Notes under the pieces: generated by a model | The model's database searches: none | What the model saw: the letters and a program-made list of their open reading frames with translations, nothing else | What the model was told of the DNA's origin: nothing | Assembly: GCF_040529065.1 (NCBI RefSeq) | Contig: NZ_CP132343.1 | Span: 2,728,001 to 2,792,000 of the forward strand | Reading direction: 5' to 3' | DNA: 64,000 bases | From: Xanthomonas sacchari | GTDB taxonomy: Bacteria; Pseudomonadota; Gammaproteobacteria; Xanthomonadales; Xanthomonadaceae | Made by a program: the position numbers and the translations under genes | In this document: one piece after another, positions 1 to 64,000 of the stretch | How positions within the stretch are numbered: position 1 is the stretch's first letter | Layout: each line of letters begins with the position of its first letter

Positions 1-3000
1 CAGACCAGCCACGACCGGATCGTGTGCCGGCTGGCGGGCCAGTGCGGCATCGTCGTCCACGGCCACGATTGCCACGGCCCTCTCGTCGCCGCCGAGAGCA
101 CGCACCGTGTCGACCAACCGCGCCTGCGTCAGCAGCGCCACCGGCTCGGCATCGGCCAGCATGTAGGCCAGCCGCTCGGCCGGATACGCCGGATCCAGCG
201 GCACGTAGGCACCGCCGGCCTTGAGGATCGCCAGGATCCCCACCACCATCTCCACGCTGCGCGGCAGGCAGATCGCCACGCGCGTATCCGGTTGCACGCC
301 CAGTGCGATCAGGCGGTGCGCCAGCTGGTTGGCACGGGCGTTCAATGCACCGTAGCTCAGCTGCTGGTCCCCGCACTCCAGGGCCAGCGCCTGCGGCTGC
401 CGCGATGCCTGCGCCTGGAACAAGGCATGGATCGGCGTGTTCTGCGGAACATCCATCCGCGTCGCGTTGAACGTGTGCAATACCTGCTCGCGTTCCTCCG
501 GCGATAACAACGGCAGGCGCGAGACGGCTTGCGTGTCGTCACTCACCATCGCCGCCAGCAGCGTCTGCCACTGGCCCAGCAACCGCTCCATGCGCGCCGG
601 CTCGAACAGGTCGGCCGCATACACCAGCCCACCGACGAGCCCATCCGGCGTCTCGCTCAGCGCCAGCGACAGGTCGAACTGCGCGCTCGGCGTGCCCGTC
701 TCCAATGCAGCCAGACGCAGGCCGGGCAGCTGCAACGCCCCCTCGCCGGGGGTGTTGTTCAAGCTCAGCATCGCCTGGAACACCGGGCTGTGACTCAGGC
801 TGCGCACCGGCTGCACCGCTTCGACCACCTGCTCGAACGGCAGATCCTGGTGCGCATAGGCGCCCAGCAGCCTGGCACGCACCTGCGCCAACAGCGCCGC
901 CACACTCGGGTCGCCGTCCAGGTCCACGCGCAGGGCCAGGGTGTTGGCGAAGAAGCCGATCAACGGCTCGATCTCGGCGCGTTGCCGGTTCGCCACCGGG
1001 CTGCCGATCACCACCTGGTGCTGGCCGCTCAGCCGCCCCAGCAGCGCCGACCAACTGGCCAGCAGCGTCATGAACAGCGTGGCGCCGTGGCGCTGCGACA
1101 GCTGCTGCAGTTGGGTACTGAGCGCCTGCGGTACCCGCACCGCCACGCGGGCGCCCCGGTAGCGTTGCACCGCCGGCCGCGGGTGGTCGGTCGGCAGCTC
1201 CAGCAGTGCCGGTGCATCACGCAACTGGTCCTTCCAGAACCCCCGTTGTTCGTCCAGCACAGTCCCCTGCAACCAGCGCCGCTGCCAGGCCGCATAGTCC
1301 GCATACTGCACCGGCAGTGCCGGCAAGGGATCGGCCGCGCCGGTCAGGAAGGCGGCATACAGCGCGCTGACCTCACCCACCAGTACCCCGATCGACCAGC
1401 CATCGGAGACGATATGGTGCTGGGTCACCAGCAGAACGTGTTCCTTTTCGGCGAGAACCAGCAAGCGGCCACGCACCAGCGGGCCCTGCGCCAGGTCGAA
1501 CGGCGCGCCGGCCTCGGCCAGGCGCAGTTCTGCGACCGCCGCCTCCTGCTCGGCCCCCTGCAGATGGCGCAGGTCGTGCTCGATCAACTGGAAGCCGCTA
1601 TCTGCCGGTGCGATCACCTGTCGCGGTTCGCCCTCCACGCTGGCGAAGGTGGTGCGCAGGCTCTCGTGCCGCGCCACCACGCGGTCCAGGCTGCACTGCA
1701 GCGCGGTGCGGTCCAGCATACCGCTCAGCCGCAGCGCGGCCGGGATGTGATAGGCCGCGCCCGCAGCATGATCGAGTTGATCCAGGAACCACAGCCGCTG
1801 CTGCGCCCACGACAGCGGCAACGTCCCCTCCCCCCGCTCCACCGGCTCGATCGCCTCCTGCGTCGTGGCGCCGGCAGCGGCCACGCGTGCGGCCAAGGCG
1901 GCCAGCATTGGGTGGGCGAAGACCTCACGCAATGCCAGTTCCACCCCCAGCGTCGCACGCACCCGGGTCACCAGGCGCACCGCCAGCAACGAGTGCCCGC
2001 CCAGCTCGAAGAAGTGGTCCTGCCGCCCGACCCGCTCCAGGTTCAACAGCGCCTGCCACAACGCTGCGAGCACCTGCTCCACCTCCCCCTGCGGCGCTTC
2101 GTACTGCCGGCTGGCCACGGCCGCTTGGTCCGGCGCCGGCAATGCCTGACGATCCAGCTTGCCGTTGGGCGTCAGCGGCAAGCTCTCCAGCATCACGAAC
2201 GCGCTTGGCACCATGTACTCGGGCAAGGCCTGCGATAGCGCATCACGCAGCGACGCCACCGCCAACGCATTGCCGGCGTCGGGCACCACATAGGCCACCA
2301 GCCGCTTGTCGCCCGGCACATCCTCGCGTGCGAGCACCACTGCCTCGCGTACGCTCGCGCACGCCGCCAGCCGCGCCTCGATCTCCCCCAGCTCGATGCG
2401 GAACCCGCGCACCTTCACCTGGAAATCGTTACGCCCCAGATACTCGATGTTGCCGTCCGGCCGCCAGCGCCCCAGATCGCCGGTGCGGTACATGCGGGCA
2501 TCGCGATCGGACGCAAACGGATCGGCCAGGAACCGCTCGGCCGTCAGCTCCGGGCGGTTCAAGTAGCCGCGGGCCACACCGGCACCGCCGATGTACAGCT
2601 CGCCGATCACCCCGATCGGTACCGGCTGACCCTGCGCATCCAGCACGTACACCTGCGTATTGGCGATCGGCTTGCCGATATGGCCAACGAACCCGGTCTC
2701 CCGCGTCATCGTCGTCCAGGTCGAGTAGGTCGTTGTCTCCGAAGGACCGTACAGGTTCGCCACCACCTGCGCCTGGCTTGTCGCAAACACCCGCTCCACC
2801 AGCGCTCGCTTCAGCGGCTCGCCGGCCAGGTTCACCGTCGTCACCGAGGCCGGCAGGTCCGCGCCGTCCAGCACCGCGGCCATCGCCGAAGGCACCGTGT
2901 TGACCAGCGTCGTCCCGTCCAGGGCCTGCCCCGCCGACACCAGGTCCGCAACCAGCCGCACGCTGCGGCCGCTGCTCAGCGGCACGAACAGCTCGAACAC

Positions 3001-5037
3001 GGCCAGGTCGAAATTGATCGACGTCGACAACAGCGTCGTGGCCAACTGCTCGGCACTGAAGCTGGCCTGCGCCCAGGCCACCAGGTTGACGGCGTTGGCA
3101 TGCGCGAGCATCACCCCCTTGGGCCGACCGGTGGAGCCGGAGGTGTAGATCACGTAGGCCAGATGCCGCACACTCAGACCGGCCACGACCGGATCGTATA
3201 CCGGCTGGAGGGCCAATGTGGCATCGTCCACGGCCACCCGGGCCACGCCCGCCGTTGGATCCAGGTGCTGGACCTTCTCGGCCAGCGCGGCCTGCGTCAG
3301 CAGCGCCACCGGCTCGGCATCGGCCAGCATGTAGGCCAGCCGCTCGGCCGGATACGCCGGATCCAGCGGCACGTAGGCACCGCCGGCCTTGAGGATCGCC
3401 AGGATCCCCACCACCATCTCCACGCTGCGCGGCAGGCAGATCGCCACGCGCGTATCCGGTTGCACGCCCAGTGCGATCAGGCGGTGCGCCAGCTGGTTGG
3501 CACGGGCGTTCAATGCACCGTAGCTCAGCTGCTGGTCCCCGCACTCCAGGGCCAGCGCCTGCGGCTGCCGCGATGCCTGCGCCTGGAACAAGGCGTGGAT
3601 CGGCATGTCCTGCGGAACATCCATCCGCGTCGCGTTGAACGTGTGCAATACCTGCTCGCGTTCGTCCGGCGATAACAACGGCAGGCGCGAGACGGCTTGC
3701 GTATCGTCGGCCACCATCCCCTGCAGGAGAATCAGCCAGGCCTTGCCAAGACGCTCCACCGTCTGCTGTTCGAACACACCATGGTCGAACTTGAATGCGC
3801 ATCGGATGCCCTGCTCCAACTCGATCACCTCAAGCAAGAGCGGAATGCCATGGTTTGCACCGCTGCGGCATGCGGAATAGGCACTGAGGCCGACGCCGCC
3901 CCATGCGACCAGCTCCCGACCATGCGTACCGTCCCACAGGCGACGCAGGCCGCCGCCGTGTCTGGCGTTCTGGAACACGAACATGGTCTGGTAGAACGGA
4001 TGCTGGCCTGTGCTCCGCGCAGGTTGCAGTTCCTCGACCAGCGAAGCGAAGGGGTACTCCTGATTCTTCATGCCACGCAGCGCGGTCGTGCGCACCATGC
4101 GCAATACGTCCGCCAGGCTCGCAGCGCTCTGGAATACGGCACGCATCACCACCGGATTGACGAAATCGCCGACCACTGCGTCCCATTCCGACTGGGTGCG
4201 TCCCGGCATCGGCGATCCGACCGAAATATCGTCCTGACCACCGTGGCGATGCAACAGAATCATGTAGGCGGACAGGAGCGTGGTGTACAACGAGCCCCCG
4301 TGGCGCCGCCCAAGTGCGTGCAGGTCGAGCGCCAGCGATGGCGGAATCGTCAACGCGACCTCACCGAACCGGCCCGACATCTGTGACGTCGACCGATCCG
4401 CTGGCAACGGCAAATTCTGCGCAGCACCCCGCAACGCTGCATGCCAATAGTCCCGCTGCGCTTTCGCCTGGCCACTCTGCAACCATTGCGCCTGCCAACG
4501 AACATAGTCCTCGTAGCCGACCTCGGCTTCCGCCTGATCGGCCACGATCTTCCCGCCGAGCAACGTGCCCAGCTCATCCAGCAAGCGCCAATAGGACCAA
4601 CCATCGACCGCAATGTGATCGAACGCCAGCATCAGGATCTGCGTGTCGTCGTCGCGCCGATACAGCCCCGCCCGAATCGGGGGGCACTGAAAAAGATCAA
4701 AGGGCTCGATGGCATCGTTGCGCACGCGACGCAACAGCGCCTCAGGAGAGAAGGCACAGGTATCGTCGAGGATCAGTGGCACGTCCGCGCACGCGGATAC
4801 GGACTGTTCGACTTCGTCGCCGTTATCCCGAAAACGGAAACGCAACATCGGGTGGCGCTGGACAAGCGCCTGTAGCGCAGACAACAAGCTGTCCGCCGCT
4901 AACGTGCCATGTATGACGGCCGCGAACGCATTGTTATGTTCACCACGGGCATCGGGTGCCAGGCGGTACAGGAACCAACGGCTGCGTTGTGCGGCCGACA
5001 GCGGCATCCATAGGCCAGCCTGAGCATCCAGCTTCAT
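1..5037 (-). CDS. Nonribosomal peptide synthetase, C-A-T-C-A(partial); 3' part beyond window
   Basis: This gene assembles a peptide from amino acids activated as adenylates. The reading frame is open from an ATG at 5037 to the left edge (1679 codons, no stop). Visible order: a starter-like C domain (about 1-430, motif PLSAAQRSRW near the start, DHIAVDG at 140-146, so the first His of HHxxxDG is Asp but the catalytic second His is kept); A domain (about 450-950, YTSGSTGRPKG near 630); T domain with GGHS Ser1016; second C domain with intact HHIVSDG at 1207; and the N-terminal part of a second A domain that stops just before its TSGSTG motif. The first A domain's pocket residues read by eye as D-L-F-N-N-A-L-T-Y-(K), a code I recall for alanine; this is inference. 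No epimerase domain lies before C2. The ATG overlaps the ACP stop (ATGA), so it is translationally coupled and probably receives an acyl chain from that ACP. Confidence 0.95.
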   Translation of the reverse strand, partial: MKLDAQAGLWMPLSAAQRSRWFLYRLAPDARGEHNNAFAAVIHGTLAADSLLSALQALVQRHPMLRFRFRDNGDEVEQSVSACADVPLILDDTCAFSPEALLRRVRNDAIEPFDLFQCPPIRAGLYRRDDDTQILMLAFDHIAVDGWSYWRLLDELGTLLGGKIVADQAEAEVGYEDYVRWQAQWLQSGQAKAQRDYWHAALRGAAQNLPLPADRSTSQMSGRFGEVALTIPPSLALDLHALGRRHGGSLYTTLLSAYMILLHRHGGQDDISVGSPMPGRTQSEWDAVVGDFVNPVVMRAVFQSAASLADVLRMVRTTALRGMKNQEYPFASLVEELQPARSTGQHPFYQTMFVFQNARHGGGLRRLWDGTHGRELVAWGGVGLSAYSACRSGANHGIPLLLEVIELEQGIRCAFKFDHGVFEQQTVERLGKAWLILLQGMVADDTQAVSRLPLLSPDEREQVLHTFNATRMDVPQDMPIHALFQAQASRQPQALALECGDQQLSYGALNARANQLAHRLIALGVQPDTRVAICLPRSVEMVVGILAILKAGGAYVPLDPAYPAERLAYMLADAEPVALLTQAALAEKVQHLDPTAGVARVAVDDATLALQPVYDPVVAGLSVRHLAYVIYTSGSTGRPKGVMLAHANAVNLVAWAQASFSAEQLATTLLSTSINFDLAVFELFVPLSSGRSVRLVADLVSAGQALDGTTLVNTVPSAMAAVLDGADLPASVTTVNLAGEPLKRALVERVFATSQAQVVANLYGPSETTTYSTWTTMTRETGFVGHIGKPIANTQVYVLDAQGQPVPIGVIGELYIGGAGVARGYLNRPELTAERFLADPFASDRDARMYRTGDLGRWRPDGNIEYLGRNDFQVKVRGFRIELGEIEARLAACASVREAVVLAREDVPGDKRLVAYVVPDAGNALAVASLRDALSQALPEYMVPSAFVMLESLPLTPNGKLDRQALPAPDQAAVASRQYEAPQGEVEQVLAALWQALLNLERVGRQDHFFELGGHSLLAVRLVTRVRATLGVELALREVFAHPMLAALAARVAAAGATTQEAIEPVERGEGTLPLSWAQQRLWFLDQLDHAAGAAYHIPAALRLSGMLDRTALQCSLDRVVARHESLRTTFASVEGEPRQVIAPADSGFQLIEHDLRHLQGAEQEAAVAELRLAEAGAPFDLAQGPLVRGRLLVLAEKEHVLLVTQHHIVSDGWSIGVLVGEVSALYAAFLTGAADPLPALPVQYADYAAWQRRWLQGTVLDEQRGFWKDQLRDAPALLELPTDHPRPAVQRYRGARVAVRVPQALSTQLQQLSQRHGATLFMTLLASWSALLGRLSGQHQVVIGSPVANRQRAEIEPLIGFFANTLALRVDLDGDPSVAALLAQVRARLLGAYAHQDLPFEQVVEAVQPVRSLSHSPVFQAMLSLNNTPGEGALQLPGLRLAALETGTPSAQFDLSLALSETPDGLVGGLVYAADLFEPARMERLLGQWQTLLAAMVSDDTQAVSRLPLLSPEEREQVLHTFNATRMDVPQNTPIHALFQAQASRQPQALALECGDQQLSYGALNARANQLAHRLIALGVQPDTRVAICLPRSVEMVVGILAILKAGGAYVPLDPAYPAERLAYMLADAEPVALLTQARLVDTVRALGGDERAVAIVAVDDDAALARQPAHDPVVAGL
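123..539. repeat. Intragenic NRPS repeat, copy 1 (near-identical to 3291-3707)
   Basis: About 417 bp that match 3291-3707 with five differences by direct comparison. The two copies are 3168 bp apart, exactly one C-A-T module (1056 codons). They cover the C-to-A linker and the N-terminal part of the A domain. Sequence on both sides diverges sharply, as expected for recent gene conversion or module recombination. Confidence 0.9.
3291..3707. repeat. Intragenic NRPS repeat, copy 2 (near-identical to 123-539)
   Basis: Second copy of the 417-bp segment. It encodes the linker from C1 into the first A domain, up to about the residues YMLADAEPVALLTQ. Identity is at the nucleotide level, including third codon positions, so it is not only protein conservation. 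Confidence 0.9.
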
Positions 5038-5318
5038 GCATCGATCCTTCGTTGGTGATCCATACGCGAGGGCGTGGCATCAAGCGCGCCAAACCGCGAA
5101 TCCAGGAACTGCGCGAGTGCGTGGATGCTGGGATGATCGAACAGCCATTCGAGATCGACCTCGACGCCGAGCGCATCCTCGAGCTTGCGCGTCAGGCGCA
5201 GGCCGATCAAGGAATCCACGCCCTGCTCGGCGAAGGTCTGGGTCACCGAGATCTGCGCCGCATCGACCTCCAGCAGTTCCGACAATGCCTGTTTCAGCCA
5301 CAGCTCGCGCGCGCTCAT
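5034..5318 (-). CDS. Free-standing acyl carrier protein
   Basis: A 94-residue carrier protein with the phosphopantetheine site GVDSL (Ser36), preceded by a four-helix-type acidic sequence. It should carry a fatty acyl group made by the ligase encoded just upstream and offer it to the starter C domain of the NRPS. A good Shine-Dalgarno (GAGGAG) lies 9 nt before the ATG at 5318. Its stop overlaps the NRPS start. The position between a fatty acyl-AMP ligase and an NRPS is the usual arrangement for lipopeptide initiation; the acyl chain length cannot be read from sequence. Confidence 0.9.
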   Translation of the reverse strand: MSARELWLKQALSELLEVDAAQISVTQTFAEQGVDSLIGLRLTRKLEDALGVEVDLEWLFDHPSIHALAQFLDSRFGALDATPSRMDHQRRIDA

Positions 5319-5435
5319 CGATCACAGCTCCTCAGCCTTGAGAAAAACCGCCAACGCCACCCATCAACGTGACAACAGCAACTCCTTGAGACGCACTTGC
5401 ATGGTCGAGCGGCAAACGGCAGATCGATGATCGAC

Positions 5436-7181
5436 TCAATGCACCGCAGCGCGCACCAGATCACCTGACAGGTAGTCCATCCGACACTGCGCCCGTCGCA
5501 CCTTGCCGCTGGACGTGCGTGGCAACGCGCCGGGCTTGATCAGCACGATATCCGCGACTGGCAGTCCGTATTCGGCATTAACCGAGGCACGCATCGACCC
5601 AAGCACCCCGGGCCAGTCGGGATGGCGCCGCAACCACTCACGTTTGAGCTCGAACACCACAACCAATCGCTCGCCATGCTGATCGCTGACGGCGAAGGCG
5701 GCACCTCCGGCCTGGCGCAAGGCTTCATGGCTTTGCTCGCACCTGTCCTCGATATCCTGCGGTGCGTACTTCCTGCCATTGACGATGATCAGGTCCTTGA
5801 TCCGTCCGGTCACGTACAACTGACCATCCAGAATGAAGCCAAGATCGCCGGTACGCAGATGCCCAGGGCCGACTCCATCGATCTGCGCATGGAACACGCG
5901 CTGGCTCAGTTCAGGGCGCATCCAGTAGCCATGGGCCACGCTGCGCCCCCGGACCCAGATCTCGCCGCTCTCACCGGCGGCAACCCGGGAGGACGTGTCC
6001 GGGTCAACGATCTCTACGTGGGTGTCCCCGCGGGCAGCGCCGCAGCCAACGACATCCACTCCAGCGTACGCGTGCGTCGCCGGCACAACGCCAACGTCGA
6101 CCCCGGTGATGAACAGCGTCGACTCCGCCATGCCATAACAAGGATAGAACGCCTCCGCACACAAACCGTGGGCGGCGAAGCGCTGCATGAATCGCGCGAT
6201 GACGGAGGCGCGAATCGGCTCCGCACCGCAGAACGCGACACGCCAGGAAGACAGATCGATATCCGCGATCGCCTCGTCCTTGACCGCGCGAGACGCCAGG
6301 TCGTACATGAAGTTCGGACCGCCACTGACCGTCATGCGGAACTCTGAAATGACACGCAGCCAGCGCTCCGGATACTGCACGAATTCCGTAGGCGACAAGA
6401 AGCCGGCCGAGCAGCCGGAGTACATGAATTGCAAAACGCCCCCGACCAGTCCCATGTCGTGAAACAACGGAAGCGCAGTAAATAACCTGGAATGCCCTGT
6501 GATTTGCATCCCTTCTTGAATCGAGGCGCAATTGTCTACGAGATTTCCATGGGTCACGACCACGCCCTTTGGATCTCCCGTCGAACCGGAGGTGTATTGA
6601 AGAAACGCCGGCGTCGACGCATCCACCCGCCCCGGCGTCCATGGGGCCACGAGCATGCTATCGGCGCACGCGTCCGCGTGCTCGCGCATATCGATCCTCA
6701 ACAATGCCCCGGCCCCCGATACCAATTCCGCCTGCATGAACTCGGCGGAATCGAAGATCATCGCATGCGCGCCGGCATCGTGGACGATGATTTGTAGACG
6801 ATTTTGAGAAATCTGTCGGCGCGGCGGGGACGCAGGCACGGCGATCACCCCCGCCAGCAGGCACGCGTAGAATGCGACGACGAAATGCTGCTGCGATTTG
6901 CATACCAACAGGGCACGCTGCTGCTCGAGGCCCAATGCCTGTAGCTGCTGCGCCAATGCTGCCGCGCGCCGCCACAACGCCGCAAACGTCATGACCTCAT
7001 GCTCCAGCGCGGGACCTCGAAAAAAACGACAGGCGACGTCGTCGGGGGTGACAACGGCGCGCTGCGCCATGATCTCGGGAAAGCTCTGCAAAACCACCCC
7101 CTCCTTGAGAAAGTCCAGATTCCCTGACACGCAGACGGCCGTATCGATGGCCGCCAGCGTCTGTACGCTGATCAGCGGCAT
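5436..7181 (-). CDS. Fatty acyl-AMP ligase (FAAL) for lipopeptide initiation
   Basis: Activates a fatty acid as acyl-AMP and transfers it to the ACP phosphopantetheine, not to CoA. Seen: QYTSGSTGDPKG near residue 200, LPLFHDMGLVGG, GGPNFMYDLA, FCGAEPIR and PCYGMAEST near 350, and a C-terminal GRxKD segment (TGRIKDLIIVNGRKY). The FHDMGL and GGPNFMYD segments are typical of FAALs. I start at the ATG at 7181 (MPLISVQTL, 581 aa); TTG at 7238 or GTG at 7226 are alternatives and no start has a strong ribosome site. The ACP follows 117 nt downstream. Divergent from the acylase gene, with about 380 bp between them. Confidence 0.93.
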   Translation of the reverse strand: MPLISVQTLAAIDTAVCVSGNLDFLKEGVVLQSFPEIMAQRAVVTPDDVACRFFRGPALEHEVMTFAALWRRAAALAQQLQALGLEQQRALLVCKSQQHFVVAFYACLLAGVIAVPASPPRRQISQNRLQIIVHDAGAHAMIFDSAEFMQAELVSGAGALLRIDMREHADACADSMLVAPWTPGRVDASTPAFLQYTSGSTGDPKGVVVTHGNLVDNCASIQEGMQITGHSRLFTALPLFHDMGLVGGVLQFMYSGCSAGFLSPTEFVQYPERWLRVISEFRMTVSGGPNFMYDLASRAVKDEAIADIDLSSWRVAFCGAEPIRASVIARFMQRFAAHGLCAEAFYPCYGMAESTLFITGVDVGVVPATHAYAGVDVVGCGAARGDTHVEIVDPDTSSRVAAGESGEIWVRGRSVAHGYWMRPELSQRVFHAQIDGVGPGHLRTGDLGFILDGQLYVTGRIKDLIIVNGRKYAPQDIEDRCEQSHEALRQAGGAAFAVSDQHGERLVVVFELKREWLRRHPDWPGVLGSMRASVNAEYGLPVADIVLIKPGALPRTSSGKVRRAQCRMDYLSGDLVRAAVH

Positions 7182-7562
7182 TGCAAATGGCTGAACGATG
7201 TTTCCCCTCGTGGCGGCCCGCAGCACATCAGAGGCCAACCGTCCCTGCGATTTACTTTTCCACCGATATCTTGCTTCGTCAAGCCTGCTGCGTGTATATA
7301 ACCGCGACGGAACTACAGGGACGAACCGGAAGATGACACGCTCTGCATGTTGCTCTTCGAGATGGAATTCACACTTGACGTCCCATCCTGATGAGCGCGG
7401 ACGCGCCGTCCCATTGATGGCTCATGCGCCAGACGCATTTGGTGCTCGCTCCCGGGCGTTGTGCAAAGAATCGGGACATATCCCGAACGACATGCCGCCT
7501 GGCGGGCTGCAGACCGATCAAAGGGCAGCACGCCGGCACGCGCCATCGAACCGCAGCGCGTG
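7182..7562. promoter_or_regulatory. Divergent intergenic region between the FAAL operon and the acylase gene
   Basis: About 380 bp without a credible gene. It must hold the promoters of both arms of the lipopeptide locus. It contains an AT-rich TATATAACC stretch near 7295-7305 that could supply a -10 on either strand. I see no Fur-box-like sequence and no clear inverted repeat. Confidence 0.45.
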
Positions 7563-9989
7563 ATGCCGCGGATATCGTTTCCTCTGGCGACGCGCCTGGT
7601 GGCGCTTGTCGTGCTGCCGTTGCTACTCGGTGCGGCATGGCTGTTCGTCTCCTTGCGGGCAAGCCTCCCCCCCGAGGGCGAGCTTCGTCTCACGCGCGGG
7701 GTCTCCGCACCGGTGACGATCACGCGTGACACCAACGGTGTGCCGCACATCCGTGCAGCAAGCGACATGGATGCGTTCTTCGCCGTGGGCTACACGCATG
7801 CGCAGGATCGACTGTGGCAACTGGAACTGCAGCGCCGCATGGCGCGCGGACGCCTGAGTGAGATCTTCGGCAAGGAGAGCATCGAGACAGATGTCTGGTT
7901 CCGCACGCTCGGGTTGTATGAATCGGCCCGGTCGGCATGGCCCGCACTCAGCCCGGAAGCGCAGCGATCTCTGACGGCCTACTCCGCCGGCGTCAATGCA
8001 TGGATCGCGGAAAGGCACCCGCTACCTGCGGAGTTCCGCATGCTAGGCATTGCCCCCGAGCGGTGGACCGAACTGGACTCGCTGGCCTGGATCAAGGTGT
8101 TCGCGCTTGACCTCGGCGGAAACTTTCGCCGCGAAATCGATCGCTACATTGCCAGCCAGGCATTGACGAGCGGACAACTGGCGGCGTTTTTCCCCTCCTA
8201 CCCCGCGGATGCGCCGACCACGGCGACGGCGTCGAGCGATCCGCAGCGCCTTGCGGCGCTCGCCACGTTCCAACATCACCTGGAAAGCGCGTACGCGCTC
8301 GGCGGGCGCAACGTCGGCAGCAACGCCTGGGTCGTTGCTGGTCGGCACACGAAGGATGGCATGGCCCTGCTTGCCAACGATCCACATCTGGGACTGCAGA
8401 TCCCGTCGCTCTGGTATGCGATCAGCGTCGACGCGCCGACCTACAAGGTGTCGGGCATGAGCCTGGTCGGGTTGCCGGTGGCCGTGCTGGGAAGAAACGC
8501 GCATATCGCATGGGGTGGTACCAACATGATGGCCGATGCGCAGGATCTGTTCTTCGAAAGGTCCGACCAGTCCGGGGAACGCTACGAAGTGGATGGCGGA
8601 TGGCAGCCCTTCCGTACGCGCACTGAGACGCTGCATGTTCGCGCAGACTTCCCGCAGCAACTGCGCAAACAGTATGCGCCAGTGACCTTCAAAGTACGCC
8701 AGACGCGGCATGGCCCTGTCATCAGTGACTACTATGGGGTGTTCGATCAGCCAGTGGCACTGCGCTGGACCGCGCTCGACCCGGGCGACTCCAGCTACGA
8801 AGCGTTCTTCCGGCTCAATTACGCCACAGACTGGGCAAGCTTCAAGGCGGCGCTCGCGCACCACGTCGCGCCTGCGATGAATCTCCTCTATATCGATCGC
8901 GACGGCAACATCGGCTACCTGGGCGCAGGGCGCATTCCGATCCGCAAGCAAGGCCAAGGAACGCTGCCCTCCCCCGGCTGGGACAGCGCAAACGACTGGT
9001 CCGGACAGGTACCTGCCGCCGCTTGGCCACAGAGCTACAATCCGCCGGCCGGCTACATCGTCAACGCGAACAACAAGGTCACATCCGACGACTACCCCTA
9101 TCTGATCTCCTACGACTGGGCGTCTCCTGCACGCGCGCGCCGAATCGAGCAATTGTTGCGGCAACGCATCGACACCGGACAGAAGTTGACGGTCGGCGAC
9201 ATGCAACACATCCAGGCCGACACCGTCGACCTGGAGGCCAGCGAACTGATGGGCGAACTCAGGCACCGGTTGCCGCGGGGAGAGCACGGCGCCCAGGCAG
9301 CCGAGTACTTGGCGTCCTGGAACGGCGACATGCGCGGGGACAGCCAGGCTGCCGCCATCTTCACCGTCTGGATGCGGCATTTCCGCCAGCGCGTCTTCAG
9401 CCCGGCGCTGCGCGGATCCTGGAACACCCCACAGGCCTCGAAGATTCTGCGCAACCTGCAGGACGACGTTTCATTGGCCTACATACACGAGATGCTGCAT
9501 CGCAAGGATGGCCTGTGGTGCAACGAGAGCACCGCGCCCGGCCGCGAAACCTGCGACGACCAGCTCTCCGCCGCGCAGAACAGCGCTCTCTGGGAGCTGC
9601 ACAAGCTGAAGGGCGACTGGAGCATGTCCAGTTGGCACTGGAGCGGCATCCAGCAAACGGTCTACACCCACCTCCCCTTCAGCCAGTCCAAGCCGCTCCG
9701 CAAGGTGTTCGAGCGCCGCATCGAGAATGGAGGCTCGGAGAACACGATCAATGTGGCTGGCGCGAGCTTCGCCGGCGCCGAAGGCTACCTGCAGAAGTTC
9801 GGGGCAGGATTCAGACAGATCATCGCCTTGCGCGGTCAACACACCGAGCATTACTACATGAACTCGACGGGCCAGTCCGGGAACGTGCTAAGCCCGCACT
9901 ACGACGATATGGTCAAGCCGTTTCGCGACGTGCGCTACTACACATTGGACAGCAGCTTCGACAAGAAGCGAGCTGCCGTCGCGCCCTGA
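7563..9989 (+). CDS. Membrane-anchored penicillin-amidase-family acylase (peptidase S45), PvdQ-like role
   Basis: An Ntn-hydrolase that is made as a precursor and cleaves itself before a catalytic Ser. Seen: an N-terminal hydrophobic segment (residues about 6-30, LVALVVLPLLLGAAW) that would anchor it facing the periplasm; the family pattern TRDTNGVPHIRA; the autocleavage site NVG/SNAWVV with Ser253 as the new N-terminus of the beta chain; and DPHLGLQIPSLWY just after. Length 808 aa is normal for the family. Start is the ATG at 7563. In pyoverdine synthesis the S45-type acylase PvdQ removes the fatty acid after export; a similar job on this lipopeptide is inferred from the neighbours. An ABC exporter gene follows after 41 nt. 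Confidence 0.92.
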   Translation: MPRISFPLATRLVALVVLPLLLGAAWLFVSLRASLPPEGELRLTRGVSAPVTITRDTNGVPHIRAASDMDAFFAVGYTHAQDRLWQLELQRRMARGRLSEIFGKESIETDVWFRTLGLYESARSAWPALSPEAQRSLTAYSAGVNAWIAERHPLPAEFRMLGIAPERWTELDSLAWIKVFALDLGGNFRREIDRYIASQALTSGQLAAFFPSYPADAPTTATASSDPQRLAALATFQHHLESAYALGGRNVGSNAWVVAGRHTKDGMALLANDPHLGLQIPSLWYAISVDAPTYKVSGMSLVGLPVAVLGRNAHIAWGGTNMMADAQDLFFERSDQSGERYEVDGGWQPFRTRTETLHVRADFPQQLRKQYAPVTFKVRQTRHGPVISDYYGVFDQPVALRWTALDPGDSSYEAFFRLNYATDWASFKAALAHHVAPAMNLLYIDRDGNIGYLGAGRIPIRKQGQGTLPSPGWDSANDWSGQVPAAAWPQSYNPPAGYIVNANNKVTSDDYPYLISYDWASPARARRIEQLLRQRIDTGQKLTVGDMQHIQADTVDLEASELMGELRHRLPRGEHGAQAAEYLASWNGDMRGDSQAAAIFTVWMRHFRQRVFSPALRGSWNTPQASKILRNLQDDVSLAYIHEMLHRKDGLWCNESTAPGRETCDDQLSAAQNSALWELHKLKGDWSMSSWHWSGIQQTVYTHLPFSQSKPLRKVFERRIENGGSENTINVAGASFAGAEGYLQKFGAGFRQIIALRGQHTEHYYMNSTGQSGNVLSPHYDDMVKPFRDVRYYTLDSSFDKKRAAVAP

Positions 9990-10030
9990 TCTGGTAAGCC
10001 ACGACGTCGTTTGCCCCGAGGAACCCCGAG

Positions 10031-11737
10031 ATGAACATGTTCGCCGAGTTTTCCCGCAAGGCGCCGAACAAAGTGTTCCTATCGATCGTGCTTGGCGGTC
10101 TCTCCGGTGTCTGCTACTCGCTGCTGATTCCCTTGATCATGAGCGTGCTGAGACCCGGCGATGCGCGCCTGGACGAGATCGCGGTCGAGCCAACCCGCGT
10201 GCTATCGCTGGAAATTTCCAACGCGCCGTTCGCACTAGTCTTCAGCGTTGCATGCTTCTTCATCCTCGTCAGCAGGACGCTGTCGCAGGTAATGCTGAGC
10301 CGAGTCGCCATCGACGTTGCGTCGCAGTTGCGGACCGGGCTGTATCGGCAGATCGCCGACGCGCCACTTCGTGCGCTTGAGCGCATTGGGTCGGCGCGTC
10401 TTCTTACCGCGCTGACCACGGATGTACCGCGCATCGTCCTGGGTGCACGCATGCTTCCCGACCTGCTGATCAACATAGTCACCCTGATCGGCATGCTCGG
10501 ATTCCTGTTGGTCCTCAATTCCGACGTGTTCTGGTTCGTGCTGGGTTGCATCGCCTTCGGCGTATTGACCTACCAGGTGCCGATGATGATCGGCCGTCGC
10601 TATTTCATCCGTGCGCGCAGAGGGTTCGATGGCCTGCAGGAATCGATCAATGGTCTGTTGCGCGGCATCAAGGAACTCAAGCTCAACGATCGCAAGCGCG
10701 AGGCCTACTTCAGTGCCGTGCTGATGGCCTACGAGGGCGAGGTTCAGCGCAACGAGAAGGCCGGCCATACCATCGTGCGCACTGCTAGCAACTATGGCGA
10801 CCTGCTCAGCTTCTTCGTCATCGGATCGATCATCTTCGTCTTCGTCAACTACCGGGTGGTCAGCAATCAGGAGCTGGTCGGCGTCATCATGGCGCTGCTG
10901 TACGTGACGGGTCCGGTCTCGGCCATCCTCAATTACGTACCACAGCTGGCCATCTCGCGTGTGTCCATGCAGCGCGTGGCCAAACTGTTCGGCGAGATTC
11001 CGGGCGAGGACATCGAGCCAAGGCAGGAGCTACCCCGGCCATGGAGCAGCGTCCGCTTCGAAGATGTGCGCTATTACTACGACGGTGCAGGTCAGGGCTT
11101 CGCTGTCGGCCCTCTGGACCTGGAGTTTCGCAAGGGCGAAATTTCTTTCATCGTCGGCGGCAATGGCTCGGGGAAATCGACGCTCGGCAAACTATTGACG
11201 CTTCATTACCGTGCCGATGGCGGAACCATCTACTTCGGCGATCATGCAATCACCAACGCCTCGATCGGTACGTATCGACAGGCCATCGGCGCGATCTACT
11301 CCGACTACTACCTGTTCGATCAGATTCTCGGTGTCGGCGACGAAGGACTCGCGGGAATGGTCGAACACTATCTGCGCGCGCTTCAACTGGACAGCAAGGT
11401 CACCTATGCGCAGGGTAAATTCTCCACCCTTTCGTTGTCAGACGGCCAGCGCCGACGCATGGCCTTGCTCGTCGCGATGATCGACGACAAGGAACTCTAC
11501 CTGTTCGACGAATGGGCGGCTGACCAGGATCCCTCATTCAAGTCGGTCTTCTACGACGAGATACTTCCGGCCCTGAAGGCAAGGGGTAAAGCGATCGTGG
11601 TCATTACCCACGACGATCGCTACTTCCATCTCGCCGACCAGGTCATCGTACTCGGTGAGGGACGGGTCAACAGCGTTGACCGTCAGCACGCGCACGCCAT
11701 TGACGCCCAGATATCGCCCGCACCAGTGGTGCCGTAG
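10031..11737 (+). CDS. Cyclic peptide/siderophore-type ABC exporter (PvdE/SyrD family)
   Basis: Half-size ABC exporter with fused membrane and ATPase domains, 568 aa. The N-terminal half has about six membrane segments (for example LSIVLGGLSGVCYSLLIPLI). The ATPase half has Walker A GGNGSGKST near 376, signature LSDGQRRRMA near 468 and Walker B LYLFDEWAADQDP near 488, a form typical of the PvdE/SyrD cyclic peptide exporter family. GAGGAA lies 7 nt before the ATG. It sits just behind the acylase gene and probably moves the acylated peptide across the inner membrane. Confidence 0.93.
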   Translation: MNMFAEFSRKAPNKVFLSIVLGGLSGVCYSLLIPLIMSVLRPGDARLDEIAVEPTRVLSLEISNAPFALVFSVACFFILVSRTLSQVMLSRVAIDVASQLRTGLYRQIADAPLRALERIGSARLLTALTTDVPRIVLGARMLPDLLINIVTLIGMLGFLLVLNSDVFWFVLGCIAFGVLTYQVPMMIGRRYFIRARRGFDGLQESINGLLRGIKELKLNDRKREAYFSAVLMAYEGEVQRNEKAGHTIVRTASNYGDLLSFFVIGSIIFVFVNYRVVSNQELVGVIMALLYVTGPVSAILNYVPQLAISRVSMQRVAKLFGEIPGEDIEPRQELPRPWSSVRFEDVRYYYDGAGQGFAVGPLDLEFRKGEISFIVGGNGSGKSTLGKLLTLHYRADGGTIYFGDHAITNASIGTYRQAIGAIYSDYYLFDQILGVGDEGLAGMVEHYLRALQLDSKVTYAQGKFSTLSLSDGQRRRMALLVAMIDDKELYLFDEWAADQDPSFKSVFYDEILPALKARGKAIVVITHDDRYFHLADQVIVLGEGRVNSVDRQHAHAIDAQISPAPVVP

Positions 11738-11910
11738 GGTGGGCATCGTCATCGATCCTGCAGCTTGAGGCTCGTTGGAGCCACTCCTCTATTCAGTGAG
11801 ACGCCCAACAATGAGCCACACAGCGTCCCGTCGGCCGGGGCGCAAGATCGCAGCGGAGCGCCCGAGGGAGATCATTGCTTGGCACGCCCACCGGCGCCTC
11901 CAGCACTCGC
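11738..11910. terminator. Convergent intergenic region with a small hairpin
   Basis: Separates the ends of the exporter (+) and a permease (-). A short GGCTC-gttg-GAGCC hairpin at about 11769-11782 may end transcription; there is no T tract, so this is weak. Confidence 0.3.
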
Positions 11911-13128
11911 TCAGATCGAGCGTGTTGCCGCTGCTGGCGGAATCGACGCAGCCTGGCGCGCAGGCACCAGCACCGCCAGCTGGCCCATCAGCCAAAGCAC
12001 GATGGCACCGATCGGCAGATAGCCTAGTGGGAGACGCGGCAACTCGTACTTGCTCATCAGTAGATAGTTGATGGCATAGGCCAGGAACATCCCCAGCACG
12101 ATGCCGACCGTGGATAGAAGGAAGTTCTCCGTCTGAAAATAGCGCAGGATCTGCCTACGGGTCGCTCCCAGTGCGCGTCTGACGCCGATCTGGCGCGTGC
12201 GCTGCTGTACCCAGAAACTGGCAAGTCCGATGATGCCGAGCGCGGTGATCACCAACAGCGCCGCGCAGACAATCACCAGCAGCCAGGCCATTTCTCGGTC
12301 CTGCTGGTAGTAGCTGTCGCGCATTTCCTGCACGGTATCCTGCTTGAGGATGATCCGATTCGGATCTATCCGCTTCAGCGCGTCCACTGCGCGTTGCAGC
12401 ACCTCGGCACGGCGCGAAGGATCGTCGACGCGCAGCAAGTAGGTGGGGAAACCTCCTTCCACCGGCAGCATGATGGCGTACTCGTAAGAAGAAGGATCGT
12501 TGAAACCATGCGGCTGCACCAAGTGCTCGACCACGCCGACGACCTTGATGGGCGCGTCGTTCCACGCATAGAAGGACTTCCCGAGTGGATCCTGATCGGG
12601 AAACAGTCTATTGGCCATGGCCCGCGTGATGATCGCTGACGGGATACCGACGTTGCTGTTGGGGGCGTCGAGCGCGCTCCATTCGATGAACTCGTCGGAT
12701 AGGAAGCGCCGCCCTGCGACCAGGTTCAATCCCATCGTGTCCAGCAGCTGTTTGTCGCCGATGTAGTAGGCCGTCTCGAACAACGGGGATTGGTCGGGTG
12801 TCAACTTGACGTCCAGGCTCCTGCCCAACAGCCCCAGAGGCACGGAGTTCGAGACTGCGGCAAGCTTGACGCCAGACAATGCGCGCAAGGCAGCCAGGTC
12901 TTCCTTGGCGCGTGCGCTTGCCTGATCGTCATTCCCGCTCTTGGCCAACTGGATACGCACCAGCTCGCCCTCCGCCAGCCCTGTCTTGCGATCCATCAAT
13001 TGCAAACGACTGTGGATCAGGAACACCGCATTGCACAGAATGGCGCAGCTGACGGCGATCTCCAACACGATCAGCATCGCAGCCGTCTTGTGCCGGCGTA
13101 GTGCCGAGAAAATGGGGCGGATGTCCAT
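11911..13128 (-). CDS. FtsX/MacB-type ABC transporter permease, second copy
   Basis: Inner-membrane permease, 405 aa from the ATG at 13128, which has GAGGAA upstream. An N-terminal membrane segment (MLIVLEIAVSCAILCNAVFL) is followed by a large periplasmic domain and a C-terminal FtsX domain with three membrane segments and the conserved QIGVRRALGATRRQI. MacB-type permeases work with a separate LolD-like ATPase and usually a periplasmic adaptor. Here the ATPase gene is broken and no adaptor is visible, so activity is doubtful unless an ATPase elsewhere serves. By analogy with PvdT it may have exported the mature peptide. Confidence 0.9.
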   Translation of the reverse strand: MDIRPIFSALRRHKTAAMLIVLEIAVSCAILCNAVFLIHSRLQLMDRKTGLAEGELVRIQLAKSGNDDQASARAKEDLAALRALSGVKLAAVSNSVPLGLLGRSLDVKLTPDQSPLFETAYYIGDKQLLDTMGLNLVAGRRFLSDEFIEWSALDAPNSNVGIPSAIITRAMANRLFPDQDPLGKSFYAWNDAPIKVVGVVEHLVQPHGFNDPSSYEYAIMLPVEGGFPTYLLRVDDPSRRAEVLQRAVDALKRIDPNRIILKQDTVQEMRDSYYQQDREMAWLLVIVCAALLVITALGIIGLASFWVQQRTRQIGVRRALGATRRQILRYFQTENFLLSTVGIVLGMFLAYAINYLLMSKYELPRLPLGYLPIGAIVLWLMGQLAVLVPARQAASIPPAAATRSI

Positions 13129-13223
13129 GGAGTTCCTCGGTGATGGCGTGCCCCAGGGTTGACCGGGAGCTGGATCTGGTTGCGTCGGGCCTTTCGCCCG
13201 ATACTCTGCTGGCCGCCAGGCGG

Positions 13224-14540
13224 CTAGTCGGTCTTGAGTTGGATTGCCGGCGCGATCTGACATGCGCGGAACGCAGGCAGCAAGCCAGCAAGGACGCTAG
13301 TGCCGATGGCGAGCACAAAGGTGACAATCAGCATGGCGGGATCCAGCTGCGCCAACTCCGCATAACTTGCCGAGCGCTGGCGCACGGCCCACAGGCCCAG
13401 CAGCGCGAATCCCAAGCCGAGGACGCCCCCGGCCAGCCCTATCACGCCCGCTTCAACCAGATATTGGCTGAAAATCGTGCGATGCGATGCGCCGAGCGCG
13501 CGGCGCACCGCGATCTCGCTCGATCGGCGAAGAAACTTCGCCAGCAGCAGGCCACTGGTATTGAGCAGGCACACGACCAAGAAGCCGAAGGCCAGCCAAA
13601 CCTGCAGACGCACATCGCTCGGCACCACCTTTTTGTAGTCGAGCCATTCCATCAGGCTACGCAGTCTCACGTTGGTGGGCCGCTGGTAGCGGCCAGCGGC
13701 CCGCTGCTGATTGGAGTAATTGATGAGGTATTGCCTGTACGCCGCCACCTTTTCGGGCGAGTCGAGCTGGACCCAGTACTGCAGCCAAGCACAGGGCGCA
13801 TTGACGCCTGTCGTACCTTCCGGTTCCTCTTCCAGGTCGTCGCCGCCCCAACAGTGCATGCGGCCCGAGGCGTCCATCTTGAGGTCGCGCGACGTCGAGA
13901 AGGGGATGAACACTTGCTCGGTCTCGCCATAGAGGCTGCCGTACGGATCGTAGAACTTCGGGATGGGGCGCCAATCGTTGAGAACACCGACGATGCGGAA
14001 CTCGTTCTGGCTCAACCAGACAGACTTGCCCACGCTGTTGCTTCCGCCGAACAGCTTGTCGTTGAGCGACTTTGCGATGACCACAATACGGCTGCGGCTG
14101 TCGTCCTCCGACTTGCTCCAGGCATTGCCGTAAAGAAATGGCGTGGCGAACATCGGAAAGAAGTCGCCGGACGTGTAACGTGCATCCACCGAGAATGAAC
14201 CTAACTCCACACGTTCAGGCCTGACCACCACGCTGCCGCGCTTCATCACCGCCTGGCGGTCGCCGCGCGCCTGGCGCAGCAACGTCTCCGCATCGTACCG
14301 CGTCATCTGGTCCTCGGGCTCTTCGCCAGGCATGAAGTTTTCCTTGTCGGCCGGATCCAGCTGGGGATAAAACAACGTCTGGCTCCGGCCGGGCAAAGGA
14401 TCACCAGAAAGGATGTAGAACACCGTCAGTGTCGTCATGCTCGCGCCGATACCCAGCGCAATCGCCAGTACCATCAGCGCAGTCAGCATCCGGTTCCGCT
14501 TGAAGCTTCGCAGCGCCAGGTCGAAGTAGTATCCGAACAT
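13224..14540 (-). CDS. FtsX/MacB-type ABC transporter permease, first copy
   Basis: 438 aa from the ATG at 14540 (MFGYYFDLALRSFKRN). N-terminal membrane segment ALMVLAIALGIGASMTTLTV, large periplasmic domain with DPLPGRSQ, and a C-terminal FtsX domain with SEIAVRRALGASHRTIF. It precedes the second permease by 95 nt on the same strand, and follows the remains of an ATPase gene by 86 nt. The pair is the usual layout of an ATPase-permease-permease operon. Both permease frames are intact although the ATPase is not. Confidence 0.9.
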   Translation of the reverse strand: MFGYYFDLALRSFKRNRMLTALMVLAIALGIGASMTTLTVFYILSGDPLPGRSQTLFYPQLDPADKENFMPGEEPEDQMTRYDAETLLRQARGDRQAVMKRGSVVVRPERVELGSFSVDARYTSGDFFPMFATPFLYGNAWSKSEDDSRSRIVVIAKSLNDKLFGGSNSVGKSVWLSQNEFRIVGVLNDWRPIPKFYDPYGSLYGETEQVFIPFSTSRDLKMDASGRMHCWGGDDLEEEPEGTTGVNAPCAWLQYWVQLDSPEKVAAYRQYLINYSNQQRAAGRYQRPTNVRLRSLMEWLDYKKVVPSDVRLQVWLAFGFLVVCLLNTSGLLLAKFLRRSSEIAVRRALGASHRTIFSQYLVEAGVIGLAGGVLGLGFALLGLWAVRQRSASYAELAQLDPAMLIVTFVLAIGTSVLAGLLPAFRACQIAPAIQLKTD

Positions 14541-14626
14541 GTGATCTCTCTTTGCGCTATCCCTAGGGCGGCGACGATTTCCCGGCGCCGCAACGATCCA
14601 ATGAAGCGGCAGCTGCCAGCGCTCCG

Positions 14627-14980
14627 TTACCAGAGCATGTGCTCCCGCGCAATCGCCGCGAGGCTTTCTCGTTTTCCGGCCATACCCGTGGCAATGCCAT
14701 TGATAACGTGGACGTCGTGCTGCACGCGGGCAACCAGTTCTGCCTCGCGCGTCACTACGACCACGGCAGGGCCCAGTGCCTGGATCTGCCCAATCAGCTC
14801 CAGGTTTTCCCATGCCATATGCGAATCCGGGATGTTCAAGAATGCCGTCTTGCCGAAGCAGGAATGCCCGTTGATGGCGATGAACTCTTCCGTTTTTGCA
14901 TCCAGGTCGAGCGGACGCGCTGGATACGCTTCGACCATTTCCCTGCGATAGACCTTGCTGACCTGACGCATCTCAAGCAT
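14627..14980 (-). pseudogene. Decayed LolD/MacB-type ABC ATPase with an internal deletion
   Basis: Only 117 codons where the family has about 230. The start is a clear match (MLEMRQVSKVYRREMVEA, PLDLDAKTEEFIAING). The Walker A site is damaged: G-H-S-C-F-G-K-T instead of GxSGSGKT. Directly after it the frame jumps to what looks like the C-terminal part of the domain (GPAVVVVTREAELVARVQ), so the Q-loop, signature and Walker B parts are gone and the H-switch His reads Arg. The frame stays open, so a short product could be made, but it could not hydrolyse ATP. It lies upstream of, and in line with, the two permease genes it once served. Confidence 0.85.
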
Positions 14981-16210
14981 GTAGGTTCCCTGGCGGTAGA
15001 TCGAGCGACATCACCTGCATGGAAAAACGTGCGGGAGGCAAGGCACATCGCAAAGCGCCCCACACTGTGGATCGTGACATAGCAGCAGCGATGGCCGCCC
15101 GCGCACGGGGCACTGCCAATGCGCTACCGCATGGGATGAGGGGCGCCCGAAAGAGGGGCTCACATGCGGAGCGAGTCCCCTGCACCTCCCTGTTCCCGAG
15201 GCAGTACGCGAGAGCTGGGTTCGTGGCACGCCTCCCTGGGCGTGAGCCACATTCCCGGCACTTCCGCGCCGGACCGCGCGCATCGCCAAGACCCTGCACG
15301 CGCTTCCGATCCAGCCCCTGGCGCACATGCTTGCCTGCTCGACTCGCTCCTTCCTGGCGTCCCGTACGCCAGGACCTCCCCCATGCTGAATCATCCGACA
15401 GCAGCCGGCACGTCCAATCGATCTGCGAAGCCCGGAAAGGCGCGAATGCGGCGTTGATCGTCCATGCGTCTGCCGTCGTTGCATTGGTTTGCCCGCCTCA
15501 CATTAAGCACTATTTGCGTGTGTCACAAGTAGACGATGTGCAAAGATGAGATATATGGCGTAAGTGTCCGCCCGGACACTGAGCTGTCCGGGCGGACACT
15601 CTCGATGAAGCCGCGAGATCACTGGCCCGGTACGACCCGTGCAGATCCTTGGGCCGAACCTTGGAACCGCGCCTCCAGTTTGAAGCCCGGACCCGACGAT
15701 GGGCCAAGGAATTCCTTTTTGCACGGGTTCTCTGGACGGCAAGTGTCGACATGAACAAGGTCAGGCGCGCCCATATATGGCCATCATGCTTGGGTTATCG
15801 GCGATCCTACGGACCGGTACAAGGCCCATTTATAGGCTGCAACCGCAAGCATCTCGGGGATCGGCCGGTTCAGCATTGCGCTCCAGGCCCGTCCGCGAGT
15901 GACGGTTTGAATACTGCTTCTAACGGCCTCTGGTCGAAGGCTCCCTTGCTCGCTCGAGCAGCTAGCTTGCCTCGGCTGCTTAAGACGCAACAGCAGAGGA
16001 TGCATGTCGTTGAACCACCTGCTCACCTGATCCGCCAGTGTGTCTCCATCAGCCAATCATGCCCGTTTGCGTGTTGTGCAAGCCCTCGCATGGAGACCGC
16101 TACTGGGAGAGACTTGGCACGGCATCGTCGAATCACTCGCCGATGTCCAAGTCTGGATGGCGTGCGGCGTGATCGAACTGCACAGATAGCGACGATCACA
16201 CCCACCAACC
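14981..16210. other. 1.2-kb stretch without a convincing gene; likely scar region
   Basis: Open frames exist here (for example 15011-15484 and 15784-16056 on the minus strand) but their translations have the Cys/Arg/Ser-rich make-up of chance frames and I recognise none. The part from about 15480 to 16050 is visibly less GC-rich than its surroundings and contains the 36-bp palindrome at 15564. Together with the broken ATPase just beside it, the stretch looks like a deletion or mobile-element scar between the NRPS locus and the MoxR-VWA operon. Confidence 0.5.
15564..15599. repeat. Perfect 36-bp palindrome (15-bp arms, 6-base loop)
   Basis: Arms GTGTCCGCCCGGACA and TGTCCGGGCGGACAC are exact reverse complements around CTGAGC. 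Beyond the arms the likeness continues weakly, so read outward each side begins TGTCCGGGCGGACACT. This could be two insertion-sequence ends brought together, or a strong hairpin. I cannot name an element. Confidence 0.85.
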
Positions 16211-17392
16211 TCACCGCACCGTCACCAACCCCTGCGCCCCCGCCCACTGCTGGATGTCGTCCCGGCGGATCGCCGCGGCCATCAGGCCCGGAAAGGCGTC
16301 CGGCGTGCAGGCGAACGACGGCACGCCCAGCGCTGCCAGCTTGGCGGCCAGGGCGCGGTCGTAGGACGGTGTGCCTTCGTCGCTGAGGGCCAGCAGCACG
16401 ATGAATTGCACGCCGGATTCGATCAGTTCGCGGGCGCGCGCCAGCAGCCGCTCCTCGACGCCGCCTTCGTACAGGTCGGAGATCAGCACCAGGATGGCGT
16501 TGTGCGGTTCGCGGATGATGCCCTGGCAGTAGCTCACCACGCGGTGGATGTCGGTGCCGCCGCCCAGTTGCACGCCGAACAGCAGGTCCACCGGGTCGTC
16601 CAGCTGCTCGCTCATGTCGACCACTTCGGTGTCGAACACGACCAGGCGCGTGGACACTGCCGGCAGCGAGGCCATCACCGCGCCGAAGATGCTGGAATAC
16701 ACCACCGAGGCGGCCATGGAGCCGCTCTGGTCGATGCACAGCAGCACTTCGCGTTGCGGCTTCCTGGCCTTGCGGCCATAGCCGACCAGGTCCTGCGGCA
16801 CCACGGTGCGCAGGTCCGGCTGCCAGTGCCGCAGGTTGCTGCGGATGGTGCGGTGCCAGTCGATCTCGGCCAGGCGCGGGCGGCGGTTGCGGCGGGCCCG
16901 ATCCAGGGCGCCGGTCACCGCCGAGCGCATCGGTTCCTCCAGTTGGCGCAGCAGGCGCTCCACCACCTGGCGCACCACCATGCGCGCGGTGTCCTTGGTC
17001 TGCGCCGGAATCACCCGGCTCAGGCCGATCAGGTTGGCGACCAGGTGCACGTCGGGCTGCACCTGCTCGAGCATTTCCTTTTCCAGCAGCATCTGGGTGA
17101 GGTCCAGGCGCTGCAGGGCGTCGCGTTGCATCACCTGCACCACCGACGACGGAAAGTAGCGGCGGATGTCGCCCAGCCAGCGGGCCACATTGGGCGAGGA
17201 GGCCCCTCGCCCGCCGCGGCGCCCCAAACCGCCCGGCCCATCGGGTTCGTACAGCGCGCCCAGCGCCTGGTCGATGCCCTGCAGCAGCTTGGGCAAGGCG
17301 CCGCAACTCGACTCGGCCTCCTGCCCCAGGATCAGGCGCCAGCGCTGCGCGCGCGAGGTGGGCGTGTCGGGTGTGGATGGCGTGTCGGTCAT
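16211..17392 (-). CDS. von Willebrand factor A domain protein, last gene of SWIM-DUF5691-MoxR-DUF5682-VWA operon
   Basis: 393 aa from the ATG at 17392, which overlaps the stop of the DUF5682 gene (ATGA). The C-terminal half is a VWA fold with a complete metal-ion-dependent adhesion site: CIDQSGSM near residue 220, GGGTDI near 280 and LISDLYEGG near 305. The N-terminal half is helical and carries no motif I recognise. VWA proteins encoded beside MoxR ATPases usually act as their partner or adaptor, recognising a target protein for remodelling. No signal peptide, so it is cytoplasmic. Confidence 0.9.
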   Translation of the reverse strand: MTDTPSTPDTPTSRAQRWRLILGQEAESSCGALPKLLQGIDQALGALYEPDGPGGLGRRGGRGASSPNVARWLGDIRRYFPSSVVQVMQRDALQRLDLTQMLLEKEMLEQVQPDVHLVANLIGLSRVIPAQTKDTARMVVRQVVERLLRQLEEPMRSAVTGALDRARRNRRPRLAEIDWHRTIRSNLRHWQPDLRTVVPQDLVGYGRKARKPQREVLLCIDQSGSMAASVVYSSIFGAVMASLPAVSTRLVVFDTEVVDMSEQLDDPVDLLFGVQLGGGTDIHRVVSYCQGIIREPHNAILVLISDLYEGGVEERLLARARELIESGVQFIVLLALSDEGTPSYDRALAAKLAALGVPSFACTPDAFPGLMAAAIRRDDIQQWAGAQGLVTVR

Positions 17393-19704
17393 GCGGGCAA
17401 TCCCAGCAGTTCGCGCAGCGTCGGCACCGCGCGCTCGGCGCGGGCCAGGTTCCAATCGGGGACGACAGCGGCTTCGGTTTTCTCCACCTGCGCCTGGCGC
17501 ACACGCGTTCCCAGATCGCGGCGGTCGGCCGGCGGGAAGGCGGCGAAGGTGCGACGCACCAGCGGCAGCACGCGCACCAGTTGTGCTTCGTCCAGCGCCA
17601 CGACCCAGGCGTCGATCATCTGCCACACGGCGTCGTCGTGCAGCAGCACGGTGGCGTTGCGGTTGAGGAAGCCGTCCAGCCACTGTGCGGCCTGCAGCGG
17701 TTCGGCGCCGGGCGACAGTTGCTGCTGCAGTTGCAGGTGCACGCTGTCGGCCTGCACCGCCTGCGTGTCGAACAGTACCCGCAGGGCGACGCCGCGTAGC
17801 AGCGCGTTGCATGCCGGCGACAGCGCCACGCGTCGCAAGGCCTGCTGCCAGTTGCCGCTGCCGTCCGCATCGCCGCGCAGGCCGATGGCGCGGTCGGCGT
17901 CCAGGACGATGCCGCGTGCCTGCTCGGCGCGGGCCTCGTCGAGGCTGGACAGCGCCAGGGTCAGGCCGACGACCGCACGCGCCAGCATGCTGTCGAACAG
18001 ATGCGCGACCTGGTGGCCCTCGGTCTGGCGGACATTGCCATAGCGGTACACGTTGGCCAGCGGCGGCAGTGCGCCGAGCAGCGCCAGCGGGTCGGCATCG
18101 GTGGCGGCACGGGCCTCGAGTTCGGCCGCAATCGCGCTGACCGCCTGCGGCAGGTCGGCCAGCAGCACCTGGTCCACCAGCGCGGACAGCGCGGGCAACG
18201 CCTCGGCCTTGCGTGCCTGCGCGATGGCCATGCTGGACGCGGCATCGACCAGGGTCTGCCCGTGGCGGCTGGCTTGCACCAGGTCCACCAGAAAGTGCGG
18301 CTGCCAGGCCAGTTGCCAGATCTCGTGGAAGGTGCCGCGTGCGGACTGCCCGGTGCGCGCCAGCCGGCCCCATTCGATGCCGATCAGGCGCAGCCGATGC
18401 AGCAGATGGCTGCGCGCCAGGTCGGTGTCCTTGCGCAGGTCCAGATCCAGGGTCTTTTCCAACGCTTCGGGTTTCAGGCGCAGGCGCTTCTGCTGCGCCT
18501 CCAGGTCGCGCTGCAGCGGCACCGCCGGCACGCTGTCGGGCACCTGTCCCAGGGCGTCGCCGATCATCAGGCGCTCGCGGATGAGCCGCATCGGCGCATC
18601 GTCGCCGTTGCAGATGACCGCGCGGCTGGCTTCGGCGATGTCCTCCAGGCCAGGGGCTGGATGGCCACGCAAGGCGGCGAGCGTGTCAGCCAGGCGCGTG
18701 GCCTCGATCAGGTGCGCCGACGAGCAATCGAGTCCGTGCTCGCGCAACAGGCGCCCCACCCGCGCATACCAGCCGGCGGCGCGCTGGTCGTGGACGCCGC
18801 TGCTGCGCCACAGGTGGTCGTACCAGCCCGGCGCTTCAACGCCGGCGCCGTAGCCACTGTCCATGCTCAGGTGGCGATAGGTCCACGGCACCCAGGTGCT
18901 CTGCGTCTTACGCTTGGGCATGGCCTTGAGCAGGCGGCTGTCCGCGGTGGCGCTGTTGGCACGCAACGCGTCCGGCTGCAGCGCCGGCACATGCCAGGCG
19001 CCGCAGACCACCGCAACGCGCGCGAAGGTCTTGCCGGCACTGCGCAGCGCGCTGCGCATGTGGGCCTCGCGCACGGCTTCGTGTTCGCCGCGCAGGCCGG
19101 GGTGATCCGGCGTGTGTGCGCGCACCGCGGTCATGGCCTCGGCGATGGCATCGAACAGGCCCTGCCCGTCGCCGCGCTCCTCCACCATGTGGTTCCACCA
19201 GGTCTCGCCGTCGGCATGGCCGGCGGCGCGCGCCAGCCAGTCCAGCGGATCGGACGGACGTACCTCGGCGCTGCCCTCCCCGTCTGGATCGGCAGCGTCC
19301 GGCACAGGTAGCGGCGTGTCCGCCTGCTCCGGCATGTCGTGGGCCTGCGCAGGCGCACGCTCGGCACGTGCCTGCGCCTGCCATTCCAGGGTCAAGGCGG
19401 GCGGCACATCCATGAAGCGCACCGGCACGCCGTTGTGCAGCGCCCAGTGCATGGCCTGCCACTCCGGGGAGTACGCCGCATAGGGATGGAACACCGCCAG
19501 TTGCGGGTCGTCGACGCAGTAGGACAGCAGGGCCACCGGCGGCTGCATGCCCTCCTCCAGCACGTGCGGCAGCAACGCCTCGGTGCCGGCCGGCCCTTCG
19601 ATCAACACGCAGTCCGGCTGCAGCGCCGTCAATGCGGCGACCAGGCTGCGCGCGCAGCCGGGGCCGTGGTGGCGAATGCCGAACAGGGAGATGGCGTCGC
19701 TCAT
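17389..19704 (-). CDS. DUF5682 family protein, possible EreA/TraB-like hydrolase fold
   Basis: 771 aa from the ATG at 19704, 14 nt after the MoxR gene. The N-terminus reads SLFGIRHHGPGCARS, followed by PDCVLIEGPAGTE; further on is VVCGAWHVPAL with His238. The HH...E...GxxH spread is reminiscent of the TraB/TIKI/erythromycin-esterase group of metal-dependent hydrolases; this is my reading, not a search result. The rest is long and alpha-helical without known motifs. It always appears to travel with MoxR and VWA genes of this type as far as I recall. The molecular role is not known to me. Confidence 0.85.
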   Translation of the reverse strand: MSDAISLFGIRHHGPGCARSLVAALTALQPDCVLIEGPAGTEALLPHVLEEGMQPPVALLSYCVDDPQLAVFHPYAAYSPEWQAMHWALHNGVPVRFMDVPPALTLEWQAQARAERAPAQAHDMPEQADTPLPVPDAADPDGEGSAEVRPSDPLDWLARAAGHADGETWWNHMVEERGDGQGLFDAIAEAMTAVRAHTPDHPGLRGEHEAVREAHMRSALRSAGKTFARVAVVCGAWHVPALQPDALRANSATADSRLLKAMPKRKTQSTWVPWTYRHLSMDSGYGAGVEAPGWYDHLWRSSGVHDQRAAGWYARVGRLLREHGLDCSSAHLIEATRLADTLAALRGHPAPGLEDIAEASRAVICNGDDAPMRLIRERLMIGDALGQVPDSVPAVPLQRDLEAQQKRLRLKPEALEKTLDLDLRKDTDLARSHLLHRLRLIGIEWGRLARTGQSARGTFHEIWQLAWQPHFLVDLVQASRHGQTLVDAASSMAIAQARKAEALPALSALVDQVLLADLPQAVSAIAAELEARAATDADPLALLGALPPLANVYRYGNVRQTEGHQVAHLFDSMLARAVVGLTLALSSLDEARAEQARGIVLDADRAIGLRGDADGSGNWQQALRRVALSPACNALLRGVALRVLFDTQAVQADSVHLQLQQQLSPGAEPLQAAQWLDGFLNRNATVLLHDDAVWQMIDAWVVALDEAQLVRVLPLVRRTFAAFPPADRRDLGTRVRQAQVEKTEAAVVPDWNLARAERAVPTLRELLGLPA

Positions 19705-19718
19705 CGGCGCCGGCCCGC

Positions 19719-20801
19719 TCAGGCCTGCTCGCGGAACGCGCGGTACAGGTCCTTCCAGTCCTCGCGCTCCTTCACGACGGTTTCCAGGTATTCCTTCCAC
19801 ACCAGCGCATCCTGCACCGGATCCTTGACGATCGCGCCGATCATGCCGGCCGCCATGTCGCCCGGGCGCAGCACGCCGTCGCCGAAATGGCCGGCCAGGG
19901 CCATGCCGTTGTTGATCACCGAAATGGCCTCGGCCGTGGAGAGCGTGGCGGTCGGGCTCTTCAGCTTGGCCTTGCCGTCCTCGGTGACGCCATTGCGCAG
20001 CTCGCGGAAGATGCGCACCACGCGCGCCACTTCCCGCAGCGCCGGCGGTTCGGCCGGCAGGTCCAGCGCCGCCCCCATTTCGGCCACGCGCTTGCGCACG
20101 ATCGCCACTTCGTCCTCCTCGCTGGACGGCACCGGCAGGATCACGGTGTTGAAGCGGCGCTTCAGTGCACTGGACAGCTCATTGACGCCCTTGTCGCGGT
20201 TGTTGGCCGTGGCGATCACGCTGAAGCCGCGCACCGCCTGCACTTCGCTGCCCAGTTCCGGAATCGGCAGGGTCTTTTCCGATAGCACGGTGATCAATGC
20301 GTCCTGCACATCGGCGGGAATGCGGGTGAGTTCCTCGATGCGGGCGATCTTGCCCAGGCGCATGGCCTGCATCAGCGGGCTCGGCACCAGCGCCTTCTCG
20401 CTGGGGCCGTTGGCCAGCAGCTGCGCGTAGTTCCAGCCGTAGCGGATCTGCTCTTCGCTGGTGCCGGCGGTGCCTTGCACCAGCAGCGTGGAATCGCCGC
20501 TGATCGCCGCGGTCATGTGCTCGGAGACCCACGACTTGGCGGTGCCCGGCACGCCGAACAGCAGCAGGGCGCGATCGGTGGCGATGGTGGCCACGGCCAC
20601 TTCCATCAGGCGGCGGTCGCCGATGTACTTGGGGCTGACCACGAAGCCGTTCTCCAGCGTGCCGCCGATCAGATAGGTGACCACGGCCCAGGGCGAGAGC
20701 AGCCAGTTGGCGGGCCGTTGGCGGCTGTCCTGGCGACGCAGTTCCTCCAGTTCCTCGGCGTATTGGTGTTCGGCGTGCTGGCGCAGGACGGCAGTGCTCA
20801 T
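19719..20801 (-). CDS. MoxR-type AAA+ ATPase
   Basis: 360 aa from the ATG at 20801 (MSTAVLRQH), with GGAG upstream. Motifs: Walker A FGVPGTAKS near residue 80; Walker B region IARIEELTRIP, in which the usual Asp-Glu pair is Glu-Glu; sensor 1 VIATANNRDKG; and the RRF arginine-finger region. MoxR proteins remodel or insert cofactors into target proteins with the help of a VWA partner, here two genes downstream. The Glu-for-Asp change in Walker B looks like a trait of this subfamily rather than damage, since the surrounding block is well kept. Confidence 0.93.
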   Translation of the reverse strand: MSTAVLRQHAEHQYAEELEELRRQDSRQRPANWLLSPWAVVTYLIGGTLENGFVVSPKYIGDRRLMEVAVATIATDRALLLFGVPGTAKSWVSEHMTAAISGDSTLLVQGTAGTSEEQIRYGWNYAQLLANGPSEKALVPSPLMQAMRLGKIARIEELTRIPADVQDALITVLSEKTLPIPELGSEVQAVRGFSVIATANNRDKGVNELSSALKRRFNTVILPVPSSEEDEVAIVRKRVAEMGAALDLPAEPPALREVARVVRIFRELRNGVTEDGKAKLKSPTATLSTAEAISVINNGMALAGHFGDGVLRPGDMAAGMIGAIVKDPVQDALVWKEYLETVVKEREDWKDLYRAFREQA

Positions 20802-20827
20802 GAGGTCTCCAGTGAAAGGCGTGAGGA

Positions 20828-22354
20828 TCAGGATGCGGCGTGCAGGGTCTGGCGCAGGGCCAGGAGCTGGCGGGCCTGCTGCACGCAATCGAGCATGGCA
20901 GCGGTGGCGTCCGCGGGCGGATCGGCCAGCTGCACCTGCGGCAGCGCGGAAGGATGCAGGACGGCGAGCAGTTCCAGCAGCGCGTCGCGCAGGGTGTAGT
21001 CGTGACGCAGCGTGGCCTCGCCGAACAGCGCGCCCAACTCCGACGCTAACCGCTGCGAATACGCCGCGCTCAGGGTCTGGCCAAGCACGGTGCTGGCCAG
21101 CACGTCGCCGAGCAGGCGCTGCTGCTGCAGCTCGGCGGCGCTGGCCGGCCAGTGCCGTTCGCGCTGCGCCGGCGGCAACAGGGCGAGCAGGTCGCCCAAA
21201 CTCAGCAACCGCTGCTCCACGCCGATCAGCGCTTCCACCCAGGCCGGTTCGCTGGCGTCCACGCGTTCCAGCCAGGCCCGCAGCAAGGCGTCGTACCACT
21301 CGGTGCCGCGCGCCCAGGCCAACACCTCTTCCGGGGTCTTCTCCAGGGTGTCGCACCACCAGGCAAGCGGCAGCTGCCGCGCCAGTTGGTAGAGCCACCA
21401 GGCGCGTTCGCCGAGGGCGTCGTGATCCGGCCGCTTGCCGTCGATGGCCGCGTCGGTCCAACCGGGATCGGCGGCGGACGGCGCATCCAGCGTCCAGCTC
21501 ACCCGGCGCAGCAAGCCGCTGCGCTGTTGCCGCAGCATGCCAAGCATCTGCGTGCGCAGGTATTGCGCATGCGCCGTGTTCGCCAGCCGCGCCAGCATCG
21601 GCCCGGCAAGCAGCCGCACTTCGCGGCTGCGATCCTTCAACAGCTGCTGCAGCAAGGGCGCGTCGGCATCGCCCAGTTGCGCCTGCAAGGCCTCGACGCA
21701 GGCCGCGCGTTCGCGCGCAGATAGATCCTTGAGTGCGGCTTCCAGGCGCGAGCGTGCGCCAGAGGCGTCCTGCGTGCGCAACTGCCGCAAGGCCAGCAAC
21801 CGGGTGTCGAACGTGCCGTCGTTCCACATGCGCTCCAGATCTGCAGGCGTCTGCGCCGCCTCAACCGCATCGGCGGCGTAGGCCCACTCCGCATTGCGCG
21901 CCGCCAGCCAACGCCCGCGCATGCCCAGCACCAGGCGCAAGGCGCTTCGCAACGCAGCCACGCGCGCGCCTGCATCCAATGCCTGCGGCAGTACCGCGAC
22001 CGGCAGATGCTGGCCGCGAGCGGCCAACTGCAGGCAGGCCTCGTTGCGCAGGCGCTTCAGCCACGCGGGCGGCTGCTGGCCGGCGAACAGCCCCCGCAAC
22101 ACCGGCAACCAGGGATGATCGGCGGGCAGCACCTGCGGATCCGGCTGTGCAGGCGGCACGAGCGGCATTGGCTCGCCCAGACGCAGCGCCGCACGCCGGC
22201 AGGCCGCCAACGCGCCCACCTGAAGGCTGTAGCCCAGTGCGGCGTCCTCCTGCGTGGCGATGGCAGCGAGCACCTCGCCGAGCGCGCCGTCGACCGGGAT
22301 CCGTTGCGGACGATCGATGCCCAACAGCGCCGGCTTCAACCAGACTTCGTTCAT
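20828..22354 (-). CDS. DUF5691 family protein with HEAT-like repeats
   Basis: 508 aa from the ATG at 22354, overlapping the stop of the SWIM gene (ATGA). Sequence is rich in Ala, Leu and Arg and almost all helical. A central part looks like HEAT repeats (SREVRLLAGPMLARLAN). No catalytic motif seen. By position it belongs with the SWIM, MoxR, DUF5682 and VWA genes; HEAT-like proteins are often scaffolds, so a binding platform for the complex is a reasonable guess. Confidence 0.85.
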   Translation of the reverse strand: MNEVWLKPALLGIDRPQRIPVDGALGEVLAAIATQEDAALGYSLQVGALAACRRAALRLGEPMPLVPPAQPDPQVLPADHPWLPVLRGLFAGQQPPAWLKRLRNEACLQLAARGQHLPVAVLPQALDAGARVAALRSALRLVLGMRGRWLAARNAEWAYAADAVEAAQTPADLERMWNDGTFDTRLLALRQLRTQDASGARSRLEAALKDLSARERAACVEALQAQLGDADAPLLQQLLKDRSREVRLLAGPMLARLANTAHAQYLRTQMLGMLRQQRSGLLRRVSWTLDAPSAADPGWTDAAIDGKRPDHDALGERAWWLYQLARQLPLAWWCDTLEKTPEEVLAWARGTEWYDALLRAWLERVDASEPAWVEALIGVEQRLLSLGDLLALLPPAQRERHWPASAAELQQQRLLGDVLASTVLGQTLSAAYSQRLASELGALFGEATLRHDYTLRDALLELLAVLHPSALPQVQLADPPADATAAMLDCVQQARQLLALRQTLHAAS

Positions 22355-23691
22355 GCCGCGCTCCTTTCCCAACGCTCGCCTTGCGCATTCCAGGCGCTGA
22401 GCGGCAACAGCGTATCGCCATCCCACTCGCCCATCAGACACAACGGATGGCCGCCCGCGAACGCGAGCAGCGCCCAGCCCTGCAACGCGGACACCTGCAG
22501 GGGCAGGCTGCCGTCGGCGTGCTGCGCCCAGGCGCTGCGGCCATCGTGCGCGATGTGAACGTCCTGCAGGCGCATGGGGACCTGCGGCAGCCAGGGATTG
22601 AGCGCATGCGCGCGGGCGGCGGCGTCGAGGGTGTCGGTGCATGGCGGCGCGGCGGCTGCCTGCACCCCGGCATCCACCTCGCCCGGGACGGCACGCAACG
22701 GCACCGTACCCGGATGGAAGTGCAGGCGGCCGACATGCACGTCGCCATTGCGCCAGTGCTGCTCCCAGCCGCGCCCACCGTGGCTGTAGTCCTGCAGCAA
22801 CGCCGGACGACCGCTATCCATGCCGTGCAGCCACACGCGGCGCTCCAGCAGATTCCCCGGCTGCTCGATCAGGAGCTGGCCCTGGACATGCCAGCGATCG
22901 TGCACCGCCTCGCCGTCGCGCAGCACCGTCTCGCGCTCCAGCGGCCAGCCCAGCGCCGCGCGCAGATCGGCCTGCCGCGTGGCGCTGAAATCCTCCGCCC
23001 GCAGCACCGCGTGGGCCAACAGCTGCAGCAGGCCGAGGCGCTCGCCGAGATCGGCCAGTTGCGCGAGATCGCGACCGCCCTCGCCCACGGCGCGCTCCAA
23101 CTGCGTGGCCAGCCCCGGTGCTTGCGCATCCACCATGCGCGCCATCATGCGCCGCGCGTCGTGGGCGAACTCCGTGCCCAGGTTGGCCAGGCCCTGGCGG
23201 AACTGGTCGGCGATCCAGCGTTGCAGTTCCATCGCGCCCGCCTGGATGCGCGCCCAGCGCGCCTGTTCGCGTTTGGCCGCCACCGCGGCCTGGGCCTGCG
23301 GGTCGGGCGGCGGCGCACTGGCGGCGACCTCCTTGCGCGCCACGCGCTCGCGGCGTCCCTGCATCCATTCGTCGACCCAGGCCGGACGGGTGCCCGGCAC
23401 GCAGCGCGGATTGCCGGCGGCATACAGCAACAGCATGGCCAGGCCATGCTTGCACGGGAACTTGCGGCTGGGACACGAGCAACGGCTGACCATCGCCGCC
23501 AGGTCCACCTGGGTCTGGTAGGGCTTGGCGCCACTGCCCTGGCATTCTCCCCACAGCACCTCGGCATCGGCCCCGAGCAGGCCCCATTTCGCGTCCGTGG
23601 CCAGGCCCGCGGCCGCCTTGGCCGATGCCGCATCGGGCGCAAGCGCGAGGACCTGCTCGCGGGTGAGTCGCACTTCCATATCCGTACTCAT
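22351..23691 (-). CDS. SWIM zinc finger protein, first gene of the MoxR-VWA operon
   Basis: 446 aa from the ATG at 23691 (MSTDMEVRL); the ATG at 23676 is a possible alternative. A SWIM zinc finger CSCPSRKFPCKH (CxCx6CxH) sits near residues 66-77. SWIM domains bind nucleic acid or protein; in the rest of the protein I see only alpha-helical and WQ-type segments. It is the upstream gene of the operon, so the promoter should lie in 23692-23790; a TATAAG hexamer on the minus strand at 23724-23719 is a possible -10. Confidence 0.87.
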   Translation of the reverse strand: MSTDMEVRLTREQVLALAPDAASAKAAAGLATDAKWGLLGADAEVLWGECQGSGAKPYQTQVDLAAMVSRCSCPSRKFPCKHGLAMLLLYAAGNPRCVPGTRPAWVDEWMQGRRERVARKEVAASAPPPDPQAQAAVAAKREQARWARIQAGAMELQRWIADQFRQGLANLGTEFAHDARRMMARMVDAQAPGLATQLERAVGEGGRDLAQLADLGERLGLLQLLAHAVLRAEDFSATRQADLRAALGWPLERETVLRDGEAVHDRWHVQGQLLIEQPGNLLERRVWLHGMDSGRPALLQDYSHGGRGWEQHWRNGDVHVGRLHFHPGTVPLRAVPGEVDAGVQAAAAPPCTDTLDAAARAHALNPWLPQVPMRLQDVHIAHDGRSAWAQHADGSLPLQVSALQGWALLAFAGGHPLCLMGEWDGDTLLPLSAWNAQGERWERSAA

Positions 23692-23790
23692 CTCAGCGTC
23701 GCGACGATGATAGCCGAGCTTATATGGCAATCCGCGACATCGTCGGGGCCGAACGCCTGCCCGCCCAGACTATCGGTCCGCGGCCGTGGC

Positions 23791-24012
23791 TCAGCCGCCC
23801 CGCTCCAACCGCCGCAGGATCTGGGCGCGCTGTTTCGCGCTGAACGCGGCGGCGTGCGCCTGCAGCAGCGCGATCACCGCGGTATGCGCCCCCTCGGTGC
23901 GGCGTTGCAGTTCCCGGGTGGCGGCCTGTTCGATGGCGCGCCATTCGGCGACGGTGGTTCCGGTCGGGATGAGGGTGCTGGCTGCACGCATTGCGAGGTC
24001 CGGTTGCGACAT
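23791..24012 (-). CDS. Small hypothetical protein
   Basis: 73 aa from an ATG at 24012. Helical, charged, ends in AKQRAQILRRLERGG, which resembles the helix ends of Spy/CpxP-like proteins, but there is no signal peptide. I do not recognise it. It lies between the SWIM operon and the two-component genes and could belong to either or neither. Confidence 0.5.
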   Translation of the reverse strand: MSQPDLAMRAASTLIPTGTTVAEWRAIEQAATRELQRRTEGAHTAVIALLQAHAAAFSAKQRAQILRRLERGG

Positions 24013-24132
24013 TGGGCAGGCCGCTGCTCGCTCGGCCTCGCCCTACTCTATCGCCAAGTGGTCTGCCTTGGTGCGTGTCGCATGGACGGCCGGATGCAGA
24101 ACCGCATCTACGCTCCGCAGCCGTCGCGGATA

Positions 24133-25383
24133 TCAGGCGTGGCGCTTGCGCGCCGTCGCCGCCGACGCACTGGTCGCCGTCGCATCGGCATCGCCCGCAG
24201 GCGCATGCGGCAAGCGCACCCGCGCGCACAGCCCTCCGCCCTCGCGGTTGGCGAATTCCAGCGCGCCGCCGTGCGCCTGGCAGATCGCCGCGGCGATCGA
24301 CAGGCCCAGGCCGCTGCCGCCGGAATGGCGCGCACGCGAGTCGTCGGCGCGCCAGAAGCGGTCGCCCATCCGCGCCAGCGCCTCCTCGTCGACGCCGGCA
24401 CCGCGGTCGGCGACGCGGATCAGCACACCCTCGGCATCGGCCTGCGCCTCCAGGGCCAGTTCGCCACCGGCCGCGGCGTAGCGCAGCGCATTGTCGATCA
24501 GCACCGACAGCACCTGGCCCAGGCGATCGCGGTCGGCGCTGATGTGCAGGTGGTCGGGGATGCGGACCTGCACCTGCATGCCGGCCTCCTGCAACGGCTG
24601 CGCGGCCCAGGTCAGGCGCTCGCGGACCAGCGCGCCGAGCGCGAACCGCTGCGGCTCCAGCATCAGCTGGTTGGCACGGGCCATCGACAGCAGGTGCAGG
24701 TCACCGACCAGGCGATTGATCTGCTCCAGCTGGCGCTGGACCATGCGCAACTGCTCTTCGCTGCTCGGGAACACTTGGTCGAGCATGCCCTGGACCCGTC
24801 CCATCGCTGCGTTGAGCGGCGTGCGCAACTCGTGCGCCAGCATCGCGCTGGACTCGCGCACCTCGCGTTCGTACTGCTGCAGCTGCGCACTCATGCCATT
24901 GAAGTCAATCGCCAGGCCGGCCAGTTCGTCCGGCGCGCCGGGCACCACCCGCGCGCGCGCGGCGAAATCGCCATCGCTGATCCGCCGCGCCGCCGCGGCC
25001 ACGTTGGAGAACTGCCGCGACAGCGGCCGCGAAGCGAGCAAGCCGCAGACCACGATCACCGGGATCGATGCCAGCACCATGCCCGCCAGCAGCCACCAGT
25101 CGCGGCTGGCCAGTCCGGGCAGGAAATCGGCGACGTCGTAATAGGTCTCGAACAGTTCCCACAGACGCCGCGCATTGCTGTGCGGATCCTCGCGCAGTTG
25201 CAGCATCTCCTGCCGCGCCTGCGGCGGCAGACGGCTCAGGGTGGAAACGTCCCAGATCGCGAAGCGCAGCACCATGCCCAGCGCGATCGCGATGATGGTC
25301 AACACCGCCAGCGCGCTCATGCGCAGGCCCACCCACTGCCACAGCGGCGCGTGGGGCTTGCGGCGGAACCAGGACCAGTTCAT
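24133..25383 (-). CDS. Two-component sensor histidine kinase of the efflux locus (BaeS/SmeS-like)
   Basis: 416 aa from an ATG at 25383 that overlaps the regulator's stop (ATGA). Two membrane segments (about 20-42 and 91-113) enclose a short periplasmic sensor loop, then a HAMP domain (SRPLSRQFSNVAAAARRI), the H-box AHELRTPLNAAMG near residue 184, and the ATP-binding domain with DNALRYA, DRGAGV and GGSGLGLSI. The short sensor loop resembles that of envelope-stress kinases. It should phosphorylate the regulator encoded just upstream. Confidence 0.93.
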   Translation of the reverse strand: MNWSWFRRKPHAPLWQWVGLRMSALAVLTIIAIALGMVLRFAIWDVSTLSRLPPQARQEMLQLREDPHSNARRLWELFETYYDVADFLPGLASRDWWLLAGMVLASIPVIVVCGLLASRPLSRQFSNVAAAARRISDGDFAARARVVPGAPDELAGLAIDFNGMSAQLQQYEREVRESSAMLAHELRTPLNAAMGRVQGMLDQVFPSSEEQLRMVQRQLEQINRLVGDLHLLSMARANQLMLEPQRFALGALVRERLTWAAQPLQEAGMQVQVRIPDHLHISADRDRLGQVLSVLIDNALRYAAAGGELALEAQADAEGVLIRVADRGAGVDEEALARMGDRFWRADDSRARHSGGSGLGLSIAAAICQAHGGALEFANREGGGLCARVRLPHAPAGDADATATSASAATARKRHA

Positions 25384-26069
25384 CGGAAGCGGTAACCGAT
25401 GGCGCGCACCGTCACCAGCAGCCCGGTGACCTGCTCGTGTTCCAGCTTCTTGCGCAGGTTGTGCACGTGCGCATCCACCACCCGCTCCAGCGCATCGCTG
25501 TCGGGCAGGCAGATCTCCAACAGTTCGCTGCGGGTGAAGGCCTTGAACGGCGTCTTCATCAGCGTCGCCAGGATGTTGAATTCGGTCGGGGTCAGTTCCA
25601 GCGCCACCTCCTGCCCGTCGGCATCGCGCACGGTGGCACGCACCGCGGCGGTGTCCACGGTGAGCCGTTCGTGGCGCAGCGGCTCCTCGCTGGCGCGTGC
25701 CGGCCCGGCGCGGCGTAGCACCGCAAACACCCGCGCCACCACTTCCTTGGGGCTGTACGGCTTGACCACGTAATCGTCGGCGCCGTAACGCAGCGCGCCG
25801 AGCTTCTCCGGTTCGTCGCCCATCGCGGTGACCATGATCACCGGCGTGTCGCTGCTGCGGCGGATCGTGGACAGCACCTCGGTGCCGCTGAGCCGCGGCA
25901 GCATCACGTCCAGCAGCACCAGGTCCGGCTTCCACTGCGCATGCACCGCCACCGCCTTCTGTCCATCCTCGGCGATGGTGACCTCGAAGCCGTCGCGACG
26001 CAGGTACGCCTCGAGAATGCTGGCGCTGTCGGCATCGTCTTCGACCAGCAGGATCTTCTTCGCGTGCAT
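25380..26069 (-). CDS. OmpR-family response regulator of the efflux locus (BaeR/SmeR-like)
   Basis: 229 aa. Receiver domain with acidic pair EDD, phosphoacceptor Asp54 (LLDVMLP) and Lys in VVKPYSP, then a winged-helix DNA-binding domain (ELTPTEFNILATLM ... VVDAHVHNLRKKLE). Transcribed away from the efflux operon that starts at 26179. Regulators in this layout commonly activate the divergent transport operon and themselves; here tandem TCTTGA repeats in the gap fit such a site. Confidence 0.95.
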   Translation of the reverse strand: MHAKKILLVEDDADSASILEAYLRRDGFEVTIAEDGQKAVAVHAQWKPDLVLLDVMLPRLSGTEVLSTIRRSSDTPVIMVTAMGDEPEKLGALRYGADDYVVKPYSPKEVVARVFAVLRRAGPARASEEPLRHERLTVDTAAVRATVRDADGQEVALELTPTEFNILATLMKTPFKAFTRSELLEICLPDSDALERVVDAHVHNLRKKLEHEQVTGLLVTVRAIGYRFR

Positions 26070-26091
26070 TGCCTGGTGCCCGTGTTTGGCG

Positions 26092-26114
26092 TCTTGATGG
26101 AATCTTGAAGATTC
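26092..26114. promoter_or_regulatory. Candidate OmpR-type operator: tandem TCTTGA repeats and a palindrome
   Basis: TCTTGA occurs at 26092-26097 and 26103-26108, 11 bp apart, that is one helical turn. The second copy is part of the palindrome GAATCTT-G-AAGATTC (26100-26114). OmpR-family regulators bind direct repeats with this spacing, and the site lies in the 109-bp gap between the regulator gene and the efflux operon. Confidence 0.6.
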
Positions 26115-26178
26115 CTAGAAGGCGGCTTGAACATGCCCGCCGATGCTGGCAGTCGAGTTCGATCACCCGACCGCCGCC

Positions 26179-27639
26179 ATGATTCTACCGTCCCGATTGC
26201 TTCGCCCGCGCCGCACCAATGCCCTGCTCGGCCTGCTCGCGCTCGCCCTGGGTGGCTGCTCCCTGGCGCCGGTCTACCAGCGCCCGCAGCCGGTCCTGCC
26301 GCCTACGCTGGGCGCGAGCACCGCGACCGCAGTTGCCGCCCCGGACCGCAGCGACACGGCGCTCACCGAGCAGGAGCAGCAGTTCGTGCGCGCATTCTCG
26401 CCGCAGCACGACCTGACCCCACTCGTCACCCAGGCGCTGGCCCACGACCCGGACTTCCGCAACGCCGTGCTGACCGTGCAACAGGCCCGCGCCCAGTACC
26501 GCATCGAACGCACGCAGCAGCTGCCGCAGCTCGGCCTCGATGCCCAGGGCACGCGCCGCGACTACGACGACGCGGCCACGCAGGCACGCTATGGCCAGAA
26601 GCTGAGTACCGTCGCAGTGGGCGTGGACGGCTTCGAACTGGACCTGTTCGGCAAGCTGGCCTCGTTGTCGGCGGCGGCGCAGCAGCGCTACCTGGCCTCC
26701 GAAGAGGGCCGGCAGGCGGCGCGCGGCGCGCTGATCGCCGAAGTCCTGCGTGCCTACACGCTGGAACGCGCCGCCCTGCAGAGCCAGCAGCAGACGCAGA
26801 CCATCGCCGAGCGCAGTGCCGCGCTGCTGGCGATCGCCACACGCCAGCAGGCGGTCGGGCTCATTTCCCGCGATGCGCTGGACCGCCAGCGCCACGACGA
26901 CGACCAGGCGCAGGCGCGCGCGCAACAAGCCGCCAGCGACCGCGCCGCCGCCCGCCGCGCCCTGCAACTGCTCGCCGGCTACGCCGCCCCGGACGGCGCC
27001 GGCACCCTGCAGGAGCTATTGCCCGGCGCCGAGCAGGACGACAGCCGCGCCTGGCGCGACCTCGATTCGCAGCTGCTGCTGCAGCGCCCGGACGTGCGCC
27101 AGGCCGAGGCCGAACTGCGCGCGCGCAATGCCGACATCGGCGCCGCGCGCGCGGCGTTCTTCCCGTCGATCCGCCTGAGCACCTCGCTGGGCACCGCCAG
27201 CGATGCATTGAACGGCCTGTTCATGCCCGGCAGCCGCACCTGGAGCTTCATGCCGCAACTGGTGCTGCCGCTGTTCGACGGCGGCCGCAACCGCGCCAAC
27301 CTGGACATCGCACAGCTGCGCAAGGACGGCGCGGTGGCCGACTACGAGAAGACCGTGGAGGCGGCGTTCCGCGAGGTCGCCGATGCGCTGGATGCGTTGC
27401 CAGCGCTGCAGCAGCGCGAACGTGGCGAACGCACCAATCTCGAACGCGAACGCCAGCGTGTGGCGCGCCTGCAGCAGCGCGTCGCGCAAGGTCTGCAGGA
27501 CCGCCCCGAGCTGTTGACCGGCGACATCCAGGCCGCGCAGGCCGAACTGGCGCATGTGCAGGCGCGTCAGGACCTGCTGCTCGATCGCATCGCGCTGTTC
27601 CGCGCGTTCTACGGCGTGCCGTTGCCGCACGCGCCCTGA
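26179..27639 (+). CDS. Outer-membrane efflux lipoprotein (OprM/NodT family)
   Basis: 486 aa from the ATG at 26179. A lipoprotein signal ends LLALALGGC, with the acylated Cys27 followed by SLAPVYQRP, the usual start of this family. The body shows the two long helical repeats of TolC-like channels and the signature LLLQRPDVRQAEAELRARNADI followed by ARAAFFPSI (split here for length). It forms the outer-membrane duct for the RND pump encoded downstream. First gene of a five-gene operon. Confidence 0.94.
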   Translation: MILPSRLLRPRRTNALLGLLALALGGCSLAPVYQRPQPVLPPTLGASTATAVAAPDRSDTALTEQEQQFVRAFSPQHDLTPLVTQALAHDPDFRNAVLTVQQARAQYRIERTQQLPQLGLDAQGTRRDYDDAATQARYGQKLSTVAVGVDGFELDLFGKLASLSAAAQQRYLASEEGRQAARGALIAEVLRAYTLERAALQSQQQTQTIAERSAALLAIATRQQAVGLISRDALDRQRHDDDQAQARAQQAASDRAAARRALQLLAGYAAPDGAGTLQELLPGAEQDDSRAWRDLDSQLLLQRPDVRQAEAELRARNADIGAARAAFFPSIRLSTSLGTASDALNGLFMPGSRTWSFMPQLVLPLFDGGRNRANLDIAQLRKDGAVADYEKTVEAAFREVADALDALPALQQRERGERTNLERERQRVARLQQRVAQGLQDRPELLTGDIQAAQAELAHVQARQDLLLDRIALFRAFYGVPLPHAP

Positions 27640-27666
27640 TCTTTCCCCCCGCACGAGGTTGCCCCG

Positions 27667-28485
27667 ATGAAGCACGTTCTCTCCCTTCTGTCGCCGACGC
27701 TGACCGCCGCCGTGCTGGCGCTGCCGCCAGCGGCGCACGCCGCAGACCCCGACCCAACGCCCAGCGCCGGCCTGTTCGGCGATCGCACCCAAGTGAGCGT
27801 GGGCGCCGGCGCCATGCTGACCCCGCGCTATCCCGGCTCCGCCGACGACCGCGTGCAGGCGGTGCCGGTGTTTTCGATACAGCGCGGCATCCTGTTCGCG
27901 GACACGCTGCGTGGCGCCGGCGTGCAGCTCCAGAGCGCGCACGGCTTCTCCGCCAGCCAGTCGTTCGGCTACGACCTGGGCCGCCTGCAACGCAACAGCA
28001 GTTGGCGTCCCGGCTCCAACCGCCTGGCCGGCATGAGCGACGTCCCCGGCGCGATCACCGCGCGCAGCCTGGTCATGCAGCAACTCACCTCGTACCTGGC
28101 GCTGGACGCCGAAGCGGAGTTCGCGCTGAAGGACGGCGCGCGCCGCAACCGCTACCGCGCCGGCGCACGCTTCACCCTGCTGCAGGCCGCGGCCGACAAC
28201 GTGACCCTGGACCTGGACGCGCACATCGGCGACCACCGCTTCAACCAGGCGTACTTCGGCGTCACCGAGGCGCAAAGCCTGGCCAGCGGCTTGCAACCGC
28301 ACCTCGCCGATGCGGGCGTGTACGCCTATTCGGTCGGCGCCGAATGGGATCACACCCTGTCGCCGCACTGGACCGCCTCGCTGCTGCTCGACGCCACCCG
28401 CTACGTCGGCCCCGCCGACGGCAGCCCGGTGGTGCGTCGCCGTGCCGCTGCCGGCGGCGGCGCCACCGTCACCTACACCTTCTGA
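27667..28485 (+). CDS. MipA/OmpV family outer-membrane protein
   Basis: 272 aa with a Sec signal peptide ending near AAHAAD. The rest is beta-strand-rich, with a C-terminal aromatic end (TVTYTF) of outer-membrane beta-barrels. Members of the family are linked to a murein-synthesis scaffold (MipA) or to antibiotic uptake and resistance. Placement inside an RND efflux operon, 27 nt after the channel gene and 23 nt before the adaptor, is unusual and suggests regulation by the same two-component system. Confidence 0.9.
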   Translation: MKHVLSLLSPTLTAAVLALPPAAHAADPDPTPSAGLFGDRTQVSVGAGAMLTPRYPGSADDRVQAVPVFSIQRGILFADTLRGAGVQLQSAHGFSASQSFGYDLGRLQRNSSWRPGSNRLAGMSDVPGAITARSLVMQQLTSYLALDAEAEFALKDGARRNRYRAGARFTLLQAAADNVTLDLDAHIGDHRFNQAYFGVTEAQSLASGLQPHLADAGVYAYSVGAEWDHTLSPHWTASLLLDATRYVGPADGSPVVRRRAAAGGGATVTYTF

Positions 28486-28508
28486 TCGCTTTCGGGACAT
28501 CGCCGACC

Positions 28509-29627
28509 ATGACCTTGCGCCCCACCCTGCTTCTCTCACTGTGCCTGCCGCTGGCCGCGCTGGCGCTGTCCGGCTGCGGCCGCGAGGCCGCACCGCCCCC
28601 CGACGCGCCACGCGCGGTCAAGCTGGAAACCGTCGGCAACGATGCCGCGCACGACAGCACCCGCTACATCGCCCAGGTGCGCCAGCAACAGCGCGCCGAC
28701 CTCGGCTTCGAAGGCGGCGGCCGCATCGCCGCCATCGCCGTGGACGTGGGCGACCGCGTCCACGCCGGCCAGGTGCTCGCCCGCCTCGACCCGGAACCGA
28801 ACAACCTGCGCCTGCAGCAGGCCGAGGCCGGCGTCGGCATCGCCGCGGCCGAGCTGCAGCAGCAACAGACCCAGCTCGCCCAGCAGCAGACCATGTTCGA
28901 CGACGGCGCCGCCTCGGCGGCGACCCTGACCGCTGCCAAGAGCGCCTTCGCCGCGGCGCAGGCGAAGGTCCGCAGCGCGCAGTCGGACCTGGCGCTGGCG
29001 CGCCGCGCGGTGCGCCAGTCGGAACTGCGCGCACCGTTCGACGGCAGCGTGGTGGCGCGGCTGCAGCAGCCCGACAGTCTCGTGAGCGCCGGCCAGCCGG
29101 TGCTACAACTGGACGGTGCGGATCGCGCGCAGGTGCTGGCGACACTGCCGGCCGATCGTGCGGCGGCGCTGCAACCCGGCCAGCGCGTGTTCGCCTACCG
29201 CAGCAACGCACTGCAGCAGGCCCTACCGCTGCGCCTGCGCAGCGTCTCCGAACGCGTGGACGGCGGCGCAACCGTACAGGCGCTGTTCGACAGCGACAGT
29301 GCCGATGCCGCGCAGCCGCGCAGCGGCGAATCGCTGCTGTTGGCCCTGCCCGACAGCGCCACCGATCAGGCGCCGAGCGTACCGCTGAGCGCGCTGCTCC
29401 CGAGCATGGCCGATGGCCACACCATGGTGTTCGTGTACCGCCAAGACAGCGGCAGCGTGCGTCGCCGCCGAGTCGTCACCGGGCACAGCGATGGTGGCCG
29501 CGTGCAGATCCTGCGTGGCCTGGCGCCGGGCGAGCGCGTCGTCGCCGCCGGCGCCGCCTTCCTCCACGACGGTCAACACGTCGTGCCGTTCCGTCCCACC
29601 ACCCGCCTCGGCACCGTCTCGCCATGA
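28509..29627 (+). CDS. RND efflux periplasmic adaptor lipoprotein
   Basis: 372 aa from the ATG at 28509. Lipoprotein signal with LALSGC (Cys23). Membrane fusion protein pattern: lipoyl half GGRIAAIAVDVGDRVHAGQVLA, a helical hairpin rich in Gln and Ala, the second lipoyl half LRAPFDGSVV, then beta-barrel and membrane-proximal parts. It links the pump to the outer-membrane channel. Its stop overlaps the permease start (ATGA). Confidence 0.94.
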   Translation: MTLRPTLLLSLCLPLAALALSGCGREAAPPPDAPRAVKLETVGNDAAHDSTRYIAQVRQQQRADLGFEGGGRIAAIAVDVGDRVHAGQVLARLDPEPNNLRLQQAEAGVGIAAAELQQQQTQLAQQQTMFDDGAASAATLTAAKSAFAAAQAKVRSAQSDLALARRAVRQSELRAPFDGSVVARLQQPDSLVSAGQPVLQLDGADRAQVLATLPADRAAALQPGQRVFAYRSNALQQALPLRLRSVSERVDGGATVQALFDSDSADAAQPRSGESLLLALPDSATDQAPSVPLSALLPSMADGHTMVFVYRQDSGSVRRRRVVTGHSDGGRVQILRGLAPGERVVAAGAAFLHDGQHVVPFRPTTRLGTVSP

Positions 29628-32600
29628 ACCTGACCCGCGCCACCTTGCAATCCAGCCGCCTGGCGCTGTTCAGCGCCGCCCTGATCCTGATCGGCGGCAT
29701 CGTCACCTTCCTCGGCTTCCCGTCGCAGGAGGAACCGAGCGTGACCGTGCGCGACGCGATCGTGCAGGTCGGCTTCCCCGGCATGCCCAGCGAACGCGTG
29801 GAGAACCTGCTCGCGCGCCCGCTGGAGGAACGCCTGCGCGAGGTCAGCGGGCTGAAGAAGATCGTCACTACCATCCATCCCGGCAGCGCCATCGTGCAGG
29901 TCACCGCGCAGGACAGCGTCAAGGACCTGCCGGCGCTGTGGCAACGCGTGCGCAGCAAGGCCGCCGAAGCCGGTGCCGAGCTGCCCGCGGGCACCCAGGG
30001 CCCGCTGGTGGACGACGACTTCGGCCGTGTCGCCATCGCCTCGATCGCCGTCACCGCACCCGGCTTCAACACCGCCGAGATGCTCGGACCGCTGCGGCAG
30101 ATGCGCGCGCAGCTCTACGCCGTGCCGGGCGTCGAGCGGGTCACCTTCCACGGCCTGCAGGACGAGCGCGTCTATGTCGCCTTCGACCGCACCAGGCTGG
30201 GCGAGGCCGGCCTCACCCCGGCCGCGGTCGCGCAGCAACTGCGCGCGCAGAACGTCGTCGCCGGCGGCGGCCTGGTCGCCGCGTCGGGCATGGCGATGAC
30301 CGTCACCACCTCCGGCGAAGTTCGCGACCTGGACGCGCTGCGCAATACCCCGATCGCCACGCAGGGCGCCGACGGCCCGCGGCAGATCCCGCTGGCGCAA
30401 CTGGCGCGCATCGAGCTGATGCCGGTGGATCCGCCGGAGGCCGGCGCGATCTACCAGGGCCAGCCGGCGGTGGTGGTGGCGGTGTCGATGGCGCCCGGCA
30501 ACAACGTTGCCGAAGTCGGCAAGGCGCTGCGCCGCACCCTGGGCGAAACCGCCAAGGCGCTGCCGGTGGGCTTCGCGCAGCACGTGGTCACTTTCCAGGC
30601 CGACGTGGTCGAGCGCGAGATGGGCAAGATGCACCACGTCATGGGCGAGACCATCGTCATCGTGATGGCGGTGGTGATGCTGTTCCTGGGCTGGCGCACC
30701 GGCCTGATCGTCGGCGCGATCGTGCCGTTGACCATCCTCGGCGCACTGATCGTGATGCGGGTGCTGGGCGTGGAACTGCAGACCGTGTCCATCGCCGCGA
30801 TCATCCTGGCGCTGGGCCTGCTGGTGGACAACGGCATCGTCATCGCCGAGGACATCGAGCGGCGCCTGGCCGCCGGCGAGGAACGCCGCGCCGCCTGCGA
30901 GGCCGCCGGCCGCAGCCTGGCCATCCCGCTGCTGACCTCCTCGCTGGTGATCGTGCTGGCGTTCTCGCCGTTCTTCTTCGGCCAGACCAGCACCAACGAG
31001 TACATGCGCTCACTGGCGATCGTGCTGGCGGTGACCCTGCTCGGCTCCTGGCTGCTCAGCATCACCATCACTCCGCTGCTGTGCATGTACTTCGCCCGCG
31101 CGCATGCCGCGCCGGCCGACGGCCATGGCGACAGCTACACCTCCAAGCCGTACCGCCTGTACCGGCGCACGATCGAGGCGCTGCTGGCGCACAAGGCACT
31201 GTTCCTGGGCAGCATGCTCGCCCTGCTCGCCCTGGCGGTGACTGTGCTGGTCTCGGTGCCGTACAGCTTCCTGCCCAAGTCCGACCGTCTGCAGTTCCAG
31301 ATGCCGGTGACCCTGCAACCGGGCAGCGATGCGCGCGAGACCCTTCGCACCGTGCAGTCGATCAGCCAGTGGCTGGCCGACCGTCGGCAGAACCCGCAGA
31401 TAGTCGACAGCATCGGCTATGTCGCCGATGGCGGCCCGCGCATCGTGCTCGGGCTGAACCCGCCGCTGCCGGCGGCCAACATCGCCTACTTCACCGTCAG
31501 CGTGCAGCCGAGCACCGATATCGACGCGCTGATCGCCAAGGTGCGCACCCACCTGCGCCAGGCCTATCCGGCGGTGCGCGCCGAGCCCAAGCGCTTTTCG
31601 CTGGGCTCCACCGAATCCGGCGTGGCCATCTACCGGGTGATCGGCCCGGACGAGGCGCAACTGCGCCGCCTCGCCGCCGGCATCGCCGACGCCTTGCGCG
31701 CCCTGCCCGGCACGCTGGACGTCAGCGACGACTGGGACAGCCGCATTCCGCGCTACGTGGTGCAGGTGGACCAGGCCAAGGCGCGGCGCGCCGGCGTCGC
31801 CAGCGAGGACATCGCCCAGGCGCTGCAACTGCGTTACGGCGGCGTGGACGCCTCGGTGATCCACGACGATGGCAGCTCCGTGCCGATCGTGCTGCGCGGC
31901 GACAGCGGCCCGGGTGCACGCGGCGGCAACCCCGGCGACACGCCGATCTATCCGTCCTCCGGCGCCGCACCGCTGCCGCTGTCGGCGATCGCCGACATCC
32001 AACTGAGTTCGGAGCCCTCGACGATCCAGCGCCGCAACCTCAGCCGCGCCATCACCATCACCGGCCGCAATCCGGACCTGACCACCGATCAGGTGGTGGC
32101 CGCGCTGGCCGACAAGGTGGCGGCGCTGCGCCTGCCGCCCGGCTACCGCATCGAGATGGGCGGCGAACTGGAGGACGCCGCCGAAGCCAACCAGGCACTG
32201 CTGCAATACATGCCGCATGCGCTGGGCGCGATCCTGCTGCTGTTCGTGTGGCAGTTCAATTCGTTCCGCAAGCTGTTCATCGTGGTCGCCAGCATTCCGT
32301 TCGTGCTGATCGGCGCCACCCTCGCCCTGCTGGTCACCGGCTATCCGTTCGGCTTCATGGCCACCTTCGGCCTGCTCGCGCTGGCCGGCATCATCGTCAA
32401 CAACGCGGTGCTGCTGCTCGAACGGATCGAGGCCGAACTGGCCGATGGCCTGAGCCGGCACGAGGCGGTGATCGCCGCGGCGGTCAAGCGCCTGCGCCCG
32501 ATCGTGATGACCAAGCTGACCTGCATCGTCGGCCTGATCCCGCTGATGCTGTTCGCCGGGCCGCTGTGGACCGGCATGGCCATCACCATGATCGGCGGCC

Positions 32601-32698
32601 TGGCCCTGGGCACGCTGGTGACGCTGGGCGTGATCCCGGTGCTGTACGACCTGCTGTTCGCACGCCGCGCCGGCAGGCCGGCGAAGGTCGCGGCGTGA
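29624..32698 (+). CDS. RND multidrug efflux permease (AcrB/HAE1 family, TriC-like)
   Basis: 1024 aa, the normal length. Twelve membrane segments in two sets, each followed by a large periplasmic domain. The N-terminus LALFSAALILIGGIVTFLGF and the motif VRDAIVQVGFPGMPSERVEN are typical; LVDNGIVIAEDIERR lies in the first transmembrane block with acidic proton-relay residues. Second half has VNNAVLLLERIEAEL. Substrates cannot be read from sequence. Translationally coupled at both ends, to the adaptor and to the hydrolase gene. Confidence 0.95.
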   Translation: MNLTRATLQSSRLALFSAALILIGGIVTFLGFPSQEEPSVTVRDAIVQVGFPGMPSERVENLLARPLEERLREVSGLKKIVTTIHPGSAIVQVTAQDSVKDLPALWQRVRSKAAEAGAELPAGTQGPLVDDDFGRVAIASIAVTAPGFNTAEMLGPLRQMRAQLYAVPGVERVTFHGLQDERVYVAFDRTRLGEAGLTPAAVAQQLRAQNVVAGGGLVAASGMAMTVTTSGEVRDLDALRNTPIATQGADGPRQIPLAQLARIELMPVDPPEAGAIYQGQPAVVVAVSMAPGNNVAEVGKALRRTLGETAKALPVGFAQHVVTFQADVVEREMGKMHHVMGETIVIVMAVVMLFLGWRTGLIVGAIVPLTILGALIVMRVLGVELQTVSIAAIILALGLLVDNGIVIAEDIERRLAAGEERRAACEAAGRSLAIPLLTSSLVIVLAFSPFFFGQTSTNEYMRSLAIVLAVTLLGSWLLSITITPLLCMYFARAHAAPADGHGDSYTSKPYRLYRRTIEALLAHKALFLGSMLALLALAVTVLVSVPYSFLPKSDRLQFQMPVTLQPGSDARETLRTVQSISQWLADRRQNPQIVDSIGYVADGGPRIVLGLNPPLPAANIAYFTVSVQPSTDIDALIAKVRTHLRQAYPAVRAEPKRFSLGSTESGVAIYRVIGPDEAQLRRLAAGIADALRALPGTLDVSDDWDSRIPRYVVQVDQAKARRAGVASEDIAQALQLRYGGVDASVIHDDGSSVPIVLRGDSGPGARGGNPGDTPIYPSSGAAPLPLSAIADIQLSSEPSTIQRRNLSRAITITGRNPDLTTDQVVAALADKVAALRLPPGYRIEMGGELEDAAEANQALLQYMPHALGAILLLFVWQFNSFRKLFIVVASIPFVLIGATLALLVTGYPFGFMATFGLLALAGIIVNNAVLLLERIEAELADGLSRHEAVIAAAVKRLRPIVMTKLTCIVGLIPLMLFAGPLWTGMAITMIGGLALGTLVTLGVIPVLYDLLFARRAGRPAKVAA

Positions 32699-34566
32699 GG
32701 CGCCAGCGCTGGCACCGCGCGATCCTGGCCTGCGCCGTGCTGTGCATGGCGCTGTGCGCCGGCGGCTGCGCCAGCGTCACCCTGCAGCGGGTGGATGCGG
32801 CGCACTACATCCAGGCCAAGCGCGGCGACGCGCTGAGCGCCGCGCGCCCCAGCGACGCCGCCCTGCAGACGCTCAACGTCGCCGGCCTGGGCGCGGCAAG
32901 CTGCACGGCGAAGGCGCCGCCGTGCATCGACCGGTTGCTCGGCAACGCCGACATAGACCAGGAACGCGCCCTGGCGACGGCGGCGGAGCTGTCGCTGCTG
33001 GCCGCGCAACGCGCCGCCAGGCAACACGCCGACAGCGATGCCACGCTGGCCGACTGGCTGCAGACCGCGCGCTATGCCTACGCCTACCTGTTCTTCAGCG
33101 CACGCACGCCCAGCGAACGCGCCTTCGAGGAACGCCAGACCCAGGTGCGCGACTACTACAACTACGCCGTGCAGCAAGTGGTGACCGCCTTGTTCGCGCG
33201 CTACCGGCGGCATCCGCCGGCCACGCAAGACGCCGGCGCGCAGATCGCCGCCCTGCCCGACTGGACAGTGACACTGGATGCCAGCGGCGTGGGCAGTCCG
33301 CAGGACATGCCGATGCCCGAGGCGATGCTGGCGGCTGGCGACCTGCGCTTCGACGGGCTACGCAGCGTGTATCGGCGCGATGGCTTCGGCGCGGAAATGG
33401 TCGCGGTCCTGCCGCAGCCGGCGACGCACGCCATGGCCGATGCCGACGCCGCTCCCGCCTACAGCGACATGCCCACGCCCAATCTCACAGTGCTGCTGCG
33501 CTTCGACGGCCGCACCCTCACGGACGTCTTGTCCGGCCACAGCGCGCACGTGGAGGTCCACGACCCCTCACTCGGCGAGCGCGTGGCGATGGGCGGTATC
33601 GACGTGCCGCTGGCCGCCAACTTCAGCGCCGGCTATGGCGTGTGGATGGCGCGCGCCGGCTTCGCCGCGCAATCGCTGCGCACCCTGCTCGGCCTCGGGC
33701 ACGGCATCGACCGGCCGCATGTGTTCCTGACCCAGCCCTACGATCCGCACCGGCGCGTGCTGGTGCTGCTGCACGGGCTGGCCAGCAGCCCGGAGGCCTG
33801 GGTCAACTTGGCCAACGACCTGCTCGGCGATCCGCAGGTCCGCGCGCGCTACCAGATCTGGCTGGTGTACTACCCGACCAACCTGCCGATTCCCTACACT
33901 CATCTGCAGGTTCGCTCGGCACTGCATCAGACGCTGGACCGGCTCGATCCACAACGCCGCAGCGTGTCCGCGCATGACATGGTGTTGATCGGGCACAGCA
34001 TGGGTGGCGTGCTGGCACGACTGATGGTGTCCTCCAGCGAAGGCGACCACCTGTGGCGCACTCTGTTCGACGATGCAACCCTGGATCCGCAGGCGCGCCA
34101 GGTGCTGCAGGCCAGGCTCGGACCGATGCTGCATTTCGCGCCGATGCCGGAAGTGTCCGAGGCGATCTTCCTGGCCACCCCGCACCGCGGCACCCCGGAG
34201 GCCGCCGGCACGCTCGGCGAGCTGGCACGCACCGTGATCGGCCTGCCCCGGCGCGTGCTGGATCAATTCAAGGACATCGCCGGCAAGGACATGCTCGGCG
34301 CCCTGCCCAACAGCATCGACAGCCTAAGCGACCACGATCCCTTCATCCTCGCCGCGGCGCAGTTGCCGATCTCGCCGCAGGTGACCTATCACTCCATCAT
34401 CGGGCAGGAGGATCCGCGCGTGCCGCTGGCGCAGTCCAGCGACGGCATCGTGCCGTACTGGAGCGCCCACCTGCCCGGCGCGGCCTCGGAAACCGTCATC
34501 GTCTCCGGACACAGCGTGCAACGCACGCCGCAGGCGATCCTGCAGATCCGCCGGCTGCTGCATTGA
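32695..34566 (+). CDS. Lipoprotein alpha/beta hydrolase (lipase/esterase-like) at the end of the efflux operon
   Basis: 623 aa with a GTG start at 32695 that overlaps the permease stop (GTGA). A lipoprotein signal ends LCAGGC (Cys25), so it is membrane-bound in the envelope. The C-terminal half is an alpha/beta hydrolase: oxyanion strand VLVLLHGLASSPEAW, nucleophile elbow GHSMGG with Ser435, then ATPHRGTPEAA and a late SGHSVQRTP that may give the catalytic His. The N-terminal 300 residues match nothing I know. Such a large esterase-like lipoprotein in an RND operon is uncommon; it could process a lipid, ester drug or envelope component. Substrate unknown. Confidence 0.88.
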   Translation: MRRQRWHRAILACAVLCMALCAGGCASVTLQRVDAAHYIQAKRGDALSAARPSDAALQTLNVAGLGAASCTAKAPPCIDRLLGNADIDQERALATAAELSLLAAQRAARQHADSDATLADWLQTARYAYAYLFFSARTPSERAFEERQTQVRDYYNYAVQQVVTALFARYRRHPPATQDAGAQIAALPDWTVTLDASGVGSPQDMPMPEAMLAAGDLRFDGLRSVYRRDGFGAEMVAVLPQPATHAMADADAAPAYSDMPTPNLTVLLRFDGRTLTDVLSGHSAHVEVHDPSLGERVAMGGIDVPLAANFSAGYGVWMARAGFAAQSLRTLLGLGHGIDRPHVFLTQPYDPHRRVLVLLHGLASSPEAWVNLANDLLGDPQVRARYQIWLVYYPTNLPIPYTHLQVRSALHQTLDRLDPQRRSVSAHDMVLIGHSMGGVLARLMVSSSEGDHLWRTLFDDATLDPQARQVLQARLGPMLHFAPMPEVSEAIFLATPHRGTPEAAGTLGELARTVIGLPRRVLDQFKDIAGKDMLGALPNSIDSLSDHDPFILAAAQLPISPQVTYHSIIGQEDPRVPLAQSSDGIVPYWSAHLPGAASETVIVSGHSVQRTPQAILQIRRLLH

Positions 34567-34599
34567 GCTGGCGCAGCGCTAGCCATCTCTCAAGGACAA

Positions 34600-34908
34600 G
34601 GACAAAAGCCCCTCTCCCTCCGGGAGAGGGGTTGGGGTGAGGGTACGGCCGCAGCCACGTGCGGTCGAAATGCCATGGCGCACGTCTGCACGGTCAAATG
34701 CCATGAGCGGCCGGACCCTCATCCGCCCCTTCGGGGCACCTTCTCCCGCAGGGAGAAGGAAGAAGCAAAAGCCCCTCTCCCTCCGGGAGAGGGGTTGGGG
34801 TGAGGGTACGGGGCGCGCAGCGCCTGCACCACTCTGGCCATGCGAGGCTACGCCCGTACCCTCATCCGCCCCTTCGGGGCACCTTCTCCCGAAGGGAGAA
34901 GGGAACAG
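34600..34908. repeat. Dispersed palindromic intergenic repeats (several units)
   Basis: Two head-to-tail composite units. Each has CCCCTCTCCCTCCGGGAGAG followed by GGGTTGGGGTGAGGGTACG, and, inverted, CCCTCATCCGCCCCTTCGGG followed by GCACCTTCTCCC. Similar sequence recurs at 51328-51548. These look like the REP-type repeats common between genes of Xanthomonas. They fill most of the 475-bp gap between the efflux operon and the tRNA genes. Confidence 0.85.
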
Positions 34909-35005
34909 CAACACCGCTCGCTCGAAGCAGCCAGCGATCCACCTGCCGTCCAGTACCGGCACTGCCGCCATCTGACCTTGACCGCACACGATCGCCGCAC
35001 ACATA

Positions 35006-35034
35006 AAAAAACACCCGGCAATGCCGGGTGTTTT
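35006..35034 (-). terminator. Intrinsic terminator of the tRNA operon
   Basis: On the minus strand a hairpin with stem AACACCCGGCA / TGCCGGGTGTT is followed by a run of T (seen as aaaaaaa at 35005-35011 on the plus strand). It lies directly after the last tRNA-Glu gene. Confidence 0.88.
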
Positions 35035-35041
35035 CGAAAAG

Positions 35042-35117
35042 TGGCGTCCCCACGGGGATTCGAACCCCGGTCGCCACCGTGAAAGGGTGATGTCCTAGGC
35101 CTCTAGACGATGGGGAC
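35042..35117 (-). tRNA. tRNA-Glu (TTC), copy 2
   Basis: 76 nt including an encoded CCA. GTCCCCATCG pairs at the acceptor end, the anticodon loop holds TTC between CACCC and the matching arm, and the T arm reads GGTTCGAATCC. It is the last of four tRNA genes in the minus-strand operon. Confidence 0.97.
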
Positions 35118-35161
35118 GCGGATAACAATGTTGCTTTGCGGACGGCCTATGTCCGGAAAGT

Positions 35162-35237
<76 letters not shown>

Positions 35238-35352
35238 ACGTGTACTGGCAGAAGCGGGATCTTACCAGACTTTCTTCCGATGTACAAACCCCGCACTCAT
35301 TGCGTTCGGCAGAGCCGAACCCGGATGCGCGCGAGGAATTCCTGCTGAAAAA

Positions 35353-35428
35353 TGGCGTCCCCACGGGGATTCGAACCCCGGTCGCCACCGTGAAAGGGTG
35401 ATGTCCTAGGCCTCTAGACGATGGGGAC
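35353..35428 (-). tRNA. tRNA-Glu (TTC), copy 1
   Basis: 76 nt including CCA, the same sequence as the copy at 35042-35117. The pair Ala-Glu has been duplicated as a block of about 312 bp. Confidence 0.97.
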
Positions 35429-35473
35429 GCTGTTAACGATGTCGCTTTTGCGGACGGCCTATGTCCGAAAAGT

Positions 35474-35549
<76 letters not shown>

Positions 35550-35968
35550 ACGTGCTGCGAGGAGCGGAATATTAACGATCGTGATCGGCACACGCAAGCG
35601 TTTTTTTGCGGAACGTTCGCGACGTCGCAATGGCGCTCGCCGCGACCCGCAAAATCCGCTGCGTCCCTGCGTTCCGCGGCGTATGCACCTCGCACCGAGC
35701 GCTGGATGCAGTCTGCGGGCAGCACCAAAGCGCCTAGCAGAGCCTCCAGCGCACCCATCGCCGGCAATTGCCGATATCCGCATAACGCACCTACCCGCGC
35801 GGCTCGCACGTAGCTGCCGAACGCGGCGCCGACCTACCAATCCATCTATATAGACATACGCTCGGCAGCCAGCACCGCCGCTCAACGCCCCAGCCTGGCC
35901 CGCCCAAGGAACGCGAGCGCAAATGCGCTGGCGGCCGAGCCGAAGTGTCGGCTATACTCCGCGGCCGC
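35550..35968. other. 419-bp intergenic region between divergent tRNA units
   Basis: I see no credible gene. It must contain the promoter of the minus-strand tRNA operon near its left end and that of tRNA-Leu at its right end, where TATACT at 35953-35958 fits a -10 hexamer eleven bases before the mature tRNA. Confidence 0.5.
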
Positions 35969-36055
35969 GCCGAAGTGGCGGAATCGGTAGACGCAGCGGA
36001 CTCAAAATCCGCCGCCCTTAAAAGCGTGTGGGTTCGAGTCCCACCTTCGGCACCA
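35969..36055 (+). tRNA. tRNA-Leu (CAA)
   Basis: 87 nt including CCA, with a long variable arm. The acceptor stem is GCCGAAG / CTTCGGC, the anticodon stem GCGGA / TCCGC and the loop CTCAAAA, giving anticodon CAA. A TATACT hexamer lies just upstream and a terminator just downstream. Confidence 0.97.
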
Positions 36056-36061
36056 GGACTG

Positions 36062-36090
36062 ACGGCAGCTTCGGCTGCCGTTTGTTTTTG
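36062..36090 (+). terminator. Intrinsic terminator of tRNA-Leu
   Basis: Stem ACGGCAGC / GCTGCCGT closed by a TTCG tetraloop, followed by TTTGTTTTT. Perfect 8-bp stem. Confidence 0.92.
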
Positions 36091-36210
36091 CGCGACGACC
36101 ACGTGTGAAACAGACACAGGTAAACGCTTCATCTTCCTGTGTCGGTTGTCTAGGCGGCGGCTGTGACGGTCCCGCTATACTTTCTGTTCCCAAACCTTAA
36201 CGAGCAAGCG

Positions 36211-36591
36211 ATGTCGGCATTGCGGGGCCTGCGTATCCTGGTGGTCGAGAACGACGAGATGAACGCCACGCTGCTGGAGTTGCAGCTTGCCCAGGCCGGT
36301 GCCGAGGTGGTCGGCGTCGCCGCCTCCGTGCAGCAGGCGCTTGCGCTGATCGATAGCGAACGCCCGGACCGGGCGGTGCTCGACTTCCGCCTCTCCGCCG
36401 GCGAGACCAGCGAGCCGGTGGCGCGGGCATTGACCGACCGCGGCACGCCGTTCGTGCTCGCCACCGGCGTCGCCGCCGACACCCTACCCCCCGGCTTCGC
36501 CGCCGGCGTGGTGCTGACCAAGCCCTACCTGTCCGAGCAACTGATCAAGGCGCTGCAGGACGCTCACGCCAAGACGACCGCACGCCCCTGA
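36211..36591 (+). CDS. Stand-alone receiver-domain protein
   Basis: 126 aa from the ATG at 36211 (MSALRGLRILVVENDEMN). A lone CheY-like receiver: acidic pair E-N-D, phosphoacceptor Asp in VLDFRLSAG, Thr in LATGVAAD and Lys in LTKPYLSE. No output domain. It lies about 120 nt before the hybrid kinase on the same strand and is likely phosphorylated by that kinase or acts as a phosphate sink for it. Confidence 0.9.
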   Translation: MSALRGLRILVVENDEMNATLLELQLAQAGAEVVGVAASVQQALALIDSERPDRAVLDFRLSAGETSEPVARALTDRGTPFVLATGVAADTLPPGFAAGVVLTKPYLSEQLIKALQDAHAKTTARP

Positions 36592-36708
36592 GAATCCTCG
36601 GCCGTAAGCCCGCCGCCTGGCGGGGACGATTCGAGGGACTCAGCCATCAACGCCAAGGACTGTTCGCCGCCTCCTGTCCGGTTTCCCGCCGGCAGCGCCA
36701 CGGGGGCC

Positions 36709-39700
36709 TTGCTGCGCGCCATCGATTGGCGTGAGCACGAACTGGGTCCGATGGAGCACTGGCCGCGGAGCCTGCTCACCGCACTGTCTATCTGTCTGAA
36801 CTCGCGGTTTCCGATGGCGGTGCGCTGGGGCGAGCGCCAGTTCAACCTGTACAACGACGCCTACGTGCCGATCCTCGGGTTGCGGCACCCACAGGGGTTC
36901 GCGAGGCCGATGGAAGAGGTGTGGCCGGACGTGTGGCCCGAGGTCAGGGCGCAGGCCGACCAGGTGATGGCCAGCGGCGAACCGACCTGGAACGAACACA
37001 TCCCGCTGACCATGCTGCGCAACGGCTATAGCGAGCAGGTGTACTTCACCTTCTCCTACAGCCCGCTGTTCGACGACGAAGGCGACATCGCCGGCGTGCT
37101 GTGCGTGTGCACCGAGGACACCGCGCGGATCACCCTGGCGCGCGAGCGCGATGCGCTGCTGAAGGCACTGGAAGCGCAACGCGCGCAGATGGCCGATGCC
37201 TTCGAGCAATCCCCAGCGGCGCTGGCGATTCTGCGTGGCCCGGACTACGTGATCGAAACCGTCAACCAGCGCTACCAGCAATTGGTCGGGCCGCGCGATG
37301 TGGTCGGCCGGCCGCTGATCGAAGCGATTCCCGAAATCCAGGAGCAAGGCGTGATCCGCCTGCTCGACAACGTCCGCGCAAGCGGCGTGCCGTTCATCGA
37401 CGAGTCGATGACCTTCCAGCTGTGCCGCAGTTCGCACGAAGCGACCTCGGACACCACGCTGGAATGCGTGTACCAGCCGATGCACGACGCCGAGGGCAAG
37501 GTCAGCGGGATCCTGGTGCATGGCATCGACCGCACCGAGCAGGCGCGCGCACAGGCGCACGACAGCTTCCTGCTGATGCTCGAGGACACCCTGCAGAACC
37601 TGCACAGCGCCGAAGCGATCTGCGAGACCGGCGCCGCCCTGCTCGGCCAGCACCTGGGCGCCAACCGCTGCGCCTACGCGATCGTCGAGGCCGACGAGGA
37701 CGCGTTCGACGTGCGAGCGGACTACGTCGACGGCGCCACCCACCTGACCGGGCGCTCGCGCTTCAGCGACTTCGGTGGCGATCTGTTGGAGTGCATGCGC
37801 GAGAACCGGCCGTGGGTGGTGCACGATACTGAAATCCACCAGCCTCCGATGCGCGTGGACGATCCCAACTACCAACGCCTGGGCCTGCGCGCGGTGCTCA
37901 CCGCGCCGCTGCACAAGGCCGGTCGCCTGGTCGCTGCGATCGGCGTGCACCAAGCCCAGCCGCGGGTCTGGACGTCGGCCGAGATCGAGCTGGTGCGGCT
38001 GGTGGCGGCACGCTGCTGGGAATCGATGGAACGCGCGGGCGCGCAGAGAGAACTGGCCAACAGCGCCGCGCGCTTGCGCGAACTGGCCGACGCGATGCCG
38101 CAGATCGTGTTCACCGCCATGCCCGACGGCCACGTCGACTACTTCAATCGGCGCTGGTACGAGTACACCGGGTTGCCGGTTGGCGAGGCCGGCTACGACA
38201 GCTGGCGCCATGTGCACACCGAGGAAGGCCTGGCGCGGGTGATGGAGGTGTGGCCGGAGGCGCTGCGCAGCGGCAAGCCGTACGAAATCGAGTATCCGCT
38301 GCGTCGCCACGACGGCGAGTACCGCTGGCACCTCGGCCGCGCCCTGCCGATCCGCGACGACAGCGGCCGCATCGTGCGCTGGATCGGCACCAATACCGAC
38401 ATCCACGACCGCCGCTTGACGGAACAGCGCCTGCAGGAAAGCGAACTGCGTTTCCGCCAGCTGTGCGACAACGCGCCGGTCATGATCTGGATGTCCAATG
38501 CCGACGGCGATTGCGAGTACATCAGCCGCCAGTGGTATCTGTTCACCGGGCAGAGCGAGCAGGAAGCGCTGGGCAGTGGTTGGCAGGAACAGGTCCATGC
38601 CGACGACCTGGCCTCGGTCGGCCGCACCCTGGCGCGCGCCTGCGCCGACCGCCGCGCCTACACGCTGGAATACCGCCTGCGCCGCCACGATGGCGAGTAT
38701 CGCTGGTGCCTGGCGAGCGCCACGCCGCGCTTCAGTTCGTCCGGCCAGTTCCTCGGTTTCATCGGCTCCCTGCTGGACATCGCCGAGCGCAAGCGCATCG
38801 AGAACGCCACCGCGGCCGAGCGCGCCGCGCTGGAGATGATCACCACCGGCAAGCCGCTGAACGCGGTGCTGGAGGCGATCGCACGCGGCATCGAGTCGCA
38901 GAGCGATGTCGGCCTGCGCTGCACCATCATGCTGGTCGACGAGCACCGCCAGTGCCTGCTGGAAGGTGCAGCGCCGAGCATGCCGCAGAGCTTCCGCAAG
39001 GCCGTGCAGCGCCTGCCGATCGATCCCAACACCGGCTGCTGCGGACGCGCCGCCTACCTGCGCCGGCAGGTGTTGTGCAGCGACGTGCGCGTCAACCCGC
39101 ATTGGCAGGACTATCTCGCCACCGCCCTGGAGGCGGACATCGTCGCCTGCTGCTCCACCCCCATCCTGGCCAGCGACGGCGAGGTGCTGGGTGTGGTCGC
39201 GATGTATTACCCATTCGTGCATTACCCCAACCCGCACGAACAGGACCTGGCGCGCTCGGCCTCGCACCTGGCTGGCATCATCATCGAGCGCCGCGGCACC
39301 GACCTGCGCCTGCAGCAGTTGCTCGCCGCCGAGCAGAGCGCGCGCGGCGACGCCGAACGCGCCAGCCGCATGAAGGACGAATTCCTGGCCACGCTCAGCC
39401 ACGAACTGCGCACGCCGCTCAACGCGATCCTGGGCTGGTCGCGGCTGATGCAGGACGCATCGGTGCGCGAGAAGGATCTGGTCAAGGGGCTGGAGGTGAT
39501 CGAACGCAGCGCCCACGCGCAGGCGCAGATCATCGACGATCTGCTGGACATGAGCGCCATCCTGTCCGGCAAGGTGCGCCTGGATACGGACGAGCTGGAC
39601 CTGCGCACGCTGCTCGGCGACACCATCGACGCGGCCCGCCCCGGCGCGCAGAACAAGGGCATCGACATCGTGCTGGTCGCCGATGGCACGACCGCCCTGC

Positions 39701-40554
39701 CCTATCTGGGCGATCCGGTGCGGCTGCAGCAGGTGCTGACCAATCTGATCGGCAACGCGATCAAGTTCACCCCGAGCGCCGGCACGGTCACGGTGACCCT
39801 GGACAGCACCAGCACGCATGTGCGCATCGCTGTCAGCGATACCGGCATCGGCATCGACCCGGCGTTCCTGCCCCACGTGTTCGACCGTTTCCGTCAGGCC
39901 GATGCGAGCAGCACGCGCAGTGCCGGCGGCCTCGGCCTGGGTCTGGCCATCGCCAAGCAGCTGGCCGAACTGCACCAGGGCCAGTTGTCCGTCAGCAGCG
40001 ATGGCGTCGGCCTCGGCGCCACGTTCACCCTGCTGCTGCCGCGCAACGATCTGCAGCCCCTGGAGCCGATCCACCGCGACCAGGACGCGGCGCTGTCCAG
40101 CGCCGTGCGGCGGCGTGGCGGTATCCGCCTGGACGGCGTGCGCGTGCTGGTGGTGGACGACGACATGGATTCGCGCGGCGTCACCCAGCGCTTCCTGCAG
40201 GAAGCCGGTGCCGTGGTCGAGGCCGCGGTCTGCGCCGACGATGCAGAAGCGCTGCTGCGCGAACGGCCCTATGCGCTGCTGGTCAGCGACGTCGGCATGC
40301 CGCGCCGCGATGGCCACAGCCTGATCCGCAGCGTCCGCGCCCGTGGCGCCGGTGCGGCCAGCCGCATCCCGGCCATCGCCCTCACCGCCTACGTGCGCAG
40401 CGAGGACCGTGCGCTGGCCCTGGAAGCCGGCTTCGATGCCCACCTGGGCAAACCGGTGGATCCGGTCAAGCTGCTCGGACTGGCCGCATCGCTGGTGGCA
40501 CCGCCGCCGGCCACGCTCGCCACCGACGAGAGCCCGCGCGCCGAATCGGCCTGA
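36709..40554 (+). CDS. Large hybrid sensor histidine kinase (PAS-PAS-GAF-PAS-PAS-GAF-HisKA-HATPase-REC)
   Basis: 1281 aa with a TTG start at 36709 (LLRAIDWREHELGPMEHWP); no in-frame ATG lies between the upstream stop and this codon. No membrane segments, so a cytoplasmic sensor. Order by eye: N-terminal PAS-like (to 150), PAS (about 160-280), GAF (290-450), PAS_3 (460-570), PAS (580-700), GAF (710-870), then H-box SHELRTPLNAILGWSR with His898, ATP-binding domain with NLIGNAIKFTP and GGLGLGLAI, and a receiver with Asp1194 (VSDVGMPRRDGHS). Signal unknown. The C-terminal receiver and the neighbouring lone receiver suggest a branched phosphorelay. Confidence 0.92.
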   Translation: MLRAIDWREHELGPMEHWPRSLLTALSICLNSRFPMAVRWGERQFNLYNDAYVPILGLRHPQGFARPMEEVWPDVWPEVRAQADQVMASGEPTWNEHIPLTMLRNGYSEQVYFTFSYSPLFDDEGDIAGVLCVCTEDTARITLARERDALLKALEAQRAQMADAFEQSPAALAILRGPDYVIETVNQRYQQLVGPRDVVGRPLIEAIPEIQEQGVIRLLDNVRASGVPFIDESMTFQLCRSSHEATSDTTLECVYQPMHDAEGKVSGILVHGIDRTEQARAQAHDSFLLMLEDTLQNLHSAEAICETGAALLGQHLGANRCAYAIVEADEDAFDVRADYVDGATHLTGRSRFSDFGGDLLECMRENRPWVVHDTEIHQPPMRVDDPNYQRLGLRAVLTAPLHKAGRLVAAIGVHQAQPRVWTSAEIELVRLVAARCWESMERAGAQRELANSAARLRELADAMPQIVFTAMPDGHVDYFNRRWYEYTGLPVGEAGYDSWRHVHTEEGLARVMEVWPEALRSGKPYEIEYPLRRHDGEYRWHLGRALPIRDDSGRIVRWIGTNTDIHDRRLTEQRLQESELRFRQLCDNAPVMIWMSNADGDCEYISRQWYLFTGQSEQEALGSGWQEQVHADDLASVGRTLARACADRRAYTLEYRLRRHDGEYRWCLASATPRFSSSGQFLGFIGSLLDIAERKRIENATAAERAALEMITTGKPLNAVLEAIARGIESQSDVGLRCTIMLVDEHRQCLLEGAAPSMPQSFRKAVQRLPIDPNTGCCGRAAYLRRQVLCSDVRVNPHWQDYLATALEADIVACCSTPILASDGEVLGVVAMYYPFVHYPNPHEQDLARSASHLAGIIIERRGTDLRLQQLLAAEQSARGDAERASRMKDEFLATLSHELRTPLNAILGWSRLMQDASVREKDLVKGLEVIERSAHAQAQIIDDLLDMSAILSGKVRLDTDELDLRTLLGDTIDAARPGAQNKGIDIVLVADGTTALPYLGDPVRLQQVLTNLIGNAIKFTPSAGTVTVTLDSTSTHVRIAVSDTGIGIDPAFLPHVFDRFRQADASSTRSAGGLGLGLAIAKQLAELHQGQLSVSSDGVGLGATFTLLLPRNDLQPLEPIHRDQDAALSSAVRRRGGIRLDGVRVLVVDDDMDSRGVTQRFLQEAGAVVEAAVCADDAEALLRERPYALLVSDVGMPRRDGHSLIRSVRARGAGAASRIPAIALTAYVRSEDRALALEAGFDAHLGKPVDPVKLLGLAASLVAPPPATLATDESPRAESA

Positions 40555-40569
40555 TCCGGCGCGCCACGC

Positions 40570-40586
40570 GGCCGCACCGTGCGGCC
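40570..40586. terminator. Possible bidirectional terminator
   Basis: GGCCGCA-CCG-TGCGGCC hairpin in the 83-bp gap between the convergent hybrid kinase and tex genes. No T tract on either side. Confidence 0.35.
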
Positions 40587-40637
40587 GTCATCGGATGGAC
40601 CGGCGCAGGCGCGCCGGCTGCCCTTTCCCCTTGAACC

Positions 40638-43001
40638 TCAGCCGCGCTTGGCGCGGGCGAACGCGTCGGCCAGCGCGCTGTTGACCGGCGCCGCGGCCGC
40701 CGGCCGCGGCTTGGTGTTGCCGCCGCCCGGGGCACCGCGCCCGTCGCGTTCGCGCCGCGGCGGGCCGCCCGCACCGCGCGCGCCAGTGTCGCGGTCGGCG
40801 GGACGCGCCGGTGCCGGCGTGTCGTCCAGGCGCCGGGTCAGCGCGATGCGCTTGCGCGCCACGTCCACCTCCAGCACCTTGACCTTGACGATGTCGCCGG
40901 CCTTGACCACGTCGCGCGGATCCTTGACGTAGCTGTCCGAGAGCGCGGAGATGTGGACCAGGCCGTCCTGGTGCACGCCGATGTCGACGAACGCGCCGAA
41001 GGCGGCGACGTTGCTGACCACGCCCTCCAGCACCATGCCCGGCTTGAGGTCCTTGATGTCCTCCACGCCGTCGGCGAAACGCGCCGCCTTGAACTCCGGG
41101 CGCGGGTCGCGGCCCGGCTTCTCCAGTTCCTTGAGGATGTCGCGCACGGTCGGCAGGCCGAATTTCTCGTCGGTGAACTGGTCCGGCTTGAGCCCGCGCA
41201 GGAAACCGCCATCGCCGATCAGCGCCTTGATCGGCTTGCCGGTGGCACCGACGATGCGCTCCACCACCGGGTAGGCTTCCGGGTGCACCGCCGAGGCGTC
41301 CAGCGGCTCCTCGCCATCGGCGATGCGCAGGAAGCCGGCGCACTGCTCGAAGGTCTTCTCGCCCAACCGCGGCACCTTGAGCAGATCCTTGCGGCGCTTG
41401 AACGGGCCGTTGTCGTCGCGATGGCGCACGATGTTCTCGGCCACGCTCGGCGACAGCCCGGACACGCGCGACAGCAGCGCCGCCGAGGCCGTGTTGACGT
41501 ACACGCCGACCGCGTTCACGCAGTCCTCCACCCGCGCGTCCAGCGCCCGCGCCAGGCGGTACTGGTCGACGTCGTGCTGGTACTGGCCCACACCGATCGC
41601 CTTCGGCTCGATCTTGACCAGTTCCGCCAGCGGATCCTGCAGGCGCCGCGCGATCGACACCGCACCGCGCAGCGACACGTCGAGCTGCGGGAATTCCTTG
41701 GCGGCGAATTCGGAGGCCGAATACACCGAGGCGCCGGCCTCGCTGACCACGATCTTCTCCAGCTTCAGCTGCGGATTCTGCTTGATCAGGTCCGCGGCCA
41801 GCTTGTCGGTCTCGCGGCTGGCGGTGCCGTTGCCGATCGCGATCAGTTCCACGCCATGCTGCGTGCACAGCTGCCGCAGCGTGTGCAGCGACTGGTCCCA
41901 CTGCCTGCGCGGCTCGTGCGGATAGATGGTGTCGGTGGCCAGCAGCTTGCCGGTGGCGTCGACTACCGCCACCTTGCAGCCGGTGCGGATGCCGGGATCC
42001 AGGCCCAGGGTCACCCGCGGCCCGGCCGGCGCCGCCAGCATCAGGTCCTGCAAGTTGTCGCCGAACACCGCGATCGCCTCGGCCTCGGCCTTTTCTCGCG
42101 CCTGGTTGAACAGGTCCAGCAGCAGGTGCATGTGCAGCTTGGCGCGCCAGGTCAGGCGGCACGCATCCAGCAACCAGCGGTCGCCGGGGCGGCCCTGGTT
42201 GGCGATGCCGGCGCGCAGCGCCACGCGGCCCTCGGCGTACTGGTGGCCGGCCTCCGCATCGGCGCCGGGATCCAGCTCCAGATACACGATCTCCTCGCGG
42301 CGCGCGCGGAACAGCGCCAGCAGCCGATGCGAGGGTATCTTGGCCAGCGCTTCGGCGTGGTCGAAGTAGTCGCGGTACTTGGCGCCTTCCTGCTCCTTGC
42401 CTTCGGCCACGCGGGCGCGGATCACCCCGACCTCGCCCAGCCAGCTGCGCAGCTCGCCGACCAGCGCGGCATCCTCGCCCCAGCGCTCCATCAGGATCGC
42501 GCGCGCACCCTCCAGCGCGGCCTTGACGTCGGCCACGCCCTTGTCGGCATCGACGAAGCCGGCGGCGAAAGTCTCCGGCACCAGCGCCGGATCGGCCAGC
42601 AGGCCGTCGGCCAGCGGCTCCAGCCCGGCCTCGCGGGCGATCTGCGCACGGGTACGGCGCTTGGGCTTGTACGGCAGGTACAGGTCTTCCAGCCGCGACT
42701 TGGTGTCGGCGGCGACGATCTCCGCGCGCAGTTCGTCGCTGAGCTTGCCCTGTTCGGCGATGCTGGCCAGCACCGCGGCGCGGCGCTCTTCCAGCTCGCG
42801 CAGGTAGGTCAGGCGCACTTCGAGATTGCGCAACTGGGTGTCGTCGAGCCCGCCGGTCACTTCCTTGCGGTAGCGCGCGATGAACGGGACGCTGGCGCCC
42901 TCGTCGAGCAGGGCGATGGCGGCGCGCGCCTGCGCCGGCTGCGCGCCGATCTCGGCGGCGATGGTGTTGGCGATCTGCTGGGCGAGCTGAGTGTCGTGCA
43001 T
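40638..43001 (-). CDS. tex: Tex family RNA-binding transcription accessory protein
   Basis: 787 aa, the usual length. N-terminal helical part with [19 protein letters not shown], a YqgF/RNase-H-like core ([20 protein letters not shown]), helix-hairpin-helix segments ([20 protein letters not shown]), and a C-terminal S1 RNA-binding domain (about 655-727, [20 protein letters not shown]) followed by a basic, disordered tail. Tex binds nucleic acid and affects transcription. Stand-alone gene by spacing. Confidence 0.95.
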
Positions 43002-43097
43002 TGCGTCCGGCCGAAGCCGCCTTGCGGAAAACCCGCATTTTCGCAGTGCGCGCGCCGCCGGGGAACCCGTTGACAGGCGCGCGCCAAGCTGGCGGCG

Positions 43098-44732
43098 TCA
43101 GGTGACGCCGTTCGGCCCATCCAGCACCATGCGCACCTTGCGGATCAGCTCCTGGCGGTTGTATGGCTTGGCCAGCACCTCGAACTCGTTGCCGCCGGCA
43201 TCGGTGCGCTCGATCGAGGACTCGGCATAGCCGGTGGTCAGCAGCACCTTGATCTTGGGCCGGCGCCGCCGCGCCTCGCGCGCCAGCATCACGCCGTTGA
43301 GGCCGCCCGGCATGATCAGGTCCGAATACAGCAGGTCCACGTGCACGCCGGTGTCGAGCAGTTCCAGCGCTTCGCGGGCGTTGTAGACCACGTGCGTGGC
43401 ATAGCCCTGGTCGCCGAGGAACAGGCGCGCCAGTTCGGCGATGTCCGGCCGGTCCTCGACGATCAGGATGGTCTCGTCGCCCTGCCGGTCGAACGGACGG
43501 CGCGTGCGCGAATCGCGCGGCGCCATGTTCTCGACGTTGTCGTCGATCGGGAAGTACAGACGCACGGTGGTGCCGTGTCCCTCCTCCGAATACAGCCGCA
43601 CTGCACCGCCGGACTGTTTGGCGAAGCCGTAGACCATGGACAGGCCCAGGCCGGTGCCCTTGCCCTCTTCCTTGGTGGTGAAGAACGGATCCAGCACCCG
43701 TGCCAGCACCTCCGGCGGCATGCCGCTGCCGTTGTCAGTGATCGACACGCACACGTAGTGGCCGGGCAGCAGGTTGTCGTAGGTGGTGGGTTCGTCGGCG
43801 CGCACCGAGACATTGCGGGTCTGGATCACCAGGCGCGGCGCGGCCTGGTCGGCCATGGCGTCGCGCGCGTTGATCAGGATGTTCAGCAGCGCCACTTCGG
43901 CCTGGGTGGGGTCGATCCGGCAATTGCGCAGATCCGGCGAGAGTTCCAGCGAAAACGCGATGCCGTCGCCGAGCGTGCGCTCGGCCACGTCGCTCATGCC
44001 GGCGACTAGGGCATTGAGGTTGAGGACACGCCCTTCCAGCTTCTGCTTGCGCGCGAACGCCAGCAACTGCTGGGTCAGGCGCGCGGCCTGGCCGGCGGCG
44101 TCGCGCGCGCGGTCCACGCTCTTGCGCAGCAGCGAGGGATTCAGCGGATCGCTCTCGACAGCATGCTCGATCAGTTCCAGGTACCCGGACATGACCTGCA
44201 GCAGGTTGTTGAAGTCGTGCGCGATGCCGCCGGTGAGCTGGCCCAGCGCTTCCATCTTCTGCGCCTGGCGCAGGGCGTCCTCGGCGTCGCGGCGCCGGCT
44301 GACGTCCAACTGCGAACCGAAGAAGTACACCAGTTCGCCGCGGTCGTCGTAGACCGGGGAGATGTACAGCGCGTTCCAGAAGCTGGAACCATCCTTGCGG
44401 TAGTTGAGGATCTCCACCGCCACCTCGTCGTGCGTGGCGATCGCCTCGCGGACGTTGCGTACGGTCTCGCGGTCGGTGTCCGGCCCCTGCAGGAAGCGGC
44501 AGTTGTTGCCGATCAGCTCATCGCGGCTGTAGCCGGTCATCTCCAGGAACGCGCGGTTGACGAAGATGATCGGATTGTCCGGCTGCCGCGGGTCGGTCAC
44601 GATCATCGGCATGCGCGTGGTCTGCACCGCAGCGAAGAAGATATCGCTGCGCTGGTTGGACATGTCGGTGGGGGCGTTCGGGTCGACGGTCGTCGGCGGC
44701 GCCGAGGTGTTGCTGGTTTCTGGTGCGGGCAT
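43098..44732 (-). CDS. lov: LOV-domain blue-light sensor hybrid histidine kinase (LOV-HK-REC)
   Basis: 544 aa from the ATG at 44732; the ATG at 44663 (MSNQRSDIF) is an alternative. The LOV domain has NNCRFLQGP, whose Cys78 forms the light-induced flavin adduct, plus the flavin-contact segments [13 protein letters not shown] and YFFGSQLDV. The kinase has [11 protein letters not shown] (His172) and an ATPase with [10 protein letters not shown] and [14 protein letters not shown]-terminal receiver has [11 protein letters not shown] with Asp at about 471. The architecture matches the LOV-HK-RR photoreceptor described in Xanthomonas citri and X. campestris, where it affects motility, adhesion and virulence. 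Flavin binding here is inferred from the motif. Confidence 0.95.
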
Positions 44733-44807
44733 GGTCGATGGCAGGTCGATGCGAACCGTCGCTGGCCCACCTAAGCGGGCGACCACACCGGGGTTCGCAC
44801 GCCGGCG

Positions 44808-45023
44808 TCAACGCGAATAATACCTATGCAAGCGTTCTACCACGATATCGTCCTGCAGCGATTCCAGCGCCATGATCCGCACCTGCCGGTCGCTCAGCGC
44901 CAGCACGCGCTCGACATAGATCTCCGGGCCTGCCTCGGTTTCCTTCATGGACTTGCGGAAACCGTAGGGCATCACGCCCTTCTCTCCGTCCTTGCTGCCA
45001 CCGATGTACAGAACAACCGACAT
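44808..45023 (-). CDS. Small conserved-looking hypothetical protein
   Basis: 71 aa from an ATG at 45023 with AGAGGAAG about 5 nt upstream, a strong ribosome site that decides this start. Sequence begins MSVVLYIGGSKDGEKG and ends VVERLHRYYSR; mixed alpha/beta make-up, no signal peptide or motif I know. Lies behind the divergent oxidoreductase gene and just before the LOV kinase on the same strand. Confidence 0.75.
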   Translation of the reverse strand: MSVVLYIGGSKDGEKGVMPYGFRKSMKETEAGPEIYVERVLALSDRQVRIMALESLQDDIVVERLHRYYSR

Positions 45024-45200
45024 GACGCTTCCTCTACAGGGAATTCGTGGAACTGGCGCGCACCATACACAGCGCCATGTGAGGGACTTCTGCACCGAGG
45101 TTAATCGCGGCTGTTTGCCCGAACATGACGTCCGCCCAGCCTCACGCGGACTTAACCGGGCCTGCGTGTAAGTCGCACATCCTTTCCGCGCAGGGGCGCC

Positions 45201-46412
45201 ATGGATCTCAAGAGCGGTTATCCCTTCTGGTCGGTCCGCAACGGCCTGATGCAGAGTTTTCCGCAACTGCGCGACGACGTGCGTTGCGATGTGGCCGTCG
45301 TCGGTGGCGGCATCACCGGCGCCCTGATCGCCGAGGAACTGAGCACGCACGGGCACGCGGTGACGGTCCTGGAGCAACGCGACATCGGCTGGGGCAGCAC
45401 CGCGGCCAGCACCGCCCTGCTGCAGTACGAGATCGACACCCACCTGATCGACCTGGCCAAGCGCTATGGCGAACCTGCCGCGGCGCTGGCCTACGGCGCG
45501 TGCGCGCAGGCGCTGGAGCAATTGCGCGACCTGGTGCGGCCGCTGCGCGACGTCGACTTCGGCTGGAACGACAGCCTGTACTACGCCAGCAAGCGCCGGC
45601 ACGTGCGGGTGCTGCAGGAAGAGCTGGAGGTGCGCGCGCGGCACGGCCTGGAGGTGGAATGGCTGGACGCGCAGGCGCTGGACGCCGACTACGGCATCCA
45701 GGCGCATGGCGCCATCCTCAGCCACCAGGCGGCGCGGGTGGATCCGTACCGCCTCACCTATCGCCTGCTCGGCCGCGCCTTCCGGCGCGGGGTCGGCGTC
45801 TACGACCGCACCCGCATCGCACGGATCGTGGTCAACGGCCGTGGCGTGACCCTGCACACCGACCAGGGCGCGCAGGTGCGCGCCGGCCACGTGGTGATGG
45901 CTGCCGGCTACGCCAACCAACACTGGCTGGATCAGCGCGTGGCGCGCAACCGCAGCAGCTACGCCTTCGTCAGCGACCCGCTGGAACCCTCCGTCCTCGG
46001 CCCGCTGCGCGACACCATGATCTGGGAAAGCGCGCGGCCGTATCTGTACCTGCGCAGCACCGGCAACGGCCGCATCGTCGCTGGCGGCGAGGACGACAGC
46101 GTCGACGTGCCGGAGCGTCGCGACGCGCGCGTGGACAGCAAGGCGCGCACGCTCTCGCGCAAGATCGCCAAGGTGATGCCCGGGCTGGAACTGCAGCCAA
46201 CCTTCGCCTGGGCCGGCACCTTCGCCGAGACCGAGGACGGGCTGCCGTTCTTCGGCCCGCATCCGCAGCACGGCCCGCGCGTGCAGTTCGCCATGGCCTA
46301 CGGCGGCAACGGCATCACCTACAGCATGATCGGTGCCGGCCTGCTGCGCGCGCAGATCGAGCGGCATGCGCATCCGCTCAAGCGGCTGTTCGGTTTTTCA
46401 CGGCTGGATTGA
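45201..46412 (+). CDS. FAD-dependent oxidoreductase (DAO/GlpD-like family)
   Basis: 403 aa. N-terminal dinucleotide-binding fold CDVAVVGGGITGALIAEEL (GxGxxG type) followed by VTVLEQRDIGWGSTAAST, and a C-terminal FAD-contact segment YGGNGITYSMIGA. The DAO family oxidises amino acids, amines or polyols; the substrate is not evident. GGGGCG before the ATG is a modest ribosome site. It is monocistronic, divergent from the small protein gene. Confidence 0.9.
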   Translation: MDLKSGYPFWSVRNGLMQSFPQLRDDVRCDVAVVGGGITGALIAEELSTHGHAVTVLEQRDIGWGSTAASTALLQYEIDTHLIDLAKRYGEPAAALAYGACAQALEQLRDLVRPLRDVDFGWNDSLYYASKRRHVRVLQEELEVRARHGLEVEWLDAQALDADYGIQAHGAILSHQAARVDPYRLTYRLLGRAFRRGVGVYDRTRIARIVVNGRGVTLHTDQGAQVRAGHVVMAAGYANQHWLDQRVARNRSSYAFVSDPLEPSVLGPLRDTMIWESARPYLYLRSTGNGRIVAGGEDDSVDVPERRDARVDSKARTLSRKIAKVMPGLELQPTFAWAGTFAETEDGLPFFGPHPQHGPRVQFAMAYGGNGITYSMIGAGLLRAQIERHAHPLKRLFGFSRLD

Positions 46413-46443
46413 CGGAAGCCGCTCGCAAGGACGTGGGTCACTC

Positions 46444-46510
46444 GTAGGGGCGGCTTCAGCCGAGACCCGGCATTTCGTGGAACGCCCGTCGCGGCTGAAG
46501 CCGCTCCTAC
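46444..46510. repeat. Imperfect inverted repeat (GTAGGAGCGGCTTCAGCCG family)
   Basis: Arms at 46444-46463 and 46491-46510 (GTAGGGGCGGCTTCAGCCG against CGGCTGAAGCCGCTCCTAC) around a 27-base centre. This is the form of a very common Xanthomonas intergenic repeat. Also placed to act as a terminator between convergent genes. Confidence 0.85.
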
Positions 46511-46550
46511 GTGGCACCTGATGCATCGCGAAATGGCAAACGCTATGCAC

Positions 46551-47006
46551 TCAGCCAGTACCTGGCCACCAGCCGCGGCCGTGCATTGCGTAGCGATCGG
46601 CGGCACGCTCCAGCGGGTTGCGCACGCTGACCCCGCCGCAGGCCAGGTACACCGGCAGGAACAACGGCCCCAGCAGCATGTACTGCAGCACGTGCGCGCG
46701 CTCGTGGTCGCCGAGCCGCACCGCCGGATGCCGGCAGCGACCGGCGGCGTGTTCGTAGGTGGCGCAGGCCACGTCCAGATCGTCGGCGCTGAGCAGGATC
46801 ACGTTGCCCAGGGTCATCGCCCCGCGCGGCCGCAACGGCACCCGTTCGAACACCAGCGCCAGCTCGCGGCGGCTGAAACGCAGGCGCGCACCGAATGCCA
46901 GCGTAATGGTCCCCGCGAGCACGCCGAGCACAGTGTTTGGCGAGGTCCACAGAACGCCGAAGACGATGCCGGCACGGCGAAACGCCAGCGGCAGCGGCCG
47001 CTTCAA
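46551..47006 (-). CDS. Small membrane protein with an HExxH-like motif
   Basis: About 151 aa from a TTG at 47006 that overlaps the PspC gene's stop (TTGA); the ATG at 47033 gives 160 aa with a 31-nt overlap. A hydrophobic segment (VLGVLAGTITLAFGA) is followed by DHERAHVLQYMLLGPLFLP, in which HERAH fits HExxH only if Arg-Ala fill the middle; such motifs bind zinc in gluzincin-like proteases. I do not know the family and activity is a guess. Cotranscribed with the PspC gene. Confidence 0.7.
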   Translation of the reverse strand: MKRPLPLAFRRAGIVFGVLWTSPNTVLGVLAGTITLAFGARLRFSRRELALVFERVPLRPRGAMTLGNVILLSADDLDVACATYEHAAGRCRHPAVRLGDHERAHVLQYMLLGPLFLPVYLACGGVSVRNPLERAADRYAMHGRGWWPGTG

Positions 47007-47203
47007 TCGGCTTCGTTGGGAATCAAAAGCCACAGGATCAGGTAGACCAGGATGCCGGGGAATGCGGCCGAGACGATCGAGCCGACCACGTACAGCACCC
47101 GCAGTAGCGTCGCATTCCAGCCGAAGCGATGGGCGATGCCGCCCATCACGCCCGCGATCATGCGGTCGTTCAACGAGCGCGACAGCGAACGGGCTTGCGA
47201 CAT
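47003..47203 (-). CDS. PspC domain membrane protein
   Basis: 66 aa. Amphipathic N-terminus SLNDRMIAGVMGGIAHRFGW, then a membrane segment (TLLRVLYVVGSIVSAAFPGI) and LVYLILWLLIPNE, the usual PspC fold. Related proteins help sense inner-membrane stress, but no pspA is nearby. Confidence 0.88.
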   Translation of the reverse strand: MSQARSLSRSLNDRMIAGVMGGIAHRFGWNATLLRVLYVVGSIVSAAFPGILVYLILWLLIPNEAD

Positions 47204-47285
47204 GGCACGGGCTCCAGTAACGACGGCGGAACGACTCTACGCCCGCCGGCGCAGGCGCGGCGTGAGGGCGCGCCGCAGCGGGCGC

Positions 47286-48362
47286 TCAGTGCCCGCCATC
47301 GCGCTCGGCCAGCCAGCGGTGCAGCGCCGCCGGCACCTCGCGCTGGGCGCGGCCGGAAACGTAGATGCCGATATGGCCGCCGCGGAAACTCAGCTCGGCG
47401 TAGTCGCGGCTGCCGACCACGCCGCGCAGCGCCCGCGAAGCGTCCGGCGGCACCAGGTGGTCCTGCTCGGCGTAGACGTTGAGCACCGGCATGGTGACCT
47501 TGCCCAAGTCCACCGTATGCGCGCCGATGCGCGCGCGTCCGTGCATCAGCGCGTTGTCCTGGTAGAACTGCTTGACGAACTCGCGGAAGGTCTCGCCGGC
47601 CAGATCCGGGGAATCGAAGATCCATTTTTCCATGCGCAGGAAGTCCTCCAGCGCCCGCGGATCGTCAAGGATGTCGAGCAGGCCCACGTACTTCTGCAGG
47701 TTCAGCCGGAACGGCTTGAGCATCAGGTAGCTGACGTTCATCAGGTCCGCCGGCACGTTGCCGAGGGTGTCCACGAACAGGTCGACATCGACCTGGCGCG
47801 CCCAGTTGGACAACATGTTGTCCGGCGTGTGGAAATCCACCGGCGTGACCATGGTGACCAGGTTGCGCACCTTCTCCGGCTGCAGGGCGGAATAACACAG
47901 CGAGAACGTGCCGCCCTGGCAGATGCCGAGCATGTTGACCGGCGCGCCGTCGCCGGCCGCGCGCAGGTGGTCCACCGCGCCGTCGATGTAGCGCAGCAGG
48001 TAGTCCTCCAGCGTCAGGTAGCGCTCGGAGCGGTCCGGGTAGCCCCAGTCCAGCACGTAGACGTCCTCGCCTAGCGCCAGCAGCCCCTGCACCAGCGAGC
48101 GGTCCGCCTGCAGGTCGACCATGTACGGGCGATTGACCAGGGCATAGACGATCAGCAGCGGCACCTTGGCGGTGGGCGGGCGTTCGCCGACGAAGCGGTA
48201 CAGCACCACCTTGCCGTCGCGCCACACTTCCTGCCGCGCGGTGGCACCGTAGTCGACCGTGTCCAGGCCGGGCAGCACGCGCAGGCCCTCCAGCAGCTTG
48301 CGCTGCAACTCCAGGGTTTCCTGGACCAGATCGTCGCTGCTGAAGCTCAGCGGCCCCTTCAT
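47286..48362 (-). CDS. phaC: Class III polyhydroxyalkanoate synthase catalytic subunit PhaC
   Basis: 358 aa from an ATG at 48362 that overlaps the phaE stop (ATGA). Polymerises 3-hydroxyacyl-CoA into polyester granules. Lipase-like box GICQGG with catalytic Cys148; alpha/beta hydrolase fold; conserved DWGYPD, late Asp in NVYAEQDHLVPP and His in RGGHIGIYVS. The short length and the adjacent PhaE are the marks of class III. Confidence 0.96.
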   Translation of the reverse strand: MKGPLSFSSDDLVQETLELQRKLLEGLRVLPGLDTVDYGATARQEVWRDGKVVLYRFVGERPPTAKVPLLIVYALVNRPYMVDLQADRSLVQGLLALGEDVYVLDWGYPDRSERYLTLEDYLLRYIDGAVDHLRAAGDGAPVNMLGICQGGTFSLCYSALQPEKVRNLVTMVTPVDFHTPDNMLSNWARQVDVDLFVDTLGNVPADLMNVSYLMLKPFRLNLQKYVGLLDILDDPRALEDFLRMEKWIFDSPDLAGETFREFVKQFYQDNALMHGRARIGAHTVDLGKVTMPVLNVYAEQDHLVPPDASRALRGVVGSRDYAELSFRGGHIGIYVSGRAQREVPAALHRWLAERDGGH

Positions 48363-49477
48363 GCGCGGCTCCTGCGGGCGGCGGAGGACGTGGTCCCGCC
48401 ACGGCGCGGCTTGGCGACAGGCACCGCCTTCGCGGCCCTGGCGGGCTTGGATTTGGATGTAGGCGCGGCCGTCGCCGCTTTCCTTGCGGCGGCGGGCTTG
48501 GCCGCAGTCTTTCTGGCGCGCTTCCGCGGTGTGGCCGGGGCCGCGGCCGCAGGCGCAGCAGGCGCTCCCTGCCCTTCGCCGCGCTCCAGCCGTCGCAGCC
48601 GTCGCTCCAGGTCGGCGATGCGCCGGTGCGCGGCGTCCAGTTCGGTGCGCGTGGGCAGGCCCACCTGCTCGCAGACCTGCTCGGTCTCGCGCTGCAGGAG
48701 GGCGCGCAGGCGCATCTGCGCATTGGCGACGTCGGCGTAGACCTGACGGAACTCCGGCGACAGCGCCGCCGCCGCATAGGCCTCCTCGGCCGCGTCGATC
48801 CACAGATCGAACATCGCCCGCGCATTGGTCAGTTGCCGGCCCGGCTCCTCGTGCGCGCGCAGCTTCTCCTCGAACAGGCCGAAGGCGCGGTCGATGGCGC
48901 CCTGCAGCAGCCCCAGATAGGCCTGCAACTGCGCCTGGTAGTCCTGCTGTGCCTTGGCCAGGGCCCGCCAGCGCGCCTGGTGGTTGCGCGCCGGGCCGAA
49001 CCCGGGCATCTGCAGCCACGGCCCGCTGTCGCGCTGCAGGCCCTGCAGCCACTGCGCCGCCTGCTGCAACCATGGGTCGATCCCGGCCTGGCCGGTGCCG
49101 CGCACGGCGCCCAGCAGCCACTGCAGCAATTGTTCGCGCTGGCCCTGCACCTGGCGCTTCCACGCGTCGGCGACGTCGGCACTGCTGGCGTCGCGGCCGG
49201 CGAACTGCGCCGCCACCTGCTGCATCGCGCCGAGCCAGTCGCCGGCCTGCTGCTGGAACTGCGCCACCGCGTCTTCGGCCTGAGGTGCGCTGCCGCGCGG
49301 CAACCACTGGCTCCAGGCCGCGATCGCCTCGCGCCAGGCGCCGGCGCCGTCGCCAGCCGCGGCGGACGCGGAGCCCGGCGCACCCTGGCGCAACGCGGCG
49401 CTCCAGGCCTCCCAGTACTGCCGCGTCATCGCCTCCAAATCGCCGGCGCCACCGCCGCCGCTAGCCTTCATCGCCAC
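48359..49477 (-). CDS. phaE: Class III PHA synthase subunit PhaE
   Basis: 372 aa. Mostly helical, Gln- and Trp-rich middle part, with MRLRALLQRETEQVCEQVGLPTR (split family-like segment) and a C-terminal tail rich in Lys, Ala and Pro that resembles histone-like granule or DNA-binding tails. PhaE stabilises and activates PhaC. ATG at 49471 is an alternative start. Confidence 0.92.
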   Translation of the reverse strand: MAMKASGGGGAGDLEAMTRQYWEAWSAALRQGAPGSASAAAGDGAGAWREAIAAWSQWLPRGSAPQAEDAVAQFQQQAGDWLGAMQQVAAQFAGRDASSADVADAWKRQVQGQREQLLQWLLGAVRGTGQAGIDPWLQQAAQWLQGLQRDSGPWLQMPGFGPARNHQARWRALAKAQQDYQAQLQAYLGLLQGAIDRAFGLFEEKLRAHEEPGRQLTNARAMFDLWIDAAEEAYAAAALSPEFRQVYADVANAQMRLRALLQRETEQVCEQVGLPTRTELDAAHRRIADLERRLRRLERGEGQGAPAAPAAAAPATPRKRARKTAAKPAAARKAATAAPTSKSKPARAAKAVPVAKPRRGGTTSSAARRSRA

Positions 49478-49516
49478 TCTCCCGAACTGGCCCGCGATGA
49501 TAGCAACCCACCGCGA

Positions 49517-50137
49517 TCAGGGCTTGGGGATGCGCAGCGTCTTGCTGATCATCAGCGAGCCGGACAGCGCGAACAGCAGCGCCAGCGGGTGCAGCAGCCA
49601 CGGTCCCAGCCGCCATTCGCCCCACCACAAGGCGTCGCCGATGTGGCCCAGGTGCGCGGCGATCGCAAGCACGATGACCAGGCCCAGGCTGCTCGGGATC
49701 GGCGTGCCCTCGAAGTACGGCACCTTGTCGCCGTCGCCGGCCAGTTGCTCGGCGGTGACGTTGTAGCGGGCCAGGCGGCTGACCCCGCAGCAGACGAAGA
49801 AACTCAGCACCAGCCAGTCCCAACCGCCCTGCATGCCGCAGGCGTAGGCCAGTGCGGCCGGGGCCACGCCGAAGGAAATCACGTCGGCCAGCGAGTCCAG
49901 CTCGCGGCCCAGGGTCGAGGACGACTTGCGCCAGCGCGCCACCCGGCCGTCCAGCGCGTCGAACACGAACGCCAGCGGAATCAGCGCCATGCCGAACAGC
50001 AGGTCGCTGCGGCGGCCGTCCTGCAGGAAGCGCATCGCCGCGAACACCGCGCCGGTGCCGCAGAAGGCGTTGGCCAGGGTGAACCAGTCGGCCAGCTGGA
50101 ACTCGCGCAGCATGGAGAAGTGGCGTTTCATCGGCAT
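49517..50137 (-). CDS. pssA: CDP-diacylglycerol-serine O-phosphatidyltransferase
   Basis: 206 aa from the ATG at 50137 (MPMKRHFSM); 50131 is possible. CDP-alcohol phosphotransferase motif DGRVAR...GRELDSLADVISFG, then several membrane segments. It makes phosphatidylserine, the precursor of phosphatidylethanolamine. Inner membrane. Confidence 0.9.
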   Translation of the reverse strand: MPMKRHFSMLREFQLADWFTLANAFCGTGAVFAAMRFLQDGRRSDLLFGMALIPLAFVFDALDGRVARWRKSSSTLGRELDSLADVISFGVAPAALAYACGMQGGWDWLVLSFFVCCGVSRLARYNVTAEQLAGDGDKVPYFEGTPIPSSLGLVIVLAIAAHLGHIGDALWWGEWRLGPWLLHPLALLFALSGSLMISKTLRIPKP

Positions 50138-50275
50138 AACGTGGCGGATCCGGCGTGAGCGGCAAGCGACGGCACAGGGTAGCGTGGCGCCGCCGCACTG
50201 GCGAGCGGCCGCTGCCGGGCGCCGCGGCGCGCTGCTACGCTGACCGCCCCCCACTTTCGCGCAGGGTATTGCCTT

Positions 50276-51034
50276 ATGCAGACCGTCCTGATCACCGGTG
50301 CCGCCAGCGGCATCGGCGCCGGCATCGCCAAGGAACTGGCCGCCGGCGGCTGCCACGTCGTCGTCAGCGACCTCGACCCGATCGCCGCCGACGCGGTCGC
50401 CGCGCAGTTGCGCCAGGCCGGCGGCTCGGCCGAGGCAGTGGCGCTGGACGTGGCCAGTGCGGACAGCATCGCCGCGGCGCTGGCGGCCGTCAGCCGGCCG
50501 GTGGATGTGCTGGTCAACAACGCCGGGCTGCAGCACGTGGCGCCGTTGCAGGAGTTCCCGATGGACAAGTGGGGCCTGCTGGTGGAGGTGATGCTGACCG
50601 GCGTGGCACGGCTGACCCAGGCGGTGCTGCCGGGCATGCGCGAGCGCGGGTTCGGCCGCATCGTCAACATCGGCAGCATCCACTCGCTGGTCGCCAGCCC
50701 GTACAAGAGCGCCTATGTCGCCGCCAAGCACGGCCTGGTCGGCTTCTCCAAGGTGATCGCGCTGGAGACCGCCGACACCGACATCACCATCAACACGCTC
50801 TGCCCCAGCTACGTGAAGACGCCGCTGGTGGACAAGCAGATCGCCGACCAGGCGCGCACCCGCGGCATTTCCGAAGCCGATGTAATCGCCCAGGTGATGC
50901 TCAAGCCGATGCCCAAGGGCGTGTTCATCGCCTACGACGAACTGGCCGGTTGCGTGGCGTTCCTGGCCTCGCCGGCGGCGCGCAACATCACCGCGCAGAC
51001 CATCGCCATCGACGGCGGCTGGACCGCGCAGTAG
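50276..51034 (+). CDS. bdhA: D-3-hydroxybutyrate dehydrogenase
   Basis: 252 aa short-chain dehydrogenase. Cofactor motif TGAASGIGAGIA, NNAGLQH, catalytic Ser in IGSIHS with YVAAKH (Tyr-xxx-Lys), and the C-terminal IDGGWTAQ. The residues match hydroxybutyrate dehydrogenases closely. It oxidises 3-hydroxybutyrate to acetoacetate, fitting the PHA genes 2 kb away. Confidence 0.9.
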   Translation: MQTVLITGAASGIGAGIAKELAAGGCHVVVSDLDPIAADAVAAQLRQAGGSAEAVALDVASADSIAAALAAVSRPVDVLVNNAGLQHVAPLQEFPMDKWGLLVEVMLTGVARLTQAVLPGMRERGFGRIVNIGSIHSLVASPYKSAYVAAKHGLVGFSKVIALETADTDITINTLCPSYVKTPLVDKQIADQARTRGISEADVIAQVMLKPMPKGVFIAYDELAGCVAFLASPAARNITAQTIAIDGGWTAQ

Positions 51035-51079
51035 CGCTGCGACAGGTACGCACGTCCGGCTGCGTGCTCGCGCGATCGA

Positions 51080-51102
51080 CGCTGGCGAATTTTTCGCCAG
51101 CG
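51080..51102 (+). terminator. Hairpin after bdhA
   Basis: Perfect 10-bp stem CGCTGGCGAA / TTCGCCAGCG with a TTT loop, 45 nt after the bdhA stop. No T tract follows. Confidence 0.55.
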
Positions 51103-51327
51103 CGGCGGTGACCGTTGCGGCACAACGCCACCGGCCTCTTATCCACAGCGTTCGTGCGCTTTCATCCACACCGGCTGTGGAGAAGCGCGGCAGGGACTGC
51201 TGAAATTTTCGCCACCCGGCAAAATCGGGCAGGCATTTCAGCGACTTGCCACGCTTGCCCACAGGCTTGTGCAGGATCGATCCACAGCCGCTGTGGACAA
51301 GCCGGGCGCGAGCAGGATGAGGCTGTT
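51103..51327. other. Intergenic region with several DnaA-box-like sequences
   Basis: TTATCCACA at 51139-51147 matches the DnaA box consensus. TCATCCACA at 51162-51170 and TGTGGACAA at 51292-51300 (TTGTCCACA on the other strand) are near matches. TCCACAGCCGCTGTGGA at 51281-51297 is a palindrome of the same core. No gene is seen. Confidence 0.55.
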
Positions 51328-51548
51328 CCTTCTCCCATCGGGAGAAGGTGGCCCGAAGGGCCGGATGAGGGTACGGGTGGAGCCTGGCGCAGCAAAACTC
51401 CGCGGGTCGCTTTCGCGCCGTACTCTTGCCCTACCCACCCAAACTTCGCGAGTCGCTTTCGCGCCGTACCCTCACCCCACTCACCCAAACTTCGCGGGTC
51501 GCTTCGCGCCGTACCCTCACCCCAACCCCTCTCCCGGCGGGAGAGGGG
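51328..51548. repeat. Dispersed palindromic repeats plus three tandem 43-48-bp units
   Basis: Flanked by the same palindromes as at 34600-34908 (CCTTCTCCCATCGGGAGAAG and CCCTCTCCCGGCGGGAGAGG). In between are three imperfect tandem units starting AAACTTCGCGGGTCGC or similar, at about 51393, 51441 and 51487. No coding potential seen. Confidence 0.85.
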
Positions 51549-51555
51549 CTTAATG

Positions 51556-52044
51556 TCAGACCCGCGAATAGCGCCAGGACTGCATGCGGCCGTCGCGGTA
51601 CGGCATGACCCCATGGAACGGGCGCGGGTCGCCATCGAACACCAGCGGCAGGAAGTGGCGATCGCCCTCCCACATCGGCAGCGTGTCCATCTGCGCGATC
51701 GGCACCCAGGCCAGCGCGCCCTCGGCGTTCTCGGCGAACGGTTCCCCGCTGTAGGCCTCGATCAGGAACACGAAGCCCAGCCAGTCCTCGCCGTGCTTGC
51801 CGAATCCCGGCCAGCTGATGGTGCCGCGCAACTGCAGCGCCTCGCAGGTGATGCCGGCCTCCTCCAGGATCTCGCGGCGCATGCCGGCCAGCACGTCTTC
51901 GTCCGCCTCGACCTTGCCACCCAGGCCGTTGTACTTGCCCAGGTGATGATCGCCGGGCCGGGCATTGCGATGGACCATCAGCACCTGGCTGCGGTCGGGC
52001 GAGAGCACGTAGCCCAAGGTGGCGACGATGGGGGTGTAAGGCAT
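51556..52044 (-). CDS. Nudix hydrolase (MutT-like, possible 8-oxo-dGTP diphosphatase)
   Basis: 162 aa with a full Nudix box from GGKVEADEDVLAGMRREI into LEEAGI. The arrangement YTPIVATLGYVL at the start and PYRDGRMQSWRYS at the end resembles MutT/MutX-type enzymes that clear oxidised nucleotides. Substrate is not certain. Confidence 0.88.
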   Translation of the reverse strand: MPYTPIVATLGYVLSPDRSQVLMVHRNARPGDHHLGKYNGLGGKVEADEDVLAGMRREILEEAGITCEALQLRGTISWPGFGKHGEDWLGFVFLIEAYSGEPFAENAEGALAWVPIAQMDTLPMWEGDRHFLPLVFDGDPRPFHGVMPYRDGRMQSWRYSRV

Positions 52045-52113
52045 GCGGGGAATGCGGATGGCGACGGGCGCGCAGTATGCCGTAACCGCGCCGCCGCTTC
52101 GTCTAGCCCGTGG

Positions 52114-52620
52114 CTAGACGGCGGGCGTCACCGCGTCCTGCGCCGCGCGCGGCAGCGGCGGCGCCGAGCGCAACGTGGCCACGCCGTGGCCGCGCTCGGC
52201 CAGGTATTCCAGCCATTTGCCGAGGAAGGTGTTCATGCGCATGCGGTGGCTGATCAGTTCCGCCGGCGGCGGGTACAGCCCCATCACGTCCTGCCAGCGG
52301 CGGCCGACATAGCAATGCGTGGTCTCGGCCTGGCGCGCATCAAGGTACAGGCGCACGTAGGCCGACGGGTCCGGCTCGCCGGTCAGCGGATCGCACAGGT
52401 CGTAGGTCAGGCGCAGCTCGACGGTGTAGCGGTGGCGTTCGATCACGTCCAGGCGCAGGTCCAGGCCGTCGCCGATGCTGGACACGTAACTGCCGGCGGC
52501 CAGGTCGGCCGGCACGAACAGGCGGTTCAGGTGCAGATAGTTCTCGGCGTACAGCCCCATCAGCCAGCCGAAACGGCTGAGCCGGGGGATGCGTTCGCTG
52601 CGGGTCAGGGCGTGCTGCAT
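52114..52620 (-). CDS. DUF1249 family protein (YqiB-like)
   Basis: 168 aa. Contains LMGLYAENYLHLNRLF near the N-terminus and MNTFLGKWLEYLAERGH near the C-terminus, typical of DUF1249. Function not known. Two 69-nt and 156-nt gaps separate it from its neighbours on the same and next strand. Confidence 0.85.
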   Translation of the reverse strand: MQHALTRSERIPRLSRFGWLMGLYAENYLHLNRLFVPADLAAGSYVSSIGDGLDLRLDVIERHRYTVELRLTYDLCDPLTGEPDPSAYVRLYLDARQAETTHCYVGRRWQDVMGLYPPPAELISHRMRMNTFLGKWLEYLAERGHGVATLRSAPPLPRAAQDAVTPAV

Positions 52621-52776
52621 GGGCCGATCCTACACGCTGCATCGCGCCGGCGGCAGCATTGACGGATCGGCGTCAGCGGCCTACCTTGGAGATCCATGCG
52701 GCGAAGTGCGGAAATTCCATCGCTGCCAGGAGCGGCCCCGCCCCGACCGGCGCAGACCCGCCCGCGACCACCCTGA

Positions 52777-53598
52777 TCAAAACATCTCGCGCTGCAGCCC
52801 CAGCGTCGCCAGCACCTTGCTGGAAATCTCCTCGATCGAGGTGTGCGTGGTGCTCAAGGTGGGAATGCGCTCCATGCGGAACATGGTTTCGGCCGCCGCC
52901 ACTTCGCGCCGGCAGGTCTCGGCATTGGAGTAACGCGAATTCGGCCGCCGCTCCTGGCGGATCTGCTGCAGCCGCTCCGGATCGATGGTCAGCCCGAACA
53001 GCTTGTTGCGGTAGGCGCGCAGCCGCGGCGGCAGCCGATCGCTCTCCAGGTCCTCGTCGGTCAACGGATAGTTCGCCGCGCGCACGCCGTAATGCAGCGC
53101 CAGGTAGATGCAGGTCGGGGTCTTGCCCGCGCGCGACACCGCGACCAGGATCACGTCGGCCTCGTCGTAGGTGAGCGCGATGCCGTCGTCGTGCGCCAGC
53201 GCGAAGTTCATCGCGTTGATGCGGCGGTGATAGGTCTCGAAATCGACCAGACCGTGCGCCTGTCCCACGCGCGAGTGTCGCGGCGCGTTCAACTCGCGCT
53301 CCAGCGGCTCGATGAAGGGCGCGAACACGTCGAGCATCAGCGCCCCGCTCTCGGCCAGCAGCATGCTCAGTTGCGGGTCGACGCAGGAGTTGACCACGAT
53401 CGGCCGGACCTGATACCGCTCGCCTGCGGCATGGATGCGCTGCGCGGCATCGCGGGCTTTTTCCGGATCGTCGACGAACGACATGCGGTCGGTGACGAAG
53501 CTGAAACCGCTGAACTGGGTGAGCAGGCTATGCCCAATGGTTTCAGCGGTGATACCGGTTCCATCGGACACGTAGAACACGGGTCTGATCGTCGACAT
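52777..53598 (-). CDS. ppsR: PEP synthase regulatory protein (bifunctional kinase/pyrophosphorylase)
   Basis: 273 aa from the ATG at 53598; AGGAG is 10 nt upstream of it but only 1 nt before the other candidate at 53607, which decides the start. P-loop-like segment [20 protein letters not shown] and N-terminal [16 protein letters not shown] are marks of the DUF299 family. It switches PEP synthase off and on by ADP-dependent phosphorylation and Pi-dependent dephosphorylation. Divergent from ppsA, its target. Confidence 0.95.
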
Positions 53599-53743
53599 TG
53601 CCTGCATTCTCCTGGCTGAAACCCAACGGATGCGCCCGCTTCGCTTGTGCCGGCTCGGGTGCGCACTGCATCATATCGGCTTCTTCCCTCACGGACGCGG
53701 CCATTCAGCCCGCCTCGGGCGATGGCCTAACGGAGCATCGCGC

Positions 53744-56115
<2,372 letters not shown>

Positions 56116-56119
<4 letters not shown>

Positions 56120-57075
56120 TGCCGATGCAGTCGTGGCTGACGGCACTGACGGCGGCCACGACCGCTGCGCCGGCGACGCGCGCGGCGCGTCCGTTCGACT
56201 GGCGGACCCTGGACTGGGCGCAGTACGCGCTCAACTGGGGCGTGGCGATCCTGATCGTGGTGGTCGGGATGTGGATCGCCAAGCGTCTGAGCGAATGGCT
56301 GCGCAGTGCGCTGCTGCGTGCACGGGTGGAAACCACCCTCAGCAATTTCCTGCGCAACGTCGCCTATGCGTTGATGCTGGTGCTGGTGCTGGTCACCGCG
56401 CTGCAGAAGATCGGCGTGCCGCCGACCTCGCTGTTCGCCGTGCTCGGCGCCGCCGGCCTGGCGGTGGGCCTGGCGCTGAAGGACTCGCTGTCCAACATTG
56501 CCTCCGGGGTCATGCTGATCGTGCTGCGGCCGATGCGCGACGGCGACCACGTGGTGGTGGCCGGCCAGGAAGGCGTGGTCGACGAGATCCGGATCTTCCA
56601 GACCCGCATCCGCACCTTCGACGAGCGCATGGTGACCCTGCCCAACAGCACCATCACCACCGCGCCGATCGTCAACTACAGCACCCTGCCCAACCGGCGC
56701 CTGGAGATCACCGTCGGCGTCGGCTACGGCGACGACCTGAAGAAGGCGCAGGAGCTGTTGCTGAAGATCGCCCAGGACAATCCGAACATCCTGAAGACGC
56801 CGGCCCCGTTCGTGCAGGTCACCAACCTGGGCGAAAGCACGGTGGACCTGATTCTGTTCGGCTACGCCAAGAACGGCGATTTCGGCGCGGCCAAGAGCAG
56901 CACGCTGGAGCAGATCCGCAACCAGCTGCTGGAGAACGGGCTCAGCATTCCGTATCCGCAGCGCGACCTGCACGTGTACCACCACGATGCCGACGGCCGC
57001 CCGATCGCCGAGCTGTTGACCAAGGGCGTCACCGACGACGGCGAGACCAAGCCGGGACCGCCGCTGGCGCGCTGA
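56116..57075 (+). CDS. MscS-type small-conductance mechanosensitive channel
   Basis: 319 aa; ATG overlaps the ppsA stop, so coupled to it. Three membrane segments, then the MscS pore helix pattern [20 protein letters not shown] followed by [12 protein letters not shown], and a cytoplasmic cage domain. Releases solutes on osmotic downshift. Inner membrane. A link with ppsA is only positional. Confidence 0.93.
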
Positions 57076-57109
57076 GCGGCGGCGTCATTTCCTGTACTGC
57101 CTGTGCATC

Positions 57110-57129
57110 CGCCCGACGATCGTCGGGCG
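57110..57129. terminator. Perfect 20-bp palindrome between convergent genes
   Basis: CGCCCGAC-GATC-GTCGGGCG lies between the ends of the mechanosensitive channel (+) and orn (-) genes. A bidirectional terminator is the simplest reading, though no T tract follows. Confidence 0.6.
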
Positions 57130-57166
57130 CTCTCCGCATGCGCCTCGACGGCGTCCGAATCGCGGA

Positions 57167-57739
57167 TCAGCCCTCGCCCTGCCCGCCCAGCCTGCCCATG
57201 AACGGGCGGTAGTAGCGCAGTTCGTCGATGGAATCGTGCACGTCGCTGAGCGCAGTGTGCGAGGAGGTCTTGGTCAGCCCCGCCGACACCGTCGGCGCCC
57301 AGCGCCGCGCCAGTTCCTTCAGCGTCGACACGTCCAGGTTGCGGTAGTGGAAGAAACGCTCCAGCCGCGGCATCTGCCGGTGCAGGAAACGCCGGTCCTG
57401 GCAGATCGAGTTGCCGCACATCGGCGAGGTGCCGGGCTTGCACCACTGGGTCAGGAACGCCATGGTCTCGGCCTCGGCGTGGGCCAGCGTGACCTGGCTG
57501 TCAAGCACGCGCTGCCACAGGCCGGAGTGGCGGTGCTGGTTGCGGTTCCACTCGTCCATCGCCTCCAGCGTCTGCAGCGGATGGGCGATGGCGAACTCCG
57601 GACCCTCGGCCAGCACGTTGAGTTGCGCGTCGGTCACCACCGTGGCGATTTCGATGATCGAATCGCGATCGGTATCCAAGCCGGTCATTTCCAGATCGAT
57701 CCAGATCAGCCGATCGTTCGCCACGTGCGCTTGCGCCAT
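57167..57739 (-). CDS. orn: Oligoribonuclease
   Basis: 190 aa from the ATG at 57739. 3'-5' exoribonuclease that degrades two-to-five-nucleotide RNAs and pGpG. DEDDh residues visible: [12 protein letters not shown]-like [15 protein letters not shown] with the final His/Asp. Length normal. Confidence 0.96.
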
Positions 57740-57839
57740 ATCACCGTCCTGTCGTTCGCGGCGGCGGGGCCGGCGCGGAAGTGTCGTATCAGACTTCAAT
57801 GATACCGCGCGGCCTGCGCAACCGGCAGGGGCTGGCCGC

Positions 57840-58340
57840 TCACGCGCCCAACGGCGGCTTGCCGCGCTTGGCGCGGAAATAATTGGTCAGGCGCGTGCTG
57901 GCCTCCGCCGCCAGCACCCCGCTGCGGACCTGCACGCGGTGGTTGTGGCGCGGGTCGGCGAGCAGGTCGAACACACTGCCGCAGGCGCCGGTCTTGGGAT
58001 CGGTCGCGGCATAGACCAGTTCCGCCACCCGCGCATGCACCACCGCCATCGCGCACATCGCGCACGGCTCCAGGGTCACGTACAGGCGGCTGCCGACCAG
58101 GCGATGGTTGCCGAGCCGGCGGCCGGCCTGGCGCAGCGCGACGATCTCGGCATGCGCGCTGGGATCGTGTTCGGCGATGTTGAGGTTCCAGCCCTCGCCC
58201 AATACCGCATCGTCGGCCGAGACCAGCACCGCACCGACCGGGATCTCGTCGAATTCGCGCTCGGCGCGTTCGGCCAGGGCCAGCGCGTGGCGCATCCAGT
58301 GCGCGTCGCGCGCCCGTTGCGCGTCGTCGCTCGCGCTCAT
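57840..58340 (-). CDS. tadA: tRNA-specific adenosine deaminase
   Basis: 166 aa from an ATG at 58340 overlapping the mntR stop (ATGA). Makes inosine at position 34 of tRNA-Arg. Zinc deaminase motifs [11 protein letters not shown] and [13 protein letters not shown], plus the family's [13 protein letters not shown]. Start chosen by overlap and family length. Confidence 0.95.
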
Positions 58341-58801
58341 CGCGACGCGCTGTGCTTGCGCACGAACTCGGCGAACACCGCCAGCGTCGCCTCGCTGACG
58401 TGGTGCTCGATGCCCTCGGCATCGCGGCGTGCGGTGTCCGCGTCGATGCCCAGGGCCAGCAGGAACTGCTCCACGGTCTGGTGGCGCTGCCGGCTGGCCG
58501 CGGCCAGCGCTTCGCCCTCGGCGGTCAGGAACACGCCGCGATACGGACGCTGTACCACCCAGCCGCCCTTGACCAGGCGCTTGAGCATCTTGGCCACGGT
58601 CGGCTGGGCCACGCCCAGGCGCGCGGCGATATCCACCTGCCGCGCTTCGCCGCCGTCGGCGAGCAGGTCGGAAATCAGCTCCACATAGTCCTCGATCAGC
58701 TCCAGGCGGTGCGCCTCGCGCACCTGGCGGAAGCTTTCGACCTGCACTTCGGCGTCGAGCAGCACCGCCGGCGGCGCCATCGACTTCCCGCTTTTCTGCA
58801 T
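58337..58801 (-). CDS. mntR: Manganese-responsive transcriptional regulator MntR (DtxR family)
   Basis: 154 aa. N-terminal winged helix ([22 protein letters not shown]) and C-terminal metal-binding/dimer domain with [14 protein letters not shown]. Divergent from mntH with a perfect palindrome between them; it should repress mntH when Mn(II) is plentiful. Coupled to tadA downstream. Confidence 0.95.
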
Positions 58802-58898
58802 CGCAACGCCCTTGTCCTGTGCCGGCGCCCGCCGGCCACCTGCCTATTCTGGCCGAAATCCGGGCTATCGCAGCGATTTGAATTGCCAATGCTAATCC

Positions 58899-58916
58899 AT
58901 ATAGCACCTGCTATAT
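58899..58916. promoter_or_regulatory. Candidate MntR operator in the mntH promoter
   Basis: ATATAGCA-CC-TGCTATAT, an 18-bp perfect palindrome, 35 bp before the mntH ATG. It overlaps a -10-like TATACT (58914-58919), so binding would block polymerase. Confidence 0.85.
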
Positions 58917-58950
58917 ACTCGTTCGCACCCCGCCCCACGCTGTCGTCGCC

Positions 58951-60300
58951 ATGGCCGCCCCCCTGCCCCTGCCCCGTTCCGCTGCCGAACACGCCAGCCG
59001 TGGCGAGGCGCGCCCCAGCCTGGGGGCGATGAACGCCAGCGTCGCCGTGCCGCGCAGCGGCCTGGGCTGGCGCCGCTTCCTGGCCTTCCTCGGGCCCGGC
59101 TACATGGTCTCGGTCGGCTACATGGATCCGGGCAACTGGGCGACCGACATCGCCGGCGGCTCGCACTTCGGCTACCTGCTGCTATCGGTGATCCTGCTCT
59201 CCAACCTGATGGCGATCGTGCTGCAGGGGCTGGCCGCGCGCCTGGGCATCGCCACCGGTCTGGATCTGGCCCAGGCCTGCCGCGCGCACTACTCCAAGCC
59301 GGTGAACTTCCTGCTGTGGCTGGCCTGCGAAGCGGCCATCGTCGCCTGCGACCTGGCCGAGGTGATCGGCACGGCGATCGCGCTGAAGCTGCTGTTCGGC
59401 ATCCCGCTCACCGCCGGCGCGATCATCACCTCGATCGACGCGTTGCTGGTGCTGTTCCTGATGCGCCGCGGCTTCCGCGCGCTGGAAGCGTTCGTGATCG
59501 CCCTGCTGACGGTGATCTTCGCCTGCTTCCTGGTGCAGATCGTGCTGGCCGCGCCGCCGCTGCGCGAGGTGCTGGCCGGCTTCATCCCGCGCGCGCAGGT
59601 GGTGACCGACCCGGCCGCGCTGTACCTGGCGATCGGCATCATCGGCGCGACGGTGATGCCGCACAACCTGTATCTGCATTCGTCGATCGTGCAGACCCGC
59701 GCCTACGAGCGCACCGACCAGGGTCGCCGTTCGGCGCTGCGCTGGGCACTGGCCGACAGCACCATCGCGCTGAGCCTGGCGCTGTTCGTCAACGCCGCGA
59801 TCCTGATCCTGGCCGCCGCGGTGTTCCATGCGCACGGCCGCACCGACGTGCAGGAGATCGAACAGGCCCACGAACTGCTGGCGCCGATGCTCGGCGTCGG
59901 CCTGGCCTCGACCCTGTTCGCGGTGGCGCTGCTGGCTTCCGGCATCAACTCCACCGTCACCGCCACCCTGGCCGGGCAGATCGTGATGGAGGGCTTCCTG
60001 CACCTGCGCCTGCCGCCGTGGGCGCGGCGCCTGCTGACCCGCGGCCTGGCGATCGTGCCGGTGGTCGCGGTGACCTCGCTGTACGGCGAACAGGGCACCG
60101 CCAAGCTGCTGGTGCTGAGCCAGGTGGTGCTGTCGATGCAGTTGCCGTTCGCGGTGATTCCACTGGTGCGCTTCGTCACCGACAAGCAGCGCATGGGCCC
60201 GCTGGTGGTGCGGCGCGGCCTGGCCTGGCTGGCCTGGGCGATCGCCGCGCTGATCGTGGTGCTGAACCTGAAGCTGCTGGCGGACACCGTGCTGCACTGA
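58951..60300 (+). CDS. mntH: Nramp-type manganese transporter MntH
   Basis: 449 aa, about eleven membrane segments. Conserved DPGNWATDI in the first segment and [10 protein letters not shown] in the sixth, the metal-binding pair of Nramp proteins. Proton-driven Mn(II) uptake across the inner membrane. Start at 58951 gives a rather long N-terminus; ATG at 59029 would also keep the family part. Confidence 0.96.
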
Positions 60301-60324
60301 GCGATAGGCCGGGCGCGCGCCCGA

Positions 60325-60550
60325 GGTTGACGGTCCTGTGCTGCCGGCAGCGGCACCACGTACGCCTCCAATTCCGCCATCCGCCCATCGCGAAATCGCC
60401 AGACGTCGCAGCAGGAGAACAGCGACGTCCCGGCATCGCCGATAGCGAGCGCGATCTGGCCGATGGCCACGACGTGGTCGTTGCCGACGATGAACTTGCG
60501 CACGTCGAACTGCGGCGGCTGCCGGTAGGCCTCGGCCATCCACTCCCTGC
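60325..60550 (-). pseudogene. Truncated SnoaL/NTF2-like protein remnant
   Basis: The minus-strand frame reads MAEAYRQPPQFDVRKFIVGN, then DHVVAIGQIALAIG and CCDVWRFRDGRMAELEAYV, the second half of a SnoaL-like fold. The first half is missing (the VOC gene's end lies there), and the frame has no stop of its own but runs on antisense through mntH. Start 60539 is the only ATG. Confidence 0.65.
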
Positions 60551-61003
60551 TCAGGTTCTCTGTGCCTTCGCGAACAGCGCCGTATAGCGCCGCTGCATCT
60601 CCTCCGGCGTCACCGACTCGATCGCGTGGCCGATCAGCCAGCGGTGGCCGAAGGGATCGCGCACGGTGCCGGAGCGTTCGCCGTAGAAGTGGTCCTGCAT
60701 GCCGCGCTCGAGCGTGGCGCCCGCCGCGACCGCACGGGCGACCAACGCGTCGGCATCGTCCACATGCAGGTGCAGCGTGACCGGCGTGGCACCGAGGTGT
60801 TCCGGGCTGCGCACGCCCATGTCCGGATACTCCTCCGACAACATCAGCGTATGGCCGTCCAGATCCACCTCGGCATGGCCGATACGGCCGTCCGGCTCGG
60901 TGAGGCGGAACAGTTCGCGTGCGCCAAAGGCGCGGGCGTAGAACGCCATTGCGGCGGCTGCGTCGCGCACGCACAGGTAGGCATAGAGCTCGTGGATCGC
61001 CAT
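60551..61003 (-). CDS. VOC family protein (glyoxalase/PhnB-like)
   Basis: 150 aa with a two-fold beta-alpha-beta-beta-beta repeat. AIHELYAYLCVRDAAAAMAF, then EDGRIGHAEVDLDGHTLML-type segment (here DGRIGHAEVDLDGH) and GTVRDPFGHRWLIG. Metal-binding vicinal oxygen chelate fold; substrate unknown. Confidence 0.87.
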   Translation of the reverse strand: MAIHELYAYLCVRDAAAAMAFYARAFGARELFRLTEPDGRIGHAEVDLDGHTLMLSEEYPDMGVRSPEHLGATPVTLHLHVDDADALVARAVAAGATLERGMQDHFYGERSGTVRDPFGHRWLIGHAIESVTPEEMQRRYTALFAKAQRT

Positions 61004-61085
61004 GTCGAGGCCTCGTGTGGTGACAGGCCATTAGTGTGCCGCGGCGCATGCACAGCGTCTTGCAAGGATTTGACCTGCACCCCGC

Positions 61086-61916
61086 TCAGCGCGGCACGTG
61101 CCGCGGTGCGGCCGGGTCGGCCATCCGCCGCCAGGCAGACGGCGTCACGCCGGCCACGCTGCGAAAGGTATTGGCCAGATGCGCCTGGTCGGCGGAGCCG
61201 CTGGCGGCGGCGATCCCGGCCCAGTCCCGCGATCGGTCGCAGGCCAGTTCCAGCGCATGCGAGAACCGTTGCAGCCGTAGCCAGGCGTTCGGAGCGAGAC
61301 CGGTGGCTTGCCGGAACATGGCGATGCAATGCCGATGGCTGAGCCCGCTGGCGCGCACCATGGTCTCCACGCGCAACCCTGGATGCCAGGCGCACGCAAA
61401 CATCCTTTCCAACGCTGGATGCAGCATCGGTGGCCGGCCACGAGCACGCGCAATCAACCAATGCTCGAATGCCGCCAGCCGCGCTGGCGCATCGATGCAC
61501 ACCTGCAGCCGTTCCAGCAGCGCATCGACCTCGCCGGCGGACAGCAACAGCTCCAGCGGCGTGTGATGCCCGGCCAGCGCGGATTCGGGCATGCCAAGCA
61601 GCACGCCGGTGGCGCCGGGACGCAACATGGCACCGACCGAGACGGCGGGCTGTGCGACATCGCGCACGTGATACGCCATGCGCACCCCACCCACCACCGC
61701 ATGGCCCAGGCAATGGCCATGCAGGTCGGCGGCGTGGTCGAACACCTGCAACGGGGCGCCGCCGACCCGAACGGCGAGATGCGTGGCGCCAGTCGGCAGC
61801 ACATGCTCGCGCACGGGCGCCCGTTCGGCTGCCGACATCGGTGCTGGATCGTATGCCCACACCGATGTCACCAGGCCGCGCAATGCCGGAACCGGAGGCC
61901 GATGCACGGAAGCCAT
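61086..61916 (-). CDS. AraC-family transcriptional regulator
   Basis: 276 aa. N-terminal sensor part with LPTGATHLAVRVGG, C-terminal double helix-turn-helix (VETMVRASGLSHRHCIAMFR and WAGIAAASGSADQAHLANTF). Encoded just upstream of the VOC protein on the same strand (82-nt gap), which it may control. Confidence 0.9.
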   Translation of the reverse strand: MASVHRPPVPALRGLVTSVWAYDPAPMSAAERAPVREHVLPTGATHLAVRVGGAPLQVFDHAADLHGHCLGHAVVGGVRMAYHVRDVAQPAVSVGAMLRPGATGVLLGMPESALAGHHTPLELLLSAGEVDALLERLQVCIDAPARLAAFEHWLIARARGRPPMLHPALERMFACAWHPGLRVETMVRASGLSHRHCIAMFRQATGLAPNAWLRLQRFSHALELACDRSRDWAGIAAASGSADQAHLANTFRSVAGVTPSAWRRMADPAAPRHVPR

Positions 61917-62065
61917 GGCGCGATGCTACGCCTTCCCCGCTCATAGACGTAGACCATCCAACGACGTGCCCGGTCGCTCTGAACACAGCGTGCGATAGCC
62001 AATGAACGAAGCGTCAGCGTTGTTACCGCTAACGCGAACGCACAGCCAGGAAAAACCAGCAGGTT

Positions 62066-63700
62066 ATGCGTCTGCCTCCGTCGATCACTGCGATGCGTCT
62101 CACACTGTCGCGTCCGCCGCCAACTGTCTACCTTCGGCAGCGAGCCGGCTTATACAGTAGCCGCGACACACCACGGATGGCGGGGATGGCCGCGGGACGA
62201 GATATCGCCAAAGGCGCTCTACTGAGCGCGGCCTACTGCAGCGCCTTCCTGCTGGCCTGGCGCTGCTCCGTGGACCAGTGGTATCTGCCGGCAGGCGTGC
62301 GCGTCGCCAGCCTGCTGTTCCTGCCCGCACGGCGCTGGCCGTGGTTGCTGGCCGGCGAAGCCGCCGCGTTGCTGACGCTGCGCATTCCGATGAGCGAGGC
62401 CTGGGGCGCAAGCGCCACCTGGGCATATCTGAGTCCGTTCCTGCTGATGCCGGCCGTGTCGCTGCTGCCGGTCGTCGTGCGTCAACGCATTCCGGATCTG
62501 GCACGCAACGATCACTGGCTGCTGCCGCTGACACTGGCGACCGCGCTGTGGAGCACGCTGTGCAACATCGCGATCAACAGCGCACTTGGCGGGCCGGCAG
62601 GGCCCGCGCCACTGGACGTGCTGCTGCGCTACTGGCTTGGCGATTACCTCGGCACGCTGATGTTCGTGCTGCCGGCATTGCTGTGGTTGCGCCGCGACGA
62701 GCCTGCGCAGATGCAGGCCTCGCTGCTGCGCGAGGGGTTGGCGTCGATCGGCGTGGTCGTGGCGCTGTCGGCATCGATCGCCCTGGCCGGCGACGCGCTG
62801 CTGCGGCAACTGCTGATGGTCCTGCTGGTGATCCCGGCGATCGTGCTGACGCTGCGACATGGGTGGCGGGGCGCGGCGCTCGGCGTGGTCCTGGCGAACG
62901 TCGCCGTGGCGCTGTCCATGCCCAGGGTCGTGGCACCCGGCATGCACGACGCCGACGCGTTCGTGGTGCAGATCCTGCTTGCCGCCACGGCCACGGTGAT
63001 GTTCGCGTTCGGGTCGCGCATCTCCGCGGCCTATCGGCACATGCGCGACGACGGACGCCTGCGCGAGCAGGCGCTGGCCTTCGCGCAGGCCGGCTATCTG
63101 TCGGCCGAACGCACGCTGCGCCGGCGCGTGGTCGACTACACCGACCTCAGCACCCAGATCAACAAGCTGCGCCGCGACGTGGTGGAGGACCTGCGCGCGC
63201 GCGGCCATTACGCCGCCGCCATGCAGATGACCCGCACCGGCGTGATCCAGGCGCAGTTGCTGGACGAGTACGTCACTGCACTGTATCCGCTCGGCATCGA
63301 GACGCATGGGCTGTACCCCACCCTGCACTCGCCGACCTTCGCCAACCTGTGCGGGACGGAGTTCCGCTGCCGCCTGCATGGTGATCCGCGGCGGCTGTCG
63401 CTGGGCCTGCAACTGGTGGCCTATCGCTGCATCCTCGACGCGATCGAGACGCTGCCCGTGGCCCACACCCATCTGCTGCAGGCGCGCGTATGGCGTGCCA
63501 GAGGGCGACAGGGCATCGCCATCCGCATCACCGCCGATGCCGCGATGCTGAGCGCCTTGCGGCGCCGCCCGGAGGCGCCGGAGCGCGAGCTGGCGGTCCG
63601 CCTGCAGGCGCATGGCGGCACCTGCCGGCGCCGCCATGCGTTGAGCTTCAGCTTCCTGGTGTCCGAAAGCCAGGCCGCCGGCCTCACTCCAACGCGGTGA
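62066..63700 (+). CDS. MASE1-type membrane sensor protein with a degenerate C-terminal part
   Basis: 544 aa from an ATG at 62066; ATG at 62177 or 62189 would remove a non-conserved leader and may be right. Eight or so membrane segments form a MASE1-like sensor (WYLPAGVRVASLLFLPARRW, LWLRRDEPAQ). The cytoplasmic part starts with a coiled linker (AERTLRRRVVDYTDLSTQIN) but I find no H-box, GGDEF or EAL motif. It may be a kinase-like protein that has lost activity. Confidence 0.8.
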   Translation: MRLPPSITAMRLTLSRPPPTVYLRQRAGLYSSRDTPRMAGMAAGRDIAKGALLSAAYCSAFLLAWRCSVDQWYLPAGVRVASLLFLPARRWPWLLAGEAAALLTLRIPMSEAWGASATWAYLSPFLLMPAVSLLPVVVRQRIPDLARNDHWLLPLTLATALWSTLCNIAINSALGGPAGPAPLDVLLRYWLGDYLGTLMFVLPALLWLRRDEPAQMQASLLREGLASIGVVVALSASIALAGDALLRQLLMVLLVIPAIVLTLRHGWRGAALGVVLANVAVALSMPRVVAPGMHDADAFVVQILLAATATVMFAFGSRISAAYRHMRDDGRLREQALAFAQAGYLSAERTLRRRVVDYTDLSTQINKLRRDVVEDLRARGHYAAAMQMTRTGVIQAQLLDEYVTALYPLGIETHGLYPTLHSPTFANLCGTEFRCRLHGDPRRLSLGLQLVAYRCILDAIETLPVAHTHLLQARVWRARGRQGIAIRITADAAMLSALRRRPEAPERELAVRLQAHGGTCRRRHALSFSFLVSESQAAGLTPTR

Positions 63701-64000
63701 TCTCCCAGGCGTCGCCGCTGGCTTCCTCGCGCAGCCGCACCACCACATCCGCTGTCCGATAGATCACGCGACCCGGCATCGCCGGCGATGCCGTGAGCGA
63801 GACCCGCGCCACGTCGCTGCCCATCGGCAGCACCCACAGGGTCTTGCCGATGCGGCCGACCGCGGCACGCACCACACCGCTGGCGTCGTTGATCTGCAGG
63901 TAGTTCACGCCATCGCGCGAGAACGCATAGACGCGCCAGGCCGAGTCCGTGGCCAGATTCAGCGCCTTGGGCACGCTTTCGCCGAGTCCCTTGCCCACCA
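63684..64000 (-). CDS. Hypothetical protein, 5' end beyond window
   Basis: Open to the right edge; at least 105 aa ending ASGDAWEITALE. Mostly beta-strand with YAFSRDGVNYLQINDASG and GKTLWVLPMGSD. I do not recognise it. Its 3' end overlaps that of the MASE1 gene by 17 bp, tail to tail. Confidence 0.75.
   Translation of the reverse strand, partial: VGKGLGESVPKALNLATDSAWRVYAFSRDGVNYLQINDASGVVRAAVGRIGKTLWVLPMGSDVARVSLTASPAMPGRVIYRTADVVVRLREEASGDAWEITALE

Follow-up and report, generated by a model that had tools for sequence, protein, structure and literature searches.

A five-gene SWIM–DUF5691–MoxR–DUF5682–VWA operon of Xanthomonas sacchari, a variant related by sequence to the uncharacterized yehLMPQ operon of Escherichia coli

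Gene content and layout of the operon

Within the window, as we call the whole 64,000-nt stretch of Xanthomonas sacchari DNA that was analyzed, five genes follow one another on the minus strand at 16211-23691 (all operon features given below lie on this strand). They encode, in this order, a SWIM zinc-finger protein, a DUF5691 protein, a MoxR AAA+ ATPase of the YehL subfamily, a DUF5682 protein and a CoxE-type VWA protein. The SWIM and DUF5691 genes, as well as the DUF5682 and VWA genes, share 4-nt ATGA overlaps, and the remaining gaps measure 26 nt (DUF5691 to MoxR) and 14 nt (MoxR to DUF5682), so that the gene coordinates bear out the tight packing reported in a preliminary description of this DNA. 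The genome holds one DUF5682 gene, and no DUF4132 gene was found in it. A consensus scan of the operon gave no promoter-like site, and terminator-like sites were rarer than in shuffled sequences, making the scan uninformative either way.

The leading gene (22351-23691) encodes 446 aa matching the Pfam SWIM family at 1.2e-6, and the alignment places its finger, CxCx6CxH, at residues 71-82 (23446-23481). Its AlphaFold model (pLDDT 93.9), together with structural matches, points to a tandem OB fold in the C-terminal part, at about residues 254-440 (22372-22932); Foldseek returned no match below 0.001 for this model. The earlier reading of the protein as a nucleic-acid binder fits the finger, the predicted OB fold and the structural matches. 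The DUF5691 protein (508 aa, 20828-22354) matches its own family at 1.3e-82, and the HEAT-type scaffold that had been proposed for it is possible but weak by sequence, with a HEAT_2 match (E-value 0.0022) below the Pfam cut-off.

The MoxR protein (360 aa, 19719-20801; AAA_5 at 1.6e-37) has its Walker A motif, GVPGTAKS, at residues 83-90 (20532-20555), and the Glu156-Glu157 pair of Walker B (20331-20336) occurs in 76/76 aligned rows. In the VWA protein (393 aa, 16211-17392; VWA_CoxE at 6.4e-50), the first part of the MIDAS, DQSGSM, occupies residues 221-226 (16715-16732); D221, S223, S225 and D306 are kept in 77/77 rows and T280 in 75/77. Local alignments thus confirm a MoxR ATPase with Glu for Asp in Walker B and a VWA protein with a complete metal site, and the suggestion that the two form a likely remodelling pair fits both motifs and alignments. 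Compared with YehL and RavA, the MoxR protein scored 234 bits (about 1e-78) against the former and an E-value of 0.2 against the latter, these being E-values for a tiny set; the VWA protein matched ViaA weakly (8e-5, for a set of four proteins). In excerpts of two papers (PMC3893208, PMC11432383) YehL is one of the named subfamilies of MoxR, and the adjoining VWA gene by which it is recognized is present here. The Pfam bpMoxR model of the beta-propeller MoxR-vWA ternary systems reached 18.4 bits against a cut-off of 27, and Pfam named no VMAP or iSTAND domain in the five proteins.

The DUF5682 protein (771 aa, 17389-19704; Pfam DUF5682 at 1.2e-248; model pLDDT 90.2) begins with a TraB/TIKI-like alpha/beta domain (residues 1-252, 18949-19704) and carries a predicted helical-repeat, HEAT-like tail at about residues 432-743 (17476-18411). 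Profile comparisons, with an unrelated control included, relate it by sequence to TraB_PrgY_gumN, more weakly in one further comparison. The invariant His, Glu, Arg and His of TraB-type motifs recur in it: motif 1 of the candidate active site is R11-H12-H13-G14-P15 (19660-19674), with H12 aligned to the His of the first GxxH in TraB; E36 (19597-19599) is a candidate catalytic Glu; R212-ExxM216 (19057-19071) is the counterpart of the TraB RDxxM; and G235-xx-H238 (18991-19002) is the second GxxH motif. In our alignment R11, H12, H13, P15 and E36 are found in 81/82 rows, the remaining one being gapped there, and R212, M216, G235 and H238 in all 82. Moreover, R11, H12, H13, E36, R212 and H238 are invariant in 18 sequences drawn from three operon builds and in 66 near-type sequences. 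One TIKI enzyme is described with a further Glu, in an ExH motif, which DUF5682 and the TraB proteins compared lack; one TIKI-family enzyme is metal-independent (PMC6254334, seen in part). The predicted structure fits a TIKI-like fold; Foldseek gave no match below 0.001, and sequence searches of solved structures with one DUF5682 protein, with the family profile and with the TraB profile gave no significant relative. A TraB/TIKI-like N-terminal domain, in line with the TraB-type hydrolase anticipated in the preliminary description, is supported by profiles, motif order and invariant residues, and less firmly by the model.

Co-occurrence of the genes and their E. coli counterparts

A scan of named genomes gave at least 567 DUF5682 relatives, of which the best 80 were kept; these 80 loci therefore represent the near subfamily. 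They contain the SWIM gene in 67 cases, DUF5691 in 72, MoxR in 74 and VWA in 75. That the genes travel together, as had been supposed, is seen most directly at the 67 loci with room on both sides: 62 have all five genes, and 61 have them on one strand and in the window's order, scored by gene ends without requiring strict adjacency (at L033 and L067, other DNA separates MoxR from DUF5682). The exceptions are L065, L066, L085, L089, L095 and L105, the last with SWIM and DUF5691 inverted as a pair. Matches to SWIM and DUF5691 share one frame at 5/80 loci (L040, L062, L092, L103, L106); a fusion alignment, A4, was excluded for its misplaced DUF5691 rows. Loci with the five-gene set come from several phyla, and because gene order holds across phyla the association is beyond chance. 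In other words, the five genes are a real, widespread and co-inherited cassette. In a sample of 398 genomes from the phylum, which includes that of the window, 14 match DUF5682, as do 7 of 19 same-genus relatives. A DUF5682 tree of 81 rows, with 13 phylum-level groups and 19 label changes against a minimum of 12, suggests mostly descent, with some transfer possible. Clustering of neighbours at the 80 loci found ABC-type genes at 11 and others at up to 5, in varied places, and no family at a fixed spot beside the cassette except DUF4132 (5 loci). A Deinococcus taeanensis plasmid has all five genes, with a small additional one (L135 8762-8998) inserted between MoxR and DUF5682.

The closest relative of the operon, absent from the preliminary description, is yehL-yehM-yehP-yehQ of E. 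coli K-12. At 2200279-2210944 of MG1655 lie yehI (DUF4132), yehK, yehL (MoxR), yehM, yehP (VWA) and yehQ (SWIM). With blastp E-values that apply to a tiny set, MoxR aligned with YehL (41% identity, 7e-78), DUF5682 with YehM (27%, 1.3e-35) and VWA with YehP (35%, 1e-74), and no significant match was found between the window's SWIM or DUF5691 protein and the E. coli yeh proteins. It is well supported by these alignments that MoxR, DUF5682 and VWA are homologues of YehL, YehM and YehP. Homology of the SWIM protein to YehQ beyond the finger was considered and rejected, as only the finger aligns, over 32 columns; a DUF5691-DUF4132 relationship is likewise unsupported (hhalign E-value 0.003, probability 10%). 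The window has the MoxR-DUF5682-VWA series with a SWIM gene that marks the yehLMPQ type, and lacks the adjoining DUF4132 gene of the E. coli-type build. With no DUF4132 and DUF5691 in its place, the operon is therefore classed as a variant, related by sequence to a known but uncharacterized E. coli operon. The genes are near-core in E. coli: among 5426 genomes, 5301 have a match to the stretch from yehL to yehQ, which in 5162 covers 80% of it or more, and 125 have none. A resistance transposon has been reported in the metG/DUF4132/yeh region of E. coli ST131 (PMC9334617, in part; the E. coli locus is our L002, 280-10945).

Twenty further loci (L109-L128), part of the matches in the phylum and genus samples and chosen by DUF5682, reveal other builds. 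MoxR is present at all 20, VWA at 18 (L115 is cut by a contig end, and L117 has none within its stretch) and a SWIM-finger gene, by profile or pattern, at 17. SWIM-DUF5691 stands in front, as in the window, at 6/20; DUF4132 is present at 10/20, and at 9 of those 10 a SWIM-motif gene follows VWA as in E. coli. At L125, DUF4132 lies between MoxR and DUF5682. L109 and L110 have a single long SWIM protein after VWA, that of L110 with a HEAT_2 match below cut-off, and L115 and L128 have neither DUF5691 nor DUF4132. Within the near subfamily, DUF4132 comes after the five-gene set at L072, L075, L083 and L090 and sits between DUF5682 and VWA at L096. From the partner make-up across loci, we therefore regard MoxR-DUF5682-VWA as the core, to which a SWIM protein and a large partner, either DUF5691 or DUF4132, are usually added. 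DUF4132 frames also occur in tandem by the MoxR-DUF5682 core, two at L117 (11219-18987) and three at L118 (11895-19001).

Genomic site and defence context

The cassette common to the window and the congener G004 spans 16208-23718 (minus strand) at 82-89% identity; beyond its two ends, the G004 DNA fetched matches the window nowhere but in a two-component-system flank about 10 kb away. Five other congeners (G003, G008, G010, G011, G019) share this flank (window about 24129-26900) and have unrelated DNA beside it over the 15-16 kb examined. At this site G011 (L154 8200-16950) carries GajA, a UvrD-type helicase, a CBASS E1-E2 protein and a SMODS cyclase, and G008 (L153 7500-15000) carries GajA, a partial UvrD match and an LA2681-type HEPN gene. 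The variable site by the two-component system is thus occupied by GajA-type genes in two congeners, by CBASS in one and by the operon in the window; in G010 and G004, the genes examined there are ordinary. Left of the operon, window positions 1-14980 comprise partly lower-GC DNA with peptide-synthetase, penicillin-amidase, ABC transporter and FtsX/MacB-type permease genes, perhaps a biosynthetic cluster.

Relatives are also found on mobile DNA. The mobilizable Iodobacter plasmid pl1 (L136 4339-21743) has a DUF4132-MoxR-DUF5682-VWA-SWIM set, with two DUF4132 genes in all, and type I restriction-modification genes, annotated as M and S subunits, and transposases nearby. In a plasmid collection, DUF5682 relatives occurred in 36 records, several of them chromosome-sized, and in 16 the match covered at least 80% of the query; an unannotated Methylobacterium record was left out. 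A further relative (L180 1453-3558) lies on an unverified 14-kb faecal scaffold deposited as phage.

The five proteins themselves had no match above noise in PADLOC 2.0.0 (best E-value 0.0069). For the flanks, 137 genes around the cassette at the 20 loci L109-L128 (18 genomes) were compared with 137 genes from 20 hand-picked regions in 13 of these genomes. Gene calling had given 139 flank genes, all used, and 289 control genes, from which 139 were taken by seeded sample, before two long genes were removed per set; genes of at least 1200 aa and SWIM-motif genes touching the cassette were left out. Gene calling relied on a home-made codon score, so that some genes are missed, and the counts are members per model only. 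At E-values of at most 1e-40, 14 PADLOC models were matched in the flanks (with names such as PD-T4-6 and mad6) and 14 in the control regions (RmrA, MzaA, SspA, DndA, RTasSbcB), each by 1 of 137 genes. The flanks of these 20 loci therefore show no excess of defence genes over control regions of the same genomes.

Interpretation and comparison with known systems

No mention of DUF5682, DUF5691 or yehLMPQ was found in the literature searched, which is thin in subscription journals, and a search by yeh names, DUF4132 and MoxR with SWIM or phage gave no functional study of the operon among the matches listed. In the excerpts seen, two E. coli papers have yehQ and yehM among mutated genes, with no outcome given for either, and a SWIM protein named in a Caulobacter biofilm screen may be another than the operon's. 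Our leading interpretation, held tentatively and with confidence somewhat short of even, is that the operon encodes a remodelling machine of YehL-type MoxR and VWA that brings its own hydrolase, likely gated by nucleic-acid binding in a genotoxic-type stress. The SWIM/tandem-OB protein would bind nucleic acid, probably DNA or RNA in single-stranded or damaged form, and DUF5691 would connect it to the MoxR ring. With VWA docked, the ring may spend ATP, and rely on the metal site of VWA, to unlock or remodel either DUF5682 or a target bound by it, after which DUF5682 would cleave a peptide or ester bond. The part of this scheme concerning DUF5682 builds on a well-supported description: its domain is TraB/TIKI-like, with His/Glu/Arg/His invariant, and is carried on a helical-repeat body. 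Genotoxic or similar stress is the most likely setting, with nucleic-acid binding gating the hydrolase; a lead in this direction is the D. radiodurans DUF4132 protein DRA0166, whose induction by mitomycin C depends on IrrE (PMC8533742, in part) and by analogy may point to genotoxic stress. A bolder and improbable extension pictures a pan-bacterial nucleic-acid-triggered complex, in which a tandem-OB/SWIM sensor loads a MoxR ring that unlocks a TIKI-fold protease; DUF5691 and DUF4132, as the large partner, would define its two main builds, interchangeable with each other, and it would be near-core in E. coli and swapped at a defence-system site in the window's genus. Taken together, the preliminary interpretation holds for co-travel, the TraB/TIKI-like domain, the MoxR/VWA pair and the SWIM reading, and is weak for the HEAT character of DUF5691; a metal-using DUF5682 is conjectural, and genomic context speaks both for and against the proposed stress or phage role.

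Three rival readings stand beside this one. An anti-phage or anti-plasmid conflict system, with SWIM/OB sensing foreign nucleic acid, MoxR/VWA acting as an ATP-dependent switch and DUF5682 as effector, would suit a cassette with defined boundaries that is present in 7 of 19 same-genus relatives and absent from the rest, the Gabija-type and CBASS genes (G011) and GajA and HEPN genes (G008) by the same two-component flank, the restriction-modification genes adjoining the Iodobacter copy and the 36 plasmid-collection records, several chromosome-sized. MoxR-vWA ternary conflict systems are also on record, with CoxD-CoxE proposed as origin of the pair (eLife 2020, PMC7159879, in part). However, the five proteins stayed within PADLOC noise, the flanks carried no defence excess, 5162/5426 E. 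coli genomes keep 80% or more of yehL-yehQ, the genes examined at the site in G010 and G004 are ordinary, and the operon's neighbours to the left in the window are permease, ABC-transporter and peptide-synthetase genes; we consider this reading unlikely. A maturation chaperone, in which MoxR/VWA would insert a metal or cofactor into DUF5682 or another enzyme in the manner of NorQD or CoxDE, is rather unlikely. Its appeal lies in the CoxE-type VWA with complete MIDAS and in the NorQD precedent, where client activation requires ATP hydrolysis and the MIDAS, while binding to the ring protein persists in MIDAS mutants (PMC9976466, in part); DUF4132 and WGR/MolR proteins have also been tentatively tied to molybdopterin or molybdate (PMC8533742, excerpted). 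It has to contend with a cassette that brings its own invariant candidate hydrolase and with 80 loci at which no other neighbour family is fixed except DUF4132 in 5, flank genes having been compared as clusters, so that an unlinked client is possible.

DUF5682 might also be a non-enzymatic, ligand-binding adaptor with a TIKI-like fold, a role we judge improbable. ChaN is a ligand binder with such a fold. The superfamily has a member without the catalytic 2His/2Glu set (PMC6254334, in part), and motif 1 of DUF5682 reads RHH in place of the ExH given there, but the invariance of R11, H12, H13, E36, R212 and H238 in 18 plus 66 sequences seems to go beyond the needs of a fold. Should DUF5682 be a gated hydrolase, as in the remodelling-machine interpretation, the operon would be a case of a MoxR ring controlling an enzyme from its own operon. 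The build occurs across several phyla, and almost every complete E. coli genome examined has its cousin; the homology to yehLMPQ makes the operon testable at once in E. coli K-12.

Compared with known systems, the operon most resembles E. coli yehLMPQ, with homologous MoxR, DUF5682 and VWA genes in the same order and a SWIM gene completing the operon. However, yehQ sits after the VWA gene, whereas the window's SWIM gene leads, and E. coli has DUF4132 (yehI) near the operon and no DUF5691, whereas the window has DUF5691 in a genome without DUF4132. RavA-ViaA, NorQ-NorD and CoxD-CoxE likewise place an AAA+ MoxR beside a MIDAS-bearing VWA, which is CoxE-type in the window; relative to these MoxR-VWA chaperones, the window adds the hydrolase-like DUF5682, the SWIM protein and DUF5691, and its MoxR has Glu-Glu in Walker B. 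The VMAP, iSTAND and beta-propeller ternary systems also combine MoxR and vWA with a third component (PMC7159879), which here would be DUF5682; YehM, YehL, TraB and EreA do not appear in the main text of that paper. Finally, DUF5682 resembles TraB/PrgY/GumN, TIKI, EreA and ChaN in motif order (GxxH-like, E, RExxM, GxxH), and the fold predicted for it is compatible with theirs, but it is set apart from the TraB/TIKI superfamily by its RHH motif 1, its long helical-repeat tail and its MoxR operon setting.
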